64,000 nt of DNA from Isoetes taiwanensis (taxonomy: Eukaryota; Streptophyta; Lycopodiopsida; Isoetales; Isoetaceae), in NCBI GenBank assembly GCA_021234155.1, contig JAJEKV010000016.1, positions 19,357,616-19,421,615 on the forward strand, in the 5' to 3' direction. Numbering within the stretch: position 1 is the first letter of the stretch; each line of letters starts with the position of its first letter. Below are positions 1 through 64,000 of the stretch, piece after piece. A program made the translations under genes and the position numbers. Below the pieces are notes generated by a model. That model was not told the DNA's origin, did not search any database, and was given only the letters and a program-made list of their open reading frames with translations.

Positions 1-570
1 ATTCCTCCGCCCGCATCCGCGGTTTTTTTTCCTCTGCGGCCCTTGTTGCTCTCGTCGTGTTTTTTCCTTTGCAGCTTTTTGGCATCTCGGACCTTGCCCT
101 CAATTGGCATGGCCCGGTGGCTGGCGGTCCTCGTCTTCTCCCGCTTCGGCTACGTGGTGTCGTCTCTACTCCAGCAACCGCCATGTTTCTCGTCCGATCT
201 TTATGTCTATGCATTTTTACATTCCCTATCAATAGGTTTTTCCTCTTTGCCTTATTCTCTCGATTACTTGTTATTTTTCCTTCTTATTTATCGTTATTGT
301 TTATTCTTTTGGGGATCCATGTTGAAGGGTTCCTTTGTTGACTTATCTCCATCTAGATATTGGCCACGGGTTGGGAAGGAATCATAGCCACATTCCACGG
401 ACTTGGTCAAATAGAACCACATCACAAACTTGGTCCGTGTCTGTATTCAAATAAGACAACTATCCACGGACATCAGTCCGTGATTTGCATTCCTATCATA
501 TGTGCATTGTACGTATTAACGTGGTTTGTTTTGTCATCGCCTTGTTGCTGTTCTCGTTGGCATGCCAGGG

Positions 571-747
571 CGCTTCCTTCGATTCGTCATCGTGGCGGCG
601 TCCCTTTCTTTTCATTGTTTTTGTTCTCTAATGTCCTTCCTTTTTTCGTCATTCTTGCTTTCCGGTAGGTCCTTAGATTCGTCGTCGTGGCGGCGTGCTT
701 TTCTTTTCATTGTTTTTTCTCTAATGTCCTTTCCTTTTTCAGGTCAT
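571..747 (+). repeat. Imperfect ~98-bp tandem duplication in the LINE-A leader
   Basis: Two adjacent copies begin near 571 and 669. Each contains GATTCGTC-TCGTGGCGGCGT followed by TTCTTTTCATTGTTTTT and TCTCTAATGTCC. They sit inside the T-rich leader of LINE-A. Tandem repeats in 5' leaders are common in LINEs and often hold promoter units; that role is inference here. Confidence 0.7.
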
Positions 748-1057
748 TGAGCTGATATCGTCCGTAGCAGGCGCTTCCGGCTCTTCTTCTTCAGCTTCGT
801 TTTCTCCCCCACGGCTCGCTCGCGCTGCTGGTTCTCGTCGTCAACATGTAGCTTCCGTCTCGCTTGAACCAGACTCTTCGGATCCTGGTTTCCTTTCTCC
901 CCAGCGCTTGCCTTCCCTTCGCATGCCCGTCACTATCCTTCAAGCCCTATTTTCTACGGTTCCTCTCATCTCATCGATACTCCGTCCGTCGGCCCTCTTT
1001 TTTGTTCCTCTCCTTTCTCTCTGCGACTAGGCTTAGTTGAGGAAGTCCTTTGGTAGT

Positions 1058-1096
1058 CGGCCGGTTTTGTGTCGCTCGCGAGTCCCTTCCCAGAAT
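1058..1096 (+). repeat. 39-bp segment shared with 8611-8649
   Basis: The stretch running from CGGCCGGTTTTGTGT to CTTCCCAGAAT recurs at 8611-8649 with one mismatch. The second copy lies just past the poly(A) of LINE-A, which suggests that the tail region holds the leader fragment of a related element. Confidence 0.7.
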
Positions 1097-1290
1097 CCCA
1101 TCGATCCGAGCCATCGGATCGCCATTCTGGAAAAAGCGGCGCCCTATCAAACCTTTTCCATTTTGGCTCGGTTATCGGCGTCTTCTCCGTGACTCTTCTT
1201 CTCCTCTCGTTGGCTTCCCTCCCTTCCCCCCCTGGCATTGGTGGCGCGTGAGTCTTTTCATTTGTATTTTTGTTGTTCATGCCTCTTTGT

Positions 1291-1480
1291 TGTTCTCCAC
1301 ACCAAGTGATCTTTGTGTTGTTCTCCACCTGCGGTGATCTTTTATTTATTTCCACCTCGAGGGTGATGCATATTTTACATAATGGTTCTCCACCCATTTG
1401 GGTGATGCTTTATCTTTGTTTATTTCCACCTCGGGGTGATGCATATTTTTACCTAATGGTTCTCCACCCACCGGTGATGC
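1291..1480 (+). repeat. Array of six CCACC...GGTGA units in the LINE-A leader
   Basis: Six units start near 1292, 1321, 1350, 1386, 1423 and 1460. Each has the form TTCTCCACC or TTTCCACC, a few variable bases, then GGTGATGC (GTGATC in the first two). In most units CACC and GGTG can pair, so the array could fold as a row of small hairpins in RNA. Spacing is 29-38 bases. Function is unknown. Confidence 0.7.
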
Positions 1481-2212
1481 TATCTTTTTACGTTATGTTC
1501 TTTTTTTTTTTTCTTCTTGGGCAGCTTGTGTTGTTTGTTTTCTCGACCATTTCACGGTGTTTTGGGAGTTTTGTTGGTATTGCTTGCATGATTCCGCCGT
1601 TTTTCGAACCAGGCGATCTGATCGGTCGAGATGGGGAATGACGAGGCGCTTGACACAGCGCCTTGGGAACACCGGGGGTGCTTTCGATGGATGAGGCGGA
1701 GGCCATCACCTCTGCTATTCTCGAGCTTAACCTGCAGGCTAACCTGTCACCTCAAGATAATCTCATCATTAATCGTGGGTTGCGAGGAAGCTAGGAGCGA
1801 TAGATCTTGATGGGATTTTTTTAGATTTAGACCTTGCATAGATTCAGACGTGTTGTGTGTGATTTCCTTCTCAGAGGAGGGGAAAATTCTCATCCGAGAC
1901 ATCAATTTTTCTGGCTTCCTTGAAACAGTAGTGAGAAATCACAGTTTCTTTGAAAATTTGCTGATCTTGGACTCGGATCCTCAAGTCATTAAGCTCAGTT
2001 GTAATTCTTTCCACCTCCAGACTCGCCAAGAACTTTGTCTGAGTCCCGGAATCGACCTTCTCGTCCTCCAAAATGAGACCTAAGAAAACTGTGCTTAAAG
2101 GAGAATCCTCTCGCCAAAACAAGTGGGAAGACGAGGATGATCACAAAACTATGGACCAAGTTATGAAAGATTGGAGGATCATCCTTACTTTGGAAAAAGA
2201 AGACGACCAGGC

Positions 2213-4060
2213 ATGGAGATTGATGAAAGAGCTTCACGGTATCCTTTGATATCATCGAGGATCAACAAAAGCGGCAACCCGAATGCATGGGAATCAAGAA
2301 CGAAGGCCTTCTTGCTGCATGTCGAGGAGGAAATCATAAGATTGGAGAAACAATATCTTGGGGAAAGCGGGGATCGAGACCTTGTGTGGAATATGATCAA
2401 GAAAATCCAAGAGCTGGACCTTCTTCTTTATCAGATGATCAGACTGAAGGCAGGACATTCCAAGGAAGATTGCTGCAGTTTGAAAAATCAGGCCTTTAAA
2501 AAGAGCATGACAGAATTATTGCAAAAAACTAAAGACTTAGCAGAAGATCTGGAATTGCTAGGGTGGAACTCCAAGGCCTCTTTTCGACTGGTACGAGTAT
2601 GGGAAGCTGCCGATGATCATGAAATCATAAAATTTAGGGAAGCTTTTAAGGAGGATCTTTCTCTTCTCGCTGCTACTGAACTCAAGAATGTGGAGGTGAG
2701 ACACAACACTGTTATGCACGAGCTGACACCAACAAAGGAATGCACCATTTGTGACTCAAATGGATATTTCAATCCTCGTGATGCTGCTGAGTGTGGATGC
2801 CCGAACTGTCAAAAGATTGTACACCTCAACTTGGATAAGCAGTCAACAAAAATTTCAGACTTCAAGCTCAAATCAAAGATACCTACCCTGGGCAAGTATG
2901 ACAAAATCAATGGTACGCTTCCCTCTTTCAAAAATGTTCTTCTTAATTCTACAAGGAAGTGTCCTTTAGGTAATATGGAGGGTAAGGATTTTGTTAAAAG
3001 CTCATGTGTTGACCTTCATGCTATTCATGATAAAGAAGCCTATGTAAAATACTCTTCCCAGGGTATTTTGCTTCACTTCCCTAAAAATTGCCCTCAGATT
3101 CATGATGTCAAGAACTGGATCAATAAAACCATTAACATTCCTATTCTTTCTATCTTAAAAATGGATTCCAGAACTTTTCAAATTATCTGCAGGGAGAGCA
3201 ATCATGTGAAGTATATTTTGACCAGAAAAATCAACTCTATCGCTAACTGCCCTGCTTACTTAATGAAATGGAATCCTCTTTATATTCCTGGAAACTTCTC
3301 CACCATTGCCACCACAACCTGGGTTTCTTGCCCGAATTTGCCTCCATTATTCTGGACAAGCAATCATCTTAAGGCAATTGGTGAAAGTTTAGGGGAAGTT
3401 ATTCATATATCAATCCCCCAAACTGATTTTCCTTCCATTTGTATTATGAAGGAAATTAATTCCAATTGGGAGAAGTTTATTGGTGCTAGAATTGATGAGG
3501 ACTCCTTTCTGGATATCAAGATCAGTTATTCAAAAACCCCTATTACTGAGCCTAAAAAAGATAATTTGAACTCCAAGGGGAAAGATCCTATGTTTCATAC
3601 TCAAGGAAAAAAGGAATGGATCCCTAAGAAGGATTTGAAGGATCTGAAAAAAGATCATAATCTTGAGAAAGGTGAATGCAGCAAAGTTAATGACAAAGAG
3701 GTTAAGGTAATGGTTCCAGCCCAGCTTTGCATTCCCTGGAAATATCAGAAAGACAATAATAAGGTTGGCAGCAATGTGATCATTGAAGAAATTATTGAGG
3801 ACGTTGACATATCTGAATTAAACAAAAGTCAAGATTCAAATATTCAGTGGGATGATCCCTATGAGAGTGACAACTCTGGATTATCTGATCAGGCTTATTT
3901 AGAATATATTATTGACAATGACCTTCAAAGAGAAGAAAAGCTAAATCCATGGCATATTGTTTCTTATCATAGAAAAAAGAGAAATAGCAAAAATCAGACC
4001 CCTGAGCCATCAAGAAGGAGCTCAAGGAAATCCAAAAAAACAGACTTCTATGGATATTGA
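2213..4060 (+). CDS. LINE-A ORF1 protein (DUF4283-like RNA-binding protein)
   Basis: The frame is open from 2141 to the stop at 4060; 2213 is its first ATG. An alternative start is the ATG at 2073, whose frame (acidic, beginning MRPKKTVLKG) reads coherently to about 2240 and would need one frame shift to join. Counting from 2171, residues 191-218 form a Cys-rich patch (C-x2-C, then C-x-C-x2-C-x4-H). Residues about 296-440 match the DUF4283 pattern of plant LINE ORF1 proteins, including MKWNPLYIPGN, a WVSCPNLPPLFW stretch and KAIGESLGEV. The last 150 residues are charged and rich in Lys. ORF1 proteins of L1 elements bind the element RNA and form the particle with ORF2. The stop overlaps the ORF2 start by 11 bases. 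Confidence 0.8.
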   Translation: MEIDERASRYPLISSRINKSGNPNAWESRTKAFLLHVEEEIIRLEKQYLGESGDRDLVWNMIKKIQELDLLLYQMIRLKAGHSKEDCCSLKNQAFKKSMTELLQKTKDLAEDLELLGWNSKASFRLVRVWEAADDHEIIKFREAFKEDLSLLAATELKNVEVRHNTVMHELTPTKECTICDSNGYFNPRDAAECGCPNCQKIVHLNLDKQSTKISDFKLKSKIPTLGKYDKINGTLPSFKNVLLNSTRKCPLGNMEGKDFVKSSCVDLHAIHDKEAYVKYSSQGILLHFPKNCPQIHDVKNWINKTINIPILSILKMDSRTFQIICRESNHVKYILTRKINSIANCPAYLMKWNPLYIPGNFSTIATTTWVSCPNLPPLFWTSNHLKAIGESLGEVIHISIPQTDFPSICIMKEINSNWEKFIGARIDEDSFLDIKISYSKTPITEPKKDNLNSKGKDPMFHTQGKKEWIPKKDLKDLKKDHNLEKGECSKVNDKEVKVMVPAQLCIPWKYQKDNNKVGSNVIIEEIIEDVDISELNKSQDSNIQWDDPYESDNSGLSDQAYLEYIIDNDLQREEKLNPWHIVSYHRKKRNSKNQTPEPSRRSSRKSKKTDFYGY

Positions 4061-7000
4061 TCTTAGATGTGTGACTTGGAATCTTCAGGGTATCAATTCT
4101 AATGTTAAAAGAGATAGATTAAAGGTTTGTCTTTCTACTATAAAAGCTGACATATTTTTCTTTCAGGAACATAAGCTTCATGATGAGGATTTTGAAAAAC
4201 TAATTTCCTTTGCTTTGCCTTCTAACTTTAAGCTTTGGGCTTTAAAAGCTAACAACTCTTCTGCAGGCATTTCTATAGCTTGGAGGGAAAGTCTCAATAT
4301 GTCTAACATTCAAATGATGAATGCTAGCTGTGGCAGGTGGCAGATTCTCCATGGGGACATTAATCTCAAAAAGTTTGCCTTTGTCAATATTTATGGCGGC
4401 ATCAGCCTAGTGAAAGGAGCTCCATGTGGAATTGTATCGTAAAAGATCTAGATAGGATCCCTTATGATAATTGCATCATGGGAGGTGATTTTAATATGGT
4501 CACCCATGATTATATGAGAAGCATCAATTTCAGGCCTCTCAATAACCAAGAAGCAAATTCTTGGAATTATCTTCTCTCTAGTCATGATCTCAAGCTTGCT
4601 AGAACACAGCCCAATTCCTTCAGCTGGTCCAATCATAGAGCTAACGACCCAATTCTTTGTATGCATGATAGATTCTATGTAAGTGAGCATATTTGGCATA
4701 GCTGTGACAGAATGTCTAACCTTAATGGCTTTACCATTTCTGATCATTTCCCCGGCTCATTCAAATTAAGGGGTAACCCCAATATCATCAGGAGGAATTC
4801 TTTCTTTAAAATTTGAATGTTTCTCTTTCTTGAGATGAAAGTTTTCTTCAAGAATTCGGGATGATTTACAACAGTATCCCCAAGCCCAACACTAACCTAG
4901 GATGGATGAATTGGTGGGTTCTCACCTCTAAAAATATCAAAAAATGGCTCAAGAATTGGGGTAAGCAGATTCATATCCAAGACAAAGAAGTATCTTCAAG
5001 ATCTTAGAGCCCGACTTGGTCTAGTCCTCGGGGAGCAACAAGATGAAATCAAGCTGAAAATTGAAAAAGAGGAAATCAAGATAGCTAAAGGTTGGCAGCT
5101 CAAAGCCAAAATTAGAGAACTCAAGGATGATGAAAGATCCAACTCCAAGTATTTCTTCATTAAAGCTAAGAGCAAAGCAAAAAGAAATCACATTTATAGT
5201 ATTCAAGCTTTGAAGGTATAATTGTTTACGAAGACATTGATCTCAAAAAGGCTACAAAATCATTTTGTTTATATTATGGGTACTAACCATGATTCTCCCG
5301 AGGGCTGATATGGATGATTTCATTCACATGCAAAATGTTATTCTAAATCATCATAACGACACTTTGATGACCCTTTTACCAAAGAGGAACTCTTCACAAG
5401 TGTCTCAGGTATGGATAATGGTAAGACACCAGGGCCAGATGGCCTCCCTGCTGAGTTTTTTAAAAAGACTTGGGACATTATTGGTTACGACATCACTAAT
5501 GCATGTAATGAGTTTTTGATGCTTAGATCCATGGATTGCGGGGATTAATACCAGTCTCATCACCCTTATCCCCAAGATAGATGAACCTACTTCCTTTTTT
5601 GATTCACGGGCCCATTTCCCTTACCAACGTGGTCTATAAAATCATTTACGCCACCATTGCATCCAGTTAGGCGGATCCTTAATATGGTCATATCCAACAA
5701 CCAATCAGCTTATCTTAAGGATAGATTTATCTTGGATAATGTTGTGATGGCCAACATTGGTATGAATTGGGCTAAGGGAACTAAGCAAAATATTGGCCTG
5801 CTCAAGTTAGACATTACCAAAGCTTTTGATACAGTTTCTTGGAAGTTTTAATCAATTCTTTGTCATAAGATGGGTTTTTCCCATGAGGTTACCAGCATGT
5901 TCTTAGCCATTCTAAAGAATTCCAGATCTTCTGTTCTTATCAATGGTGAGTGCAGTCCATTTTTCGAGATTAAAAGAGGGGTGAAACAGGGCTGCCCTTT
6001 GGCTCCTTTCCTTTTCCTCATAGTTATGGAGGCTTTAAGCAATGCCCTCAAGAAAGCTGAAAATGATGGCAAGATTAAAGGCTTGAAGCTCCTGACAATC
6101 AATTATTTCTTAATGCTCATTTTGCAGATGACACATTTCTGTTCATCAAAATGGAGGAGGCCTCAATCAACAATGCCCAAGAGCTGCTTCATAAGTTTGG
6201 TAACACTTCTGGATGTAAGATCAACCCTACCAAGTCAAAGTTCATGTCATACAATCAGGTAACAGGACAGAATTCTGCTCATAATCTTGGCTGTGAGTAT
6301 CTCCCTCCCACCACTAAATCTAAGATTCTAGGCATTCCTTTTGCTTTAAAGTAATGCTAGTGAGCTCTGGGGGGATATCATTGAGAAATTTAATAGGAAA
6401 GCTGATTTGTTAAATAGTAAGTTTCTTTCCAAAAATGGCAGAGCTATTTTGGCTAATTCTATTATTTCTGCCTCTCATGTTTATCAATCATCCATCCTTC
6501 TAGCTCCTAAAAAAGTTACCTCCAAACTCCAGTATTTCTAGGTAGATTTATTGCTAATGGAGGCACTAGAAGAACACAGATTCCTGTTGCCATGAAGGAA
6601 TGTCAAAGCGGGATCAATGGAGGATTGGGCATTATTGACATTGAAAAAGCGAGCATGGCCACTGGCGCCAAGTATATCTGGAGTCTGGCTTTAACAAGAT
6701 CAATCATCCGGTGTCTTGTCTTATCGGACATTACTTGCTTAAATGCAAACCCTTTGGCTGGAGAAATGTCAAGATGATTTTTGCGGGCAGTCTTTTCTTT
6801 GATTTCAAAGTCCCAAATAATACTCGGGTATCATAAAGAAATGGATTAAGGCTTGGAAGATTGGTTTGCAAGATGTATAATTTGGAAGGAAGGATTGTCT
6901 AAAGATCAATCTATTTTCTGGAACCCTTCTCTCATTTTGAATAATCCTAATATGTGTTTGGCTATGAATTTCCCTATTCAATGCACGAGAAAATGGTCGA

Positions 7001-7754
7001 GACAGGTATCACTCATATTTCTCACCTTTTTCAATGATCGGGGAATCATTGAGTTTCATGATTACGTATTGGCTGACTTAGATGAGGAAAATGAGATGCT
7101 ATTTAATGCTATTAAGGGTTGCTTATATATGGGTTTTGCACTGTGAAGATATCCAATGGCATCACAGGGAAAACTCTCTACAAAGTTAGTCGATTTACAA
7201 GTTCCTCACAAGAGGTTACACAATGTCCCTACATTTAAAAGTGGGACATATCTGCCCAGACAGTGTTCAGTAATCTGAGATTTATGTGGAACTCCCAATC
7301 AATCCCAAGATTAAATCTTTCATTTGGCGGCTATGGCATAAGGCCCTTGCCACTAACTACAAGAGGTTTAGATTGAATACGACCTTCTCTAATTTGTGTG
7401 ATAGATGTTTGCAGGAACAGGAAGATGAAGATCACCTCTTTAGAAATTGTCTTTGGTCCGAATGGGTTCTTGAACTAGCAGCCATTGAGTTTAACATTCC
7501 ACACCTTTACGAAAATTGACCTTAGTGGATATTATCTTTCCTTATCAGCCCCCGAGATTGGAGAACTTATATCCTCCTTTGGAGGATGTGGAAGGCTAGA
7601 AATTCTCTCATCTTTAAAGAAGAGATTGTGTGGCCTAAAAGCTGTCATTGAGCAGTCAAAATTTGACATAAAATGGATTAATGAAGTATTCGGTGTAACT
7701 TATACATTTCTTTGTGCTTTTCAGGAAATATTTTGGTGGGACAAAAGAAGATAG
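4050..7754 (+). pseudogene. LINE-A ORF2: endonuclease and reverse transcriptase, frame-broken
   Basis: ATG at 4050 begins an APE-type endonuclease (MDIDLRCVTWNLQGINSN), which moves to another frame near 4420 and continues with GGDFNMV (about 4480-4500) and ISDHFP near 4737. The reverse transcriptase follows in fragments: NQSAYLKDRFILDN and LDITKAFDTVSW (5657-5851), RGVKQGCPLAPFLFLI (5970-6020), then FADDTFLFIK (about 6125-6152) after a frame change. GCKINPTKSKF follows. A C-terminal zinc motif (C-x2-C, then H-x4-C) lies in 7286-7519, with a WKARN-like tail region to 7754. All expected LINE ORF2 parts are present in order, but there are at least five frame breaks, so no active enzyme is encoded. 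Confidence 0.85.
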
Positions 7755-8229
7755 GATGGGACCGGATCAATTTGATGATTAATGCAATGTGGCTTGATCA
7801 GTTTGGAGCCAACCCTACGATATATCATGGAGATAATTGCCCGATCATTTGTTCTGCTTCGCCCAGAATTATGATTCTGAAGATCGCTCATTTGTGAAGC
7901 CGTGGATCTCCGCAGGCGCTTCAATCCAGCAAAATTCGGACATGCAACTATGCGTATTGCCAATCTGCTTTCGACCCGAGAGGATTAGGGGCGAAAATAG
8001 TGCCCATATGGGATATTTCGGACCTTGAACTTGCTTGCCTTTTTTCGACATGGTGAATGCATACCTATAATATTTGCATTCCTTGATATAATAGTCACTT
8101 TTTTTTTTAGACTTAGAGAATGCAAACATATAATACTGCATTCTCGCAATTTTTGTACCTACTCTCTCTACTTTAATATATATACTAAGCCTTCAATAAA
8201 AAAAAAAAAAGATTCCAGTTTTTTCCTGT

Positions 8230-8690
8230 AAAATGGGGGGGTCTGCTCTATTTACGTTAGCCATCACCCCTCTCCTTGGGTTCTCCATGGACACATTCGG
8301 GGGCGCTTTTAAGCCGTTCTTTGGGGTCGTGCTCTATTTTGCGTTCGCCATCAATTCATTTCTCTCCGTTCTCCAGGCAACACATTCAAGGTTGTTGGCG
8401 ACCATTTCTCATTAGGGTTTTCCTCGAAAACCCGAAGAGCGAGGTTTTTATCCCGATGAGAAGTTGTCGCCATTACCCTTTATTTTGCCTTGGCACATTT
8501 CTTTTTTAGGGGTAGTCCGATATTGTTCCTATGGTTCGGCTATCCCTCTTTCTCTCCTAGTTTTCCACACATTGTATACTGCTGCTGTGATGAATGACAA
8601 GCCTATCTATCGGCCGGTTTTGTGTCTCTCGCGAGTCCCTTCCCAGAATGGTGCTATTGGATATTTGAAATAAGTCTGTCAGTTGTGAGT
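8230..8690 (+). repeat. LINE fragment with conserved GGGTTTTC-CTC-GAAAACCC stem-loop
   Basis: Directly after the LINE-A tail. 8415-8460 contains GGGTTTTCCTCGAAAACCC followed by GCGAGGTTTTTATCCCGATGA, a signature that also occurs near 29266-29322 and 60533-60590, the latter in the 3' end of LINE-C. 8611-8649 repeats a leader segment of LINE-A. I read this as scraps of one or two older LINE copies; no reading frame can be assigned. Confidence 0.5.
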
Positions 8691-9085
8691 CCTTGCATAG
8701 CTATGCTTGCACCCTTGCTATCTTTCACAACAGGTGATTCCTTCCCATTCACGCCATCCCAACCTAGCAAACTGCCATCGACCATATCTGCATCTAACTC
8801 GGGCTTCCTGGATCCAGTAGGCGCAGCTATAGAGGTCGTGACCACCTCTCCGACCTGAATTTCGTTGTTCGCTTCCATCGTTGCCACTCAGAGAAGTGTT
8901 CGAGAAGAACGAACCATCATCATGACAAGTCAATCAACAAAATTCAAAAGTAAAGCCATTTTAGCCAAACAAAAAACATGGGATTCATATATTGTTATCC
9001 AGTCTGTAGATGCCATCATATTTGCTTCAAATAAATACTCAAATTTCTCATTGTCAAATAGGTTGAAAGAATGAGATGAAACTTA
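8691..9085. other. Unassigned stretch, possible minus-strand LINE ORF1 start
   Basis: A minus-strand frame (8654-8887) starts MATMEANNEIQVG and is acidic and Ser/Thr/Gly rich, like the N-terminus of some LINE ORF1 proteins. It is too short to assign. Nothing else is recognised up to the copia LTR. Confidence 0.25.
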
Positions 9086-9698
9086 TGTTAGATGTAGCTT
9101 ATAAGGTCCAAGGCAAATTATTCAACAACTTTGCACTAGCAATTCAAAACCAGAACTCACAAGCAACTTTCTTTTTCAGCAAAATATATAACTTATACAA
9201 TAAATTCCAAATGCAATGGTCATTCAACCATTGAGCACAATATCCACCATTTAACTTTATTTCTAGTGTAACTGTAGCAATGCAATTACTCAAAGATGTT
9301 TGAACATTGAAATACTACACAAAAAGAACTTGAACACGATATGATCAAACAGATGTATTTGATCATTCCATAACTCCCCTTAGCTCCATTCGGCTCTGTC
9401 TATGCTTTGGTTATCCCTGCTCAAATTTTTCCTGTAAGTTTCGACGGTTATGCCTGAAATTTTCGGCCACATTTTACAGTTACTATTTAAACTTTTTCGG
9501 TTGGCTCCAAATATGGATCCACCTCATACCTTTTAAAATAGTATAATGAATATTTTTCACAGACCATTGTAAATACTTAAGTTACCCTTTCAATAACCTT
9601 ACGGTTAACTTAGAGCTAGCTATATTATACAGTATTTGTACATATGATCAACTGTATAAGTATATGCTTAGATTAAAATATGTGATGAAATTCCAACA
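9086..9698 (-). repeat. Copia 3' LTR
   Basis: 613 bases, beginning TGTTAGATGTAGC and ending TTCCAACA (TG...CA). About 385 bases match the right LTR at 23287-23670. Positions 9671-9698 give the uninterrupted version of the site into which Helitron 1 inserted in the right LTR. Confidence 0.88.
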
Positions 9699-9724
9699 TT
9701 CCTCCTTCATCACATAATTTAAAT

Positions 9725-10947
9725 TACCTTCAACCTGTCTCTGTGTTGTGCAAATTTACATTCTGTAAGGTTTTTGTAAAAATGTCTACAACTTGCTCTA
9801 CGGTATTCGCATAACACATTTGAATGTAATTCTTTCCAACTAAATCCCTAATGAAATGAATGTTTAGTTCAATATGTTTTGTCCTTTCATGATCAACAGG
9901 GTTTTTGACTATAGCTATACAGCTCTGATTATCTGTCCTCAGCTTGCTTATAATTTAACTCATCAAGTAATCTTCTTAACCAGATTACCTCTTTTGCAAG
10001 CAAGGAAGATGCTGCATATTCCGCCTCTGCAGTTGACATTGCTATTGCATTCTCCTTTCCCCTTCTCCAATTTACAACACCTCCACCTAGGAAAGCAACA
10101 TGCCCTGATGTTGATTTTCTGCAACTAAGGTCGCCTCCCATGTCAGCATCATTGAAAGCATATAATGTTAAGTCTGTTGAGTCATATGTAATGCTATGTT
10201 GCCGTGTTTTCTTTAGGTATCTTAATACCCTGTTCAGCTAACCCTTTGCTTGGGTTATGACATCTTCTACTTAGCACATTGATTATATAAGAAATATTTG
10301 GTCTGGTATTGTTAGACAAATAGAGTAGGCAACCAACAAAATCTCTATAAGGAATATGTTCCATGTCCCTTGTTTCTTCTTCTGATAATTTCTTTTCTTC
10401 TATTAACCTATGACCTGACACTACTGGTGTTGCAACAGGATTTGCGTCTTCTAGTTTGAAAATTTTACGCATATTTGCTATCTGTTTGCTCTGCTTCAAT
10501 TTCAGTGTTTTTTTTTTCTCCCTGTCTCTTACAACCTCGATCCCAAGAAACTGTTTTAGTTCACCTAAGTCTGTCAGTTGAAACCTTCCCTTAGCAATTC
10601 TTTGAAGTGATCCAAGCATTTTATATTATTTGCAAACATTATACAATCATCCACATAAAGTGCAATGATGCAAAAACTGTTCCCATCTTCAAATCTATAT
10701 AAAATTCCATCATTTTTTAATTTCTCAAAGCTTTGCTCTCCCAAAAATTGATCCATACACAAATACCATTCCCTTGGTGCATGTTTAAGACCATAGACTG
10801 CCATGTTAAGTTTCCAAATTTTGTTTTCACCTATAGTAAATCCTGGGGCTTGTCTCATGTACAGATCACCATCAAGTTTAGAAATCAGGAATATTGTCTT
10901 CACGTCCATGTGGTGTATCTCTAAGTTTAAGGCATTAGCAATACTGA
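9725..10947 (-). pseudogene. Copia reverse transcriptase (3' part) and RNase H
   Basis: Minus-strand frames give LSIANALNLEIHHMDVKT (start of the RT core), ALYVDDCIMFANN (YVDD-box of copia RT), LTDLGELKQFLGIEV, and then the RNase H part with CRKSTSGHVAFLGG and STAEAEYAA. Beyond 9929 the frame continues with DHERTKHIELNIHFIRD and VDIFTKTL, the usual end of copia pol. Frame changes occur near 10580 and 10190. The 5' part of the RT lies at 19874 onward, on the far side of the DNA transposon. Confidence 0.88.
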
Positions 10948-10951
10948 GTAA
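10948..10951 (+). repeat. Target-site duplication GTAA, left copy
   Basis: GTAA abuts the first base of the left terminal inverted repeat and matches GTAA at 19874-19877. On the minus strand, joining the flanks over one TTAC restores the copia codons for IRLLLSIA. Confidence 0.88.
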
Positions 10952-10972
10952 GGGTAGAAGCATGAAAGGGTG
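10952..10972 (+). repeat. Left terminal inverted repeat
   Basis: 21 bases starting GGGTAGAAGC and ending AAAGGGTG; exact reverse complement of 19853-19873. Just inside, at about 10999-11019, lies a short palindrome (TTACATTT-GGC-AAAATGTAA). Confidence 0.9.
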
Positions 10973-11333
10973 GGCAAAAAAAGGGACACTTTTATACATT
11001 TACATTTGGCAAAATGTAAAAAAATTCCCCTTGAGGTCTCATTTATTAGGGGGTACCTAATTTTCAAACCGGGTTGGGAAACTTTAATGCACTAATTTTC
11101 AAAAATTAAAAAAAAAAAAAAAGGACCTCCTTCTTGATTCTTTGATCCGCCCATTCCCAACCTCTTTGCTCCTGCCATAGCGGACCTTTGCAAGGTCGAT
11201 CATGGACCCTAAGCCCTCGATACTCTCCCATTATCACCTAGACCCGGGCGCTAGGGTTTAGGCTGCGAGGAGGGTGTGATTTTGTGCATTCATCGGTGAT
11301 TGATCAAGCCCTATTAGTAGCAGCAAAGAAGCA

Positions 11334-14300
11334 ATGAAGCGGCAAAGGTCGGATCAGTCGGTCCAGTCGCCAAGGGTTTGAAGCCCATGGCAACCCGAAG
11401 CCTAAGCCATCGAAAGCAAGCAGGAAACTAAAGACAACTCTGGAAAATCTTCATTGCAGCGAGTTGCTCAAGGTTAGCATTAGACACGACTTAGGACCTA
11501 CAATTTTGATTCGGTTTTTCCAGGTCTCCAAAGTGGTTCGTGATGTTTGGGGCTCAAACCACCAGCTGTTAGGGTTACCAAGATGCCGGGATCCAAGGGG
11601 TTTGGATGGCATTTTCTTAAGAAATATGAGCATGTATTCGGCAAGACTCGGAGATCAATAACCATCACATTCCATTGTACTTTGCAAGGGCCTTTGCACT
11701 TCATTACAAAGGCATACAAATTGACTGGAATGAGGTAAAGGAGCATGCTATTTCTGCTAAAAAAGAGCAAAAGGAGTCTGATGTTACACATGCAGGGACC
11801 GTAAAATCGTCCAATGTAAAAATATGCAAGGTAAATCGCCCGCAGCCCGGTTTAAATGCGGATGGATGGGTTGAAGAAATTGGTTGAGAGTAGACTTGTG
11901 GATGCTACTATCTTGATTAGCAGATTGAAGGAGTTGAAGGACAAGAGGAAGCTACTTGAATCCGAGATTTGCAGGCTAGAGAGTGAGAGAAGCACATTAA
12001 GTAGGGTTGTCCAAAAATCTGATGCACAGATAAACACTCAGCTTGCCAAAATTCTGACACTAAAGGCAGCAGGGCAGCCAATAGATTTGTAAATGGCATT
12101 GGCAAGTCACTTTGAAGAGGAAAAATCAAGTTTTATGGAGGAGAAGAAAAATTTAACAAAGCCAATCGAAGACATGACTTCTGAGTTGCAGACATTAGCC
12201 ACTGCCATCCATGAAATCAGCAAGGATTTGGAGATGAATGAAATTAGTGAGAGTAGGATAAAGAACATGATATTACATCTTGAAACATCAGATGTAATTA
12301 CCTTGCATCCCATCCTGTTCTTTTGGCGGATAGTAAGGCATCAAATCCTCGTGTGAAGAACACATCTTTGCTCTTGCAATGCATGCCTTGACATGTAGTA
12401 TTTTGGTGTTGCCATCATGTGGACATCCCCTCGCCTTCTTTGTCTCTCATACCCGTGTCTCTACTTCGAACCGGTGTGTTTTTTCATTGTCTTTGGCCTC
12501 AAGAACTTCGTGCAAATATGGGAATTTCTACTCAAGGTAATTACGTTCACTTGATTTCATTTTATAGTGTAGGAATACTTTTTTTGATATGCAAGTGATT
12601 ATCTTTAGATATGTATTTGTTTGGTAGAGTCTTGAATCGACATTTACCTTCTACATAGACTTAAGTTTTGTTGTTCTCGAGAATGAATGTAGTTCAAGGT
12701 GCTTGGATTTGGATACATACATTCTTTCTGTCATTTACATTTCTTTCATGTACATGCTTTCTTGCTTCACTTAAATTTACATCATGTACATGCTTTCTTG
12801 CATAACTTACAGACTGCCTCATGTAGATGCTTTCTTGCATGACATACATTTATTGACACTTTACATTCTTGATTCCTTGTTTGTTAGTTTTGATTACATT
12901 TACTTTTTGTTTTGCTTTGAAACAGGGGAGCATCAAGAAACCCGAACCTTTATAGCGGGTAATGTAAACATGTAGATGATTTGTAAACATGTAGAATTTT
13001 TTTAGATCCGAGTCTAGCTAACTAGCCATTGTCATATCTCGGTGTGAAGCCATTCCTTGAAGGAAGAACCTTGCTACCTGAATTCTCGGATGTTTGAACC
13101 TAAACCAACCAAGGATGATGCCATGTCCGTGGGACTCCTTCTACATCAGCATCACCTATTAAGGCATTCTCTCACAATCGGGAAAAGGCAGAATCAAAAA
13201 GTTTGTGGAGATGGCAATGGCCAGAATCAGTAAGTTCAAATTTAATTGAGTTGATATAAGCTTCAATATTATTTCAGGTTGCTAATTTGTAAGATGTGTG
13301 ATTGCAGGTGGAATTAGTCTTCAAGAGGAGATCCCAAATTTGGATGCCGAGTTGGCTTCCTTGACTCAGCAACAGGTTCCTATCAAAGGTGAGCCATTGT
13401 TGAGGTTTCTACAATAGGTGCGCCATTTAATGAATGTTCTTTTAACTTGTTTTCTGATAGTATAGGTATTTAGCTACTTAATTCTTTAGTTGTGTTTGTC
13501 TTACACTACCTATTCGAGCACTTCATATGTACTTGCTGGTCTTGAAGCTCAATATGTTTTCCATTTGCTGCCCGAAAAAAATGGCAGCAGACTTGCTTAG
13601 CTAGTTTTGGTTTTTAAAGCTCATCAAACAGTAACATTTGTTCATGAGGTGCATATTCTCTAACTGGTTATGGCAGATGAAGATAAGAAAGCACCAGCAG
13701 CTATAGAAACGATTATCGTGAAGGAGGAGGATGCTCCCCCAAATAACAAGCGGAAAACTCGAGCCAGAAAGGATGCACCAGCTAAGAGTGCAGCTAAGAA
13801 AAGGTATGCACTTCATCTTAACTCACACCATTTCTTCAACTCACACCATTTCTTGTAGGCAAAAATCTGTTGAAGACACAACATCTCTTGAAGATTCTAA
13901 ATCCGGTGAAGAATCTGATGTTGATGCAAGGTAATATTATGAAACATTTGTTTTTATGCACCTGCATGATACTTGACACTTCAATTTGATCCTTGTAGGA
14001 GCATGCGTGAGAAACTGTGTTCTTACACGCCTTTCGTGCCTTTCAAGGATAGCCCCCCTGATCCTCCCATGAAGGTGGTCGATATTGACCTTGAAGAACC
14101 ATGCACCCGGATCAAGATTGACAAGCGCCTTATTGAACTCGTATGGCGGTATGCACAAGGTGTTGTAGATGTAATTCTGATTTCATCTCCTATTCTTTGT
14201 GTATTTATAATGACGTATAATTATGACCTTATCTTCTTGTAGGTACCTGCATCATAATTTGCCATCGGAGTGGAAGAACAAGATTTTCTTTTATCCATCT

Positions 14301-15041
14301 TTTAACTTTCACTTGTTCAAGGAAGCTACAGCAAGTAAGAAAAAAACCGAGGCCTCAAGAAACATTGTAGATATCGTGAAAACAGGGAATGAAAGGGTTG
14401 GTTATGTCAAAATGCCAAAGATGTTCTTCTACCCGTGCTTGAGAATGAGCACTTTGTGTTGGCTATATTTGCCTTTTGCGAAGGGAATCCTGCGAGTTCT
14501 TAATTGCACCATCGATTCATATATTGAATAGTCACGAAAGCTTTTGCGACAAATGAGAAGGCAATTAGAGGGTATGCATTTCTATCTACTTTCTCCCATT
14601 CCTGTCTACTTAAATATTTACATTTCTACTTTTAAATGTGCATGTGCAGGCTTCATACACGATATTGACTCAATCAATGAGTCAAACCTCAAAAAGCGGT
14701 GTTGATTTTATTCAGAAATAATGTGAAGGGGCTTGAACATCTTGAAGTACCTCGGCAGCCCAATCATTCAATGCGGCTTGTATGTGATGGCTGCATGCAC
14801 AAATTTGTGAAACCTTGTTAATGAAAATAAGGAGTTGAAGGTAAGTGTCCATTCTCTTGCAAGCTTTTAGTTAACACCATTTTACATTTCTGTTTGCTTT
14901 AATGCACTATGCACGAAGTTTCTGGCCAAGGCTGGTTTTCACCGCGATTATGCGCTAGGTCGGCGAGCATGTGCGCAAGAAGCCCCCGCTAAACAAAGGT
15001 GTGAAGATGGAGAAGCCATTGATGTGTCGATTGGTAGATGA
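11334..15041 (+). pseudogene. Coiled-coil protein with C-terminal Ulp1-like (C48) cysteine peptidase
   Basis: Discontinuous exons on +. An early exon reads KLKTTLENLHCSELLK (to about 11473). One near 11650-11880 includes YFARAFALHYKGIQIDW. Then comes a coiled-coil region (about 11890-12290, heptad-like, Glu/Lys/Leu rich), a basic stretch NKRKTRARKDAPAKSAAKKR (13670-13800), and the peptidase. The peptidase has WKNKIFFYPSFNFHLF (14270-14320), the catalytic His in NEHFVLAIF (codon 14450-14452), a candidate Asp in NCTIDSYIE (14514-14516), and the catalytic Cys in CGLYVMAACTN (codon 14772-14774, shifted frame). The last exon ends in a stop at 15039-15041. Ulp1 peptidases cleave SUMO-like modifiers and are found in several plant DNA transposons. 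Introns have GT...AG borders, such as CTTGTAG before 14243. At least three frame shifts make it non-functional as it stands. The start at 11334 is a guess. Confidence 0.75.
12748..12850 (+). repeat. Three ~36-bp repeats in an intron of the Ulp1 gene
   Basis: Units starting at 12748, 12783 and 12819 share CATGTACATGCTTTCTTGC (CATGTAGATG in the third). They lie between the coiled-coil and basic regions, in apparent intron sequence. Confidence 0.65.
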
Positions 15042-17099
15042 ATCTAACCATTTGTTTATGAGTTTTGTGGATGAAATGTGCTTTTTCAGATTTGATCAAC
15101 ACTTGGTTTATGCTTCGATATCATAACCACGTATAAAAAATTCCGGATATTGGTAATACCTTGAATCGCCTAATGGAATCACTCTTGCATAAAAATCAGA
15201 CTTTGTTTTGGCCTAGTTGCCTTCAAAATTTCGGATGTACTTGGCGAGTGCCTCAACCAATTAATTTTGAAAAAATGACATAAGTTGTCCCATATGGCAT
15301 TATTCTAAAGCATGTATCCGGTTTACGCGATGTCAATTTATCCCAAGTGTTTTGTATGTCTTTCATTTCTCCCGTTCTTAAATTATCCTCATAAAAGTTC
15401 TACCACTTATTGACAACTTAAGCTCATATTAGATGAGTGCTTCAAGATGATGAATGTGAGATCATGATCTTACATGACTTGATCATTTGAGATGGGTTGG
15501 ATGAGTGCTCCAAGATGATGAATGTGAGGTCATGATCTTACATGACTTGATCATTTGAGATGGGTTTGATGATAGTGTATGCTTGATACATCCCATTTCT
15601 TTTCCGACTCACTAAGTCCCCAACACTTGACTTACGAGTGCGGTGACTTCGGACTCGGACTATGTACCTTCACATTCTTCTGCGACAACCTCTCGCACTT
15701 TCGGACTCCAACGTTTCATGGGGTCCATGGCGAGGGGAGGTGAAGGTACAAATTGACTTGATGGATACACTTTCATCCCCCTCGAAATGTTAGTGCAAGG
15801 TATTTCAGTTTTTTGATAAGTGCACACTTTTTTGCTTCCATCCCATCTTTGTGACTTCATGATCTGAGCCCATGGGATTGAGATGGACAAGTGCATTGAC
15901 AATTTTGTAATCTCGACCATGTACATGAGATATAGTTGTAAATTTTGACATATACATGAGATACTGATTGTAAATTTTGAAGTCGACCATGTCAAGATTT
16001 TGACATTGTGAACATGTACACTATTTTGACATTGTAACCACCCTATCTAAATATATAAAATCTCTATCTCCTTCTTATTGTCGGACACTTCATAGAACTA
16101 TCAAGCCTAGCATCCAAAGCATAAATTACTTTGTTGTATTGTCGAGCACAATTAGGAGGAGATGTTAATAAGTTGTATAAGTGGTCAAGATGTCAAACAT
16201 TGCACAAAAGTACTAGCACTTTGTGCACAAGGTGTTAACACTTTGTGCACAAGTGTTAAATAACTTGTATAACTGGCAAGGGAAAAAAAACTCGTGTCCC
16301 CTTTTTTTATTTTTACAAGGTCAATAATGTCTTGCCAAGGTTCAAGACCTTTGTGCAACTTGTGTCAAGATGTCAAACCTTGCACTTGTTGTCAAGATGT
16401 CAAACCTTGCACAAGTGTCTCCCATATAAGTCCCCATTCTAAAAAGGATACAATATAAGTGTCCCCCATTGTTTTTTGAAAGAGGCATCTTGAGCTATGT
16501 CGGTATAAGTTGTCTTTTGTAAGCCTGAGATCAAACAAGCAAATTCAAAACCACAACACTAGGCACTTCCAAAATGGCTCTTACCATATATACACTCCGC
16601 GAAATTTGAACCATTAACGTAAGGTAGCCATTAACCTCGAGTTTTCAAGTACAAGTACAAGTGTCTCAAGTACATGTACAAGTGTCTTGAACCTACCTGC
16701 TGCCAATGTATTCACTTTAATATTGAAAACAAGTGATCAGAATTGTTCTGCTGGCCAAACACATGACAATAATTATGTAGCCTGATGTACAAAAAGGTAA
16801 ACCTGATACAAGAACAGAAATTCACGTTACATCTACAATCTCGGCAGATTTCCTAATAGCATCTCGTACACATCGAGACAGGTTCATATGCATAAGCAAC
16901 ACCTTTTATCTTGTGCTTGATGGCTCCAATGCAGGCGAACCCCTATTACGAGACTTCGGGAGGGACAAAAACCTTCTTCTCTTTTAGTAACTTTTACTTC
17001 ATGGCGACTAGGGATCAGCTCAAGTAGTTGCTGTAATAACCTCATCACCTCTGAAAAATAAGTTTCCATAGTCATCCATGGTATCTACCTCCGGTACAT
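15042..17099. other. Non-coding middle of the DNA transposon, rich in short repeats
   Basis: Lies between the two converging genes. 15433-15571 is a ~69-bp tandem duplication (GATGAGTGCTTCAAGATGATG...). 16190-16420 repeats GTCAAGATGTCAAAC-TTGCAC and CTTTGTGCACAA several times, and 16650-16690 repeats AAGTACAAGTACAAGTGTCT. A weak minus-strand frame (16884-17075, LLQQLLELIPSRHEVKV) may be the last exon of the transposase. No other coding signal is recognised. Confidence 0.55.
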
Positions 17100-19573
17100 G
17101 TTTTACTTGATTGCATTGAAGGATATAATAAGGGACCCCCTCATGATTGTGCGGAGTCGTGAAGCATCCAAAATAATCACCAACTGCGGCGTCTCGTCAA
17201 TATTATCCTCGTCATTTGCCCATAAATCCTCAGCCTCATCAACATCTCCGGGATTGATCTTACTAATTGGCTCTAGTTTTCGCAACTCCCACCTACCACC
17301 CATCCTTTTTCCTTTGTTCCGCTTCAAGCCACAATTTAGAGATTGCCCCTTCCTCATCGTGTGTTCCCTTCCCATGTCCTGAACTAAAGAAATTCCACTG
17401 CATTCTTATCTTATCTTGAACATGGTATCTTGTCACATGATAGAATGCTCTTCTAGATTTAAACCGGCTGCACAACCATCGGACCAAACCAAATGGTATT
17501 TCAAATGGCCACCACCATTCTCTTGCAACCATTTGAGGTGCATCTTGAATGCATCTTGTCACAGTGGGTACCATGAGTTTTGTCGTCTGAAATAAATGAG
17601 TGCACACATTTTCTCAATCGCCATTTACCTTGAACATGGTGATATGAACCAGAATACTAATTTGTTCATTGTACCAATGCTGAGCTTGAATCTCATTGAA
17701 TGGCTTCAAAGTATAATTTTTCGAGAAAAATCAACAACTATAGCACAGATAAATCGCTGAAGTGTTCGTATGCATTCTTTGAACTGCTTGCTTTGCCAAT
17801 GTGCCACAAAATTGTGATATATAAACTTAGACATATGGTCGAACATGTTTGTCCAACATCTCCTTTGCAATTTGCCCTTCTTGTCAACTAACTTCACCTT
17901 GGGGAAGTTCCCTTCTTTGAAGGTTCATTAACATAGTTATAGACTTGCCAATCGGCCAGAATCCTCGATGCTTCCATCCTTCTCTCTCGACACAACTCAA
18001 TTAACTGTTTCCCACAAGCTGTCACATTTTGTTTCCATGCACGGGCTAGCTTGTGCCACTCCTCATCGGCGGCCCTCCGGGCATACCATAGCTCTCCAAA
18101 GCGTGCTCACATTATCATAATTCTGCTTCTTAGCTTGGCAAATCCAGGCATTAACCACGGAAGCACACACATTGCAATTGCAAGTACAATTCTCGTTGGA
18201 ATTTTGACCTCATCGTATTGAAAGCCTTCTTATATAAATCTGCACGCTCATGCTTCACACAACAGCGGTATTCCTCTCCTTTAGCTTTAGGTATGCAAGG
18301 AGGTTTTAAGTATTCGAATTGCCTGATGCCAATTTTGACTTTTGGATGCTGATCAACAAAGATTTGGTATAATTCAGCCTGCAAAAGTACACTGTCAGAA
18401 TCTTACAAAATATTAGAATGTACATTCTATATGTTTTTAATGTATCTTCCACATTCTTACATCTAAGTACTTTCTTCCTCAAAACCCCACATCCTTACAT
18501 AATAGCTACTTTATGAAAAGCATTCACATATTTTTCTTGACATCTACTACATTCCTCACAAGTAGCTTCCTTGAGTTTTTATTTTCTTACATCTATAGCA
18601 CATCTCTACAGTTAGCTTCAAGTATACCTTCAAGTTGGATTCAATGTAAAGCATGTCAATATAACTTCTACAAGAAAAACTGAATAACATTTCTTGATGC
18701 ATGATGTGGAACATGCTTGTACAGAAAAGACTACTGTCACCTGCAAAAAATGTAGAAAACATCTACATACATTCCTAGCTAAAGTACATTTGATGTTCAG
18801 ATCGAAAATTCAAAAAACTATGTGACTCCTCCATGACCCTAAAATACTAGCATGTACCTGTGTAATGTCGATGTACTGAATTGGTTCAGTCCTCTTCTTC
18901 ATGACATCTCTTACCTTTGGTGATACTTTTGTATTATCTAACCAGAACTGAACAACTCTGTCCTTCATAGCCTGATCTATGGCATTTTTTCTTGGCTTTC
19001 GTCCTGCTAATGCCCACAGATTTGCTCCACACAGTGACATTTTTTCCTCCTTTGCTGGCGCTAGCTTCATAGTTCTAGGATGCAATTTGAGGATTTTGGT
19101 GCCCGTGTGGTCTGCTGCTGTAATACTCCTTCCTTTCCAACTACCATGGAAAGAACACTGTGTTTGGCAGCAAGCTTGTCATTGCTATTAGCACGTTTCA
19201 CTTCTTGGAGGCCATCCTTAAGGTTTTCAAATAAATCTCTTTTCACAATAGCCTCTTTAGGCCTTCCAACAACGAGGGCTAAATAAAAGTCCAATCTACT
19301 ATCCTGGAGCAATTTTCCAGCAAAAGTTTTTTTTCGCTTTTGGATTCAATCTAGAAACTTGATTTAGTATGTGATTCATGGAATCATTCACCCTTCTTCT
19401 AATCTGTTTTTGTCCCATATCATCCTCTCTCTTGCATCTTTTTGATGAAGATTGGTTGTCCCCGGAAGAAATGCATGTAGAGTCCTCCTCAATAGCAAAA
19501 TTCGAATCGATGGTAAGTCCTCCTCAAGAACAAGATCCGAATCTGTTGTTCTTTGGTGAATTTGATTCGCCAT
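17100..19573 (-). pseudogene. Putative RNase H-like transposase (SDGCA / GHGKG family)
   Basis: Fragments in order on the minus strand. MANQIHQRTTDSD (start 19573). A basic region with KLAPAKEEKMSLCGANLWAL and KDRVVQFWLDNTKVSPKV (18900-19080). After an intron, AELYQIFVDQHPKVKIGIRQFEYLKP (18380-18300) with a following C-C-x3-H. A Cys-rich zone reading CNVCAS and later C...CPEGRR (about 18180-18070). Then VVDFSR (Asp codon 17730-17732), WSDGCAA and FKSRRAFYHV (Asp codon 17478-17480), and WNFFSSGHGKGTHD (17356-17400). The three acidic positions resemble a DDE/D triad. I know proteins with the pattern FF-SGHGKG-D-G-GA-K from many plant and animal genomes but not under a settled name. Several frame breaks and at least one stop make this copy defective. 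Confidence 0.68.
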
Positions 19574-19852
19574 AGCTTCATACATTCCAAGATCGATCAA
19601 ACAGGCATAGAAATGGGGATCCTATTCTTGGTTCCAATGAGAAAGGGGTTTCAATCCGGTAGCTTCAATCCTGTGGAGGGAGTTCAAAACTCAAAACGTG
19701 CCCCCAAATTCGTGGGTTGCCAAAATAATTGCAAAGAATCTCACGTGGACCACAAGCATTAATGATAGGCAGCCCATGTAAAATTCAAATTTTACCTTAA
19801 ATTCACTTTAAGCTAGTGTATTTTTTTACATCAATTTGCAAGAAATACAAGA

Positions 19853-19873
19853 CACCCTTTCATGCTTCTACCC
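19853..19873 (-). repeat. Right terminal inverted repeat
   Basis: 21 bases ending GCTTCTACCC, the exact reverse complement of 10952-10972, followed directly by GTAA at 19874-19877, the right copy of the target duplication. Confidence 0.9.
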
Positions 19874-22800
19874 GTAACAATCTAATGCTTGTTAGTTTTA
19901 CAATAGGAGAATATGTTTCATCATAATTTATTCCCTTCTTTTATGTATACCCTTGTGCTATCAACCTGGCCTTGCACTTCTTGCTGCCATCTGCATATTC
20001 TTTTATTCTGTAAATCCATTTACTTCCTATAATGTTGTGGCCAGTTGGTTCTGCAACTTCTTCATAAGTTTGAGCTTGTTTAAAGGAATCCAATTCCTCC
20101 TACATGGCATGCATCCACTTTTTACTTTCTGTTGTTGCTAAGGCCTGTTCAAAAGAAGTAGGAACCATTATATCATCCATGATAGCTAAAATTTGATCAA
20201 TGTCTTGTTGATCAAATTCATTCCCTGGATTCTCCAATCTCCTACTTCTTTCCTTTTTAGTTCTTCCATAGACATCATTATTTATTCTTGCTTCTTCAAG
20301 CAACCTTTCAGCTTGTCCTTTTTTAATGACCAGCAATTTCAATGGGGTTCAACTCATGATGCCCTGCTAGAGTGTCATCAATATTGCTGATTATTTTCAT
20401 TGAGTCATTGTCACTTGTCCCATCCACTTCATCATCTAAATCCATATTTATATCTTGCTGTTTTGTAGAATTTTCTATGCTTTCTTGAGGCTCCTTGTTC
20501 ATGTCATCATTCAATTCTGTCTTTATACAAAGTTCCTTCATTAAAGACCACATCTCGGCTAATAATAATCTCTCTTATTTTTGGCACAAATATTCTATAT
20601 CCGGGTGGAAGCATGTTAGGGTGTCCCTTAAAAAGTATTATTTAGTGACTAAAAAAGTACCTAAAAAGGTACCCAGGACTGGGTACTGGGTACTTGTGTA
20701 ATATGTCAATAAAAGGTACATTTTAGAACTTTTATATATATTTTGGGCTTAGATAGCATTATATTTATCTTAACTTTTAAAATTAACATGTCCTTCACTT
20801 TTATTTTGGACTTTTGTACTAGTTTTAATGAAAAGAAAAATGAGAAAGTACCCAGTTCTGAAGTACCTAGTGTATGTACTTTTGCAGGTTCCAAAAGTGG
20901 TACACCTTAACATGCTTTTACCCATCTTTTGGTTTGCTCATCATAACCTACTAGATAGCCAACTTTCCCTTTGCAACCTAATTTCTTTCTTAGCTCATCA
21001 GGTATGTGAAAATTACTTTGCAACCATAACTTTTGAACATACTAAAGCTTAAATTATTTTTGGTATTAGATCAGAGAAGAACAGGCATATTACCTTTCGA
21101 ACTTGAAGATGGTAATTTGTTTTGAATCAAAGTTGTAGTTTGCAATGTTTCTTCACATAAGAAATTTGGTAAACCACTTCCTTTGATCATTGATCTAACA
21201 GCATTCATAAGTGTTCTGTTTTTCCTTTCTGCTACACCATTTTGCTGAGGGCTATACTTGCATGTTAATTATCTTTTTATGCCATTAGATATGCAAAAAA
21301 ACTTGAATTCATTTGACTAATACTCTCCTCCTCTGTCTGACCTGATGCATTTCAATTTTGCTCCTATTTCTCTTTCCATTTCAAGTACATATTGTTTAAA
21401 AGCATTCAAGGCTTGAGATTTTCGAGTTAAACAATAACATTTTCTATTTTCGAGTTAAACAATAGCATTTTCATTTTATACTATAATCATCTATGAAGGT
21501 AATAAAGTACCTTTTGGTTGTTCTTCCTCTTACATTAAGAGGTCCACATAAATCAGTATGTACTAATTCCAATACACTACTGGATCTGGTTTTTTATTTT
21601 GGAAAAGGAAATCTGGTAATTTTCCCAAGCAAGCAACCTTCACATATAAACTTATTTGCCTTTGGATCTTTGCATTCAATCCATCCCTTCTTAGCCAAAA
21701 ACTTTAAATTGTTGTGGTGAGTATGTGCTAATCTGCTGTGCCAAAGTTCAAAATCTGTTACTGTTACAGAATTTATAGAGTCATGAACCATGTTGTCTAA
21801 CTGAAAAAGATTTCCAACCCTTCTTGCAAGAAACTAGTTCGGTAAACGATTTTACAAGCATCAGAGTCAAAATTGACTCTATATCCTAGGTCTACAAGTT
21901 GACTAACAGAAATTAAATTCTTAACAATGGTTGGCACACAAAGGATATTCTCAATGTCTATGACATTTCTACGCAAATCAAGCAGCTGCAACAATCCTTT
22001 GCCTTCAATCTTTTGCAGTGCACCATTTCCTACTTGTATATTTCTCGAGTAAGTTCCCTCCAACATTTTTAAGTAGATCAGTAGTATGAACTATCGATCT
22101 TTCAGCTTTACTATCAACTACAAGGACCCGAGACTTATTAGTTTCAATTTTATCACCAAGTGCAAAAGTAAGAGGTACCTCATCTTCATCCTCAACTTCA
22201 GATTTTGCAATATCCTCTTGCTCCCTTGTGATATATGCTTCTGTAGACCTGCCACCTCATCCCCTTGAAGTAGAATTTCTTGCTCCTCTTGTTGTTACAT
22301 CTCTTCCTTTTCCGAGTGGGGCATTTAGATGCCAAATGTCATCTCTCTCCACAAGTATAGCAATTGAACTCCTTGTTCAATTTTGGACAATTGTTCTTAA
22401 AGTGTCCATGTTCATGATAATAAAAGCAAGTTCTATTATCAATCTTATTTTTTCCCTTTTTTCCAGCATAAAGAATTTCGTGGATTCATCATCATCTTCT
22501 CTCATCACTTTCTTTTGTTCTATTTCTGTTCTTAGGACTTCTTCTGCTTCTTCCCTAGACTTATCCACATTTCTAATGAACAAGAAAAGGTGTTCATTTT
22601 TCGCAAGAGATTGGATTTGATATCTATCAGATAGGTTGACTTCTGCACCACTCAAGTATGCTATGATATTGTCAAACTCGTTATAAAAATCAGATAAATC
22701 ATTATCATCTTTTAACTTGAGTTTTCTTAATTCCTTTTTAAGCAAATCAATCTGAGAGGATGCCTTTTCCAGAAAAAGGGTCGTGGTCCTTTTTTCCAGC

Positions 22801-23265
22801 TCAATCCGAGCTCCCTATGAATAGAACTAGGCCTTTTGCTGGATCCAAGTGTTTTAACAGAAATATCCACATTTCTCTAGCTGTCATATTTCTCAACTTC
22901 AATCTAATTGTAGGACTAACCTTTGAGGTGATTATCCCTTGTGCCTCCTTCTGCCTTGCAAACAAACTCCTGACAGTACCACCACTTACAATGATTGTTG
23001 TAGATGTTCCTTTTGAAGTGGCACCTTCAGTACCAATTTCTGCAACATTAGAATTAGTATTTGCTGGACCCCCTGCATCAGACCTTACATTAGTACTTAT
23101 TGCAGTACTACCTTGTGCCTCATGATCACTCAATGGGTCAACAAGCTCCCAGAGATCTTCTACTTCTAGGATATGCTTAATAGCATCTTTCCACACCTAA
23201 AATTCAGATCCACTTTTATACACCTCAATAGAACTTAACAATCCTGCACCAAATCTGGTAGACAT
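19874..23265 (-). pseudogene. Copia gag, protease, integrase and 5' part of RT
   Basis: From right to left on the minus strand: gag begins near 23265 (MSTRFGAGLLSS) with an early stop, then VWKDAIKHILEVEDLWELVDP. A gag core lies at 22745-22377 with the zinc-knuckle-like CFYYHEHGHFKNNC, where one Cys is lost. A protease remnant reads VLVVDSKAE where DSGA is expected. GAG-pre-integrase reads LWHSRLAHTHHNNLKFL with ICEGCLLGK (21791-21594). The integrase (about 21550-20560) is full of stops. The connection region and RT start read ALATTESKKWMHAM and DETYSPIVKLTSIRLL up to 19874, where the DNA transposon begins. Confidence 0.83.
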
Positions 23266-23272
23266 GTTGTAT

Positions 23273-23286
23273 GGATCTGATACCAA
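23273..23286 (-). other. Copia primer-binding site
   Basis: The minus strand reads TTGGTATCAGATCC directly after the LTR terminal CA, the usual tRNA-Met primer site of plant copia elements with one change. Confidence 0.8.
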
Positions 23287-23670
23287 TGTTAGATGTAGCT
23301 TATAGAGTCCAAGGCAACTTATTCAACAGCTTTGCATTAGCAATTCAAAACTAGAACTCACAAGCAACTTTCTTCTTCAACAAAATATATAACATGCAAT
23401 AAATTCCAAATGCAATGGTCATTCAACCATTGAGCACAATATCCACCATTTTACTTTATTTCTAGTGTAACTGCAGCAATGCAATTATTCAAAGGTGTTT
23501 GAACATTGAAATACTACACAAAAAGAACTTGAACTCGATATGATCAAACAGATGTATGCGATCATTCCATAACTCCCATGAGCTCCATTCGGCTCTGTCA
23601 ACAACTAGGATCCATACTATACAGTATCTATACATATGATCAACTGTACAATCATATGCTTAGATTAAAA
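23287..23670 (-). repeat. Copia 5' LTR, main part
   Basis: Starts TGTTAGATGTAGC, matches 9086-9678, and ends at GATTAAAA where Helitron 1 begins. The missing last bases (TATGTAATGAATTCCAACT) lie beyond the Helitron at 26812-26830. Confidence 0.88.
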
Positions 23671-24289
23671 TCCTATATTATAATGTTATTGTGTAAGTGT
23701 TGGACCCAGCCCTAATTTGGGCGGCCCAGATTTGATGAAATCAATGGAGGAGATGATACCACGTCAGATTTTTTTTTTTTTTGCTAGGGTTTAGCGAGGG
23801 CGGCAGTAGCACCTTCGAGCTGCTAGCTCCTATCTTCTGGAACAACTATCGAAGGAAAACTACCGAAGCTATATTCCTTTAATTCTTGATGCCAAGATCT
23901 TGACATCTTTGAACCTTTCGAAACTTCGAGAGATAAGGTAAGGCTTATAAAAAAAGGCCCTCTTTAGCATGACTTCGGCCAAATCCAGATTATTTCAGGC
24001 CATTTCTAGCCTGCCATCCCGATGAGGTCTTTTTGGCATCGCTAGAGTGCTTTATAAGTAATCACAGAATTTGGTGATGGCGGGGAAAAATTGCTTTCAT
24101 GGCAACATAGAGGTAAAAGGTGATATGTCAGCGATATTACGCTAGGTAGTTTTGATCCATTAATAACATCCATTGCTTTTGTTTTGCAGGTACAGCATAG
24201 AAGCTCCTGCTGCACACAATAAAAAAACTTCCCTACAGAGCAGGTTTGCAGGTTTGTCGCAACATGGACTTCCATATAAATTGTTTGTT

Positions 24290-25009
24290 TCATGCTAGAG
24301 CCTTTAACGTTCTATATAATAAAATTATGGCTTTCTTTTCCCTCGTGATCGAATTTGGTCCAAACCTATTTGTTGTCTTTGCCCGATTATTCATAGAAGC
24401 AACACTCTTTCCAAAGGGTTTTCTCAAGATCCGAGCAGGTTTGAATCGGATGCTTTGGAGATGATCTGTAAGACTTTGTATAACCAATGGAGTTTTTTTT
24501 GCACTTGCATATGGATCAGAGAGTGATCTCTTAAGTCTGGGGTTATGGCATCTAGCAAATACGCCTAGAACTTTTGTGAAGGCGTCTAGGCTTTTTAACT
24601 GTGGCACATGGTTTCCTATAAGATGCCAATGTGGATGTTGAAGTGCCAATGTGGATGCACTTGACAACAGTGGTCTGAATAACTTTAAAAACCATGTGTA
24701 GCTTGCTCTGCGATTGATTAGGCATAGAAAATCGTGGATATTGAAGAAAAGAGGTGGGCCATATTTGGGTAATAATGCAGATATCATTTGTTTATACTTC
24801 ATTCTTTCGCTGGTGCTTCTTTCTATTGAGCTAAGCATAGAGCAGCAAAAGCAGATGCATTTTCTTTGTACTCCTTCATAAGACGGTCGGGTTAAGATTT
24901 GCTTTGCTTTGTTCATATAGTTAGCATAGTTTTGAATTTTAAAATGTCTATCTATGCCTTTTTCCATGCAGTTCGATGCTTGCATAAAAAAGCCTTGAAA
25001 ACTAAGCAC
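24290..25009 (-). CDS. Open frame carried by Helitron 1, unknown protein
   Basis: 239 codons beginning MLSFQGFFMQASNCMEKG. The first about 180 residues are identical in Helitron 2 (33643-34266). Visible features are a Lys/Arg-rich early part with a short Cys cluster (RKCICFCCSML), a basic-hydrophobic middle and a Ser/Arg-rich end. I recognise no family. It could be a captured gene fragment or a chance frame. Conservation between two copies in one locus is weak evidence for function because the copies are recent. Confidence 0.3.
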   Translation of the reverse strand: MLSFQGFFMQASNCMEKGIDRHFKIQNYANYMNKAKQILTRPSYEGVQRKCICFCCSMLSSIERSTSERMKYKQMISALLPKYGPPLFFNIHDFLCLINRRASYTWFLKLFRPLLSSASTLALQHPHWHLIGNHVPQLKSLDAFTKVLGVFARCHNPRLKRSLSDPYASAKKTPLVIQSLTDHLQSIRFKPARILRKPFGKSVASMNNRAKTTNRFGPNSITREKKAIILLYRTLKALA

Positions 25010-26291
25010 GCATCTCTTGAAAACTAAGTTTACAACATCATTGTCTAGGTGAATTGTAGAAATATTTTGCCATCATATGTTCTGCCCTGAAATCTCGCCA
25101 ATACAATGTAGTTGTCGCCTTTCTGTGCAAGTCAATAAGGAGCTTTGTGCAATGAGCGAATTTAATATTTATTCTACGCTATTGAAGACGAGTGGATGAA
25201 AATGTCTATTTACAAGGCCATCAAGATGGCGGGATGGAAATAGACGAACATAATTGAATATCTATTTGCTGAGGGCTCGAGGATAGCGGGATGGAATAGG
25301 GACATAATAGGACTTCCGCGGTATCGAGGATGGCAAGATGGAATGGGATATGATAGAACTAACACTCCTATGCTGGTAAGATGCCTTTCTTGATGTTATA
25401 TTTTGAACCTTTGTAGATTTGATGGTCCTCTTCTTCTCTCAGCGATGGGGTTTTATGTACCACACACGCACAACAAATTCCAAAGAAGTTCAAAGCAACT
25501 TGGACAGCTTTGTACATTAAAAAATCTGGAAAAACATGATTTAGAAGGTGTTGCGGTGATAAATTGCCGCAGGCATATCTTTACGGTAACTAAGTGCCTT
25601 TCAATATTCAATTCGTGGCACCGAAAAAGATTTGCATTTCTTAAAGATCATGACGCCGGATATCCATTTTTGGAAGACCACTCGATGTAAGTGTTTATCC
25701 ATTTTTGATCCTACGTAAAAGATATCTATTAGAAGACATGTTCCAACATTTGAATAGAAAAGAGTACAAATATACATTAATACACTACAAATATACTACG
25801 GGGATTATCATTATCAATAACAACTAACGACAAATTAATCCAAACATTCTATCTCGATATTGAATTGTGCACATGAGCGATAGTTAACCTTTAACGTCCT
25901 CCTAAAATTCATCATCCACGTTTGAGCTTAATACTTCTTTACAAAAAGGTATGGTACTACAAATATACTACAGGGATTATCATTATCAATAACAACTAAC
26001 AAAGAAATTAATCCAAACATTCTATCGATATTGAATTGCGCACATGAGCGATAAACCTTCAACGTCCTCCTAAAATTCATCATCCACGTTTGAGCTTAAT
26101 ACTTCTTTACAAAAAGGTATAGTACTGAAGCTAAAAGTGCAACATACATACCAATTGCAGCAGGTCTTTCAAAATGACAACCACAAACAATCTGAACAAC
26201 AACTCATAATAAGCGAACATTTTTATCCAACATTCTATTATTCTAAACTAGAAGTCTATATACTTCCATTTGAGCTTCCATAAGTTACATC

Positions 26292-26372
26292 AACCCAAAT
26301 CAACAAATGTGGTGCAACAACCCAAATCAACAAATGTGGTGCAACAACCCAAATCAACAAATGTGGTGCAAC
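26292..26372 (+). repeat. 27-bp unit, three copies in Helitron 1 (two in Helitron 2)
   Basis: Unit AACCCAAATCAACAAATG... starts at 26292, 26319 and 26346. Helitron 2 has two copies at 35548 and 35575. The extra unit accounts for nearly all of the 26-bp length difference between the Helitrons. Confidence 0.85.
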
Positions 26373-26945
26373 GCATGCTCATGTTTCCGATGCTGATAAT
26401 ATTGTGGCATCATTGACATGTTCCAACTTTTACCCTAATTTGGATGGTGAGGATGACCTCTCGAATCGAGAGCCTATAGTTCTACAAAACAAAAAGGGGA
26501 GGCACAAAAGGCGCTTGGTAAAAAAAGCACATCTATGTTTCCTCTTTGGGCGAAAGGCACATCCTTTAAAACTTTGCCTCTTTGGACGTGGTCTTTAGGG
26601 GCCCTCTTATGCTATATAACACTCATTTATGACAAGATTGAAGAAGACGAGCGACTGGAGACCGGAGAAGAGCACTTTCTCTCAGAAATATCGATGCATC
26701 ACTATGTAACATTAAGAAGTGAGGTTTCTTTTAAGCGTTTTTTCATTGTGGCCCAAAAAATTTACAGGCTCCTCTCAACTTATGCCCAGCAACGCTGGGC
26801 ACCATTACTAGTATGTAATGAATTCCAACTATTTGTATGGGTATGGAGAGGATTCAAGCGTAGACTCAGTTCCCATCTAAGATGTAAGAAAATCTGCTAA
26901 CATCTCTCCCTCTCCCATGGGCAATCTATGGACGTAAAAGGTTTT

Positions 26946-27060
26946 ATTCTATTCTATTCTATTCTATTCTATTCTATTCTATTCTATTCTATTCTATTCT
27001 ATTCTATTCTATTCTATTCTATTCTATTCTATTCTATTCTATTCTATTCTATTCTATTCT
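26946..27060 (+). repeat. (ATTCT)23 microsatellite
   Basis: Twenty-three uninterrupted ATTCT units (115 bases) starting 115 bases past the copia right end. Very AT-rich pentanucleotide arrays of this kind unpair easily. No gene is adjacent. Confidence 0.95.
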
Positions 27061-27948
27061 TAAACATAAGGTATTCTTCAAGGACTACAAACACATCTCG
27101 ACAACTTGGCCTTCCAGTTGTGAGCTTTGCTTCCAAAAACTTATATATTCTTGGGTTTATTCTGGTCAACTGAACCTTACCTCTAGGTAATACGTTATAT
27201 ACAATGTATCTGCTTCCCAATACCTTATATGCATGCCCTTGATTATCATGCTCACCCTCGCAGACCCCGTACATAATTCCTGTCCTTGAACCCGACATGA
27301 AAGATTCGTAGTGTTATGGCTTGATTTGTATATCGTTATCATGTAAGGCGCATCGTTATTAGTTGGCCTTGAAACCCCTCCCCGTTTTCATGTAACTGTG
27401 GCCCTGTTAGTTTGGTTTCTTTTGCTTATGTCTACATCCACTGAATTGACACGATTGTCCTCTCCACTTTGTCTATCTACTTTTCTCACATACTTATATG
27501 CTTAAAATTCACCTCTCCTAAAATCTTCCTATGTTCATGTGGATAATATTTTATACAAAATTTTATTACAAAAAAAAAAAAATCAAAAATTTGGTGCCTG
27601 CCAAAGGCAGGGTCACCTTCTACCTAGCTTGCCGATTTTTTAGCACTTTGAGTGCCGATATCAGATTGCTGAGTCATTCCAAAATAGAGATCATTTCAAG
27701 GTGGGCTTAGCTGGGGCAGACATTGGCACAGACCGAGCAGGGGTAGTCCTTGATGCAGATCGATTCAGGGCTGGCAGAAATTCCTCCTTCTTCTCTCCCT
27801 TTTCTTCCCATTTTTTGGATGATTCCCCTTCCTTTTTTATTTTTTTGGCCCCCCTGGTAAGAAGTACCCTGCATATATAATCAATTTGGTTCTTTTTCAC
27901 AGCAATTTACATATACCTTTGCATATAATCACCCACTAGGAGTAGACG
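27061..27948. other. Unassigned stretch
   Basis: A minus-strand frame (27044-27298) resembles a retrotransposon protein scrap (LTRINPRIYKFLEAKL) but cannot be assigned. The remainder is AT-rich with no recognised feature. Confidence 0.3.
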
Positions 27949-28839
27949 CTCTCTTTAAAAAAGAGATGAGATTGAATGGCTTACAATAAAAGCCCTTTTC
28001 AAAAAGTAAAAAAGACTCCGGGCATCGAGAGCTGTTGGATAAGCATATATGCCCTTTATTCCTCTATCTAGACCGTACATAGAGATCCTTATTTGTGGGG
28101 TATGCGTGTACAAGTTTTGGTATACTGTATAACACAGTTTACAAAATACTATAAGATTTGAGGCAATATACTATATGTTGTTGATTTTATACATGTATAA
28201 TATGATTTTAGGGGGTCTCGCTGCCCTACGTCACCCACCGTGTGAATATGCAGCTAAACCAAAGGGGGTTTAAGGGGGAATTTTATTTTTAAGTGTGGAA
28301 TGTAATGGTTTGTGTTATATCTAAAAATTGTTTGGCCCCTTCGGGGCCTTCAACAAACCAAAGGGCCCGAATGTAATGAATTGTATTTATTTTAAAAAAA
28401 TTTGGGTCTTCGTTACTTATTATAAACCAAGTCATTGGCATATCTTTTTGAACATGCAACACAACATGGTGAATAGTCTGCGGCACATTCCTTTGCGAGA
28501 GGTTTGCCAATACTTCTGAAATGCTTATACCTAAAACTTAGATTGAAGACAATGTTTATGAAACTTTAGCAATACCAAAGATGGGCATACCATACACCAT
28601 CAAAAAGATCCTGGAGAGAGCTTTCCAAAGCAATAAGCCTTACCTGAAACGGAGTTCTGGATCAAAAGTTATGCTAGAAACTGTGTTGTCGGCGAAAAGC
28701 TGCGCTACATGGCACCTAGGGTTTCACAGAAGGGTAAAGGTTCTATCTTTTTCTTTTTGATTTTATTTCTATTTTTATTTTTTACTTTTTGAAAAGGGCT
28801 TTTATTGTAAGCCATTCAATCTCATCTTTTTTAAAGAGG
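27949..28839. mobile_element. ~0.9-kb non-autonomous element with ~60-bp inverted ends
   Basis: 27949-28012 (CTCTCTTTAAAAAAGAGATGAG...) is the near-perfect reverse complement of 28778-28839. The two arms share the stretch covering ATGGCTTACAATAAAAGCCC. No transposase is encoded between them. The interior holds a perfect GGCCCC-TTC-GGGGCC palindrome near 28335. This fits a MITE-like or foldback element. I could not define a target duplication, so the exact ends are uncertain by a few bases. Confidence 0.6.
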
Positions 28840-29109
28840 GCTTTTGTTATGAGCCCTTTGATTCTTGACCATTAAGAAAGGAAAAACAATTTAGCACAAG
28901 TTGCATGCAAATACTTGGCACACTCTAGATGTACCAATTAGTACACCTCATGTAATACGGCCACCAAATCATATAAAAACCATTGAAAAAAGTGTACAAA
29001 ATACAAAAGAAACCCCCTGTTATTATGCTAGATATTCTCTATTCTTTGAAACCCACCCTCCCAGCCCCTTAATTATTTAATGTGACCAGCCCCTCTATTT
29101 GAAGAGGTT

Positions 29110-29434
29110 TTTGTTTTGTTGTCGCGTGGCACGCGTGATCAGCCCCTCCACTTTGGGAGTTTTGTCACATTTGTTCTAGTATTGGTGATGTGCAGGTACA
29201 GGTTGGCAAGCGGCAGCAACTTCGACTTCTCCATTCGTGGGTTTTTGGAAGCGAATTCTCAGGCTTACGTTTTCCTTGAAAACCCGAAAGGGCGGGGATT
29301 TTTAATCCCGATGATAAGCTTTCGGCAGTGGGGTGGTTTTGCTCTGGTGGACATTCTCTCCACTGAGTTATTAGTCCCCATTATACTCTGTAACTTTCTC
29401 TGGATAATAAAGGCTCAAGTCCTTCAAAAAAAAA
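29110..29434 (+). mobile_element. LINE 3'-end fragment with poly(A)
   Basis: Contains the conserved GTTTTC-CTT-GAAAAC hairpin and the GGGCGGGGATTTTTAATCCCGATGA signature (29266-29322) and ends in TTC followed by nine A (29426-29434). It is heavily 5'-truncated and lies directly before the truncated LTR at 29468. Confidence 0.55.
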
Positions 29435-29467
29435 CAACAAACCAAAGATCTATTAGCATTGTATTTT

Positions 29468-29832
29468 AGCTAATTTCGGCCCATAGAAAGGCCAGGGCCT
29501 TTTTTCCAACTCCAAATATCCAGCTTTAACATGGATTCGACGTCTTGTGCTAGATCCAGCAGTCCCGAACTGCGGCGATCAGGAAAAGGAAATTTTCCCC
29601 TTAAAAACACCCAACCGATGGGGTTCCGCCACGGGACCCTTTATTTTAATGGTTAAGTGACTTTTAGTGATCTTTAACATTTATATTTAAATGTCATGTT
29701 AGCATACGAAGTAAAAGCCGTTTAAAAGAGCCCAACATTGCTCCTAGGTAGTAACGGTCGCTTGGAATGTTTCAGGCCATCGAGTGGCACCAAGGCCAAC
29801 TCGGGCACTCCCAGCTCTTAACAACTGTAACA
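29468..29832 (-). repeat. LTR of element B, left copy (truncated)
   Basis: Matches 37925-38296 throughout (GCTAATTTCGGCC... to CTTAACAACTGTAACA). The first ~280 bases of the LTR are missing, replaced by the LINE 3' fragment and short spacer. Confidence 0.85.
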
Positions 29833-32800
29833 GTTCCCTCCCCTCCTCCTAGGACCTTGCCCTCAAGGTCAAGGAACTTGAAAGGAAAACAACGTTACAT
29901 AAAAGCAATACCAAGAAGCACCACGCTTAGCTCATAAATGTTCATCATCTAGAACAAGACATTAGCTCCACATTTGCAAACACAACTTTGTTAGACTTTC
30001 TTGCAATCCAAAAGTTGCATCAACAACAAGAAGCAAATTTAGATCACTTGTCTTAGCCTAGAATGCATCAAGCACTACTCGCCAACAGATATTCTTGGAG
30101 AGACCAGAACCAAGCCCAAGCCAAATTGCTGATTAGGCAAGATAGCATGATTTGGAGCAGTTTGGCATACATCCAGTGATGCAACCCCAAAACAAGGACC
30201 CTTGCCTTTGCAAGAAAAGAAAAAGTTGTACTTTGCATTCTTGGTATATTTACCTTTAGATTGACCTAGCCAATCATGGTTGTCCTGTCAACCCATACAA
30301 CACAATGGTTTCAAGTCCATTCTTATACTCCTTAACCTTGATTTTATTGCCACCTAAGCATGCGAACAAACTATTACCATCTCACAATTCAGTATTCGCA
30401 CTTAGTAGATACAAGTCATCTACTTATGTCAATCATAACCTAGACCACCCAGTGGTAAGATCGACACTACTCCGCAACTATGGACGTCCCATAGGGGTCT
30501 AGCATGCATGACATGCCCCCAAATTACCTGTAACACTTTATTTTCTCCCCCTCCTTAGAAGCTTGGCCTCAAGGTCTAACTAAGGATTCAATATAGGAAA
30601 GATATTGTACAATTTCTTATTCTCCTAATGGCCACTTAGGATTTCTCATGTCCCTACGAGACCTTGATATTCCATGAATATCCTTATTGTACAACTTCGG
30701 AACAAATTGGAGCATCCAAAATTAGTTTGGGTTACAGTAAAGTTTAACACGAACGCTATATGATGGAATTAGCCTTGTTATCCACCATAATATAGTTCGT
30801 ATAGCTAGCTTTCACAATACTCAGTACTAGATCTAGTTTTTCCAACAATGCCAACTCATATGCTAATATGCCCAGCCTTTTCCTCGAAAAGGATTAGCAT
30901 AATGCGGAATAAACATTTGCACTTTTCTTAGCCATATTATTTAGAAAATTGTTCGTATAACTAAGAAATTATCATTTCTTAAGTCGACACAGTCATCTTC
31001 CTCAAGATGACCTCAATTTGCATGGGTTTGACTCTACTTGGAGATTCACACAACTCTACTTCTGGGAAAGTGAGAATTGCCTCTCCATCATGCAACAACT
31101 TGAAGTAGAATCCTTTTGAGGCACTCATGTACTGCAGTACATATCATAGGATTCTACTTCCATCCACACATACTAGATCGTTTTAGATCGTTTTAGATAG
31201 GTTAATTCGAATCAACAGGGTAGGGTAGCTAATCCTTCCTCATAGTTAACTTCTCATGGATAAATTTTACGCTCAACACATCTTCCAAGACTGCATTGAT
31301 CATAGTACAGCTAGATGATTCCCACATTTATCCACCACCAAATCTCATGATCCTTCGCATAGACCATTTCAATTGTCCCATCATGTTGCATGCATATTTT
31401 AACCACATTAGGTTAACAATATCTACTACCCTAGGGTACTTGGTCAAACCTTACTAGAATCAAGTGCTCTGCCTAGTAGTCTCGAGCAACGTGACTCATG
31501 CTCTCACACTTACATAATGGTTCCATGTAAGTAAGCTTGTGGCAATCTTAGTATGCAACTATCCTTGGCTTTCATAGCCTGGCACATTGCACACTCAACT
31601 CCAAGTAACAACTTGGCAAACTTGACCCATAGCTTCCTAGTATAGGATTTTGCGATGCATTGCACATGAACACGAGAATCAATCACCAGGACATAACCAC
31701 TTTTCCACAAGCAAGGACTCTAATGCACCAGTCCCAGTCATAGTCACCATGCCCTTTAGTCAATCTTCTCGAGGTGCATTAATAATCCTTCAAACAAGGA
31801 TTATATCACAATTCAGACACAATTTAAGAAACTCTATCAACCTTGTTAATTTGGGATTTTCAGGTTTGCATAAAAATATTTTTGGAATTTTTTTTAGGTC
31901 ATTTCCTAAGATTTTAGGGGTTTTATCTGCTTGAAAAACTTTCAGATTTGCAAAAGATTGTGGATTTTTTTGTGCCATGATTTTTGGTGATGAATTTCCT
32001 CCCTTATCTGATCGAAATGGCATATAGAGATTGCTATGGTCATCTGCATATTATCCTCCAGATAATATCCAACACTTTGGCTCATGAACTTCCAATCATA
32101 AGTTCTCAACCCATGGTTATATAATCTCACCTAGCTACACTTAGCTTGAGATTACTTAGGCAACCCTTTTGACCTTGGCAATTCCAATAGTCCTTCAGAC
32201 TCACCCCTAACATCAGTTTTATTAGCATTCAAGTCCCAACCCTTGAAGCAGCATTGCTAACAACAGCTTTTGACCATGCCAATAGCTTTTCATTGAGCTC
32301 TAATCCATTCAACTCTTGATCCTAAGTCAGAAATTCCATGAATGAAGTAGTCGAAGATTAAGAACTTTTTTGCAACCCCAAGACACACTTAGGTTGAATT
32401 CTAATCTTCCATAACGCGCTCATTACCAATGTCATAAAACCTTTCCTCCTCCGGGAGAAATTGAGCCGTTAAAGCAATTCGTTGCTTAGAAAAGACACTT
32501 TGCTGGATGATTATAGAACAAACTATAAGTCTGGAATTGTAGAAGTGCATATTAGATTTTCGAATGTGCATATCATATGTCTAAATGCCATTGGGTAACT
32601 ATTCTTCGGAAAAAAGACAATATGCACCTAACTAAATTTCCATAATGAACTCTAATTGTCTAAATCGAATTTATTGTACCAGAATCCAATTACGGAGACA
32701 CCAGTATGGTTTAGAGCAATATTAGCATGTTGGTCATAATTATTCAAGCATTGCTTGAATCTTTTGAACCAAAATATCTTGGTTCAACCATTGCTTAATA

Positions 32801-32922
32801 AAAGCCAACATAGAATTACACAAATTGGTGGTTTATAAAATAGTAAACCCAATGCTCTAGAACATATTATCGGTCCATTTCGTTCAAATTTAAGCCCAGC
32901 TTAAATCAACTCTATGGACTAA
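29833..32922. other. Interior of LTR element B, left part: no gene recognised
   Basis: AT-rich, without convincing frames. A second copy of the LTR-edge pattern occurs at 30528-30583 (CTGTAACA, then CTCCCCCTCCTTAG and TTGGCCTCAAGGTC), resembling 29825-29872. This hints at a nested or duplicated LTR/polypurine junction. Confidence 0.45.
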
Positions 32923-35900
32923 TCCTATATTATAATGTTATTGTGTGTGTTGGACCCAGCCCTAATTTGGGCGGCCCAGATTTGATGAAATCAATGGAGG
33001 AGATGATACCACGTCAGATTTTTTTTTTTTTTTTGCTAGGGTTTAGCGAGGGCGGCAGTAGCACCTTCGAGCTGCTAGCTCCTATCTTCTGGAACAACTA
33101 TCGAAGGAAAACTATCGAAGCTATAGGTTTGCTTCCTTTAATTCTTCGCCAAGATCTTCGACATCTTTGGAACTGCTCAAACTTCGTAGATAAGGTAAGG
33201 CTTATAAAAAACGGCCCTCTTTAGCATGACTTCGGCCAAATCCAGATTATTTCAGGCCATTTCTAGCCTGCCATCCCGATGAGGTCTTTTTGGCATCGCT
33301 AGAGTGCTTTATAAGTAATCACAGAGCTGGTGATGGCAGGAAAAATTGCTTTCATGGCAACATAGAGGTAAAAAGGTGATATGTCACTGATATTCTGCTA
33401 GGTAGTTTTGATCCCTTAATAACATCCATTGCTTTTGTTTTGCAGGTACAGCATAGAAGCTCCTGCTGCACACAATAAAAAAACTTCCCTACAGAGCAGG
33501 TTTGCAGGTTTGTCGCAACATGGACTTCCATATAAATTGTTTGTTTTCATGCTAGAGCCTTTAACGTTCTATATAATAAAATTATGGCTTTCTTTTCCCT
33601 CGCATCGAATTTGGTCCAAACTGCCTATTTGTTGCTGCCAGATTATTCATAGAAGCAACACTCTTTCCAAAGGTTTTTCTCAAGATCTGAACAGGTTTGA
33701 ATCCAGATGCTTTGGAGATGATCTGTAAGACTTTGTATAACCAATGGAGTTTTTTTTGCACTTGCATATGGATCAGAGAGTGATCTCTTAAGTCTGGGGT
33801 TATGGCATCTAGCAAATACGCCTAGAACTTTTGTGAAGGCGTCTAGGCTTTTTAACTGTGGCACATGGTTTCCTATAAGATGCCAATGTGGATGTTGAAG
33901 TGCCAATGTGGATGCACTTGACAACAGTGGTCTGAATAACTTTAAAAACCATGTGTAGCTTGCTCTGCGATTGATTAGGCATAGAAAATCGTGGATATTG
34001 AAGAAAAGAGGTGGGCCATATTTGGGTAATAATGCAGATATCATTTGTTTATACTTCATTCTTTCGCTGGTGCTTCTTTCTATTGAGCTAAGCATAGAGC
34101 AGCAAAAGCAGATGCATTTTCTTTGTACTCCTTCATAAGACGGTCGGGTTAAGATTTGCTTTGCTTTGTTCATATAGTTAGCATAGTTTTGAATTTTAAA
34201 ATGTCTATCTATGCCTTTTTCCATGCAGTTCGATGCTTGCATAAAAAAGCCTTGAAAACTAAGCACGCATCTCTTGAAAACTAAGTTTACAACATCATTG
34301 TCTAGGTGAATTGTAGAAATATTTTGCCATCATATGTTCTGCCCTGAAATCTCAGTTAATACAATGTAGTTGCTGCTCTGTGCAAGTCAATAAGGAGCTT
34401 TGTGCAATGAGCCGAATTTAATATTTATTTACAGGCTATTGAAGACGAGTGGATGGAAATGTCTATTTACAAGGCTACTGAAGATGGCAGGATGGAAATA
34501 GACGAACATAATTGAATATCTATTTACAGGGCTACTGAGGATAGCAGGATGGAATAGGGACATAATAGGACTTCACAGGGTATCGAGGATGGCAAGATGG
34601 AATGGGATATGATAGAACTAACACTCCTATGCTGGTAAGATGCCTTTCTTGATGTTATATTTTGAACCTTTGTAGATTTGATGGTCCTCTTCTTCTCTGC
34701 AGTAGGGTTTTATGTACCACACCTGCACAACAAATTCACAGCAAGTTCAAAGCAACTTGGACAGCTTTGTACATTAAAAAAATCTGGAAAAAACATGATT
34801 TAGAAGGTGTTGCAGTGATAAATTGCCGCAGGCATATACTGTGTAACTAAGTGCCTTTCCATATTCAATTCGTGGCACCAGAAAAGATTTGCATTTCTTA
34901 AAAGATCATGACGCCAGATATCCATTTTTGGAAGACCACTCTGATGTAAGTGTTTATCCATTTTTTGATCCTACAGAAAGATATCTATTAGAAGACATGT
35001 TCCAACATTTGAATAGAAAAGAGTACAAATATACATTAATACACTACAAATATACTACAGGATTATCATTATCAATAACAACTAACAGCAAATTAATCCA
35101 AACATTCTATCTGATATTGAATTGTGCACATGAGCAGTAGTTAACCTTCAACGTCCTCCTAAAATTCATCATCCACGTTTGAGCTTAATACTTCTTTACA
35201 AAAAGGTATGGTACTACAAATATACTACAGGATTATCATTATCAATAACAACTAACAGCAAATTAATCCAAACATTCTATCTGATATTGAATTGCGCACA
35301 TGAGCAGTAAACCTTCAACGTCCTCCTAAAATTCATCATCCACGTTTGAGCTTAATACTTCTTTACAAAAAGGTATAGTACTGAAGCTAAAAGTGCAACA
35401 TACATACCAATTGCAGCAGGTCTTTCAAAATGACAACCACAAACAATCTGAACAACAACTCATAATAAGCGAACATTTTTATCCAACATTCTATTATTCT
35501 AAACTAGAAGTCTATATACTTCCATTTGAGCTTCCATAAGTTACATCAACCCAAATCAACAAATGTGGTGCAACAACCCAAATCAACAAATGTGGTGCAA
35601 CGCATGCTCATGTTTCCGATGCTGATAATATTGTGGCATCATTGACATGTTCCAACTTTTACCCTAATTTGGATGGTGAGGATGACCTCTCGAATTGAGA
35701 GCCTATAGTTCTACAAAACAAAAAGGGGAGGCACAAAAGGCGCTTGGTAAAAAAAGCACATCTATGTTTCCTCTTTGGGCGAAAGGCACATCCTTTAAAA
35801 CTTTGCCTCTTTGGACGTGGTCTTTAGGGGCCCTCTTATGCTATATAACACTCATTTATGACAAGATTGAAGAAGACGAGCGACTGGAGACCGGAGAAGA

Positions 35901-36037
35901 GCACTTTCTCTCAGAAATATCGATGCATCACTATGTAACATTAAGAAGTGAGGTTTCTTTTAAGCGTTTTTTCATTGTGGCCCAAAAAATTTACAGGCTC
36001 TCAACTTATGCCCAGCAACGCTGGGCACAATTACTAG
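32923..36037 (+). mobile_element. Helitron 2 (non-autonomous, 3115 bp)
   Basis: Same family as Helitron 1: begins TCCTATATTATAATG, ends ATTACTAG, hairpin TGCCCAGC-AAC-GCTGGGCA at 36009-36027, flanked by A (32922) and T (36038). About 630 bases (24468-25096 against the region near 33720-34348) appear identical between the copies, while other parts differ in clusters. The matching minus-strand frame here is 33643-34266 (207 codons). Confidence 0.9.
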
Positions 36038-37646
36038 TATTATATACATTGTATGTTTTCAACTTGTAAAGCATATTAACATGCTACCTTATGTTCTTTT
36101 CAGGAAGAACCATGAGTAGTCTCATAACAAAATCTCTACGACCTATGTCGTGGTTACATAACCTATTCCATTTCTATGGAATAAAGCATCAACTTGTACA
36201 TCAATAGAGTGCCCATACACTCTTTTTACATGCTTTACCTAACTGAAAATAATACCAACAATTACTTTCTTTGACGCCACAACCCTTATTTGATTGCATG
36301 AATTCATCAAGTAATCAACCTAGGCTTAGACCGAAGTCTGGTCCAATTCGCACAATAGTGCACCTAGTGCAACACACCAGAACCTTCCAATTTTGACTCC
36401 CAGAGTTGATTGATTGTTTTGCAAAAAGGAAGGAACTATAGACAAATCAAAGGTCTATCTTGTCCGATCCCCAAGGCAAAATCCTGGTGAGGTCAGACGC
36501 AAGAATGTGCACAAAACCTTTGTGATAATAACTAAAATGATTACACATTCTTAAGTACCTTCAATGGACTTTTTTTTTTTGGCTCAAATGACCAACTCAT
36601 CCATCCCTTAACATCCCGGATGTTAAGTTAGGACCGAGTAACAATATGGCTGGTTTCAATTGCCCAGATATATATCTATATGGGATTATTGCCATCAAGG
36701 ATTCTACCACGTCCATAACTGTTCAAGACTCCCAGGGTCCTAATGGAAGCTCTGCTTCCAAAACACAATATTTAAATTGCGAAGTCCTAACATGTAGGAA
36801 CCAGCATGAAATTCACCTCAACAATTCCTAATTATTGTGAACTTCCAGCACGGACCCTAGGTCGAGCTCTATTAACTCCTCGAGTATATAATAACATAGT
36901 CGTCACCAACTCCTTACAAAAATTTGGTTAAGAGCTAACAAAGTTGGACGCAGTTCGTCTACCTCCCACCACTGAGCCTCGGGCTCCCCACGACGCAACT
37001 GCTTAGCATCATTAAAGTGCCAAAGGTAATTGGTCCACTTTCAAAGTGTACACGTAGCCAGCAAACCCAGTTGCAGTTTTGCAACACCCCGTGCTGCAGG
37101 CAAGGATCCCAGATCCTTTAGAGTAATAGCTTGGCTAATAATGGATAATAGTTAGCTAAGTTAATAATATTAACCTTAGGAACTATTAAAGTTATAAAAG
37201 GGTGGAATTAGAAACCCATTATCAGCCAGCAAGCTTCAACGTACTTGGATTCCGGCCTCTTTTTGGACGATCGATGCTCCTCGACCGCTTCACCAAATGC
37301 CCAAGGAGTCTTCTTTGCGAAGCTCGAAGCAAACAGAGCCTTCTGAGAAAACTGCAAAACGGCACCTCTTTTTCTTAGCTGCAAATCTGGGTTGCACTAA
37401 AGACTCTGCAGTAGCTTCCTGATTGCTTCTCAGGTCTCCAAGAAGTTACCTGGCAATTCTCAGGCTAAACTGAGCTTGTTTCATGAATTGCAGATGCACA
37501 AGCCCCCTTCTGGCTTGCAAGCGTAACTTGTTAAAGAGAACCCCGGCAACAACTCCAGTAAGTCTGAGGAATGATTCTCAGGCCAAAACACTGAGAACTA
37601 TGGATGCTCAGAGATCCTTCAACACAATCTGGCTCTGATACCAAAT
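36038..37646. other. Interior of LTR element B, right part: no gene recognised
   Basis: No coding region recognised. It ends in the primer-binding site complement GGCTCTGATACCAAAT at 37631-37646. Confidence 0.5.
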
Positions 37647-38296
37647 TGTCACAGCCTACAAATAGTAGGATCAGTTGCACTACCTTGAACTTCCCCTGAG
37701 TTCCCTGCAACCTTGAGTTCCCAGGAGAAATCTCCAATTGGCAAAGAAACCTTGGAGAATTACTCCTGAGAGATCAAGACGACCTCTAGCTATCTCCGAG
37801 AGACAATCTAACTCAGATCACAGCAGAAGAAGGGACAAGAAGGTTGAATCTGATCAAAGGAAAACTCCTTCTAATTTTCTTGTCCTGCTCTAAAGCCACC
37901 AATCTGCTTATATACTTAGCTCAGAGCTAATTTCGGCCTATAGAAAGGCCAGGGCCTTTTTTCCAACTCCAAATATCCAGCTTTAACATGGATTCGACCT
38001 CCTGTGCTAGATACGGCAGTCCCGGGCTGCGCGCGATCAGGAAAAGGGAATATTTCCCTTAAAAACACCCAACCAATGGGGTTCTGCCACGCGGACCCCT
38101 TATTTTAATGGTTAAGTGACTTTTAGTGATCTTTAACATTTATATTTAAATGTCATGTAGCATACGAAGTAAAAGCCATTTAAAAGAGTCCAACATTGCC
38201 CCTAGGTAGTAACGGCCATTTGGAATGTTCCCAGGCCATCGAGTGGCACTTCCAAGGCCAACTCGGGCGATCTCCCAGCTCTTAACAACTGTAACA
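37647..38296 (-). repeat. LTR of element B, right copy (complete)
   Basis: 650 bases; on the minus strand it starts TGTTACAGTTG and ends GGCTGTGACA. It abuts the 3' end of the DUF7869-type gene relic (38310). Confidence 0.85.
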
Positions 38297-38309
38297 CTCC
38301 ACCTAACTT

Positions 38310-40323
38310 AGGTAGCCATCCAACTTTGAGTTCATCAGAGGATATGTCAACTTGTCCCAATAATCCATGTACCTGTGTTCAATAATCTATCAATGCAAGG
38401 TTGGTATCATCAGGGTTATTTTTCCAATACTTTATGTATTCAGAAATGTCGTCCAATGTGCTTTGCAATGAATCCACCTCTGCAAAAGGCCTAAGAGCTT
38501 TTGGTTGACCCCAGGGAATCTTAGGTTTACCATTTCATCTTTGTGTCATATAGGTACTCCCTCATCTGGCCTCCATTTATCATCTGAAGGTCTCATCTTC
38601 CATTGCATTATTGGCTTATTTCCCATGACCCAGAAAGTGTACTGAAGAGGTCTAGATTGACCTTCCATATCAAGAGCATAACCTTCGATAAAATTCTTCC
38701 AATCAGGTACCTCTTGTATGATCAACCCTATAGGAGAAGGTGAAATGCATTCACTAAGAACTTCCATTAGTCTAGGAAGATTAGTCACAATTTGAGATTT
38801 CAACTGCGCACTATACTTTTCAAACAATGCATCCACATCCTCATGAGTATGTCCAGGCATTAAGAACCCTATATTCACTATTTCAAAGACACCCAACAGC
38901 TGTTAAATAAGATAGGAATGAGAACATATACTTGTTTTTATTCTGTCCAGCACAATTTCAAGTTGGAGGAGGAACTTTGGTGGTAGATCTCGAGGTTGGG
39001 GACGTGAACTTGAGGCTCCAACATGTTCAGAAGCACCTGACTCCCTAAACCTTGCCTTAGTAAACTTCTCTAAATTATTAGGTTTTCTATCCAACAATGC
39101 ACTGAAGAGTGGTTGGCTACCACTTCCAGGTCACCAGAATAACCACTCTCATAGTTCCTCAAGCACCTCATCACACTTCCAATATGAAAATCAGGATCAT
39201 CACTCCACAATTGCAAACTAAAATAGCCATAATAAATTGGCACCGAGCTATGCACTATTGCACCTGTCAGAGAGACTTGCATAGGATAAGCTCTATTGAT
39301 TTGCTTGGGTATGTAACTATATTGTGGCAAACAAGTCTTCGATTGATCGACCTTGTCATGTATAATACAAACGTAGTTATTGGGTTCCAAACATGATAAT
39401 GTTCTCCACATCCAATAAGTGGACCTACATCATAGTTGGTCTGTCATGTGATCTTTCATTATCTTAGCCCGTTGGCTTGGTTGCTTGGTCTTATCCAGAA
39501 TCTCTTTCAACTTAGCACACAAGTTGCACTTTGCAAAGTTGTTCGAAGTGTCTATAGTGACATGCTTGAAGTGCTTGCTCCATAGTCTACTGAAGCTGGG
39601 TTGAGATATTGCAGGTACCATTAGTTCTCGAAGCAAAGCATTCACTTCCTTCAATATGCTCTTCTGTGTACAATGGGATGGCAATCTCTTCTCGACAACT
39701 ATTTTTTCCTGTTGATCCTTCCTACTTTTATGTGGCATATTCTCAGCATTGAATTCAACATATTTATCAAAAACCTCCCTAGCATCTAGGATCCTAGAAG
39801 TTGGCCTCAACATGCCATTATTTTCATGTAATGCAATTTTGCTCCCCTTTGCATGACTTGCTTGCCAATTTTGCCAAGATGAAATTGGAATGCCATGAAT
39901 ATTTATCCATGCAACTTTATATATCCATGCCCCTAGAAGTGGGTATCTTTTTTTCTTTCGATATTTTTCATCTTGAAGTGCAAGCTCATGAATGGAGTTA
40001 TAAGTCCTCTCATCACAATCAATTTCAAACTTTTGAACACAATTAGCCCAACAACATTCCATTCCCCTTACCGTAGGCATAGCTTCACGTGAACAATCAC
40101 TACTTGACTTGGAACTCTTGCTAGGGTAATATTTCACTATTGAGAGTGCCCTCTTTTCTGAAAATGTGGTCTTGGCAGCGATTGGAGGTGCATTAAGAAA
40201 ATCAGTGTCATCCACAACCTCTGGCTCTGGTAAAAGGAAATCTCTTATAAACTCAATGCAGGTTATAGGCCATGGCGTGATGCATAAAACCTCCAATTGT
40301 TTAACACAAGCAGTGCAATCCAT
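38310..40323 (-). pseudogene. DUF7869-type putative transposase, frame-broken
   Basis: The start is probably the internal ATG at 40323 (MDCTACVKQLEVLC). The N-terminal part runs open to 39430 and includes C-W-x-N-C, KSILKEVNALLRELMVPAISQ and a Cys pair in FAKCNLCAKLKE. Next (39411-39070) comes IIHDKVDQSKT and VSLTGAIVHS...YYGYFSLQLW. A one-base loss shifts the frame just before NCAGQNKNKYMFSF (38934-38957). A further shift gives GFLMPGHTHEDVDALF (38831-38854), then IQEVPDWKNFI and, past 38546, WGQPKALRPFAEVDSL to 38310. The D-N-C-x-G-Q-N-K-N and G-H-T-H-x-D-x-D motifs are those I know from DUF7869 proteins, probably RNase H-fold transposases. At least three frame breaks and no visible TIRs. 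Confidence 0.68.
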
Positions 40324-42379
40324 AGAGCTAATGTGAAGATGAGGAGGATATAGCAAATGGAGCGCGCAAACAAAACCATAAACCAGGGAAGTCGAGACCA
40401 ACCGAATAGATAGAGTAGGAGCAAAAAATTGACACAACCGAATAGATGGAAAATAAGGAGCAAAAGAATCCAAAGAAGCCCGATGACCATACCAATGAAA
40501 TCTGGAAATAATAGAGACGCTGTGAAAAAACAACTGATATGGGCAACACATACAGGCGCACACCTTAACCAACCATGAGAAAAATCACGCAGTACCAAAA
40601 ACACATGATGCATAAGATGCAAAAGCTCAAGAACTCAAAATTGAAGCGCCAATAATGCGATTTAACATCCAAAGACGAAAGTTAGGGAGATGATGAACTT
40701 TAACAAAGTATTATTCTGTGCAAACACGACTAGAAGCGACAAACCAAGATAGCAAGAAAATGCAAAGATGATTAAACTCCAAGGGGACGAGCAAAATCTA
40801 GGACTACTACAGCCAGACCAGACAAAAGGTTTTATGGGCCTAAGTGCAAAAACCGAAAAATCCTTATTAACATCGTCCGCAAACCATGATAAAAAATGTG
40901 AATAACTAGAGATCATGGCAACAAAAATGAAATAACCTCAAATATAAGGAGTCAAATGCACCCACAAATGCACATGACAAAATGAGTACCGTAGAACAAA
41001 TTGGGATACAGTGCAAGACCCACCCACTCAATGCAGAACTCCGCAAAACCTTGAAAGATAGCACTAGGACCAATATCAGATGTGACCAGACCTAGTAATG
41101 AAAAAACTTGTAGGGGCGCACTAGAACATGAAGTGACAAGACACTTTACGAACCCATGCTCAAGTATAAGATAGTATGCATACAGTCGTGAAATGTAATT
41201 ACCGTCACAATGTGTAAATCATTGCATATCATGCGATCAAACCTCGATCCAAAACAAGAGAAGTTAGAATAATTTCAAAAATGAAGGTTCCTTACTGGGC
41301 CATATTTATTATCCTTGTTCATGTATGAGCACCAAACGTTCAAAACGAATATTAATAAAGGATTTCTAAAAAACAACAACGCGTATCAAAAAATAAAGCA
41401 AAACAGTAACAAACAAGGAAATAATCAGTCAAAAGCATCCAAACCTCCAAAAACCAATTAGAATACGTACACATACATCATACGAAGGATAGGCGAGTGC
41501 AAGATACAAATATACAACCATAGAATAAGTGTGACACAAATAACCCATGAATCTACATGCACCATACCACCTCAGGTATCTAGACAATTAGAACAAGTGC
41601 CGCATAAAGATGCTTACTAACATGAAAAGTGCATAGCCACAACTCCAGGCTAGACCTAGTATTCTAACCAAATGGCGATAAATAAAAGAGGGCAAAATGA
41701 AACCCATGAAACCGCTTCAAGTTCAAGACACTTTAATAAAATAACGCACCTGATGCATGCGGCCACAAGTAATTCGAACGACGTATTAAACCATGGAAGA
41801 ACCTAATCCAAATGAGAAGCTTAAAGACTGTAACTGCTGCCGCACAAATTTGGGATTGAATCAAAAGGATGTTGATCGAAGAAGCCACTATAAGTTCAAG
41901 ATGAAGGATCTGCCTGAAAAAACTATCTTGGATTGCAACGACTCCAAAGAACTGTGTCTAGCTGACCCAGCACCCCAATCAAGCTCCACCGATAAGAGGG
42001 TTGCAACCCAGTAATCCAGCCAGGCATAGGCACAAGGAATTCCAGACGACACATGAAGGCAAAAACTATGGGATGGATCCTCCCATGTCGTCAATATACT
42101 AGATGCTCCAGGGTCAATATACTAGATGCTCGAGCCAGAAAGACAGCACCCACAAAAGAACCAGGCAATCTGATAGAGTACCAAAGCATGGTGCAGGGAA
42201 TGAGGGAAACTAGTAGGCTAGAAGAGAAGGAGAAAACTAGCAGAAAACTAGCTCAAGAGAACGCCGATGAGGAAGAAGTAGAAGAAACACGTATACAAAG
42301 GAAAAAGGGGCTCAAAATAGCAGATGACGTCCCTTGCCAAAGAATGGCAGTTCTATTGCTTCGCAATAGAACCTTGACA
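40324..42379. other. AT-rich stretch without recognised genes
   Basis: A-rich on + (T-rich on -) from 40580 to 41780, perhaps the 5' flank and leader of the DUF7869-type gene. A + frame at 41793-42011 (MEEPNPNEKLKDCNCC) matches nothing I know. Confidence 0.4.
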
Positions 42380-43702
42380 TCGTCAAGTAAAATAGTCAAA
42401 TCCTGGCCTTTTACTGAACCTTTCATTTTAAATAACCATGTTTCTGGAGACCCTGTATCTACTTCTGGCAAATTCTTTAGGTATGCAATTTGCAGTTTCT
42501 CTTTTTCTTGCTTAATAGCTGCGAGCTTTCCTTTATTCCTTTCTTCACCTTCCCTGGAAGTTTTGTGGTCTGTCCTCCACATGTTGTGATTGAGCAACCT
42601 GTCTTTCTTTGGGCAGCGTCTCTTTGAACTATACCTTCTTTACATTCTTATCTACTGAAGCTGTATTCTTTGGACAGTTGGATTGGTAAATGCGGTCCTC
42701 CACAAATATAACATCCAGTCTTTGGTGCCTTCTGTCCATTATTTGAGCGTTTTCCATTCCTTCCATTGAACCTTGTCTTACGCTCATCGCGACCTCTTTT
42801 ATTTTTCTTATCCCTTTTATTTTTAAATTTTTCACGCTTCAGTCTTTTTTGCTCCCGAAAAGGCGCTCCTTCCCAAATAACTAATTTGCGGGTCTTGGAA
42901 TTTATTTTCGTTCTGCAGCTCTTGCTTTCTTAATTGCATCTTCCATATTGACTGGTTCAATAAGATCTAGCTCTGCAAATATTTCTTCTCTTAACCCATT
43001 CACAAACATTTTTAAAAGTTCATTTTCACTCAAGTTTCTAACTTATGAACCCAAATGACTGAATTTCATGTAATAATCAGACACAGTTTCTCCATCATCC
43101 TGTTTAACAAGATCCCACTCTTTTTGCAATATCCTATGATAATTTGCAGGCAAGTAATGGGCTTCGAATGCACTACGGAATACTGTCTATGAGTTAACCT
43201 CAAGCTGCATCAATCTACGGCCTTGCCACCAAACTTGTGCTTGCTCATCCAGATAAGTGTCTATGGCTTGCAGTTTCTCTTGTTCAGTTGCGTTAACCTT
43301 GTCAAAGAACTTCTCCCAAATTCCCAGAAAACTTATCACTTGCTTAACAGCTAATCCACCAGTAAAGTTAGGAGCCTTGTCCTTTTTATTTTGAGAGTCA
43401 GTTTTTGTAGCCATCAGAGGATCTAGATTGGTGTTAAATGGTAGCGGATTTTCAGGTGGTGGTGGATTAGTAGGTGGGGAATCTCTGGGTAGTGGAGGTT
43501 GCTGAACATTACTGGATAAAAATCCATAAAGTAGAGTGATCTGCTCTAGTTTATGCTGATAATCCCCGGGAGATGTAGGCAATGGCTATCTGAATAGCAA
43601 TGAAATCAGCAGTTCTTAATGCCTGCTGGTACTGGTTTTCAGGAATATTAAAATGATGAGCCATCGCCACAAATTCTAGGATAGGCTGGCTCTGATACAA
43701 AA
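42380..43702 (-). pseudogene. Ty3/gypsy gag and protease start, with primer site
   Basis: The primer-site-like GGCTCTGATACA (43688-43699, complement of TGTATCAGAGCC) lies 23 bases before the gag ATG at 43665 (MAHHFNIPENQYQQAL). The gag core includes APNFTGGLAVKQVISFLGIW and AIDTYLDEQAQVWWQGRR (43582-43187), the usual gypsy gag pattern. A zinc knuckle follows near 42700 in two frames (CYICGGPH, then SNCPKN), and a protease start reads KGSVKGQDLTILLD (about 42440-42390), where the sequence stops matching. The rest of pol is missing. The LTR expected to the right of 43703 is not recognisable because a DNA-transposon relic begins within 100 bases. Confidence 0.72.
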
Positions 43703-43798
43703 AATGATTCGAGATAGTTTCATGGAAGTTATTTCTTATATTCGCAAGGTAATCTAAGCCTGAATACGTTGATCCTAAGCCACTGCCCCAAGCTGGCG

Positions 43799-44845
43799 TT
43801 AAGTCGTAACAAATTCAAGGGCTTCAGTAAAATTGCGGTTACCGTTATGAGGCTCTGCATGAAGATGCTGCAGTGCATATGTGTGCCTACAATTTCTAAA
43901 TGCTTCTTTAAAAGGTCTAAAGCATGAAACAATGACTTGTTGAGCAGGCAAGTTTATAATTTGAATACCAATTGAAGATGCATATCTCAGAGTTTCAACT
44001 GCTAAGTGGTTGCCATGTCCATCCAGAATATTCAAAAAGAGGATTTTCCAATGATACACCTCCTAGAACCTTGCTTTTGAATTGATCCAGCCAATCTCGT
44101 AAAAGAGCATTGGTCATCCAAGCCTTTGGTTGCATTGCTATAACGGCATCAGGCTCACAACCATCAATATAATCCTCTCGTGCCCTCTTCCTTATCAAAA
44201 AATAAAGAGAAGGCAATGTGACGCCAGAAGCAGAAACACAATAGCAAACAGTTAACCACTCTCTATTTTTCATTGTTCTTTCAGAAATTTGTTGTTCTCC
44301 TCTTTGACCTATTACTCTAACACATGTTTCTTTCCTTGCTTGAATTCCAGATTCATCCACATTCCATATGCGAGATGCATCAAAGTTAAAAGTCTTATAT
44401 ATTTCATCCAGATCATGGTAAAATGCATCTACATTCATTGGTGATACGACAATAGCCCTTGCATTATCAACAACTCGTGTTCTTCTCAAAGCCAATTTGG
44501 GATGCCTCCCTTTAAAACATTTCCACCATTTCATACCTGGCATACCACCCTCTCCCGTCGCATCCGAACTGTAACTCCTATTCCATCTGCTACCATCTGT
44601 AAGCAACAAATGATAATATTATCTTCTTCCACATGAGTCAGAACCTTAGGTCTCTTACCATGATTTACCTTTGAGATGTCAAATAGATAGTTCCTAAGAG
44701 TTGTATGAGGCATTCCATGCTTCTTGTCTATCTTTCCCGCATCGGCCTCCAAATTTGCTGCATCCAGTTGTTCTTTGGTCCATGACCCTCTTTTCATGTT
44801 TCTGACTTTCTTTATGGTTGGAACAGAAGGTGGAGATGCTTGCAC
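43799..44845 (-). pseudogene. Pogo/CENP-B-like (DDE_1) transposase relic
   Basis: The N-terminal frame (44845-44531) has a psq-type helix-turn-helix: RGSWTKEQLDAANLEAD and KKHGMPHTTLRNYL. After a frame change the catalytic part reads GMPGMKWWKCFKGRHP, then the first Asp in RIWNVDESGI, TVCYCVSASGVTLPSLYF, and the second Asp in NILDGHGNHLAV. The third acidic residue, normally in a LQPLD motif after LPAH, is missing: the sequence jumps from NLPAQ to VIVSCFRPFKEAFR, consistent with a deletion of about 19 bases. It is therefore inactive. The family makes TA target duplications; I could not define ends. Confidence 0.82.
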
Positions 44846-46496
44846 ATGATTTTTTACACCTTATCGAGGCCATTGAGGCACAGGATCAATTTGGGGATCA
44901 TCAATATGTTCAGCAGAGAGAATGGCACGCTTCCTGAGATTTCTAAACAGCATGGTGCTATAGGGGATGATGGTAAAGGAATTAAGAAAAGCTTGAACTA
45001 TGAGAAAAGCAAGAAGCTATGAACCTATATAAGCTCTAAAGAAGAGGGAAATATTGAAAGACAGGGAAAACAAAATCAAAATCATATGGACCATGTGGTT
45101 AGATAGTTGTCGCAACAACAATCCTTCATAGAAATGCATCTCTAGCGTCTGCAAGTAAGAAGGAGGGCTTTTTTTGAGGAAAAGGATGCCAATACCATTG
45201 AAAATTTTTGCATGCTCCTGGAAAACTTCAAAAACATTTAAATCATTGTTAGAGGCATTCAAAAATGATTAACCACCATTGCAAATAGGGTAAAGAACAA
45301 CACCACAGGGGTAAATCATGCACCAAGAACCATAAAATCAATGTGCCATAAACGGAGATGGGTTGCACCGCGACAGACCATAAACGGACAACATTCTGCC
45401 AATTCGAGCACCGAATAGAGGCGCTCTGTGAGCTATGTTATGTCGGAATGATCCATATTAGGGTTTCGTTGGAGCCATAAAAGGTGGTGACATGCAAAAG
45501 TGGGGACCGCTTCAATAAGGGCCACCCTACTCTAGTCTAAAACATTTCTGATTGGTTGGCTCACCTGTGCGTTTGAGAAAGGCAGTGGCTCTAGTCTAAA
45601 ACATTTCGGATTGGTTGGTTCACCTATGCATTTGAGAAAGGCAGTGGCTGATAATGGCGTGGAAACAGTGTAATACAATTATATAGGTTTGGATAAGAAT
45701 AATAATTCTCATCAATCCATGATCATAGTGTTCATGTTTTTAAGCAGCCATTAAGGTTTCAAGGAAATACGCAACGATACTAAAAGAGGATATGTATTTG
45801 ATCATTTACTTGACCATCTAGAACAGTACTCGAGTACATGCAAATTTGTGTTTATTATGATCTCGAAAGCCAGTTGAATTGCCTAGTTCGTGCAATTTGC
45901 AAAATAGTTTGCAATAGTTGTAAGGGATATTTATGGATCTAATTACTAATGCAAGAATTTGCCTCTTTAGTGCTTAAACATATATTGTATGATCTAGTAA
46001 ATGATTGCTAATATATTCATCTCCATTGTTGCTATGGGATGTAAGATTTCATTTTGCATTAAGAGACGTGAGCCCACTCAACCATCTCCATTGTTGTTAT
46101 GGGATGTAAGGTTTTATTTTGCATTAAGAAGCCCATTCGACCATCTTTTGTTAGTCCATTCAACCATCTCGCATTAAGATGTAAGGTTCTATTTTGCATT
46201 AAGAAGCCCATTCGACCATCTCTTGTTAGTCCATTCGACCGTCTCTTGTATGTTAGTTTATTATAGGTCTTTCTATTCAATTCATGGCCATTCTGTTCAA
46301 TTCATGGCCTTTCTGTTAGTCAATTGGCTGACCCTTAATATGTCGCTGAAAATAAAATAACTACATGCGTAATTTACTCAAATATGTCACTGAAGTCCAC
46401 AATCTCATTTATGATCTTATAAACACGAGACATGACTACATCATGACCACAAACTTACATATACACATTTTATATTTGGCAAGCATATACTCTAAC
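44846..46496. repeat. Intergenic region with two tandem repeats
   Basis: 45531-45648 is a 59-bp tandem duplication (TCTAGTCTAAAACATTTC...). 46020-46255 holds several imperfect copies of GGATGTAAGGTTTTATTTTGC, ATTAAGAAGCCCATTCGACC and CTTGTTAGTCC. No coding region is recognised. The 3' UTR of the bicupin gene probably lies just below 46497. Confidence 0.6.
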
Positions 46497-48178
46497 CTAC
46501 ATATAACTATGTCCTCCTTGCTCTTGAGAACGAGCACTCCAAAAAAATATAGTATCATCGTGGAGGTGACCAGTTTGAATTTGGCATGCTGTTTTCAGTG
46601 TAGAATTGAAAGCAGCAGCAAGAAGCTCGGCTGGAATTCCCCCCAACTCAGACTTGGAACCGGCGAGCTGATGAAGAGTAACATCTTCTCCAATGTGAAG
46701 GCAAATCACTTCCATACTAGCATCTTCGCTCATCTACTCAAGCAACACTAGGATTCAATATGGCAACAAAACAAGCAAGAACACCTGGGAGAAAATGAAC
46801 TACATGATACTAAATCTGTAAAAGACATCAAAGAGAGATTCCTTACCAAAACATAGGGATGCATAGCAGGTACAACAAAGATATCCCCCTCCTTCAACAC
46901 CTCATTCAACATAAGGTCTCCATTAGGAGATATTATCTGTGCCCTTCCTTCTCCCTTTATCACATGCATCACTTGACCTTGGCTTTTCATCCATTGCGGA
47001 CTCAACATCGCGCCCGAACTCAGCCCTACCATCATGGCTCCCATATCTACCTCCTTTAGCACCTTCAGCTTGTTTGCATTCAAAATGGTCATCCATCCAG
47101 CCCTCACACTTATATCAGGTCTGGATGTCCTCATATTGTATGCATAATTACCAGACATGTCATTATGCCTCAAGGGACCTAGTTCCTGCATGAAAATTAA
47201 TGTTATTAGTAACTTCAAATGCTTTCCTAAAACTAACTTTGTATTGCAAGACGCAAGAGGGCTGCAAAACCTGCTGAATTTGAGCGAATGCAGTAGAATT
47301 TTGAAACTCAAGCAAGTCCTTGATTCTTCTAACCTCCTCTTCTTCCAAATCCCACATGGCACCTAATATCTCCTTGCTAAAACCTCGAAGAAGATTAGGC
47401 AAGTAAAAGGATTGATACTTCCTGAATGGTCCATGGGCATTTGCAATGCAAATGGATCTGAACTCTGTGTCTGCAGAATTCCAAAGCCAACTAACCCAGC
47501 CAGAAGGTATGGCCAACACATCACCTACTGCAAGATACCTGTAGTATTGCCACAAAGGTTCAACACTTCTACATCACAAGAAGCACTCAAGCATATAAAC
47601 CAAGAGGATAACAAATGATCAGAAGAAGCGTTCAAGCATATAAACCAAGGGGATAACAAATGATCACAAGAAGCGTTCACGCATACAAACCAAGAGGATA
47701 ACAAATGATAACAAGAAGCGTTCAAGCATATAAACCAAGAGGATAACAAATGATAAGTGAAGGACAGATGAAAGCATAATCAGATGAAAGCATAATAAAA
47801 TTACTTACCTAATATACAGATTGTTTTTGAACAGAAACAAAACACATACCTCACATTGGTGGGCATGCCGGAAGGATGCAACAAGCCTGCGGTTGCGTGA
47901 CCTTGTGAAACATAGCAGATACTATCAAGATCTCCATACATGGGTGTGAAGATTCCGCCAGACCTCAGCTTCAAGAGAGATATGTCCCCATTAAAATGCC
48001 GAAGAGCCGGAGTGTCCTGGGGCCATGTTAGCAGAGATCCCACTTTGGTTTTAACCTCATGCTCTGGTTTGGGCAGCAGCAGAGCTGATTCAGATTGAAA
48101 GCGCTTTTCCGCAGCGATTGCTTCAAGTCCGGCAAGCAGGAGGATGCAGAGGAGCATGGAGATACCCGGATTCGCCAT
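46497..48178 (-). CDS. Secreted bicupin, 11S/7S seed-globulin-like, four exons
   Basis: Exons on the minus strand: 48178-47850, 47538-47271, 47185-46847, 46733-46497. All three introns have GT...AG borders, and the spliced length is 1173 bases, giving 390 aa plus stop, in frame throughout. The first ~25 residues (MANPGISMLLCILLLAGLEAIAA) are a signal peptide. Cupin 1 spans exons 1-2 (GIFTPMYGDLDSICYVSQG; VGDVLAIPSGWVSWLWN), without the His ligands of germins. Cupin 2 is in exons 3-4 (GAMLSPQWMKSQGQVMHVI; EGDIFVVPAMHPYVL), followed by HQLAGSKSELGGIPAELLAAAF, which matches 11S-type globulins. The Asn-Gly cleavage site of legumins is not evident, and the length is close to short globulin-like cupins. 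It is the only apparently intact host gene here. Likely destination is the secretory pathway, perhaps storage vacuoles. Upstream motifs suggest maturation-type regulation. Confidence 0.87.
47578..47757 (+). repeat. 45-bp minisatellite, four units, in intron 1 of the bicupin gene
   Basis: AAGAAGC-TTCAAGCATATAAACC-type units start at 47578, 47623, 47668 and 47713, exactly 45 bases apart. It is intronic given the splice sites at 47849 and 47539. The period is a multiple of three, which creates a spurious minus-strand frame. Confidence 0.9.
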
Positions 48179-48300
48179 TGCAAGTAGCTCTGTGGGCAAT
48201 CAGTGATCTATGGGTACTTATACACTGTGTAGAAGTGGCCATGCATATCTCTGCGATTAATGGCCGCCTCCATGCGTCCATCTAGCATGCAACATTCTGG
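48179..48300 (-). promoter_or_regulatory. Bicupin core promoter with TATA box and two RY motifs
   Basis: A TATAAG sequence on the minus strand (48217-48222) lies about 40 bases before the ATG, implying a very short leader. RY cores CATGCA occur at 48240-48245 and 48286-48291. RY motifs are bound by B3 factors (ABI3/FUS3/LEC2 type) in seed-globulin promoters. The promoter assignment is inference from position and motifs. Confidence 0.55.
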
Positions 48301-48815
48301 AGGTACATACTAGTCTTTTCATATTCGTATATGCAGAGAACAGGTATAACATTGGAGATATTTTAGTTTATGGTCATTTTCTGGACAACATTATGGGCCA
48401 GATGTCTTGCCATTCTCGTCTCTAGGGATCTTTGTTGGCTACGCTCTGCTCTTGCATGGGGATGGCGGCCAGATTCCTCTTTATTACAACTGATTTATGG
48501 CAGTTCTTTTGCATGAGATTTGGCTCGAGCTGCCTCACATTTGAATAAGGGAAAGGCCCATGGCCTCTTTTCTGCCGGGAAAGATGGCTGACAGCTTGAC
48601 CGGCCAGAAAATAGGCCAGGGGGCCTTTGCCCTACTGGAAAGACTTTTTACCTTCAATTCTGCGACCAGAATGCAGAGTAGAATCAGAGGAATACATGGT
48701 AGAAACAGTCGAAACAGTCGGATGTGGGTAAAAACAGCAAAAAGCGGAGTAAAAATCTCTGTAGAATAGTGGCACGCGTGCACGCGAGATGCAATGTTTC
48801 AGGAAAAGAAACGCC

Positions 48816-48825
48816 GCCACGTGTC
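48816..48825. promoter_or_regulatory. ABRE/G-box GCCACGTGTC
   Basis: Its reverse complement, GACACGTGGC, is the classic ABA-response element form. It lies about 640 bases before the bicupin ATG. Further ACGTG cores occur near 49018 and 49046, and ACGTGGC at 49242-49248. Confidence 0.5.
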
Positions 48826-48829
48826 AAAG

Positions 48830-49838
48830 CCCTATTGGACTCGATGGCAGAATTGAAGGTAAGAAGTCTTTCCGTTTCCCATAATGCAGGGCCATGGCGT
48901 TATCGCCCTTAAAGTCGGTAGTCAGTTCCCATGAGCTGCTAATCGACTTGGACTTGAAGCCAGGGCACCCGAAAATAATCTGTTTCCATGGAACCCCGGA
49001 TCTGGTCTGGCTGCTTACGTGGTCCAGGAATCGCCTGCCTGCTTACGTGACCTGACCCGACCTAGTTTGGCCTGGCTGCTTACATGGCCTTTCTTTTTTC
49101 CTTATATTCCTTTTTTCTTAAAATATGAAAAGTAGCCATAGTGACTAGGCAACAAATTTTCCACCTTAGGTAACTTTTAGGTCAAACTTGAATGATATGG
49201 CAACTTTTGGTGGTACAGATGATAATGTCATCACTTGAATGACGTGGCACCAAAATCACGATTTGTTTTGCACGACTTTTAATTTCACAATTTTTTTCAA
49301 GTGCCTTGGTGACATGGCAGAATTGTGGACACGTAACATGCTGACATGGCATTTGCCTTCCTAAACTTAGTTTGGCCTTGAACCAAAGTAATGTTCACAA
49401 GAGGCCCCGATGTAAATCTATCTGTGAGAGTCTTTTTTCCAGATATTTTTACAGGATTGTATCCCTCCTCTATATATATTCCACATATATGTCATCATAT
49501 TGTGTGGTTGAATACTTGATTTTGAACCATTTTATACATTTTGACAATATCCACACTATCTCAACACTATAGATAGAGTAGAGTAGAGTAGAGTAGAGTA
49601 GAGTATAATAGAGTTTTTATAGTCCATGGAGAAGAAGACATATTTGATTGCTAATATTGTTGTCTAGTTATTTGAATTGCTATATTGAATTGGACATGAA
49701 AACAATCTTTTGAACATTAATTTGGATTTCCTTTAGAGGCACAAAGATGGAGAACGGAAACCTTCTTAATCTTTTCATAACCACTTGATTTGCAAATGGT
49801 AGCCCTTCACTATTTGACAAAATGCAAGACTATTTGAG
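48830..49838. other. Intergenic stretch upstream of the bicupin gene
   Basis: No gene is recognised. GGCTGCTTACGTGG-like units repeat three times between 49005 and 49090. (GAGTA)6 lies at 49576-49605. Confidence 0.5.
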
Positions 49839-49850
49839 AAAACACAATTT
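49839..49850. repeat. LINE-B target-site duplication, copy next to the poly(A)
   Basis: AAAACACAATTT is followed by the T run to 49866 (poly(A) on the minus strand). The same 12 bases occur at 56722-56733 beyond the other end of LINE-B. Confidence 0.75.
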
Positions 49851-50058
49851 TTTTTTTTTTTTTTTTGAGGGTAAGTATTAATAATAGTAATAAAAATACA
49901 GAGAGTCCCCAATGGGGCAAATAGGAAGCATTAGGGCTATTATATGGGTTCTCTATGCATCATGATGTGCGTACTAAGGGAAGTCCTATTCCACAACAGC
50001 ATAATGGTAGAGAGACCCTATCCGTCGAGCTACTTTATGATTGCTTTCTCCACTAAAC

Positions 50059-53000
50059 TCAAACTGTTCCACCATTAGAACTATCGTGAAAGTCTGGGTC
50101 CTCAGAGCTCATCCAATGGCACTTAAAGTAGTTATAGAATCCTTCAATCTTACCAATTCTGTCCAATCCCCTATTGTAACTCATCCCCATTTTCCGGTGG
50201 TGGGACAATGCCATTAAAGCAACTTCCTTATTAAAAAGACTCTTGAGTTTCTCAATAGAGATAGATTGCCCCAAAGTGACATCGCGATCGATGCCTCCAT
50301 ATAATCGAGAGAGCCACACTAACCGGGCGTCAATACGATCTCATTCGAGATCATAACAACATTCGGCCATCGAAGTTGATGCACATGCAGATCTCATAAT
50401 AGGGCATACCCAAAACCGAACTTCGTAACCGTAATTCTTGGACCGGAAGAAGAGGTGTGAAAGAGATTAAGCTAGCACGGCACCCCAGGAGGACAGTGCG
50501 AAGACACAATTCCTCTATGGACCACTTCACTTTAGTGTTGAGACCTCCTTGGAGAGCCTCCCATCTAAAAAATTGTATTCTCCTAGAGCATAAGGTTTTC
50601 CAGGAGTTTGCTAAGAGGAGCTTAGCCCTCCCATTCATTTGGAGCCTAGCCTCGCTTTTTAAGAGGGGAATCATCAAAAATCCCCGATATATACTTGCAA
50701 CATTGTATGTCTCCTTGCACGCACAAGACCACTTTTCCTCGGGACCGGTAGACCCTCGAGAGAAGCTTAACATTATCTAGGATCTTTCGTAGTATCTTTC
50801 TATCACCCTCCCCGGTCTTTGCACTTTGAGTCTAAATTCCATCCAAGATATCCATCTCAAAGATGCTTTTAATTTTAAGATCCCATGGTCTCCCCATTTC
50901 TTAAAGATGCTCCTTTCAACTAATGCCAAGGGACGTCCATTCTCTTCCCATACATGAGTGTTCCGAATATGGTTTTACTTTCCCACCTCTATATTACGTA
51001 TAAACCATGGTTTTACATTGAAGAGCCACATCTTTGCACCTCCCTCCAAGCATGAAGAAGACATTTCATGACCACGGGGAGGTGCCAGGGCCACCTTTAA
51101 AATTACAAAAAATTGCTCCTAGTTCATCCCTAGGAAGAGATGGTTTGCCATGAATCTTGCACTGTGATCAAACCATTTTTAGCAAATGCCAAATGCGGGA
51201 GATGTATCCCCTTTTAAAACATTTCCATAGGGACAAATCTAGCCGCCCAGCTTGAGCCTCTAGGAAAGGGTCCTTACATCCAATCCCCTCCATCCCTTTT
51301 ATCCCTACATAGCTCGGACCAAGCAACATGAGCCATACCCCCCAAATAAACTTTTTCTAATGATAACTTTTTACATTGTTTGATTATATATTCCTTTCAC
51401 ACTACCAAAGAAATGGAACCAATATATGTGAATAAATTGTTATAAGTCTTAGCAATCTCTTACTCTTCACACTTTCTGATAATCCTTTAGATGACCATAA
51501 CCCAACCTTTTTTCTAACTTTGTCTAGAATAGGGGCCCGAGAGACCCTTCATATTATCTCAACTCTTACATTATTTGAGGGCAAACCACCTTTAGAGTGC
51601 TTTTGTTTCCCCTTGTAGTTTTGGGAAGCCTTCCATTTTGTAGGGTCAATATCATCCCCATCTCCGCCCATAGAACCCCATTTGGTGGCATTTTCCCTTT
51701 GCCCGATATAACCTCAAAAGCAATCAATATCTCTTATCAAAGGAATGAAATTCTTCCATTTTTCCTACCCTTGGGGAACATAAAGGTTGTTTTCCACATA
51801 TTGCATGATTGTGATGTTTTTTTTTCGACATTCTTTCTCCGGACCATTGATGCCCCTTCAAGATTTGTTTGAGATTAACCATCCTTGTGAGAAGGTTGGC
51901 CATAATTAGAAAAAGGTATGGGGCAAGCTACAACCCATCTGCAACTAATACCCTTCCTTCCCCCCTTAGGTCAAAGAGACCCGACATGAAATTTGTTCAC
52001 CATTAACCAAAACATTATGTAGAACCAAATTTGTTCATTCCCATTGAGATGTCGATGAACTTTTGCATTTCAAACCCATGTGGCTCATATCTCACCATTC
52101 CATCCCACCTAAGGGAATCCTTTTATTCTTTATCTAAAATCCATCTTAACATTCATTTGACCCCAATTTTTATCTACGTGTGGATCTTGCTTCTCTAAAA
52201 CCTTCCTCTATTTGACACCCTATGTTTGTCCAAAACCCACCTACACGTTAATGCATCTATTGCTCCTTCCAATAACTATTGTGGATAGGCTTTTCTATTT
52301 AAACGCCTTTCATGATAACCTTATATTTCGCATTTGTTAGTGCAATTGGGCCTCCACCTCAAGTGATTGAGGTCCAGATACTTTTGGGACCAATTGTGAT
52401 GAATTTTCCACTTTAGCTAGAGTTGGATGCTACCTTATCAAACTCACCAAGCCCTACTCAATTCCACAAAGTTTTTTTTGGGATCCAAGAGCGTCCCAAA
52501 ACTCCACACTAAGAATTGTTATTTGTAAATTTATCATGGGCACGGGGACTTTTTTTAGGACCTCGCCGAGAGCATAGTACTTTAAATATTTTGTTGTTGG
52601 GATGGGTGTTTCAATTTAAGGGGTTTATATTTTGTATTGTAATTTTATGTGCCCATCTTTAATTTGAGGCCAACCAAAGAGAGATTTGGGATTGATAAAA
52701 GATGGGAGATTGTTTGTTTGAATTGAGCACGAAAGGCTATCCTCTCGGCAATAAACTTGCCACTTTTTAGCCCCGGATCGGCTAAGTCCCATTTTACCTA
52801 TCCAATTATATTTCATTTCCTTAGCTAAAATTTTTCTAGCTATTGTTTAATCCGGCCCCTCGCCATTCTAAAGGATTAGAGTTTTTCATGATCCATTTGT
52901 CTCAACGTAACCACTTTGTTTTAGAATCGAACCGCTTAGGGAACCTTGGCTTCCTCCTCCTCAATAGCTTTGGCTTTTATTTCCGTTCCTCCTCTAAGGA

Positions 53001-53870
53001 TTGTTTGTCCTTTTTGCTAAACTTGTTTGGGATCCCATTTGATAGCCTTAGAAGGTTGTACACGACATTTTTTCATTTCTTGAATTTCAAGCATTCCTCC
53101 TTGCCCCATTTCTTGATCCACATCTTCATAAGGCTGATCTTTTTGACCCAAGCCTTCATGGAAGGTAGGCATTATGGACATTGAGCTTTAGAGAAGCGAA
53201 AGTCCTAAAGGGTTTTTGATGAGCCTCCTTCCCTAATAGGGAGGTATTGAACTTGAAAGGCACAGTTCCCTCCTTCTTCTTTTAGTAGGGATGCTCTCCA
53301 ACACTAACTTTTTCTCACATGTTGCAATGAGAGAAAGCATACTCTCCTTCATATTTTCATCCGTTTCCATGAAGGAGGCTCTATTTGCCATGTAGAACTT
53401 TTCCATATCCAAGCATTATATTGTCATTTTTTGCATTAAGATTTTATTAGATTTTACCCGGGAGAATGCATTTTAGATGGAGTTCTTAGGGAGAAGCTAC
53501 CCTTTGGTTGGACATTTTTGTTCCACTTGGTTTCCTCCTCTTTGTAGCAAATTCTTGACAACCCGATTTTTTGATCCCATGGATTTGTCATCTCTAGATC
53601 CTCCATGACCCATTTTTTTGTCCAAAACCACGATTTTAATGTTATCATGAGCTGCCTTATTCTCTCTCCACATTTGGCAAGCCCTTTTTCCACATGGTAT
53701 ATTAGAGGCATAAATGTTGATGAGCCCCCACATCACAATTATTTGTTTCAAAAAATTACAACTCCCCATCTTGGCCCTTCCAACCTCCATATTGATATTT
53801 TTGGACTTGTCCCTTCCATAAGTTTTCATATTTGCCTCCTTTAGTTCCTTCATCTTCCCATTCTAAAAGG
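50059..53870 (-). pseudogene. LINE-B ORF2 (endonuclease, reverse transcriptase) remnants
   Basis: The endonuclease part reads VMWGLINIYASNIPCGKRACQMWRE (about 53750-53670). The RT part includes LAPYLFLIMANLLTRMV (about 51930-51878), the block normally preceded by QGCP, and a decayed YADDT box near 51800 (QYVEDTTLMFP). The C-terminal part (50773-50351) includes FFRWEALQGGLNTKVKW, like the stretch before the zinc motif in L1 ORF2. The order matches a LINE. Too decayed for residue-level claims. Confidence 0.6.
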
Positions 53871-54592
53871 AGGGTCTAATTACCTCAATCAATGTCTTTC
53901 CAATGGACCTGGCCTCAAAGTCTCCTCGTCTATGCTCCTTGAAGAATTTTGACATCTTGTCTAGTGCTTGCCTCTTACCATTTGATCTATGACTTTGGAC
54001 ATTGGTAAGAACACCCTTGATGCCACGCCTAAATTCCATTTTAGACAATAATCATGAGTTTGAAGTCTTGTGGGGCGATTCAAGCTATACATTGGCATTG
54101 TTTTTCCCGGTGAGTTGCATAAAGGAAGAGGTGGTCTCTTCTTCTTTTGCCCTCTTACCATTTGACTATCTAGACTCATATTTGCATCAAGCTTATTTTT
54201 TATTCCCAAGTAGAGCAAATGGATTCTCTAGCATCTCCACGGCATCTATTGTGCAAATGGAATTATTATCTACATTGGAGTTGCCTTTATAGTTCCCCAT
54301 ATCCGGGATCAAGTTGGTCCTTGAGTATTCTTGGTTATCAAACCTGCAAAGATCCCCCCTCTCATTAGAAAGAAACCTCGATTATATTTAGACGGTGGGA
54401 CATTGGTTGTGGAGAGTTCCTTCCGATAGTCCATTTTGAGTTCACCATGTCATGAGAGCCTCTAGGTTTCTGGCCAAATTTCTAGCTCTTATACCATGTT
54501 TGGAGGCCACCATTTGCCATTTTGAGTCTCCCCACCTCTTCCTATCCACTTTAGAACATGGCACACTTTGGCTACTCGCTCATTTTTGTTTT

Positions 54593-56148
54593 TCACAATG
54601 GGATGAAGAAGGGGTAGCAAAAGCCGGTCCGGGGCTTGACCTTCCTTTTGATGGGGACTAACATGCCTCCATCCTCTTCTTCATGTGTTCCTTGAGGGGC
54701 TTCCTCCCGGCCCTTGTTATGTCTTGATCCACATGCACATGTTCTCTTGACATTGCTCACTTGGATCATCATTTTGATCATTGATAGGGTTTGCACGGCT
54801 TGGTTTGATCACTTCTTCTAGTTCCACATTTGGGAACATCCTCCTTATTTCCCATCCATTTAATAGCTTGAGTAAAACTTAAAGCAACACATACCACTTT
54901 TCATTGAGGTTTTTGCCTTTGGGGATCTTTTCTGTTGGTATGATGGCAACACGCATTCTAGGCCCTTTGGCTTTATAGAGTGAGATACATATGAGCCTAG
55001 CGTGTTGGCAATAGACTTTAGGAACTCTCATTTTTATGCTAGTAGGTGTGGTGGAAGATACTCTATTTCAAACCAGCAAAGGGATTTTGATAGCGGAAAG
55101 GTATTAGGGAGAAAACTTTATCGTGGAGAACTGCATATAAAATGAAGCCTCCTGCAAATGGATTTTTTGGCCACGGGCAACTAGTCTATCCATTTTTGCT
55201 TCACTATCAAACATGATGAGAAAAAAGTTGTTACCCGTTGCCTTTAGCGATTGGTGTTGGGGCAAACCTAACCTCTTGGTGGTTTTAGCCATGAGTTTAA
55301 CTTTTCTAGTCCGTGAAACCCCCGTGGAAGCCTTCACTACGGTGGCGAGATCAAACTTTCCGGATACCTTTGGTGCATCTCGTGATCAATTTCAGCCACT
55401 TGGAAATTATCTTACATGCGCACATTAGTGCCATTGACCAATCCAGGGCTCATTATTTGTAGTTACCCCTCTGGTTACTTCGCTGCGAGACCTTTCTCAA
55501 CATTTGAGAGCCTCCGTGACTCTTGTTAGCTTCTTAGTAGCCCGGGTTTGCTTTTGAATCCACTTCCCGAATCTCGCTTGTTCACTATTCTCACTGAATC
55601 TGTCCTTTCCAAGCTGAACCCTTTGGATGATTTTACCCTGTTTTGTATGAAATTCCTTTGGCTAGCATCATTCCCATCATTATGATGCTCACGATCCAAT
55701 GTTCTTTCCCCATTTACTATAATAATTTTTAGAGATGAGTAATCCATTTTCATATTTTTTCTTATTTCCACCTTGAGGGTTCTACTTCTTCCATAGGTGA
55801 AGCTTCCATGGATGGTGATGCTATTTTTTCCACCTTGATTGTATGCTATTCCCTTTCCACATGCTCTGGTGACCTCTGTCCCCCCCAACATTGCATCTTT
55901 CACTTTCTCGGATAGCTCCGCTTATGTTCTAATTTGCTTTTCTTTGGCGGCCGGACCACCTACTCCATTGTCTTGTGCTCCCTTTGGGGGGATGGTCTAT
56001 ATCCATTTACGGGTATTTTAGGGCCTAGATTTATATCGAGACGGTTTAGGAGAGGACTTACCTTGATCCCGGTGGAAGCCCTATGGTTGGATCGAGTTGA
56101 TGGAAGCCCCATCATCAGGGGACGATTTACTAGATTTAGATCCGCCAT
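54593..56148 (-). pseudogene. LINE-B ORF1 (DUF4283-like)
   Basis: Frames on the minus strand: MADLNLVNRPLMMG (from 56148), then a basic Ser/Arg-rich part (55903-55526), then NNFFLIMFDSEAKMDRLV and ARGQKIHLQEASFYMQF (55240-55120), which is the DUF4283 signature of plant LINE ORF1 proteins. A weak Cys pattern lies near 54740. Interrupted by several stops. Confidence 0.6.
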
Positions 56149-56818
56149 TTGGCTATTGCCCGGCTGAACTCCGAAGCTAGTAGGACGAAATGGAGGCCAT
56201 GGGGCCCGTTGTGCTCACACAGGTCGAATCCGTCTTCTTGTTTTCTACAGCCGCCAAGGCTGCCAAGGTTGTTGCATCCCTCGACCATTTCTCATGTTCC
56301 TTTTCCAAAATCTTGGCAATCAATTTATCTCCCAGCTACTATTGCTTCAACTTGCCCTTCTATGTTGCTGTGACTTTCTTTTTATGGGACTTGTTATGTA
56401 GGGCCCCGGCTTCCCTATTCTTCCTCCACTATTGTTTCTTCTGTCTCATCATCCTTTATCTATCGGATCTCCTTTACGCCATCGATTCCATCCAATCTCT
56501 CCATGGAGAAGGGGCTTATTTCATTTGCAAGCTTTTTGTCTAGTTTAGCGAATTGGGCTATATTGTGGGGGACATCTCGCCCCTTTGAACATTAAAAGAA
56601 TGTCTTTAGAATTTGGGGCTTTTGCCCCCAATGCAATTTTTCTTAATTGCCGCGGAAACACACTTGATTTGGAACCATGGTATCGATTCACTCTCGGGAC
56701 TCAATGAAGCATTTGTTACAAAAAACACAATTTAGCAACAGATGTACATCTCTAGGACCATAATAGAATTTCAAAGGGATTTCAATACTGTGAGATCCAT
56801 TGGATTATCAATATTGTT

Positions 56819-56900
56819 AGCTAGTTTGCCCAAGTGGTCTAAGGGGGTGTCTCCGCTCATGTGAGAATGGGTTCAAAATCCAGAATAATCATATCTATAA
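56819..56900 (+). repeat. tRNA-like SINE head with A and B boxes
   Basis: An A box TGCCCAAGTGG (56827-56837) and a B box GGTTCAAAATCC (56870-56881) are spaced as in tRNA genes. The context GTTTGCCCAAGTGGTCTAAG resembles a Leu/Ser-type tRNA. The acceptor stem does not pair, so this is a SINE head or tRNA pseudogene rather than a tRNA gene. Confidence 0.5.
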
Positions 56901-57228
56901 AAAAAGTGCCCAACACTAGCATATCAACAAAAACTAGCGAGGGCGGGGCTTGAGATAAAGGATGGGGTAGGCGATATGGGGGAAAGCAAGAGAGAGAATG
57001 AGGAATAAATAAAACAAGAGGGAAAATATTTTTAAAGGAGCCCGCTTGAGCTAACACAATACTTCAAAATGTCTAAGTTCGAAAGTCGCGTGGAAAATCT
57101 CTTTATGTTAGCGGTGAGCCATGAACAATATCTGATTACGAGTTCCACCACTTTGCTTACTCCAAGGCTTGCCAAAAATTCTTAAACAATAGTTTGGCCA
57201 TCACAATAGTAACTTCCAGACTCACCTC

Positions 57229-60200
57229 TTGTTTTCTGTGACTCCGATTATTCGTGTATTTTTACCAGCCATTGAAATTCAAGGGATCGTATTAAGCATA
57301 CCTCCCTTTCTCGGTCTTCAATACCTGTACAGGACAGAGGGGTTATGGTGGGGTTGCTTGCTACTATCGGACAACCTTGGCACATTCGGTTACCCTATAG
57401 AAGATAGACAGACACAACCGGTACTTGTGGGTTCGTGTGCATAACACCGCTGGCAACCCTCTTTTTACGGCGCTTTTTATTTCCCTCACGCGAGAGCACC
57501 TTCTATCGCGGTCACTCCGTCTGGATAGGATGGACCCTTATGTCGATCTATATGATGACATCTGGCCCGGCAAGCGGTTGGGTAGGGTCGTCCTTCTTGG
57601 GGATTTCAATGCACGGACAGGAGTAGAGCAGTCCATGAGACTTGACCCCCTCGCTGACGATGTCTTGCAGCTACGTCCCGCAGAGGCAACCTGGCCACGA
57701 GGATCGGATGACAGCCAGGTCACTCGCTTTGGCAGATAGTTGCTCCTGCTATGTGGTATTTTTGACTTCATAATTTGCAATGGCTTGTCCGCGGGCCCGC
57801 CTGATTCTCACAAGTGCACCTGCATATAGGACAATCAGGGGGGAGGGTCTAGTGTGGTGGACTAGCTATGTGCTCGTAGTTGCGCAAGATATGCATCTCA
57901 TCAGTCGTTTCCGAGTGGGCACCGACAGTCGAGGTGAGGAGGTCAACTCAGATCACCTCCCACTTTACTTGGACATGGCTTGGCAAGCCGCCAGAACTCC
58001 CATTATGCCAGCCCCTCGCCATCCTCGGTTCATGGCCCGGATTATGAGAAGGCAAAGGACTACTGTAGATGCTCATGGGCGCCGCCAGGCAATTCTGCGG
58101 ACCCCCACACTAGAGCGAGCCATGAGACCAGTTGGCCCGAGCTATTACGGGATGCAACGGACGGGTGCTTTGGCGAGCATCTCCCGTCGCCCGCTTCCGG
58201 GCCGGGACAACAAAGATTTCCGCGAATCGGTGGTTTGATGCGCGGTGTAAAGAACGCAAAGCACCAGCTCGCCACATTACGGATCCAGTACGCTTGCGAG
58301 GCCACCACCGCGATCTGCGCCCATCCGAAGGGAGACAAAGGTGCGGTACCTTGCCAGGCATCAGGGGGAGATGTTCGGCCTGCTAGACACTCATCCTCGA
58401 ACCTTTTGGCACAGAGTGCTTCGAAGGCCAGCCCAACCTACAGGGGATATCACACCGGCGATTAGAAGCGATGCCTTAGGCGGCTCTATGACCCACCGGG
58501 GCCAGCGTCGCCCATACCCCAACGGGAGGGCCCTCCATTGGTTCTCCAGTAGGAGGATGTTGTGGAGGGCCTGCAATAGGCGGCTAATGGGAAGGCAAAA
58601 CGACCTCGATGGTATCGCGGCCGTGTTATTCGAATGGGCGGGACACGGTGCCGATCCTCACTACCTTGTTCAACGAGCATTGCGGGAAGGCTTCCCGACA
58701 ATGGACCACAAAGCGGGGTTGTCCCCATTCACAAAGGCGGCGACCCACCTTTCCGGGCCAATTCTTGGACGATCATGGTCGATTTAGTATTTGCCAAAGC
58801 TGTTGGGGGGCATTCTCGGCGGCAGTTGACCCGCTTAGGCGGCGGCGAGATGTCGAGCCCTCACACAAAAGCGGGCTTTAGACCCGCCACTCAGCGATTG
58901 ACCATATCTTTACACTACGGGGAATGATTGAAGACGGCCAGAAACCACCGCGAGGACTTGTATTGTTGCTTTGTGGACTTCGCGAAGGCTTTTGATACAC
59001 GGTCCCGGGAAAAGCTATGGGCTAGGCTGCGTCAGTCGGGCTGCCGCTGCACATGCGAATGCCATATCTGGTACGTATGAGAGGTTTTGGTAGGATGCAA
59101 CCCAAATGACGACCAAGTATTCACCAGTAGTATCGGGGTCGGCGGGGCTGCCCCTCTCACCAACACTTTTGGCCTCTGCATTGACCGGTTAGAGCCCGGC
59201 TTCTGAGCATGGGGGGGATGGCATCTGACTTTTGCACCGTGGTCATCCGCCCGCTCATCTATCGCGGACGATGTCGACCTTATGGCCCACACCCCGAAGC
59301 TAAGCGGTCCTCATCCGATGCCCTAGACACATTCTACCGTGCTGAACATGCTGCGTGAATCGCCAAGACGGGTGGTTCTCATATCCTCTTCACGCCACCC
59401 CGCCTCCGCGCACTCACATATCGGGGGCGGGTGGAGGTCAATTTCACCTACAAGTACCTAGGGGTGGAGTTCCCCGCCGCTCTGTTGGGGGCGTCCATCC
59501 GCTTATGGGTGACATCAGCCGAAAGCGCTTTATGCCATCTTGAGAACAACATCACCGGCAGAGCTCTATGATTGGAGCCATCGGTCACATCTGTTTGGCT
59601 ACCGGTCGAAATGTCCTTCAGACGCAGTCGAGGTTTGGGGTCCGGTCGTCTCTTTGGCAACCCGGAATGACTTGGAGCAGTCGCGAAGGCATTTTGGCAC
59701 GGGCACTTGGGGTGAAACCTTCAGTCCCCTATCGATTCTGCTGCGTAAAAATCGGATTCTTGCCGCTTCACGGGCACCCTTGATGATATTACACATCGTC
59801 TATTTTCGAAAAGTGGTTAATATGGATGATGCTCGGCTCCCACTTGCTTACTGGCGGGCAATGGGCCCCGCAGCGGCTCGGGAACTGTTAGATGGTAAGA
59901 GATCAATGGTTCGCCGATGGAACGTCTGGCGGGGGCTTGAGTCGCGCAAGGTGGACACAGAGGGCCGATCGTGATGGCGGCCGTGGAGTACACGATGCTT
60001 GCTTCCTTGCCAAGCTCGGGACCCCTGCTCTAGAGCAGGTCAAAACGCCCATTACAAGGAGCACATCAACCCGCGTTGGTCCGGGCCCGCAGCTCTACAC
60101 CGCATTCCCAAACGCCTCGAAAAGCGCCAGACTCATTGCCTCCATTCGCATTGGTGCCCACCATCTCCGCGATCGAGATCGGACGGTGGATTGGGGAGCC

Positions 60201-60290
60201 CGCGCCCGGGATAGGCTCTGTTAGTGCTTTGTCAAACGGGTGCCATTGAGGATGAGTCTCACACTTTCCAGAGTTGCCCGGCGATTCGGA
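57229..60290 (+). pseudogene. LINE-C endonuclease/reverse transcriptase, frame-broken
   Basis: Endonuclease blocks are YLWVRVHNTAGNP, DPYVDLYDDIWP, VVLLGDFNARTG (about 57590-57620) and VNSDHLPLYL (about 57940-57970). RT blocks are WFDARCKERK (58230), a VPIHKGGDP stretch (58725-58750), CCFVDFAKAFDTR (58965-59000, the first catalytic Asp), GLCIDRLEPGF (59170), ADDVDLMAHTP (59262-59295, the catalytic pair) and FTYKYLGVEF (59440-59475). A C-terminal zinc-like motif reads LCQTGAIEDESHTF...C (60220-60265). Blocks lie in different frames, with at least six shifts. Domain order is that of a single-ORF or ORF2 LINE protein outside the L1 clade. Confidence 0.78.
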
Positions 60291-60653
60291 TCCGGGCGGA
60301 TCACGTTCCCTTAGTACGCGGTAGGACTTGCCCCCTACATTTGCTGATGAACACACAATCGTTAGTGCGTCGTGCTCGACATTACATTGGGTACCGGATC
60401 TGCGAGCCCCCACCTTTGCCCCCCTTTGGCGCTGGTGATCGGGCACTACGGCATCTTGTATATGAGTGTATATATTTGTGTGTTTTTGCATTTTGTATAT
60501 TGGAACAGTTTGTCAGGAGGCTGATTGCTGCCACGGTTTTTCCCTCGAAAACCCTTCAGCAGGGCGGGGGTTTTTTAATCCGGTAGTAATCCGCTTGCTG
60601 CGCCTTTGTATTGGGTCCCATAGACCGATTGGTCTCCGTAGACGATAAAAAAA

Positions 60654-60693
60654 CCTTCCTTCCTTCCTTCCTTCCTTCCTTCCTTCCTTCCTT
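60654..60693 (+). repeat. (CCTT)10 tail of LINE-C
   Basis: Ten perfect CCTT units after GATAAAAAAA. Simple-repeat tails replace poly(A) in several LINE clades. Confidence 0.85.
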
Positions 60694-62280
60694 GTATTAG
60701 TTTGTATGCCATTTGAAATACATGACATTGATAGCAAGCATAGGAGTTCACTCACATTGGACCCCATGTTCCTGCCTCCAGTTGTGGAGCACGAGTCTGC
60801 TTAAAATTCGTACTAGGCATGCAATAACGTCACCTAAAATTCGTACTAGACATGCAATAACATCACGTAAAGGGACAAACAAAGACGACATGAAAAGCTG
60901 AACAATTATTAGTAGGCCTGGAGAACTTGAAAATCCAAGTCCTATATCTAGCTGTTTAAATAGCTCTAGCTAGAGAGTCGCTACATGATCTTTGTAGAAA
61001 AGGGAATAATGCAAACATATCTACCAAATGTAATGCCATTCTAATATTTTTTTTTGCACTTTAAGTGATGAGGTTAATCGTCGTAAGAATAGCTATTGTT
61101 TCTACCAAAAGAGCAGATGGACACATGTTTCTATTATCTCTTTTTTTCTCTGAGATGTCCCCATCCTTTCATTTCCACATGAAAGCATGGACGAACGACT
61201 GCCCACTTGAAAAAGACAACCTCACATGTTTCTACTCCTACTTTTATTCTCAATAAAGATACTCCCAAGTATTTGGCAGAGACATTATGTTAAAAAGAAG
61301 GCAGAAAACAAATGGATAGTTCAAACCTCAATCGTGTTATTCTCCTAGGCAATCGTCACCATTTTATTTTAAACATGAATTGTTCGCTGCACTTTTCAGA
61401 CATGCAAGTCCCGTCTCTTGCCTAAAAGTCGCCTTTTGGGTTATGGAGGTGATAGTGAGCGATCAGAGGAGCGTTTGGAGCAATGCCGAACATAATCCAG
61501 TCTTGCAGCAGCAGCGAAGATCACTGTGCCCGACGATTCCAAGATCTTCATTCGTTTGCATCCGTATAGTGGCATGGACGAGTTCCAAGACATTGGAGGC
61601 ACCCAAGGATCTAGTTAGTGTCGACTCTGCCAGACAATGCAAGCTTTACGGCTGTTCTTAAGCTGGATTAGTATCTATTCTTAGTCCTAGATGATCTCTA
61701 GAACCCAAGAACTCATACTTGTAACATGGACTAACGAATGAACCCTAATCATGTTGATTATATTAGTTATATTAGATCTGTGATTTCTGTTATTTCAATT
61801 CATTATGTTATGGTATGATGGATGTTATCCCTGTTTCACACCTCTTGTGTATTGGAAAGGGGGGTAGAGACCCAGAGCCTTCATAGAAGATGATTCTAGA
61901 ATAGCCTTATTAATTCCCAATTAATTGCTGCCTATGCATAAGAGCCAACTTGCACTGTGGGTGGAGGGGCCAGACCAGTTGACAAGGGGGAACTCGTCCG
62001 ATGGCAGTTGATCCCTCTGGTGTGTAAAAGCCTACCGGGGAACATTGCGGACTAGGCCTAATACCTTATACAATGTGTGTAGTGTAATCCAACATAATGA
62101 ACCAAAAAAACTGAGCAGAATGCAAAATATATGCATCAGGCTGCGCCACACTCTACTAGCAAATAGATTAAACACAAATTGCAAATGAAGAAGGAGAGAG
62201 ATAAAATAAGTCTGGAGGTTCATCCTCATCATTTTCATTTATTTCTTCCATGGAAGATGCACTCTACAACAAAATAATCT
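60694..62280. other. Unassigned AT-rich stretch
   Basis: 60803-60868 is a 33-bp tandem duplication (AAAATTCGTACTAG...). A + frame at 61380-61661 is not recognised. Nothing else can be supported. Confidence 0.4.
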
Positions 62281-62624
62281 CTTCAAAAGCCAGAGTGAGA
62301 GAGATAGAATGAGGAGACATACCCCTCCTCTTAAACTTACACAGCAAATCTTGACCATTCATCTTCAAGCAATCTCCACCATTAGATCTTCAATAACCAA
62401 CATGCCCCTTGAGATCATGCCACCTCATCAAATATTCAACCATTCAAAGGGACTTTTATACACCTTCAAGTCCAATTACAAGTGCCCACAGTATAAAACA
62501 TCCAAAAAATACAATATCTTCTCCAATTTCAACAGATAAATCATCAAACATACATCAAATATGATAATTTGGTGCAAAATGTAAAAATGTGAGTAGATAA
62601 ACCACATTACATTATTCCCCCCCA
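62281..62624 (-). repeat. Probable LTR edge with polypurine tract
   Basis: On the minus strand, CTTGGGGGGGAATAA (complement of 62612-62626) directly precedes TGTAATGTGG, which looks like a polypurine tract followed by the TG start of a 3' LTR. The rest of the LTR and its other end are not defined, and the partner LTR would lie outside the window. Confidence 0.35.
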
Positions 62625-62626
62625 AG

Positions 62627-64000
62627 AGTATTCATCGTCCCGATGAATTCTTCAAAATTAAATCTTCAAGATCTTCGACTCTTAAAGGTCATAAAGATAA
62701 CATGGCAACTTAACAGGAATCAATATCCAAATACATCTTCTTCAAAAGCATCTTAGAAGTCTTCCAAGGAAAATAAAAATTAAAAACTCTATTACCATTG
62801 CCTCAGTCGGCGATTCTATGGCTTCACATAAATGTAATCACTTCAAAGGTGGCAAGTCCCATCCAGGTCAGTGGCACCCTCGCTCTTCTGCCTTGGCATG
62901 GCGCTCAATCCCCATATAATCTTGATCTCGCAAATAACGTTTCACATCCACTTGTTGAAGGAAAAATAGTCTTCTTTGAAATAATGATGGCCTTGACAAA
63001 TATTGCAGCTTGAATAACTCGATGAATATATGAACACTTGAAATGGGCATATGATATTAGGTCTTCACTTGAGGCATAAATAAAAAAATAACTCACATAT
63101 TTATGGATGTACATGAACTCAAACTCATGATCAATAGCTTGAAAACCAGCATCTTATCCAAGGGAACATGTGCCAAGATTTGAAATTCAAATATTCTTTT
63201 ATCTTCTATAGCTTGAATATTTTCATTAACGCCTTCCCTGACAACGACCAGCCCCCTTTTTTTCTTTTTCTGTATTTTTTGTTCTCTTTCTCTCAAGCTT
63301 GGCGATGGTGGTTAGGGTATGGCTGGGATCAGTAGAAGGCGGATGGATCACCTGATCTTAGATATGGCGAAGGGGAAGTAGGCAAAGGAATGGCTCGAGA
63401 GCATCCAAACAGGATCATGGGGCGAAAAAGGCCGGAGGCGAGTTGGGTAGTACTAGTGGCGAGAGCAAACGGGGCTATGGCAAACAATGCAACGGATCAG
63501 GCAAAATGCGAGATGATTAGGGTCGGATTTTGTCCCGCAGTCCGTGGAATGGAGATGGCGGTTCGAGGGTGGGCTATGGTCAGAGCCAACGCGACATGCT
63601 ATAGAGGTTCGATCGATAAAAGGCAAATGGATATGGCGGAGATGGCAAATCGAGCATATTAGGTATCGGCCATGGCGAGTATCTGCTTTGCACACAAAAT
63701 AGAAATAGGGTCGACTTGATTCCACGGCGCCCATTCCTATGTCGACATCCGTGGCACCGGCCAATATCTCGGAATGGAAATTGGGTTCCCTTATTCCGCT
63801 TGACCCGGGCGGCTCGGGTTTCTTTTTAGGGTTTGTTGTTTTAGGGTTCTTGTGGCTGCGCCATAGCGGGGTTCTTCCGCGGCTCTTCCACGGTTCTTCA
63901 CGGCGCAGATAGAGTTCTTCCACGGTTCTTCCGGCGTCGCCATAGCGAGTTCCACGTGGGTTCTTCATAGCAGGGTTCTTCACAGCGTCACCATAGCCTC
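62627..64000. other. Unassigned; possible interior of a minus-strand LTR element
   Basis: No pol domain is recognised. A minus-strand frame of 176 codons (63983-63453) is Arg/Pro/His rich and of unknown nature. 63840-64000 repeats GGTTCTTC-type units (GGTTCTTCCACGGTTCTTC and variants) about nine times. 63390-63660 is rich in ATGGCG-like words. Confidence 0.35.

Follow-up and report, generated by a model that had tools for sequence, protein, structure and literature searches.

A high-copy DNA transposon family with 4-bp target duplications and a probable Sola-like affiliation in Isoetes taiwanensis

The window, a 64,000-nucleotide stretch of Isoetes taiwanensis DNA (contig JAJEKV010000016.1), contains a complete DNA transposon of 8,922 bp at positions 10952-19873, which retains both of its ends, has decayed coding regions and belongs to a family present in multiple copies in the host genome. 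In this lycophyte the family is numerous and well defined, with a 4-bp stagger, ends that are exact and transposase readings that remain open at some loci, and it almost certainly consists of cut-and-paste transposons with a DDD transposase. Compared by description with the Sola superfamily, it agrees in the length of its duplication, in its catalytic triad, and in size and host range, and we favor the view that it is a plant branch of Sola, with a probability of roughly two in three. If so, it would be a strong plant example of this superfamily, because Sola is described in a passage of PMC10741241 as seemingly uncommon in flowering plants. The transposase family spans plants to a mollusc, and annotation may leave it as a hypothetical protein because the members scanned gave no above-cut-off match to any Pfam or NCBIfam model.

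The element in the window and its insertion site

The transposon is bounded by 21-bp terminal inverted repeats (TIRs) at 10952-10972 (plus strand) and 19853-19873 (minus strand), which are identical to each other at 21 of 21 positions. The same four bases, GTAA, abut both ends (10948-10951 and 19874-19877), and a comparison of the flanks identifies them as the target duplication. A search with the TIR pattern, allowing up to three mismatches, yielded three matches in the window, the third at 20603, versus none in 100 shuffles. The element lies within a copia retrotransposon on the minus strand (9085-23671) and interrupts its reverse transcriptase (RT) reading: when the flanks are joined and one GTAA is removed, the minus-strand copia reading runs uninterrupted through LTSIRLLLSIANALNLEIHHMDVKT. 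Two stops native to the copia element interrupt this reading further upstream. The LTR blocks at 9085-9400 and 23286-23599 are identical at 296 of 316 positions and are accompanied by a second pair at 9622-9679 and 23614-23671, the left blocks being separated by about 207 bp more than the right pair. The perfect TIRs, the GTAA on both sides and the restored copia RT frame had each been claimed in a first-pass annotation of this DNA, and all were reproduced.

The same copia element carries, in addition to the 8,922-bp transposon, a 321-bp non-autonomous element (20603-20923) with related ends (GGGTGGAAGCATGTTAGGGTG and GGGTAAAAGCATGTTAAGGTG), whose bounds coincide with TIR pattern matches at 20603-20623 and 20903-20923. 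Its flanks, ATCC on the left (20599-20602) and ATCT on the right (20924-20927), match at three of four bases, as in a 4-bp duplication with one mismatch. Removal of 1, 4 or 7 bp along with the 321-bp element keeps the copia frame, so the frame alone leaves the duplication length unfixed; the flank match points to 4 bp.

Copies across the Isoetes genome

When the genome (1,658,258,908 bases in 1,110 contigs) was searched for ends with up to two mismatches, 1,849 matches to the TIR were found (906 + 943), and a reversed-pattern control gave none. Inspection by eye of about 100 of these 1,849 places revealed 24 convergent pairs of perfect ends, of which 20 were taken as a sample of copies; the four pairs left out have ends more than 20 kb apart. 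Including the window copy, 17 of 21 TIR-bounded copies are flanked by exact duplications of 4 bp, none of which extends to a greater length. The remaining four (L108, L111, L113 and L135) have no flush duplication of 1-12 bp, and shifting the boundaries by 1-3 bp gave matching flanks in none of the 21 copies. The 17 exact duplications represent 16 different sequences with 65% A+T and no fixed pattern. The 4-bp duplication described at first pass is to this extent reproduced in other copies.

The 20 other copies are 8.9-17.1 kb long. Group A comprises the window copy, L106, L109, L135 and L137, which are 90-93% identical, and group B comprises the remaining 16, which are 81-94% identical, with L139 and L113 the most distant. 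Over 8.5-8.8 kb, the window copy is 92-93% identical to four others with the same ends. Between groups, L106 shares 1.0-1.8 kb at 71-76% identity with 13 of the 16 group-B copies, and no shared sequence with any group-B copy is seen for the window copy or L137 (blastn, E 1e-20). The copy at L137-L138 (G000:C402:62620-79840) holds a further insert whose open reading frames, inspected by eye, appear to encode an endonuclease and a reverse transcriptase of the LINE type.

The transposase and the convergent Ulp1-like gene

The element carries a transposase gene with a GHGKG motif on the minus strand and, convergent to it, a Ulp1-like gene on the plus strand, in agreement with the arrangement described at first pass. 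The transposase gene of the window copy is disrupted by several frameshifts. Exon 1 (18858-19585, minus strand) survives as frameshifted pieces with an uncertain start and a GT donor at its end, and is followed by a putative 479-bp intron (18379-18857, minus strand; donor CAG/GTACATG, acceptor TTTTGCAG/GCTGAA) with a layout similar to that in L142. Exon 2 (16825-18378, minus strand), which contains several of the frameshifts and whose end was placed by eye against L146, comprises zinc-type cysteines, an RNase-H-like core and a C-terminal domain.

At least 137 stretches of the genome match a 294-aa core query at 53-100% identity (133 of 10,175 candidates scored), and many of these are free of stops. 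Eight loci, L141-L148, have stop-free exon-2 readings of 540-629 aa that are 55-98% identical to L142. The fullest are those of L142 and L143, and exon 1 is open as well in L142. The start of exon 2 is missing from L144, L145 and L141, and a short internal stretch of it from L146; a frame shift occurs near the start in L147 and near the end in L148. Upstream ends were read at five loci, each with 3-5 mismatches to the window TIR. Stricter patterns combining end and duplication revealed no far end for L143 or L142. Looser patterns with the same duplication, each far end being one of eight places in the genome, located the far end of L142 at a distance of 25,993 bp with the same four bases, TCGG, and that of L143 at 21,955 bp with the same four bases, TTCG; the estimated chance of a far-end match on the appropriate strand and no more than 30 kb downstream is about 7e-5. 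By these looser patterns the 4-bp duplication is present in both divergent elements with a located far end, and these two relatives are 22-26 kb long.

A profile search recovered 144 proteins with E values of 1 or below, among them sequences from a liverwort, yew, Klebsormidium and a sea slug, and the 120 proteins among the matches listed all have E values of 1.1e-36 or better. Three candidate catalytic aspartates have minus-strand codons at 17730-17732 (VVDFS), 17478-17480 (WSDG) and 17356-17358 (GHGKGTHD); the first two are aspartate in 60 of 60 relatives and the third in 59 of 60, with one gap. In the AlphaFold model of one relative, these near-invariant residues occupy the DDE positions of an RNase-H-like fold, and the protein is by this prediction a transposase with a DDE/D fold. 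Foldseek rows were weak and included NurA, Argonaute, p300, RNase HI and RuvC.

On the transposase and on 10 relatives, every Pfam model stayed below its cut-off, the best sub-threshold match being DUF6597 on relative P0004 (E=2.4e-4), and none of the transposase models matched the window transposase pieces or their stitch. NCBIfam, a library covering bacteria and archaea, gave no match on five relatives, and a PDB sequence search gave none either. Searches with the stitched, broken transposase of the window found no relatives among 1,041 candidates at E 0.001, and searches with its core found none among 26 candidates at E 10. In viral contigs the GHGKG pattern had no matches, and query A2 gave 71 pattern stretches and no relatives. 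A looser pattern gave 70 stretches in viral contigs, and 26 loci came from genome contigs; all but one of these 96 were rejected as apparent chance matches from their ORF context, judged by eye. The exception, L078 (CAITIQ010000176.1, 1244-1723), lies on a MAG-labelled contig with WSYGAPGHGKGVWDGLGG, filed as a delta-proteobacterium, and encodes a GHGKGVWDGLGG protein resembling distant eukaryotic transposases; the contig is perhaps a eukaryotic contaminant.

On the plus strand, the remains of a coiled-coil gene, judged by eye and in pieces of different frames (11544-12353), precede those of the Ulp1-like (Peptidase_C48) gene (13664-14818), which include a His box, LENEHFVL (14438-14461), and a Cys box, QCGLYVM (14769-14789). 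Longer open coiled-coil pieces in other copies are followed by a RING-like cysteine cluster, on which RING Pfam models scored below their cut-offs, and the order of the region is coiled coil, RING-like cluster, Ulp1-like domain. The presence of a Ulp1 peptidase gene, as first annotated, is upheld by a consensus of four group-A copies with frames joined by hand, which matches PF02902 with 33.8 bits (cut-off 20.7; E=4e-8). A group-B composite scored 13.5 bits (E=0.067), below the cut-off. Neither L139 nor L135 entered the Ulp1 consensus work. The Ulp1-like region is detectable by tblastn in both copy groups, and its PDB match to yeast Ulp1 is weak (E=0.047).

Classification and proposed transposition

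Target duplications are 8 bp in hAT, 2-3 bp in CACTA and 3 bp in PIF-Harbinger elements; duplications of 4 bp occur in Ginger (including Ginger1), Academ, Chapaev, piggyBac and Kolobok, and the target site of piggyBac and Kolobok is TTAA. Mutator duplications are given in a passage of PMC10741241 as 7-12 bp and the Tc1/mariner target as TA. Because the duplication is exactly 4 bp long in 17 of the 21 copies and none of 1-12 bp occurs in the others, the exclusion of hAT, CACTA, PIF-Harbinger, Mutator and Tc1/mariner made at first pass holds by duplication length. Sola, as portrayed in part of PMC10741241, combines a DDD transposase with duplications of 4 bp, is known in moss, is mostly 2-9 kb long with some elements above 15 kb, and has variable TIRs of 11-1124 bp; a table in PMC9033089 lists Sola1 of Physcomitrella and also two Capsicum species. 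Measured against this description, our element resembles Sola in its 4-bp duplications, in the candidate DDD triad, in its variable TIRs, in falling within the size ranges (the window element is 8.9 kb long and has 21-bp TIRs) and in its seed-free plant host. It differs from Sola as described in carrying a second, Ulp1-like gene, and its mixed duplications are unlike those of amoebal Sola2, which a section of PMC3627910 characterizes as AT-rich (AWWT and similar); this preference may differ between lineages. Sola is unmentioned in the main text of the Isoetes papers PMC8566536 and PMC10541799, and PMC2997013 and PMC10004981 contain nothing on it. We use the name Sola-like and regard membership as probable, because the Sola features compared, all of them from descriptions of the superfamily, fit.

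The first-pass annotation had instead suggested an undescribed or poorly described superfamily, and Sola was not among the groups that it weighed. An unnamed superfamily separate from Sola1-3, defined by DDD transposases with GHGKG..D, 4-bp duplications and GGGT ends and occurring in plants, algae and animals, would agree with the lack of Pfam matches at cut-off and of NCBIfam and PDB matches, with the 144 related proteins, and with a literature search using the transposase motifs as text, which found no relevant paper by title or abstract start. Such a text search is weak, however, and absent Pfam matches are equally expected for Sola because, to our knowledge, Sola has no Pfam model; moreover, the described Sola features fit the element. 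A separate superfamily is the main rival to Sola, and we consider it the less likely of the two; the undescribed status is not established. It is likewise doubtful that the GHGKG..D proteins form a superfamily of their own that probably also extends to protists and has undergone an apparently recent expansion in Isoetes with a Ulp1/RING-like accessory gene.

Assignment to another named superfamily with 4-bp duplications, whether Ginger, Academ, Chapaev, piggyBac or Kolobok, is improbable. Ginger1 resembles our element in its 4-bp duplications and Ulp1 protease domain. Its transposase, in the portion of PMC2836005 that describes it, contains an integrase of the Gypsy type that bears Ulp1 or OTU at its C-terminus; our element has instead a separate, convergent Ulp1 gene, and no Ginger1/2 integrase (rve) or piggyBac-type Pfam model matched its transposase at E up to 10 or any of 10 relatives at a limit of 0.1. 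In addition, TTAA is absent from the 17 duplications. Plant Mutator-like elements carrying a Ulp1 peptidase, cited in the same part of PMC2836005, are a further likeness, but Mutator has longer duplications and another transposase. That the TIRs and the duplication arose by chance pairing or by recombination between two elements, as the unmatched flanks of four of the 21 copies might suggest, is scarcely credible given perfect 21-bp ends that shuffled sequence does not produce and the long alignments to four copies with the same ends, and for the window copy it is refuted by the restored copia frame.

For this Sola-like family, we propose that the RNase-H-like DDD transposase binds the 21-bp ends, and we infer that it would excise the element and insert it into the target with a 4-bp stagger, giving rise to the 4-bp duplication. 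The product of the Ulp1-type (SUMO protease-like) gene may adjust how the host controls the transposase, or repair, through SUMO or ubiquitin, and short derivatives such as that at 20603-20923 may be mobilized in trans. The 321-bp derivative offers a test of trans-mobilization, and the Ulp1 gene a test of SUMO control of transposition.

Several other features were observed in the window. At 61217-61237, a sequence that resembles the transposon end in degenerate form (GAGTAGAAACATGTGAGGTTG) has no visible partner, and may be due to chance or be a relic. A 3.1-kb unit occurs in two direct copies that are 95% identical (23669-26814 and 32921-36040), a TATTC tandem run is present at about 26945-27061, and an array of tandem repeats spaced 45 bp apart occupies about 47573-47756.
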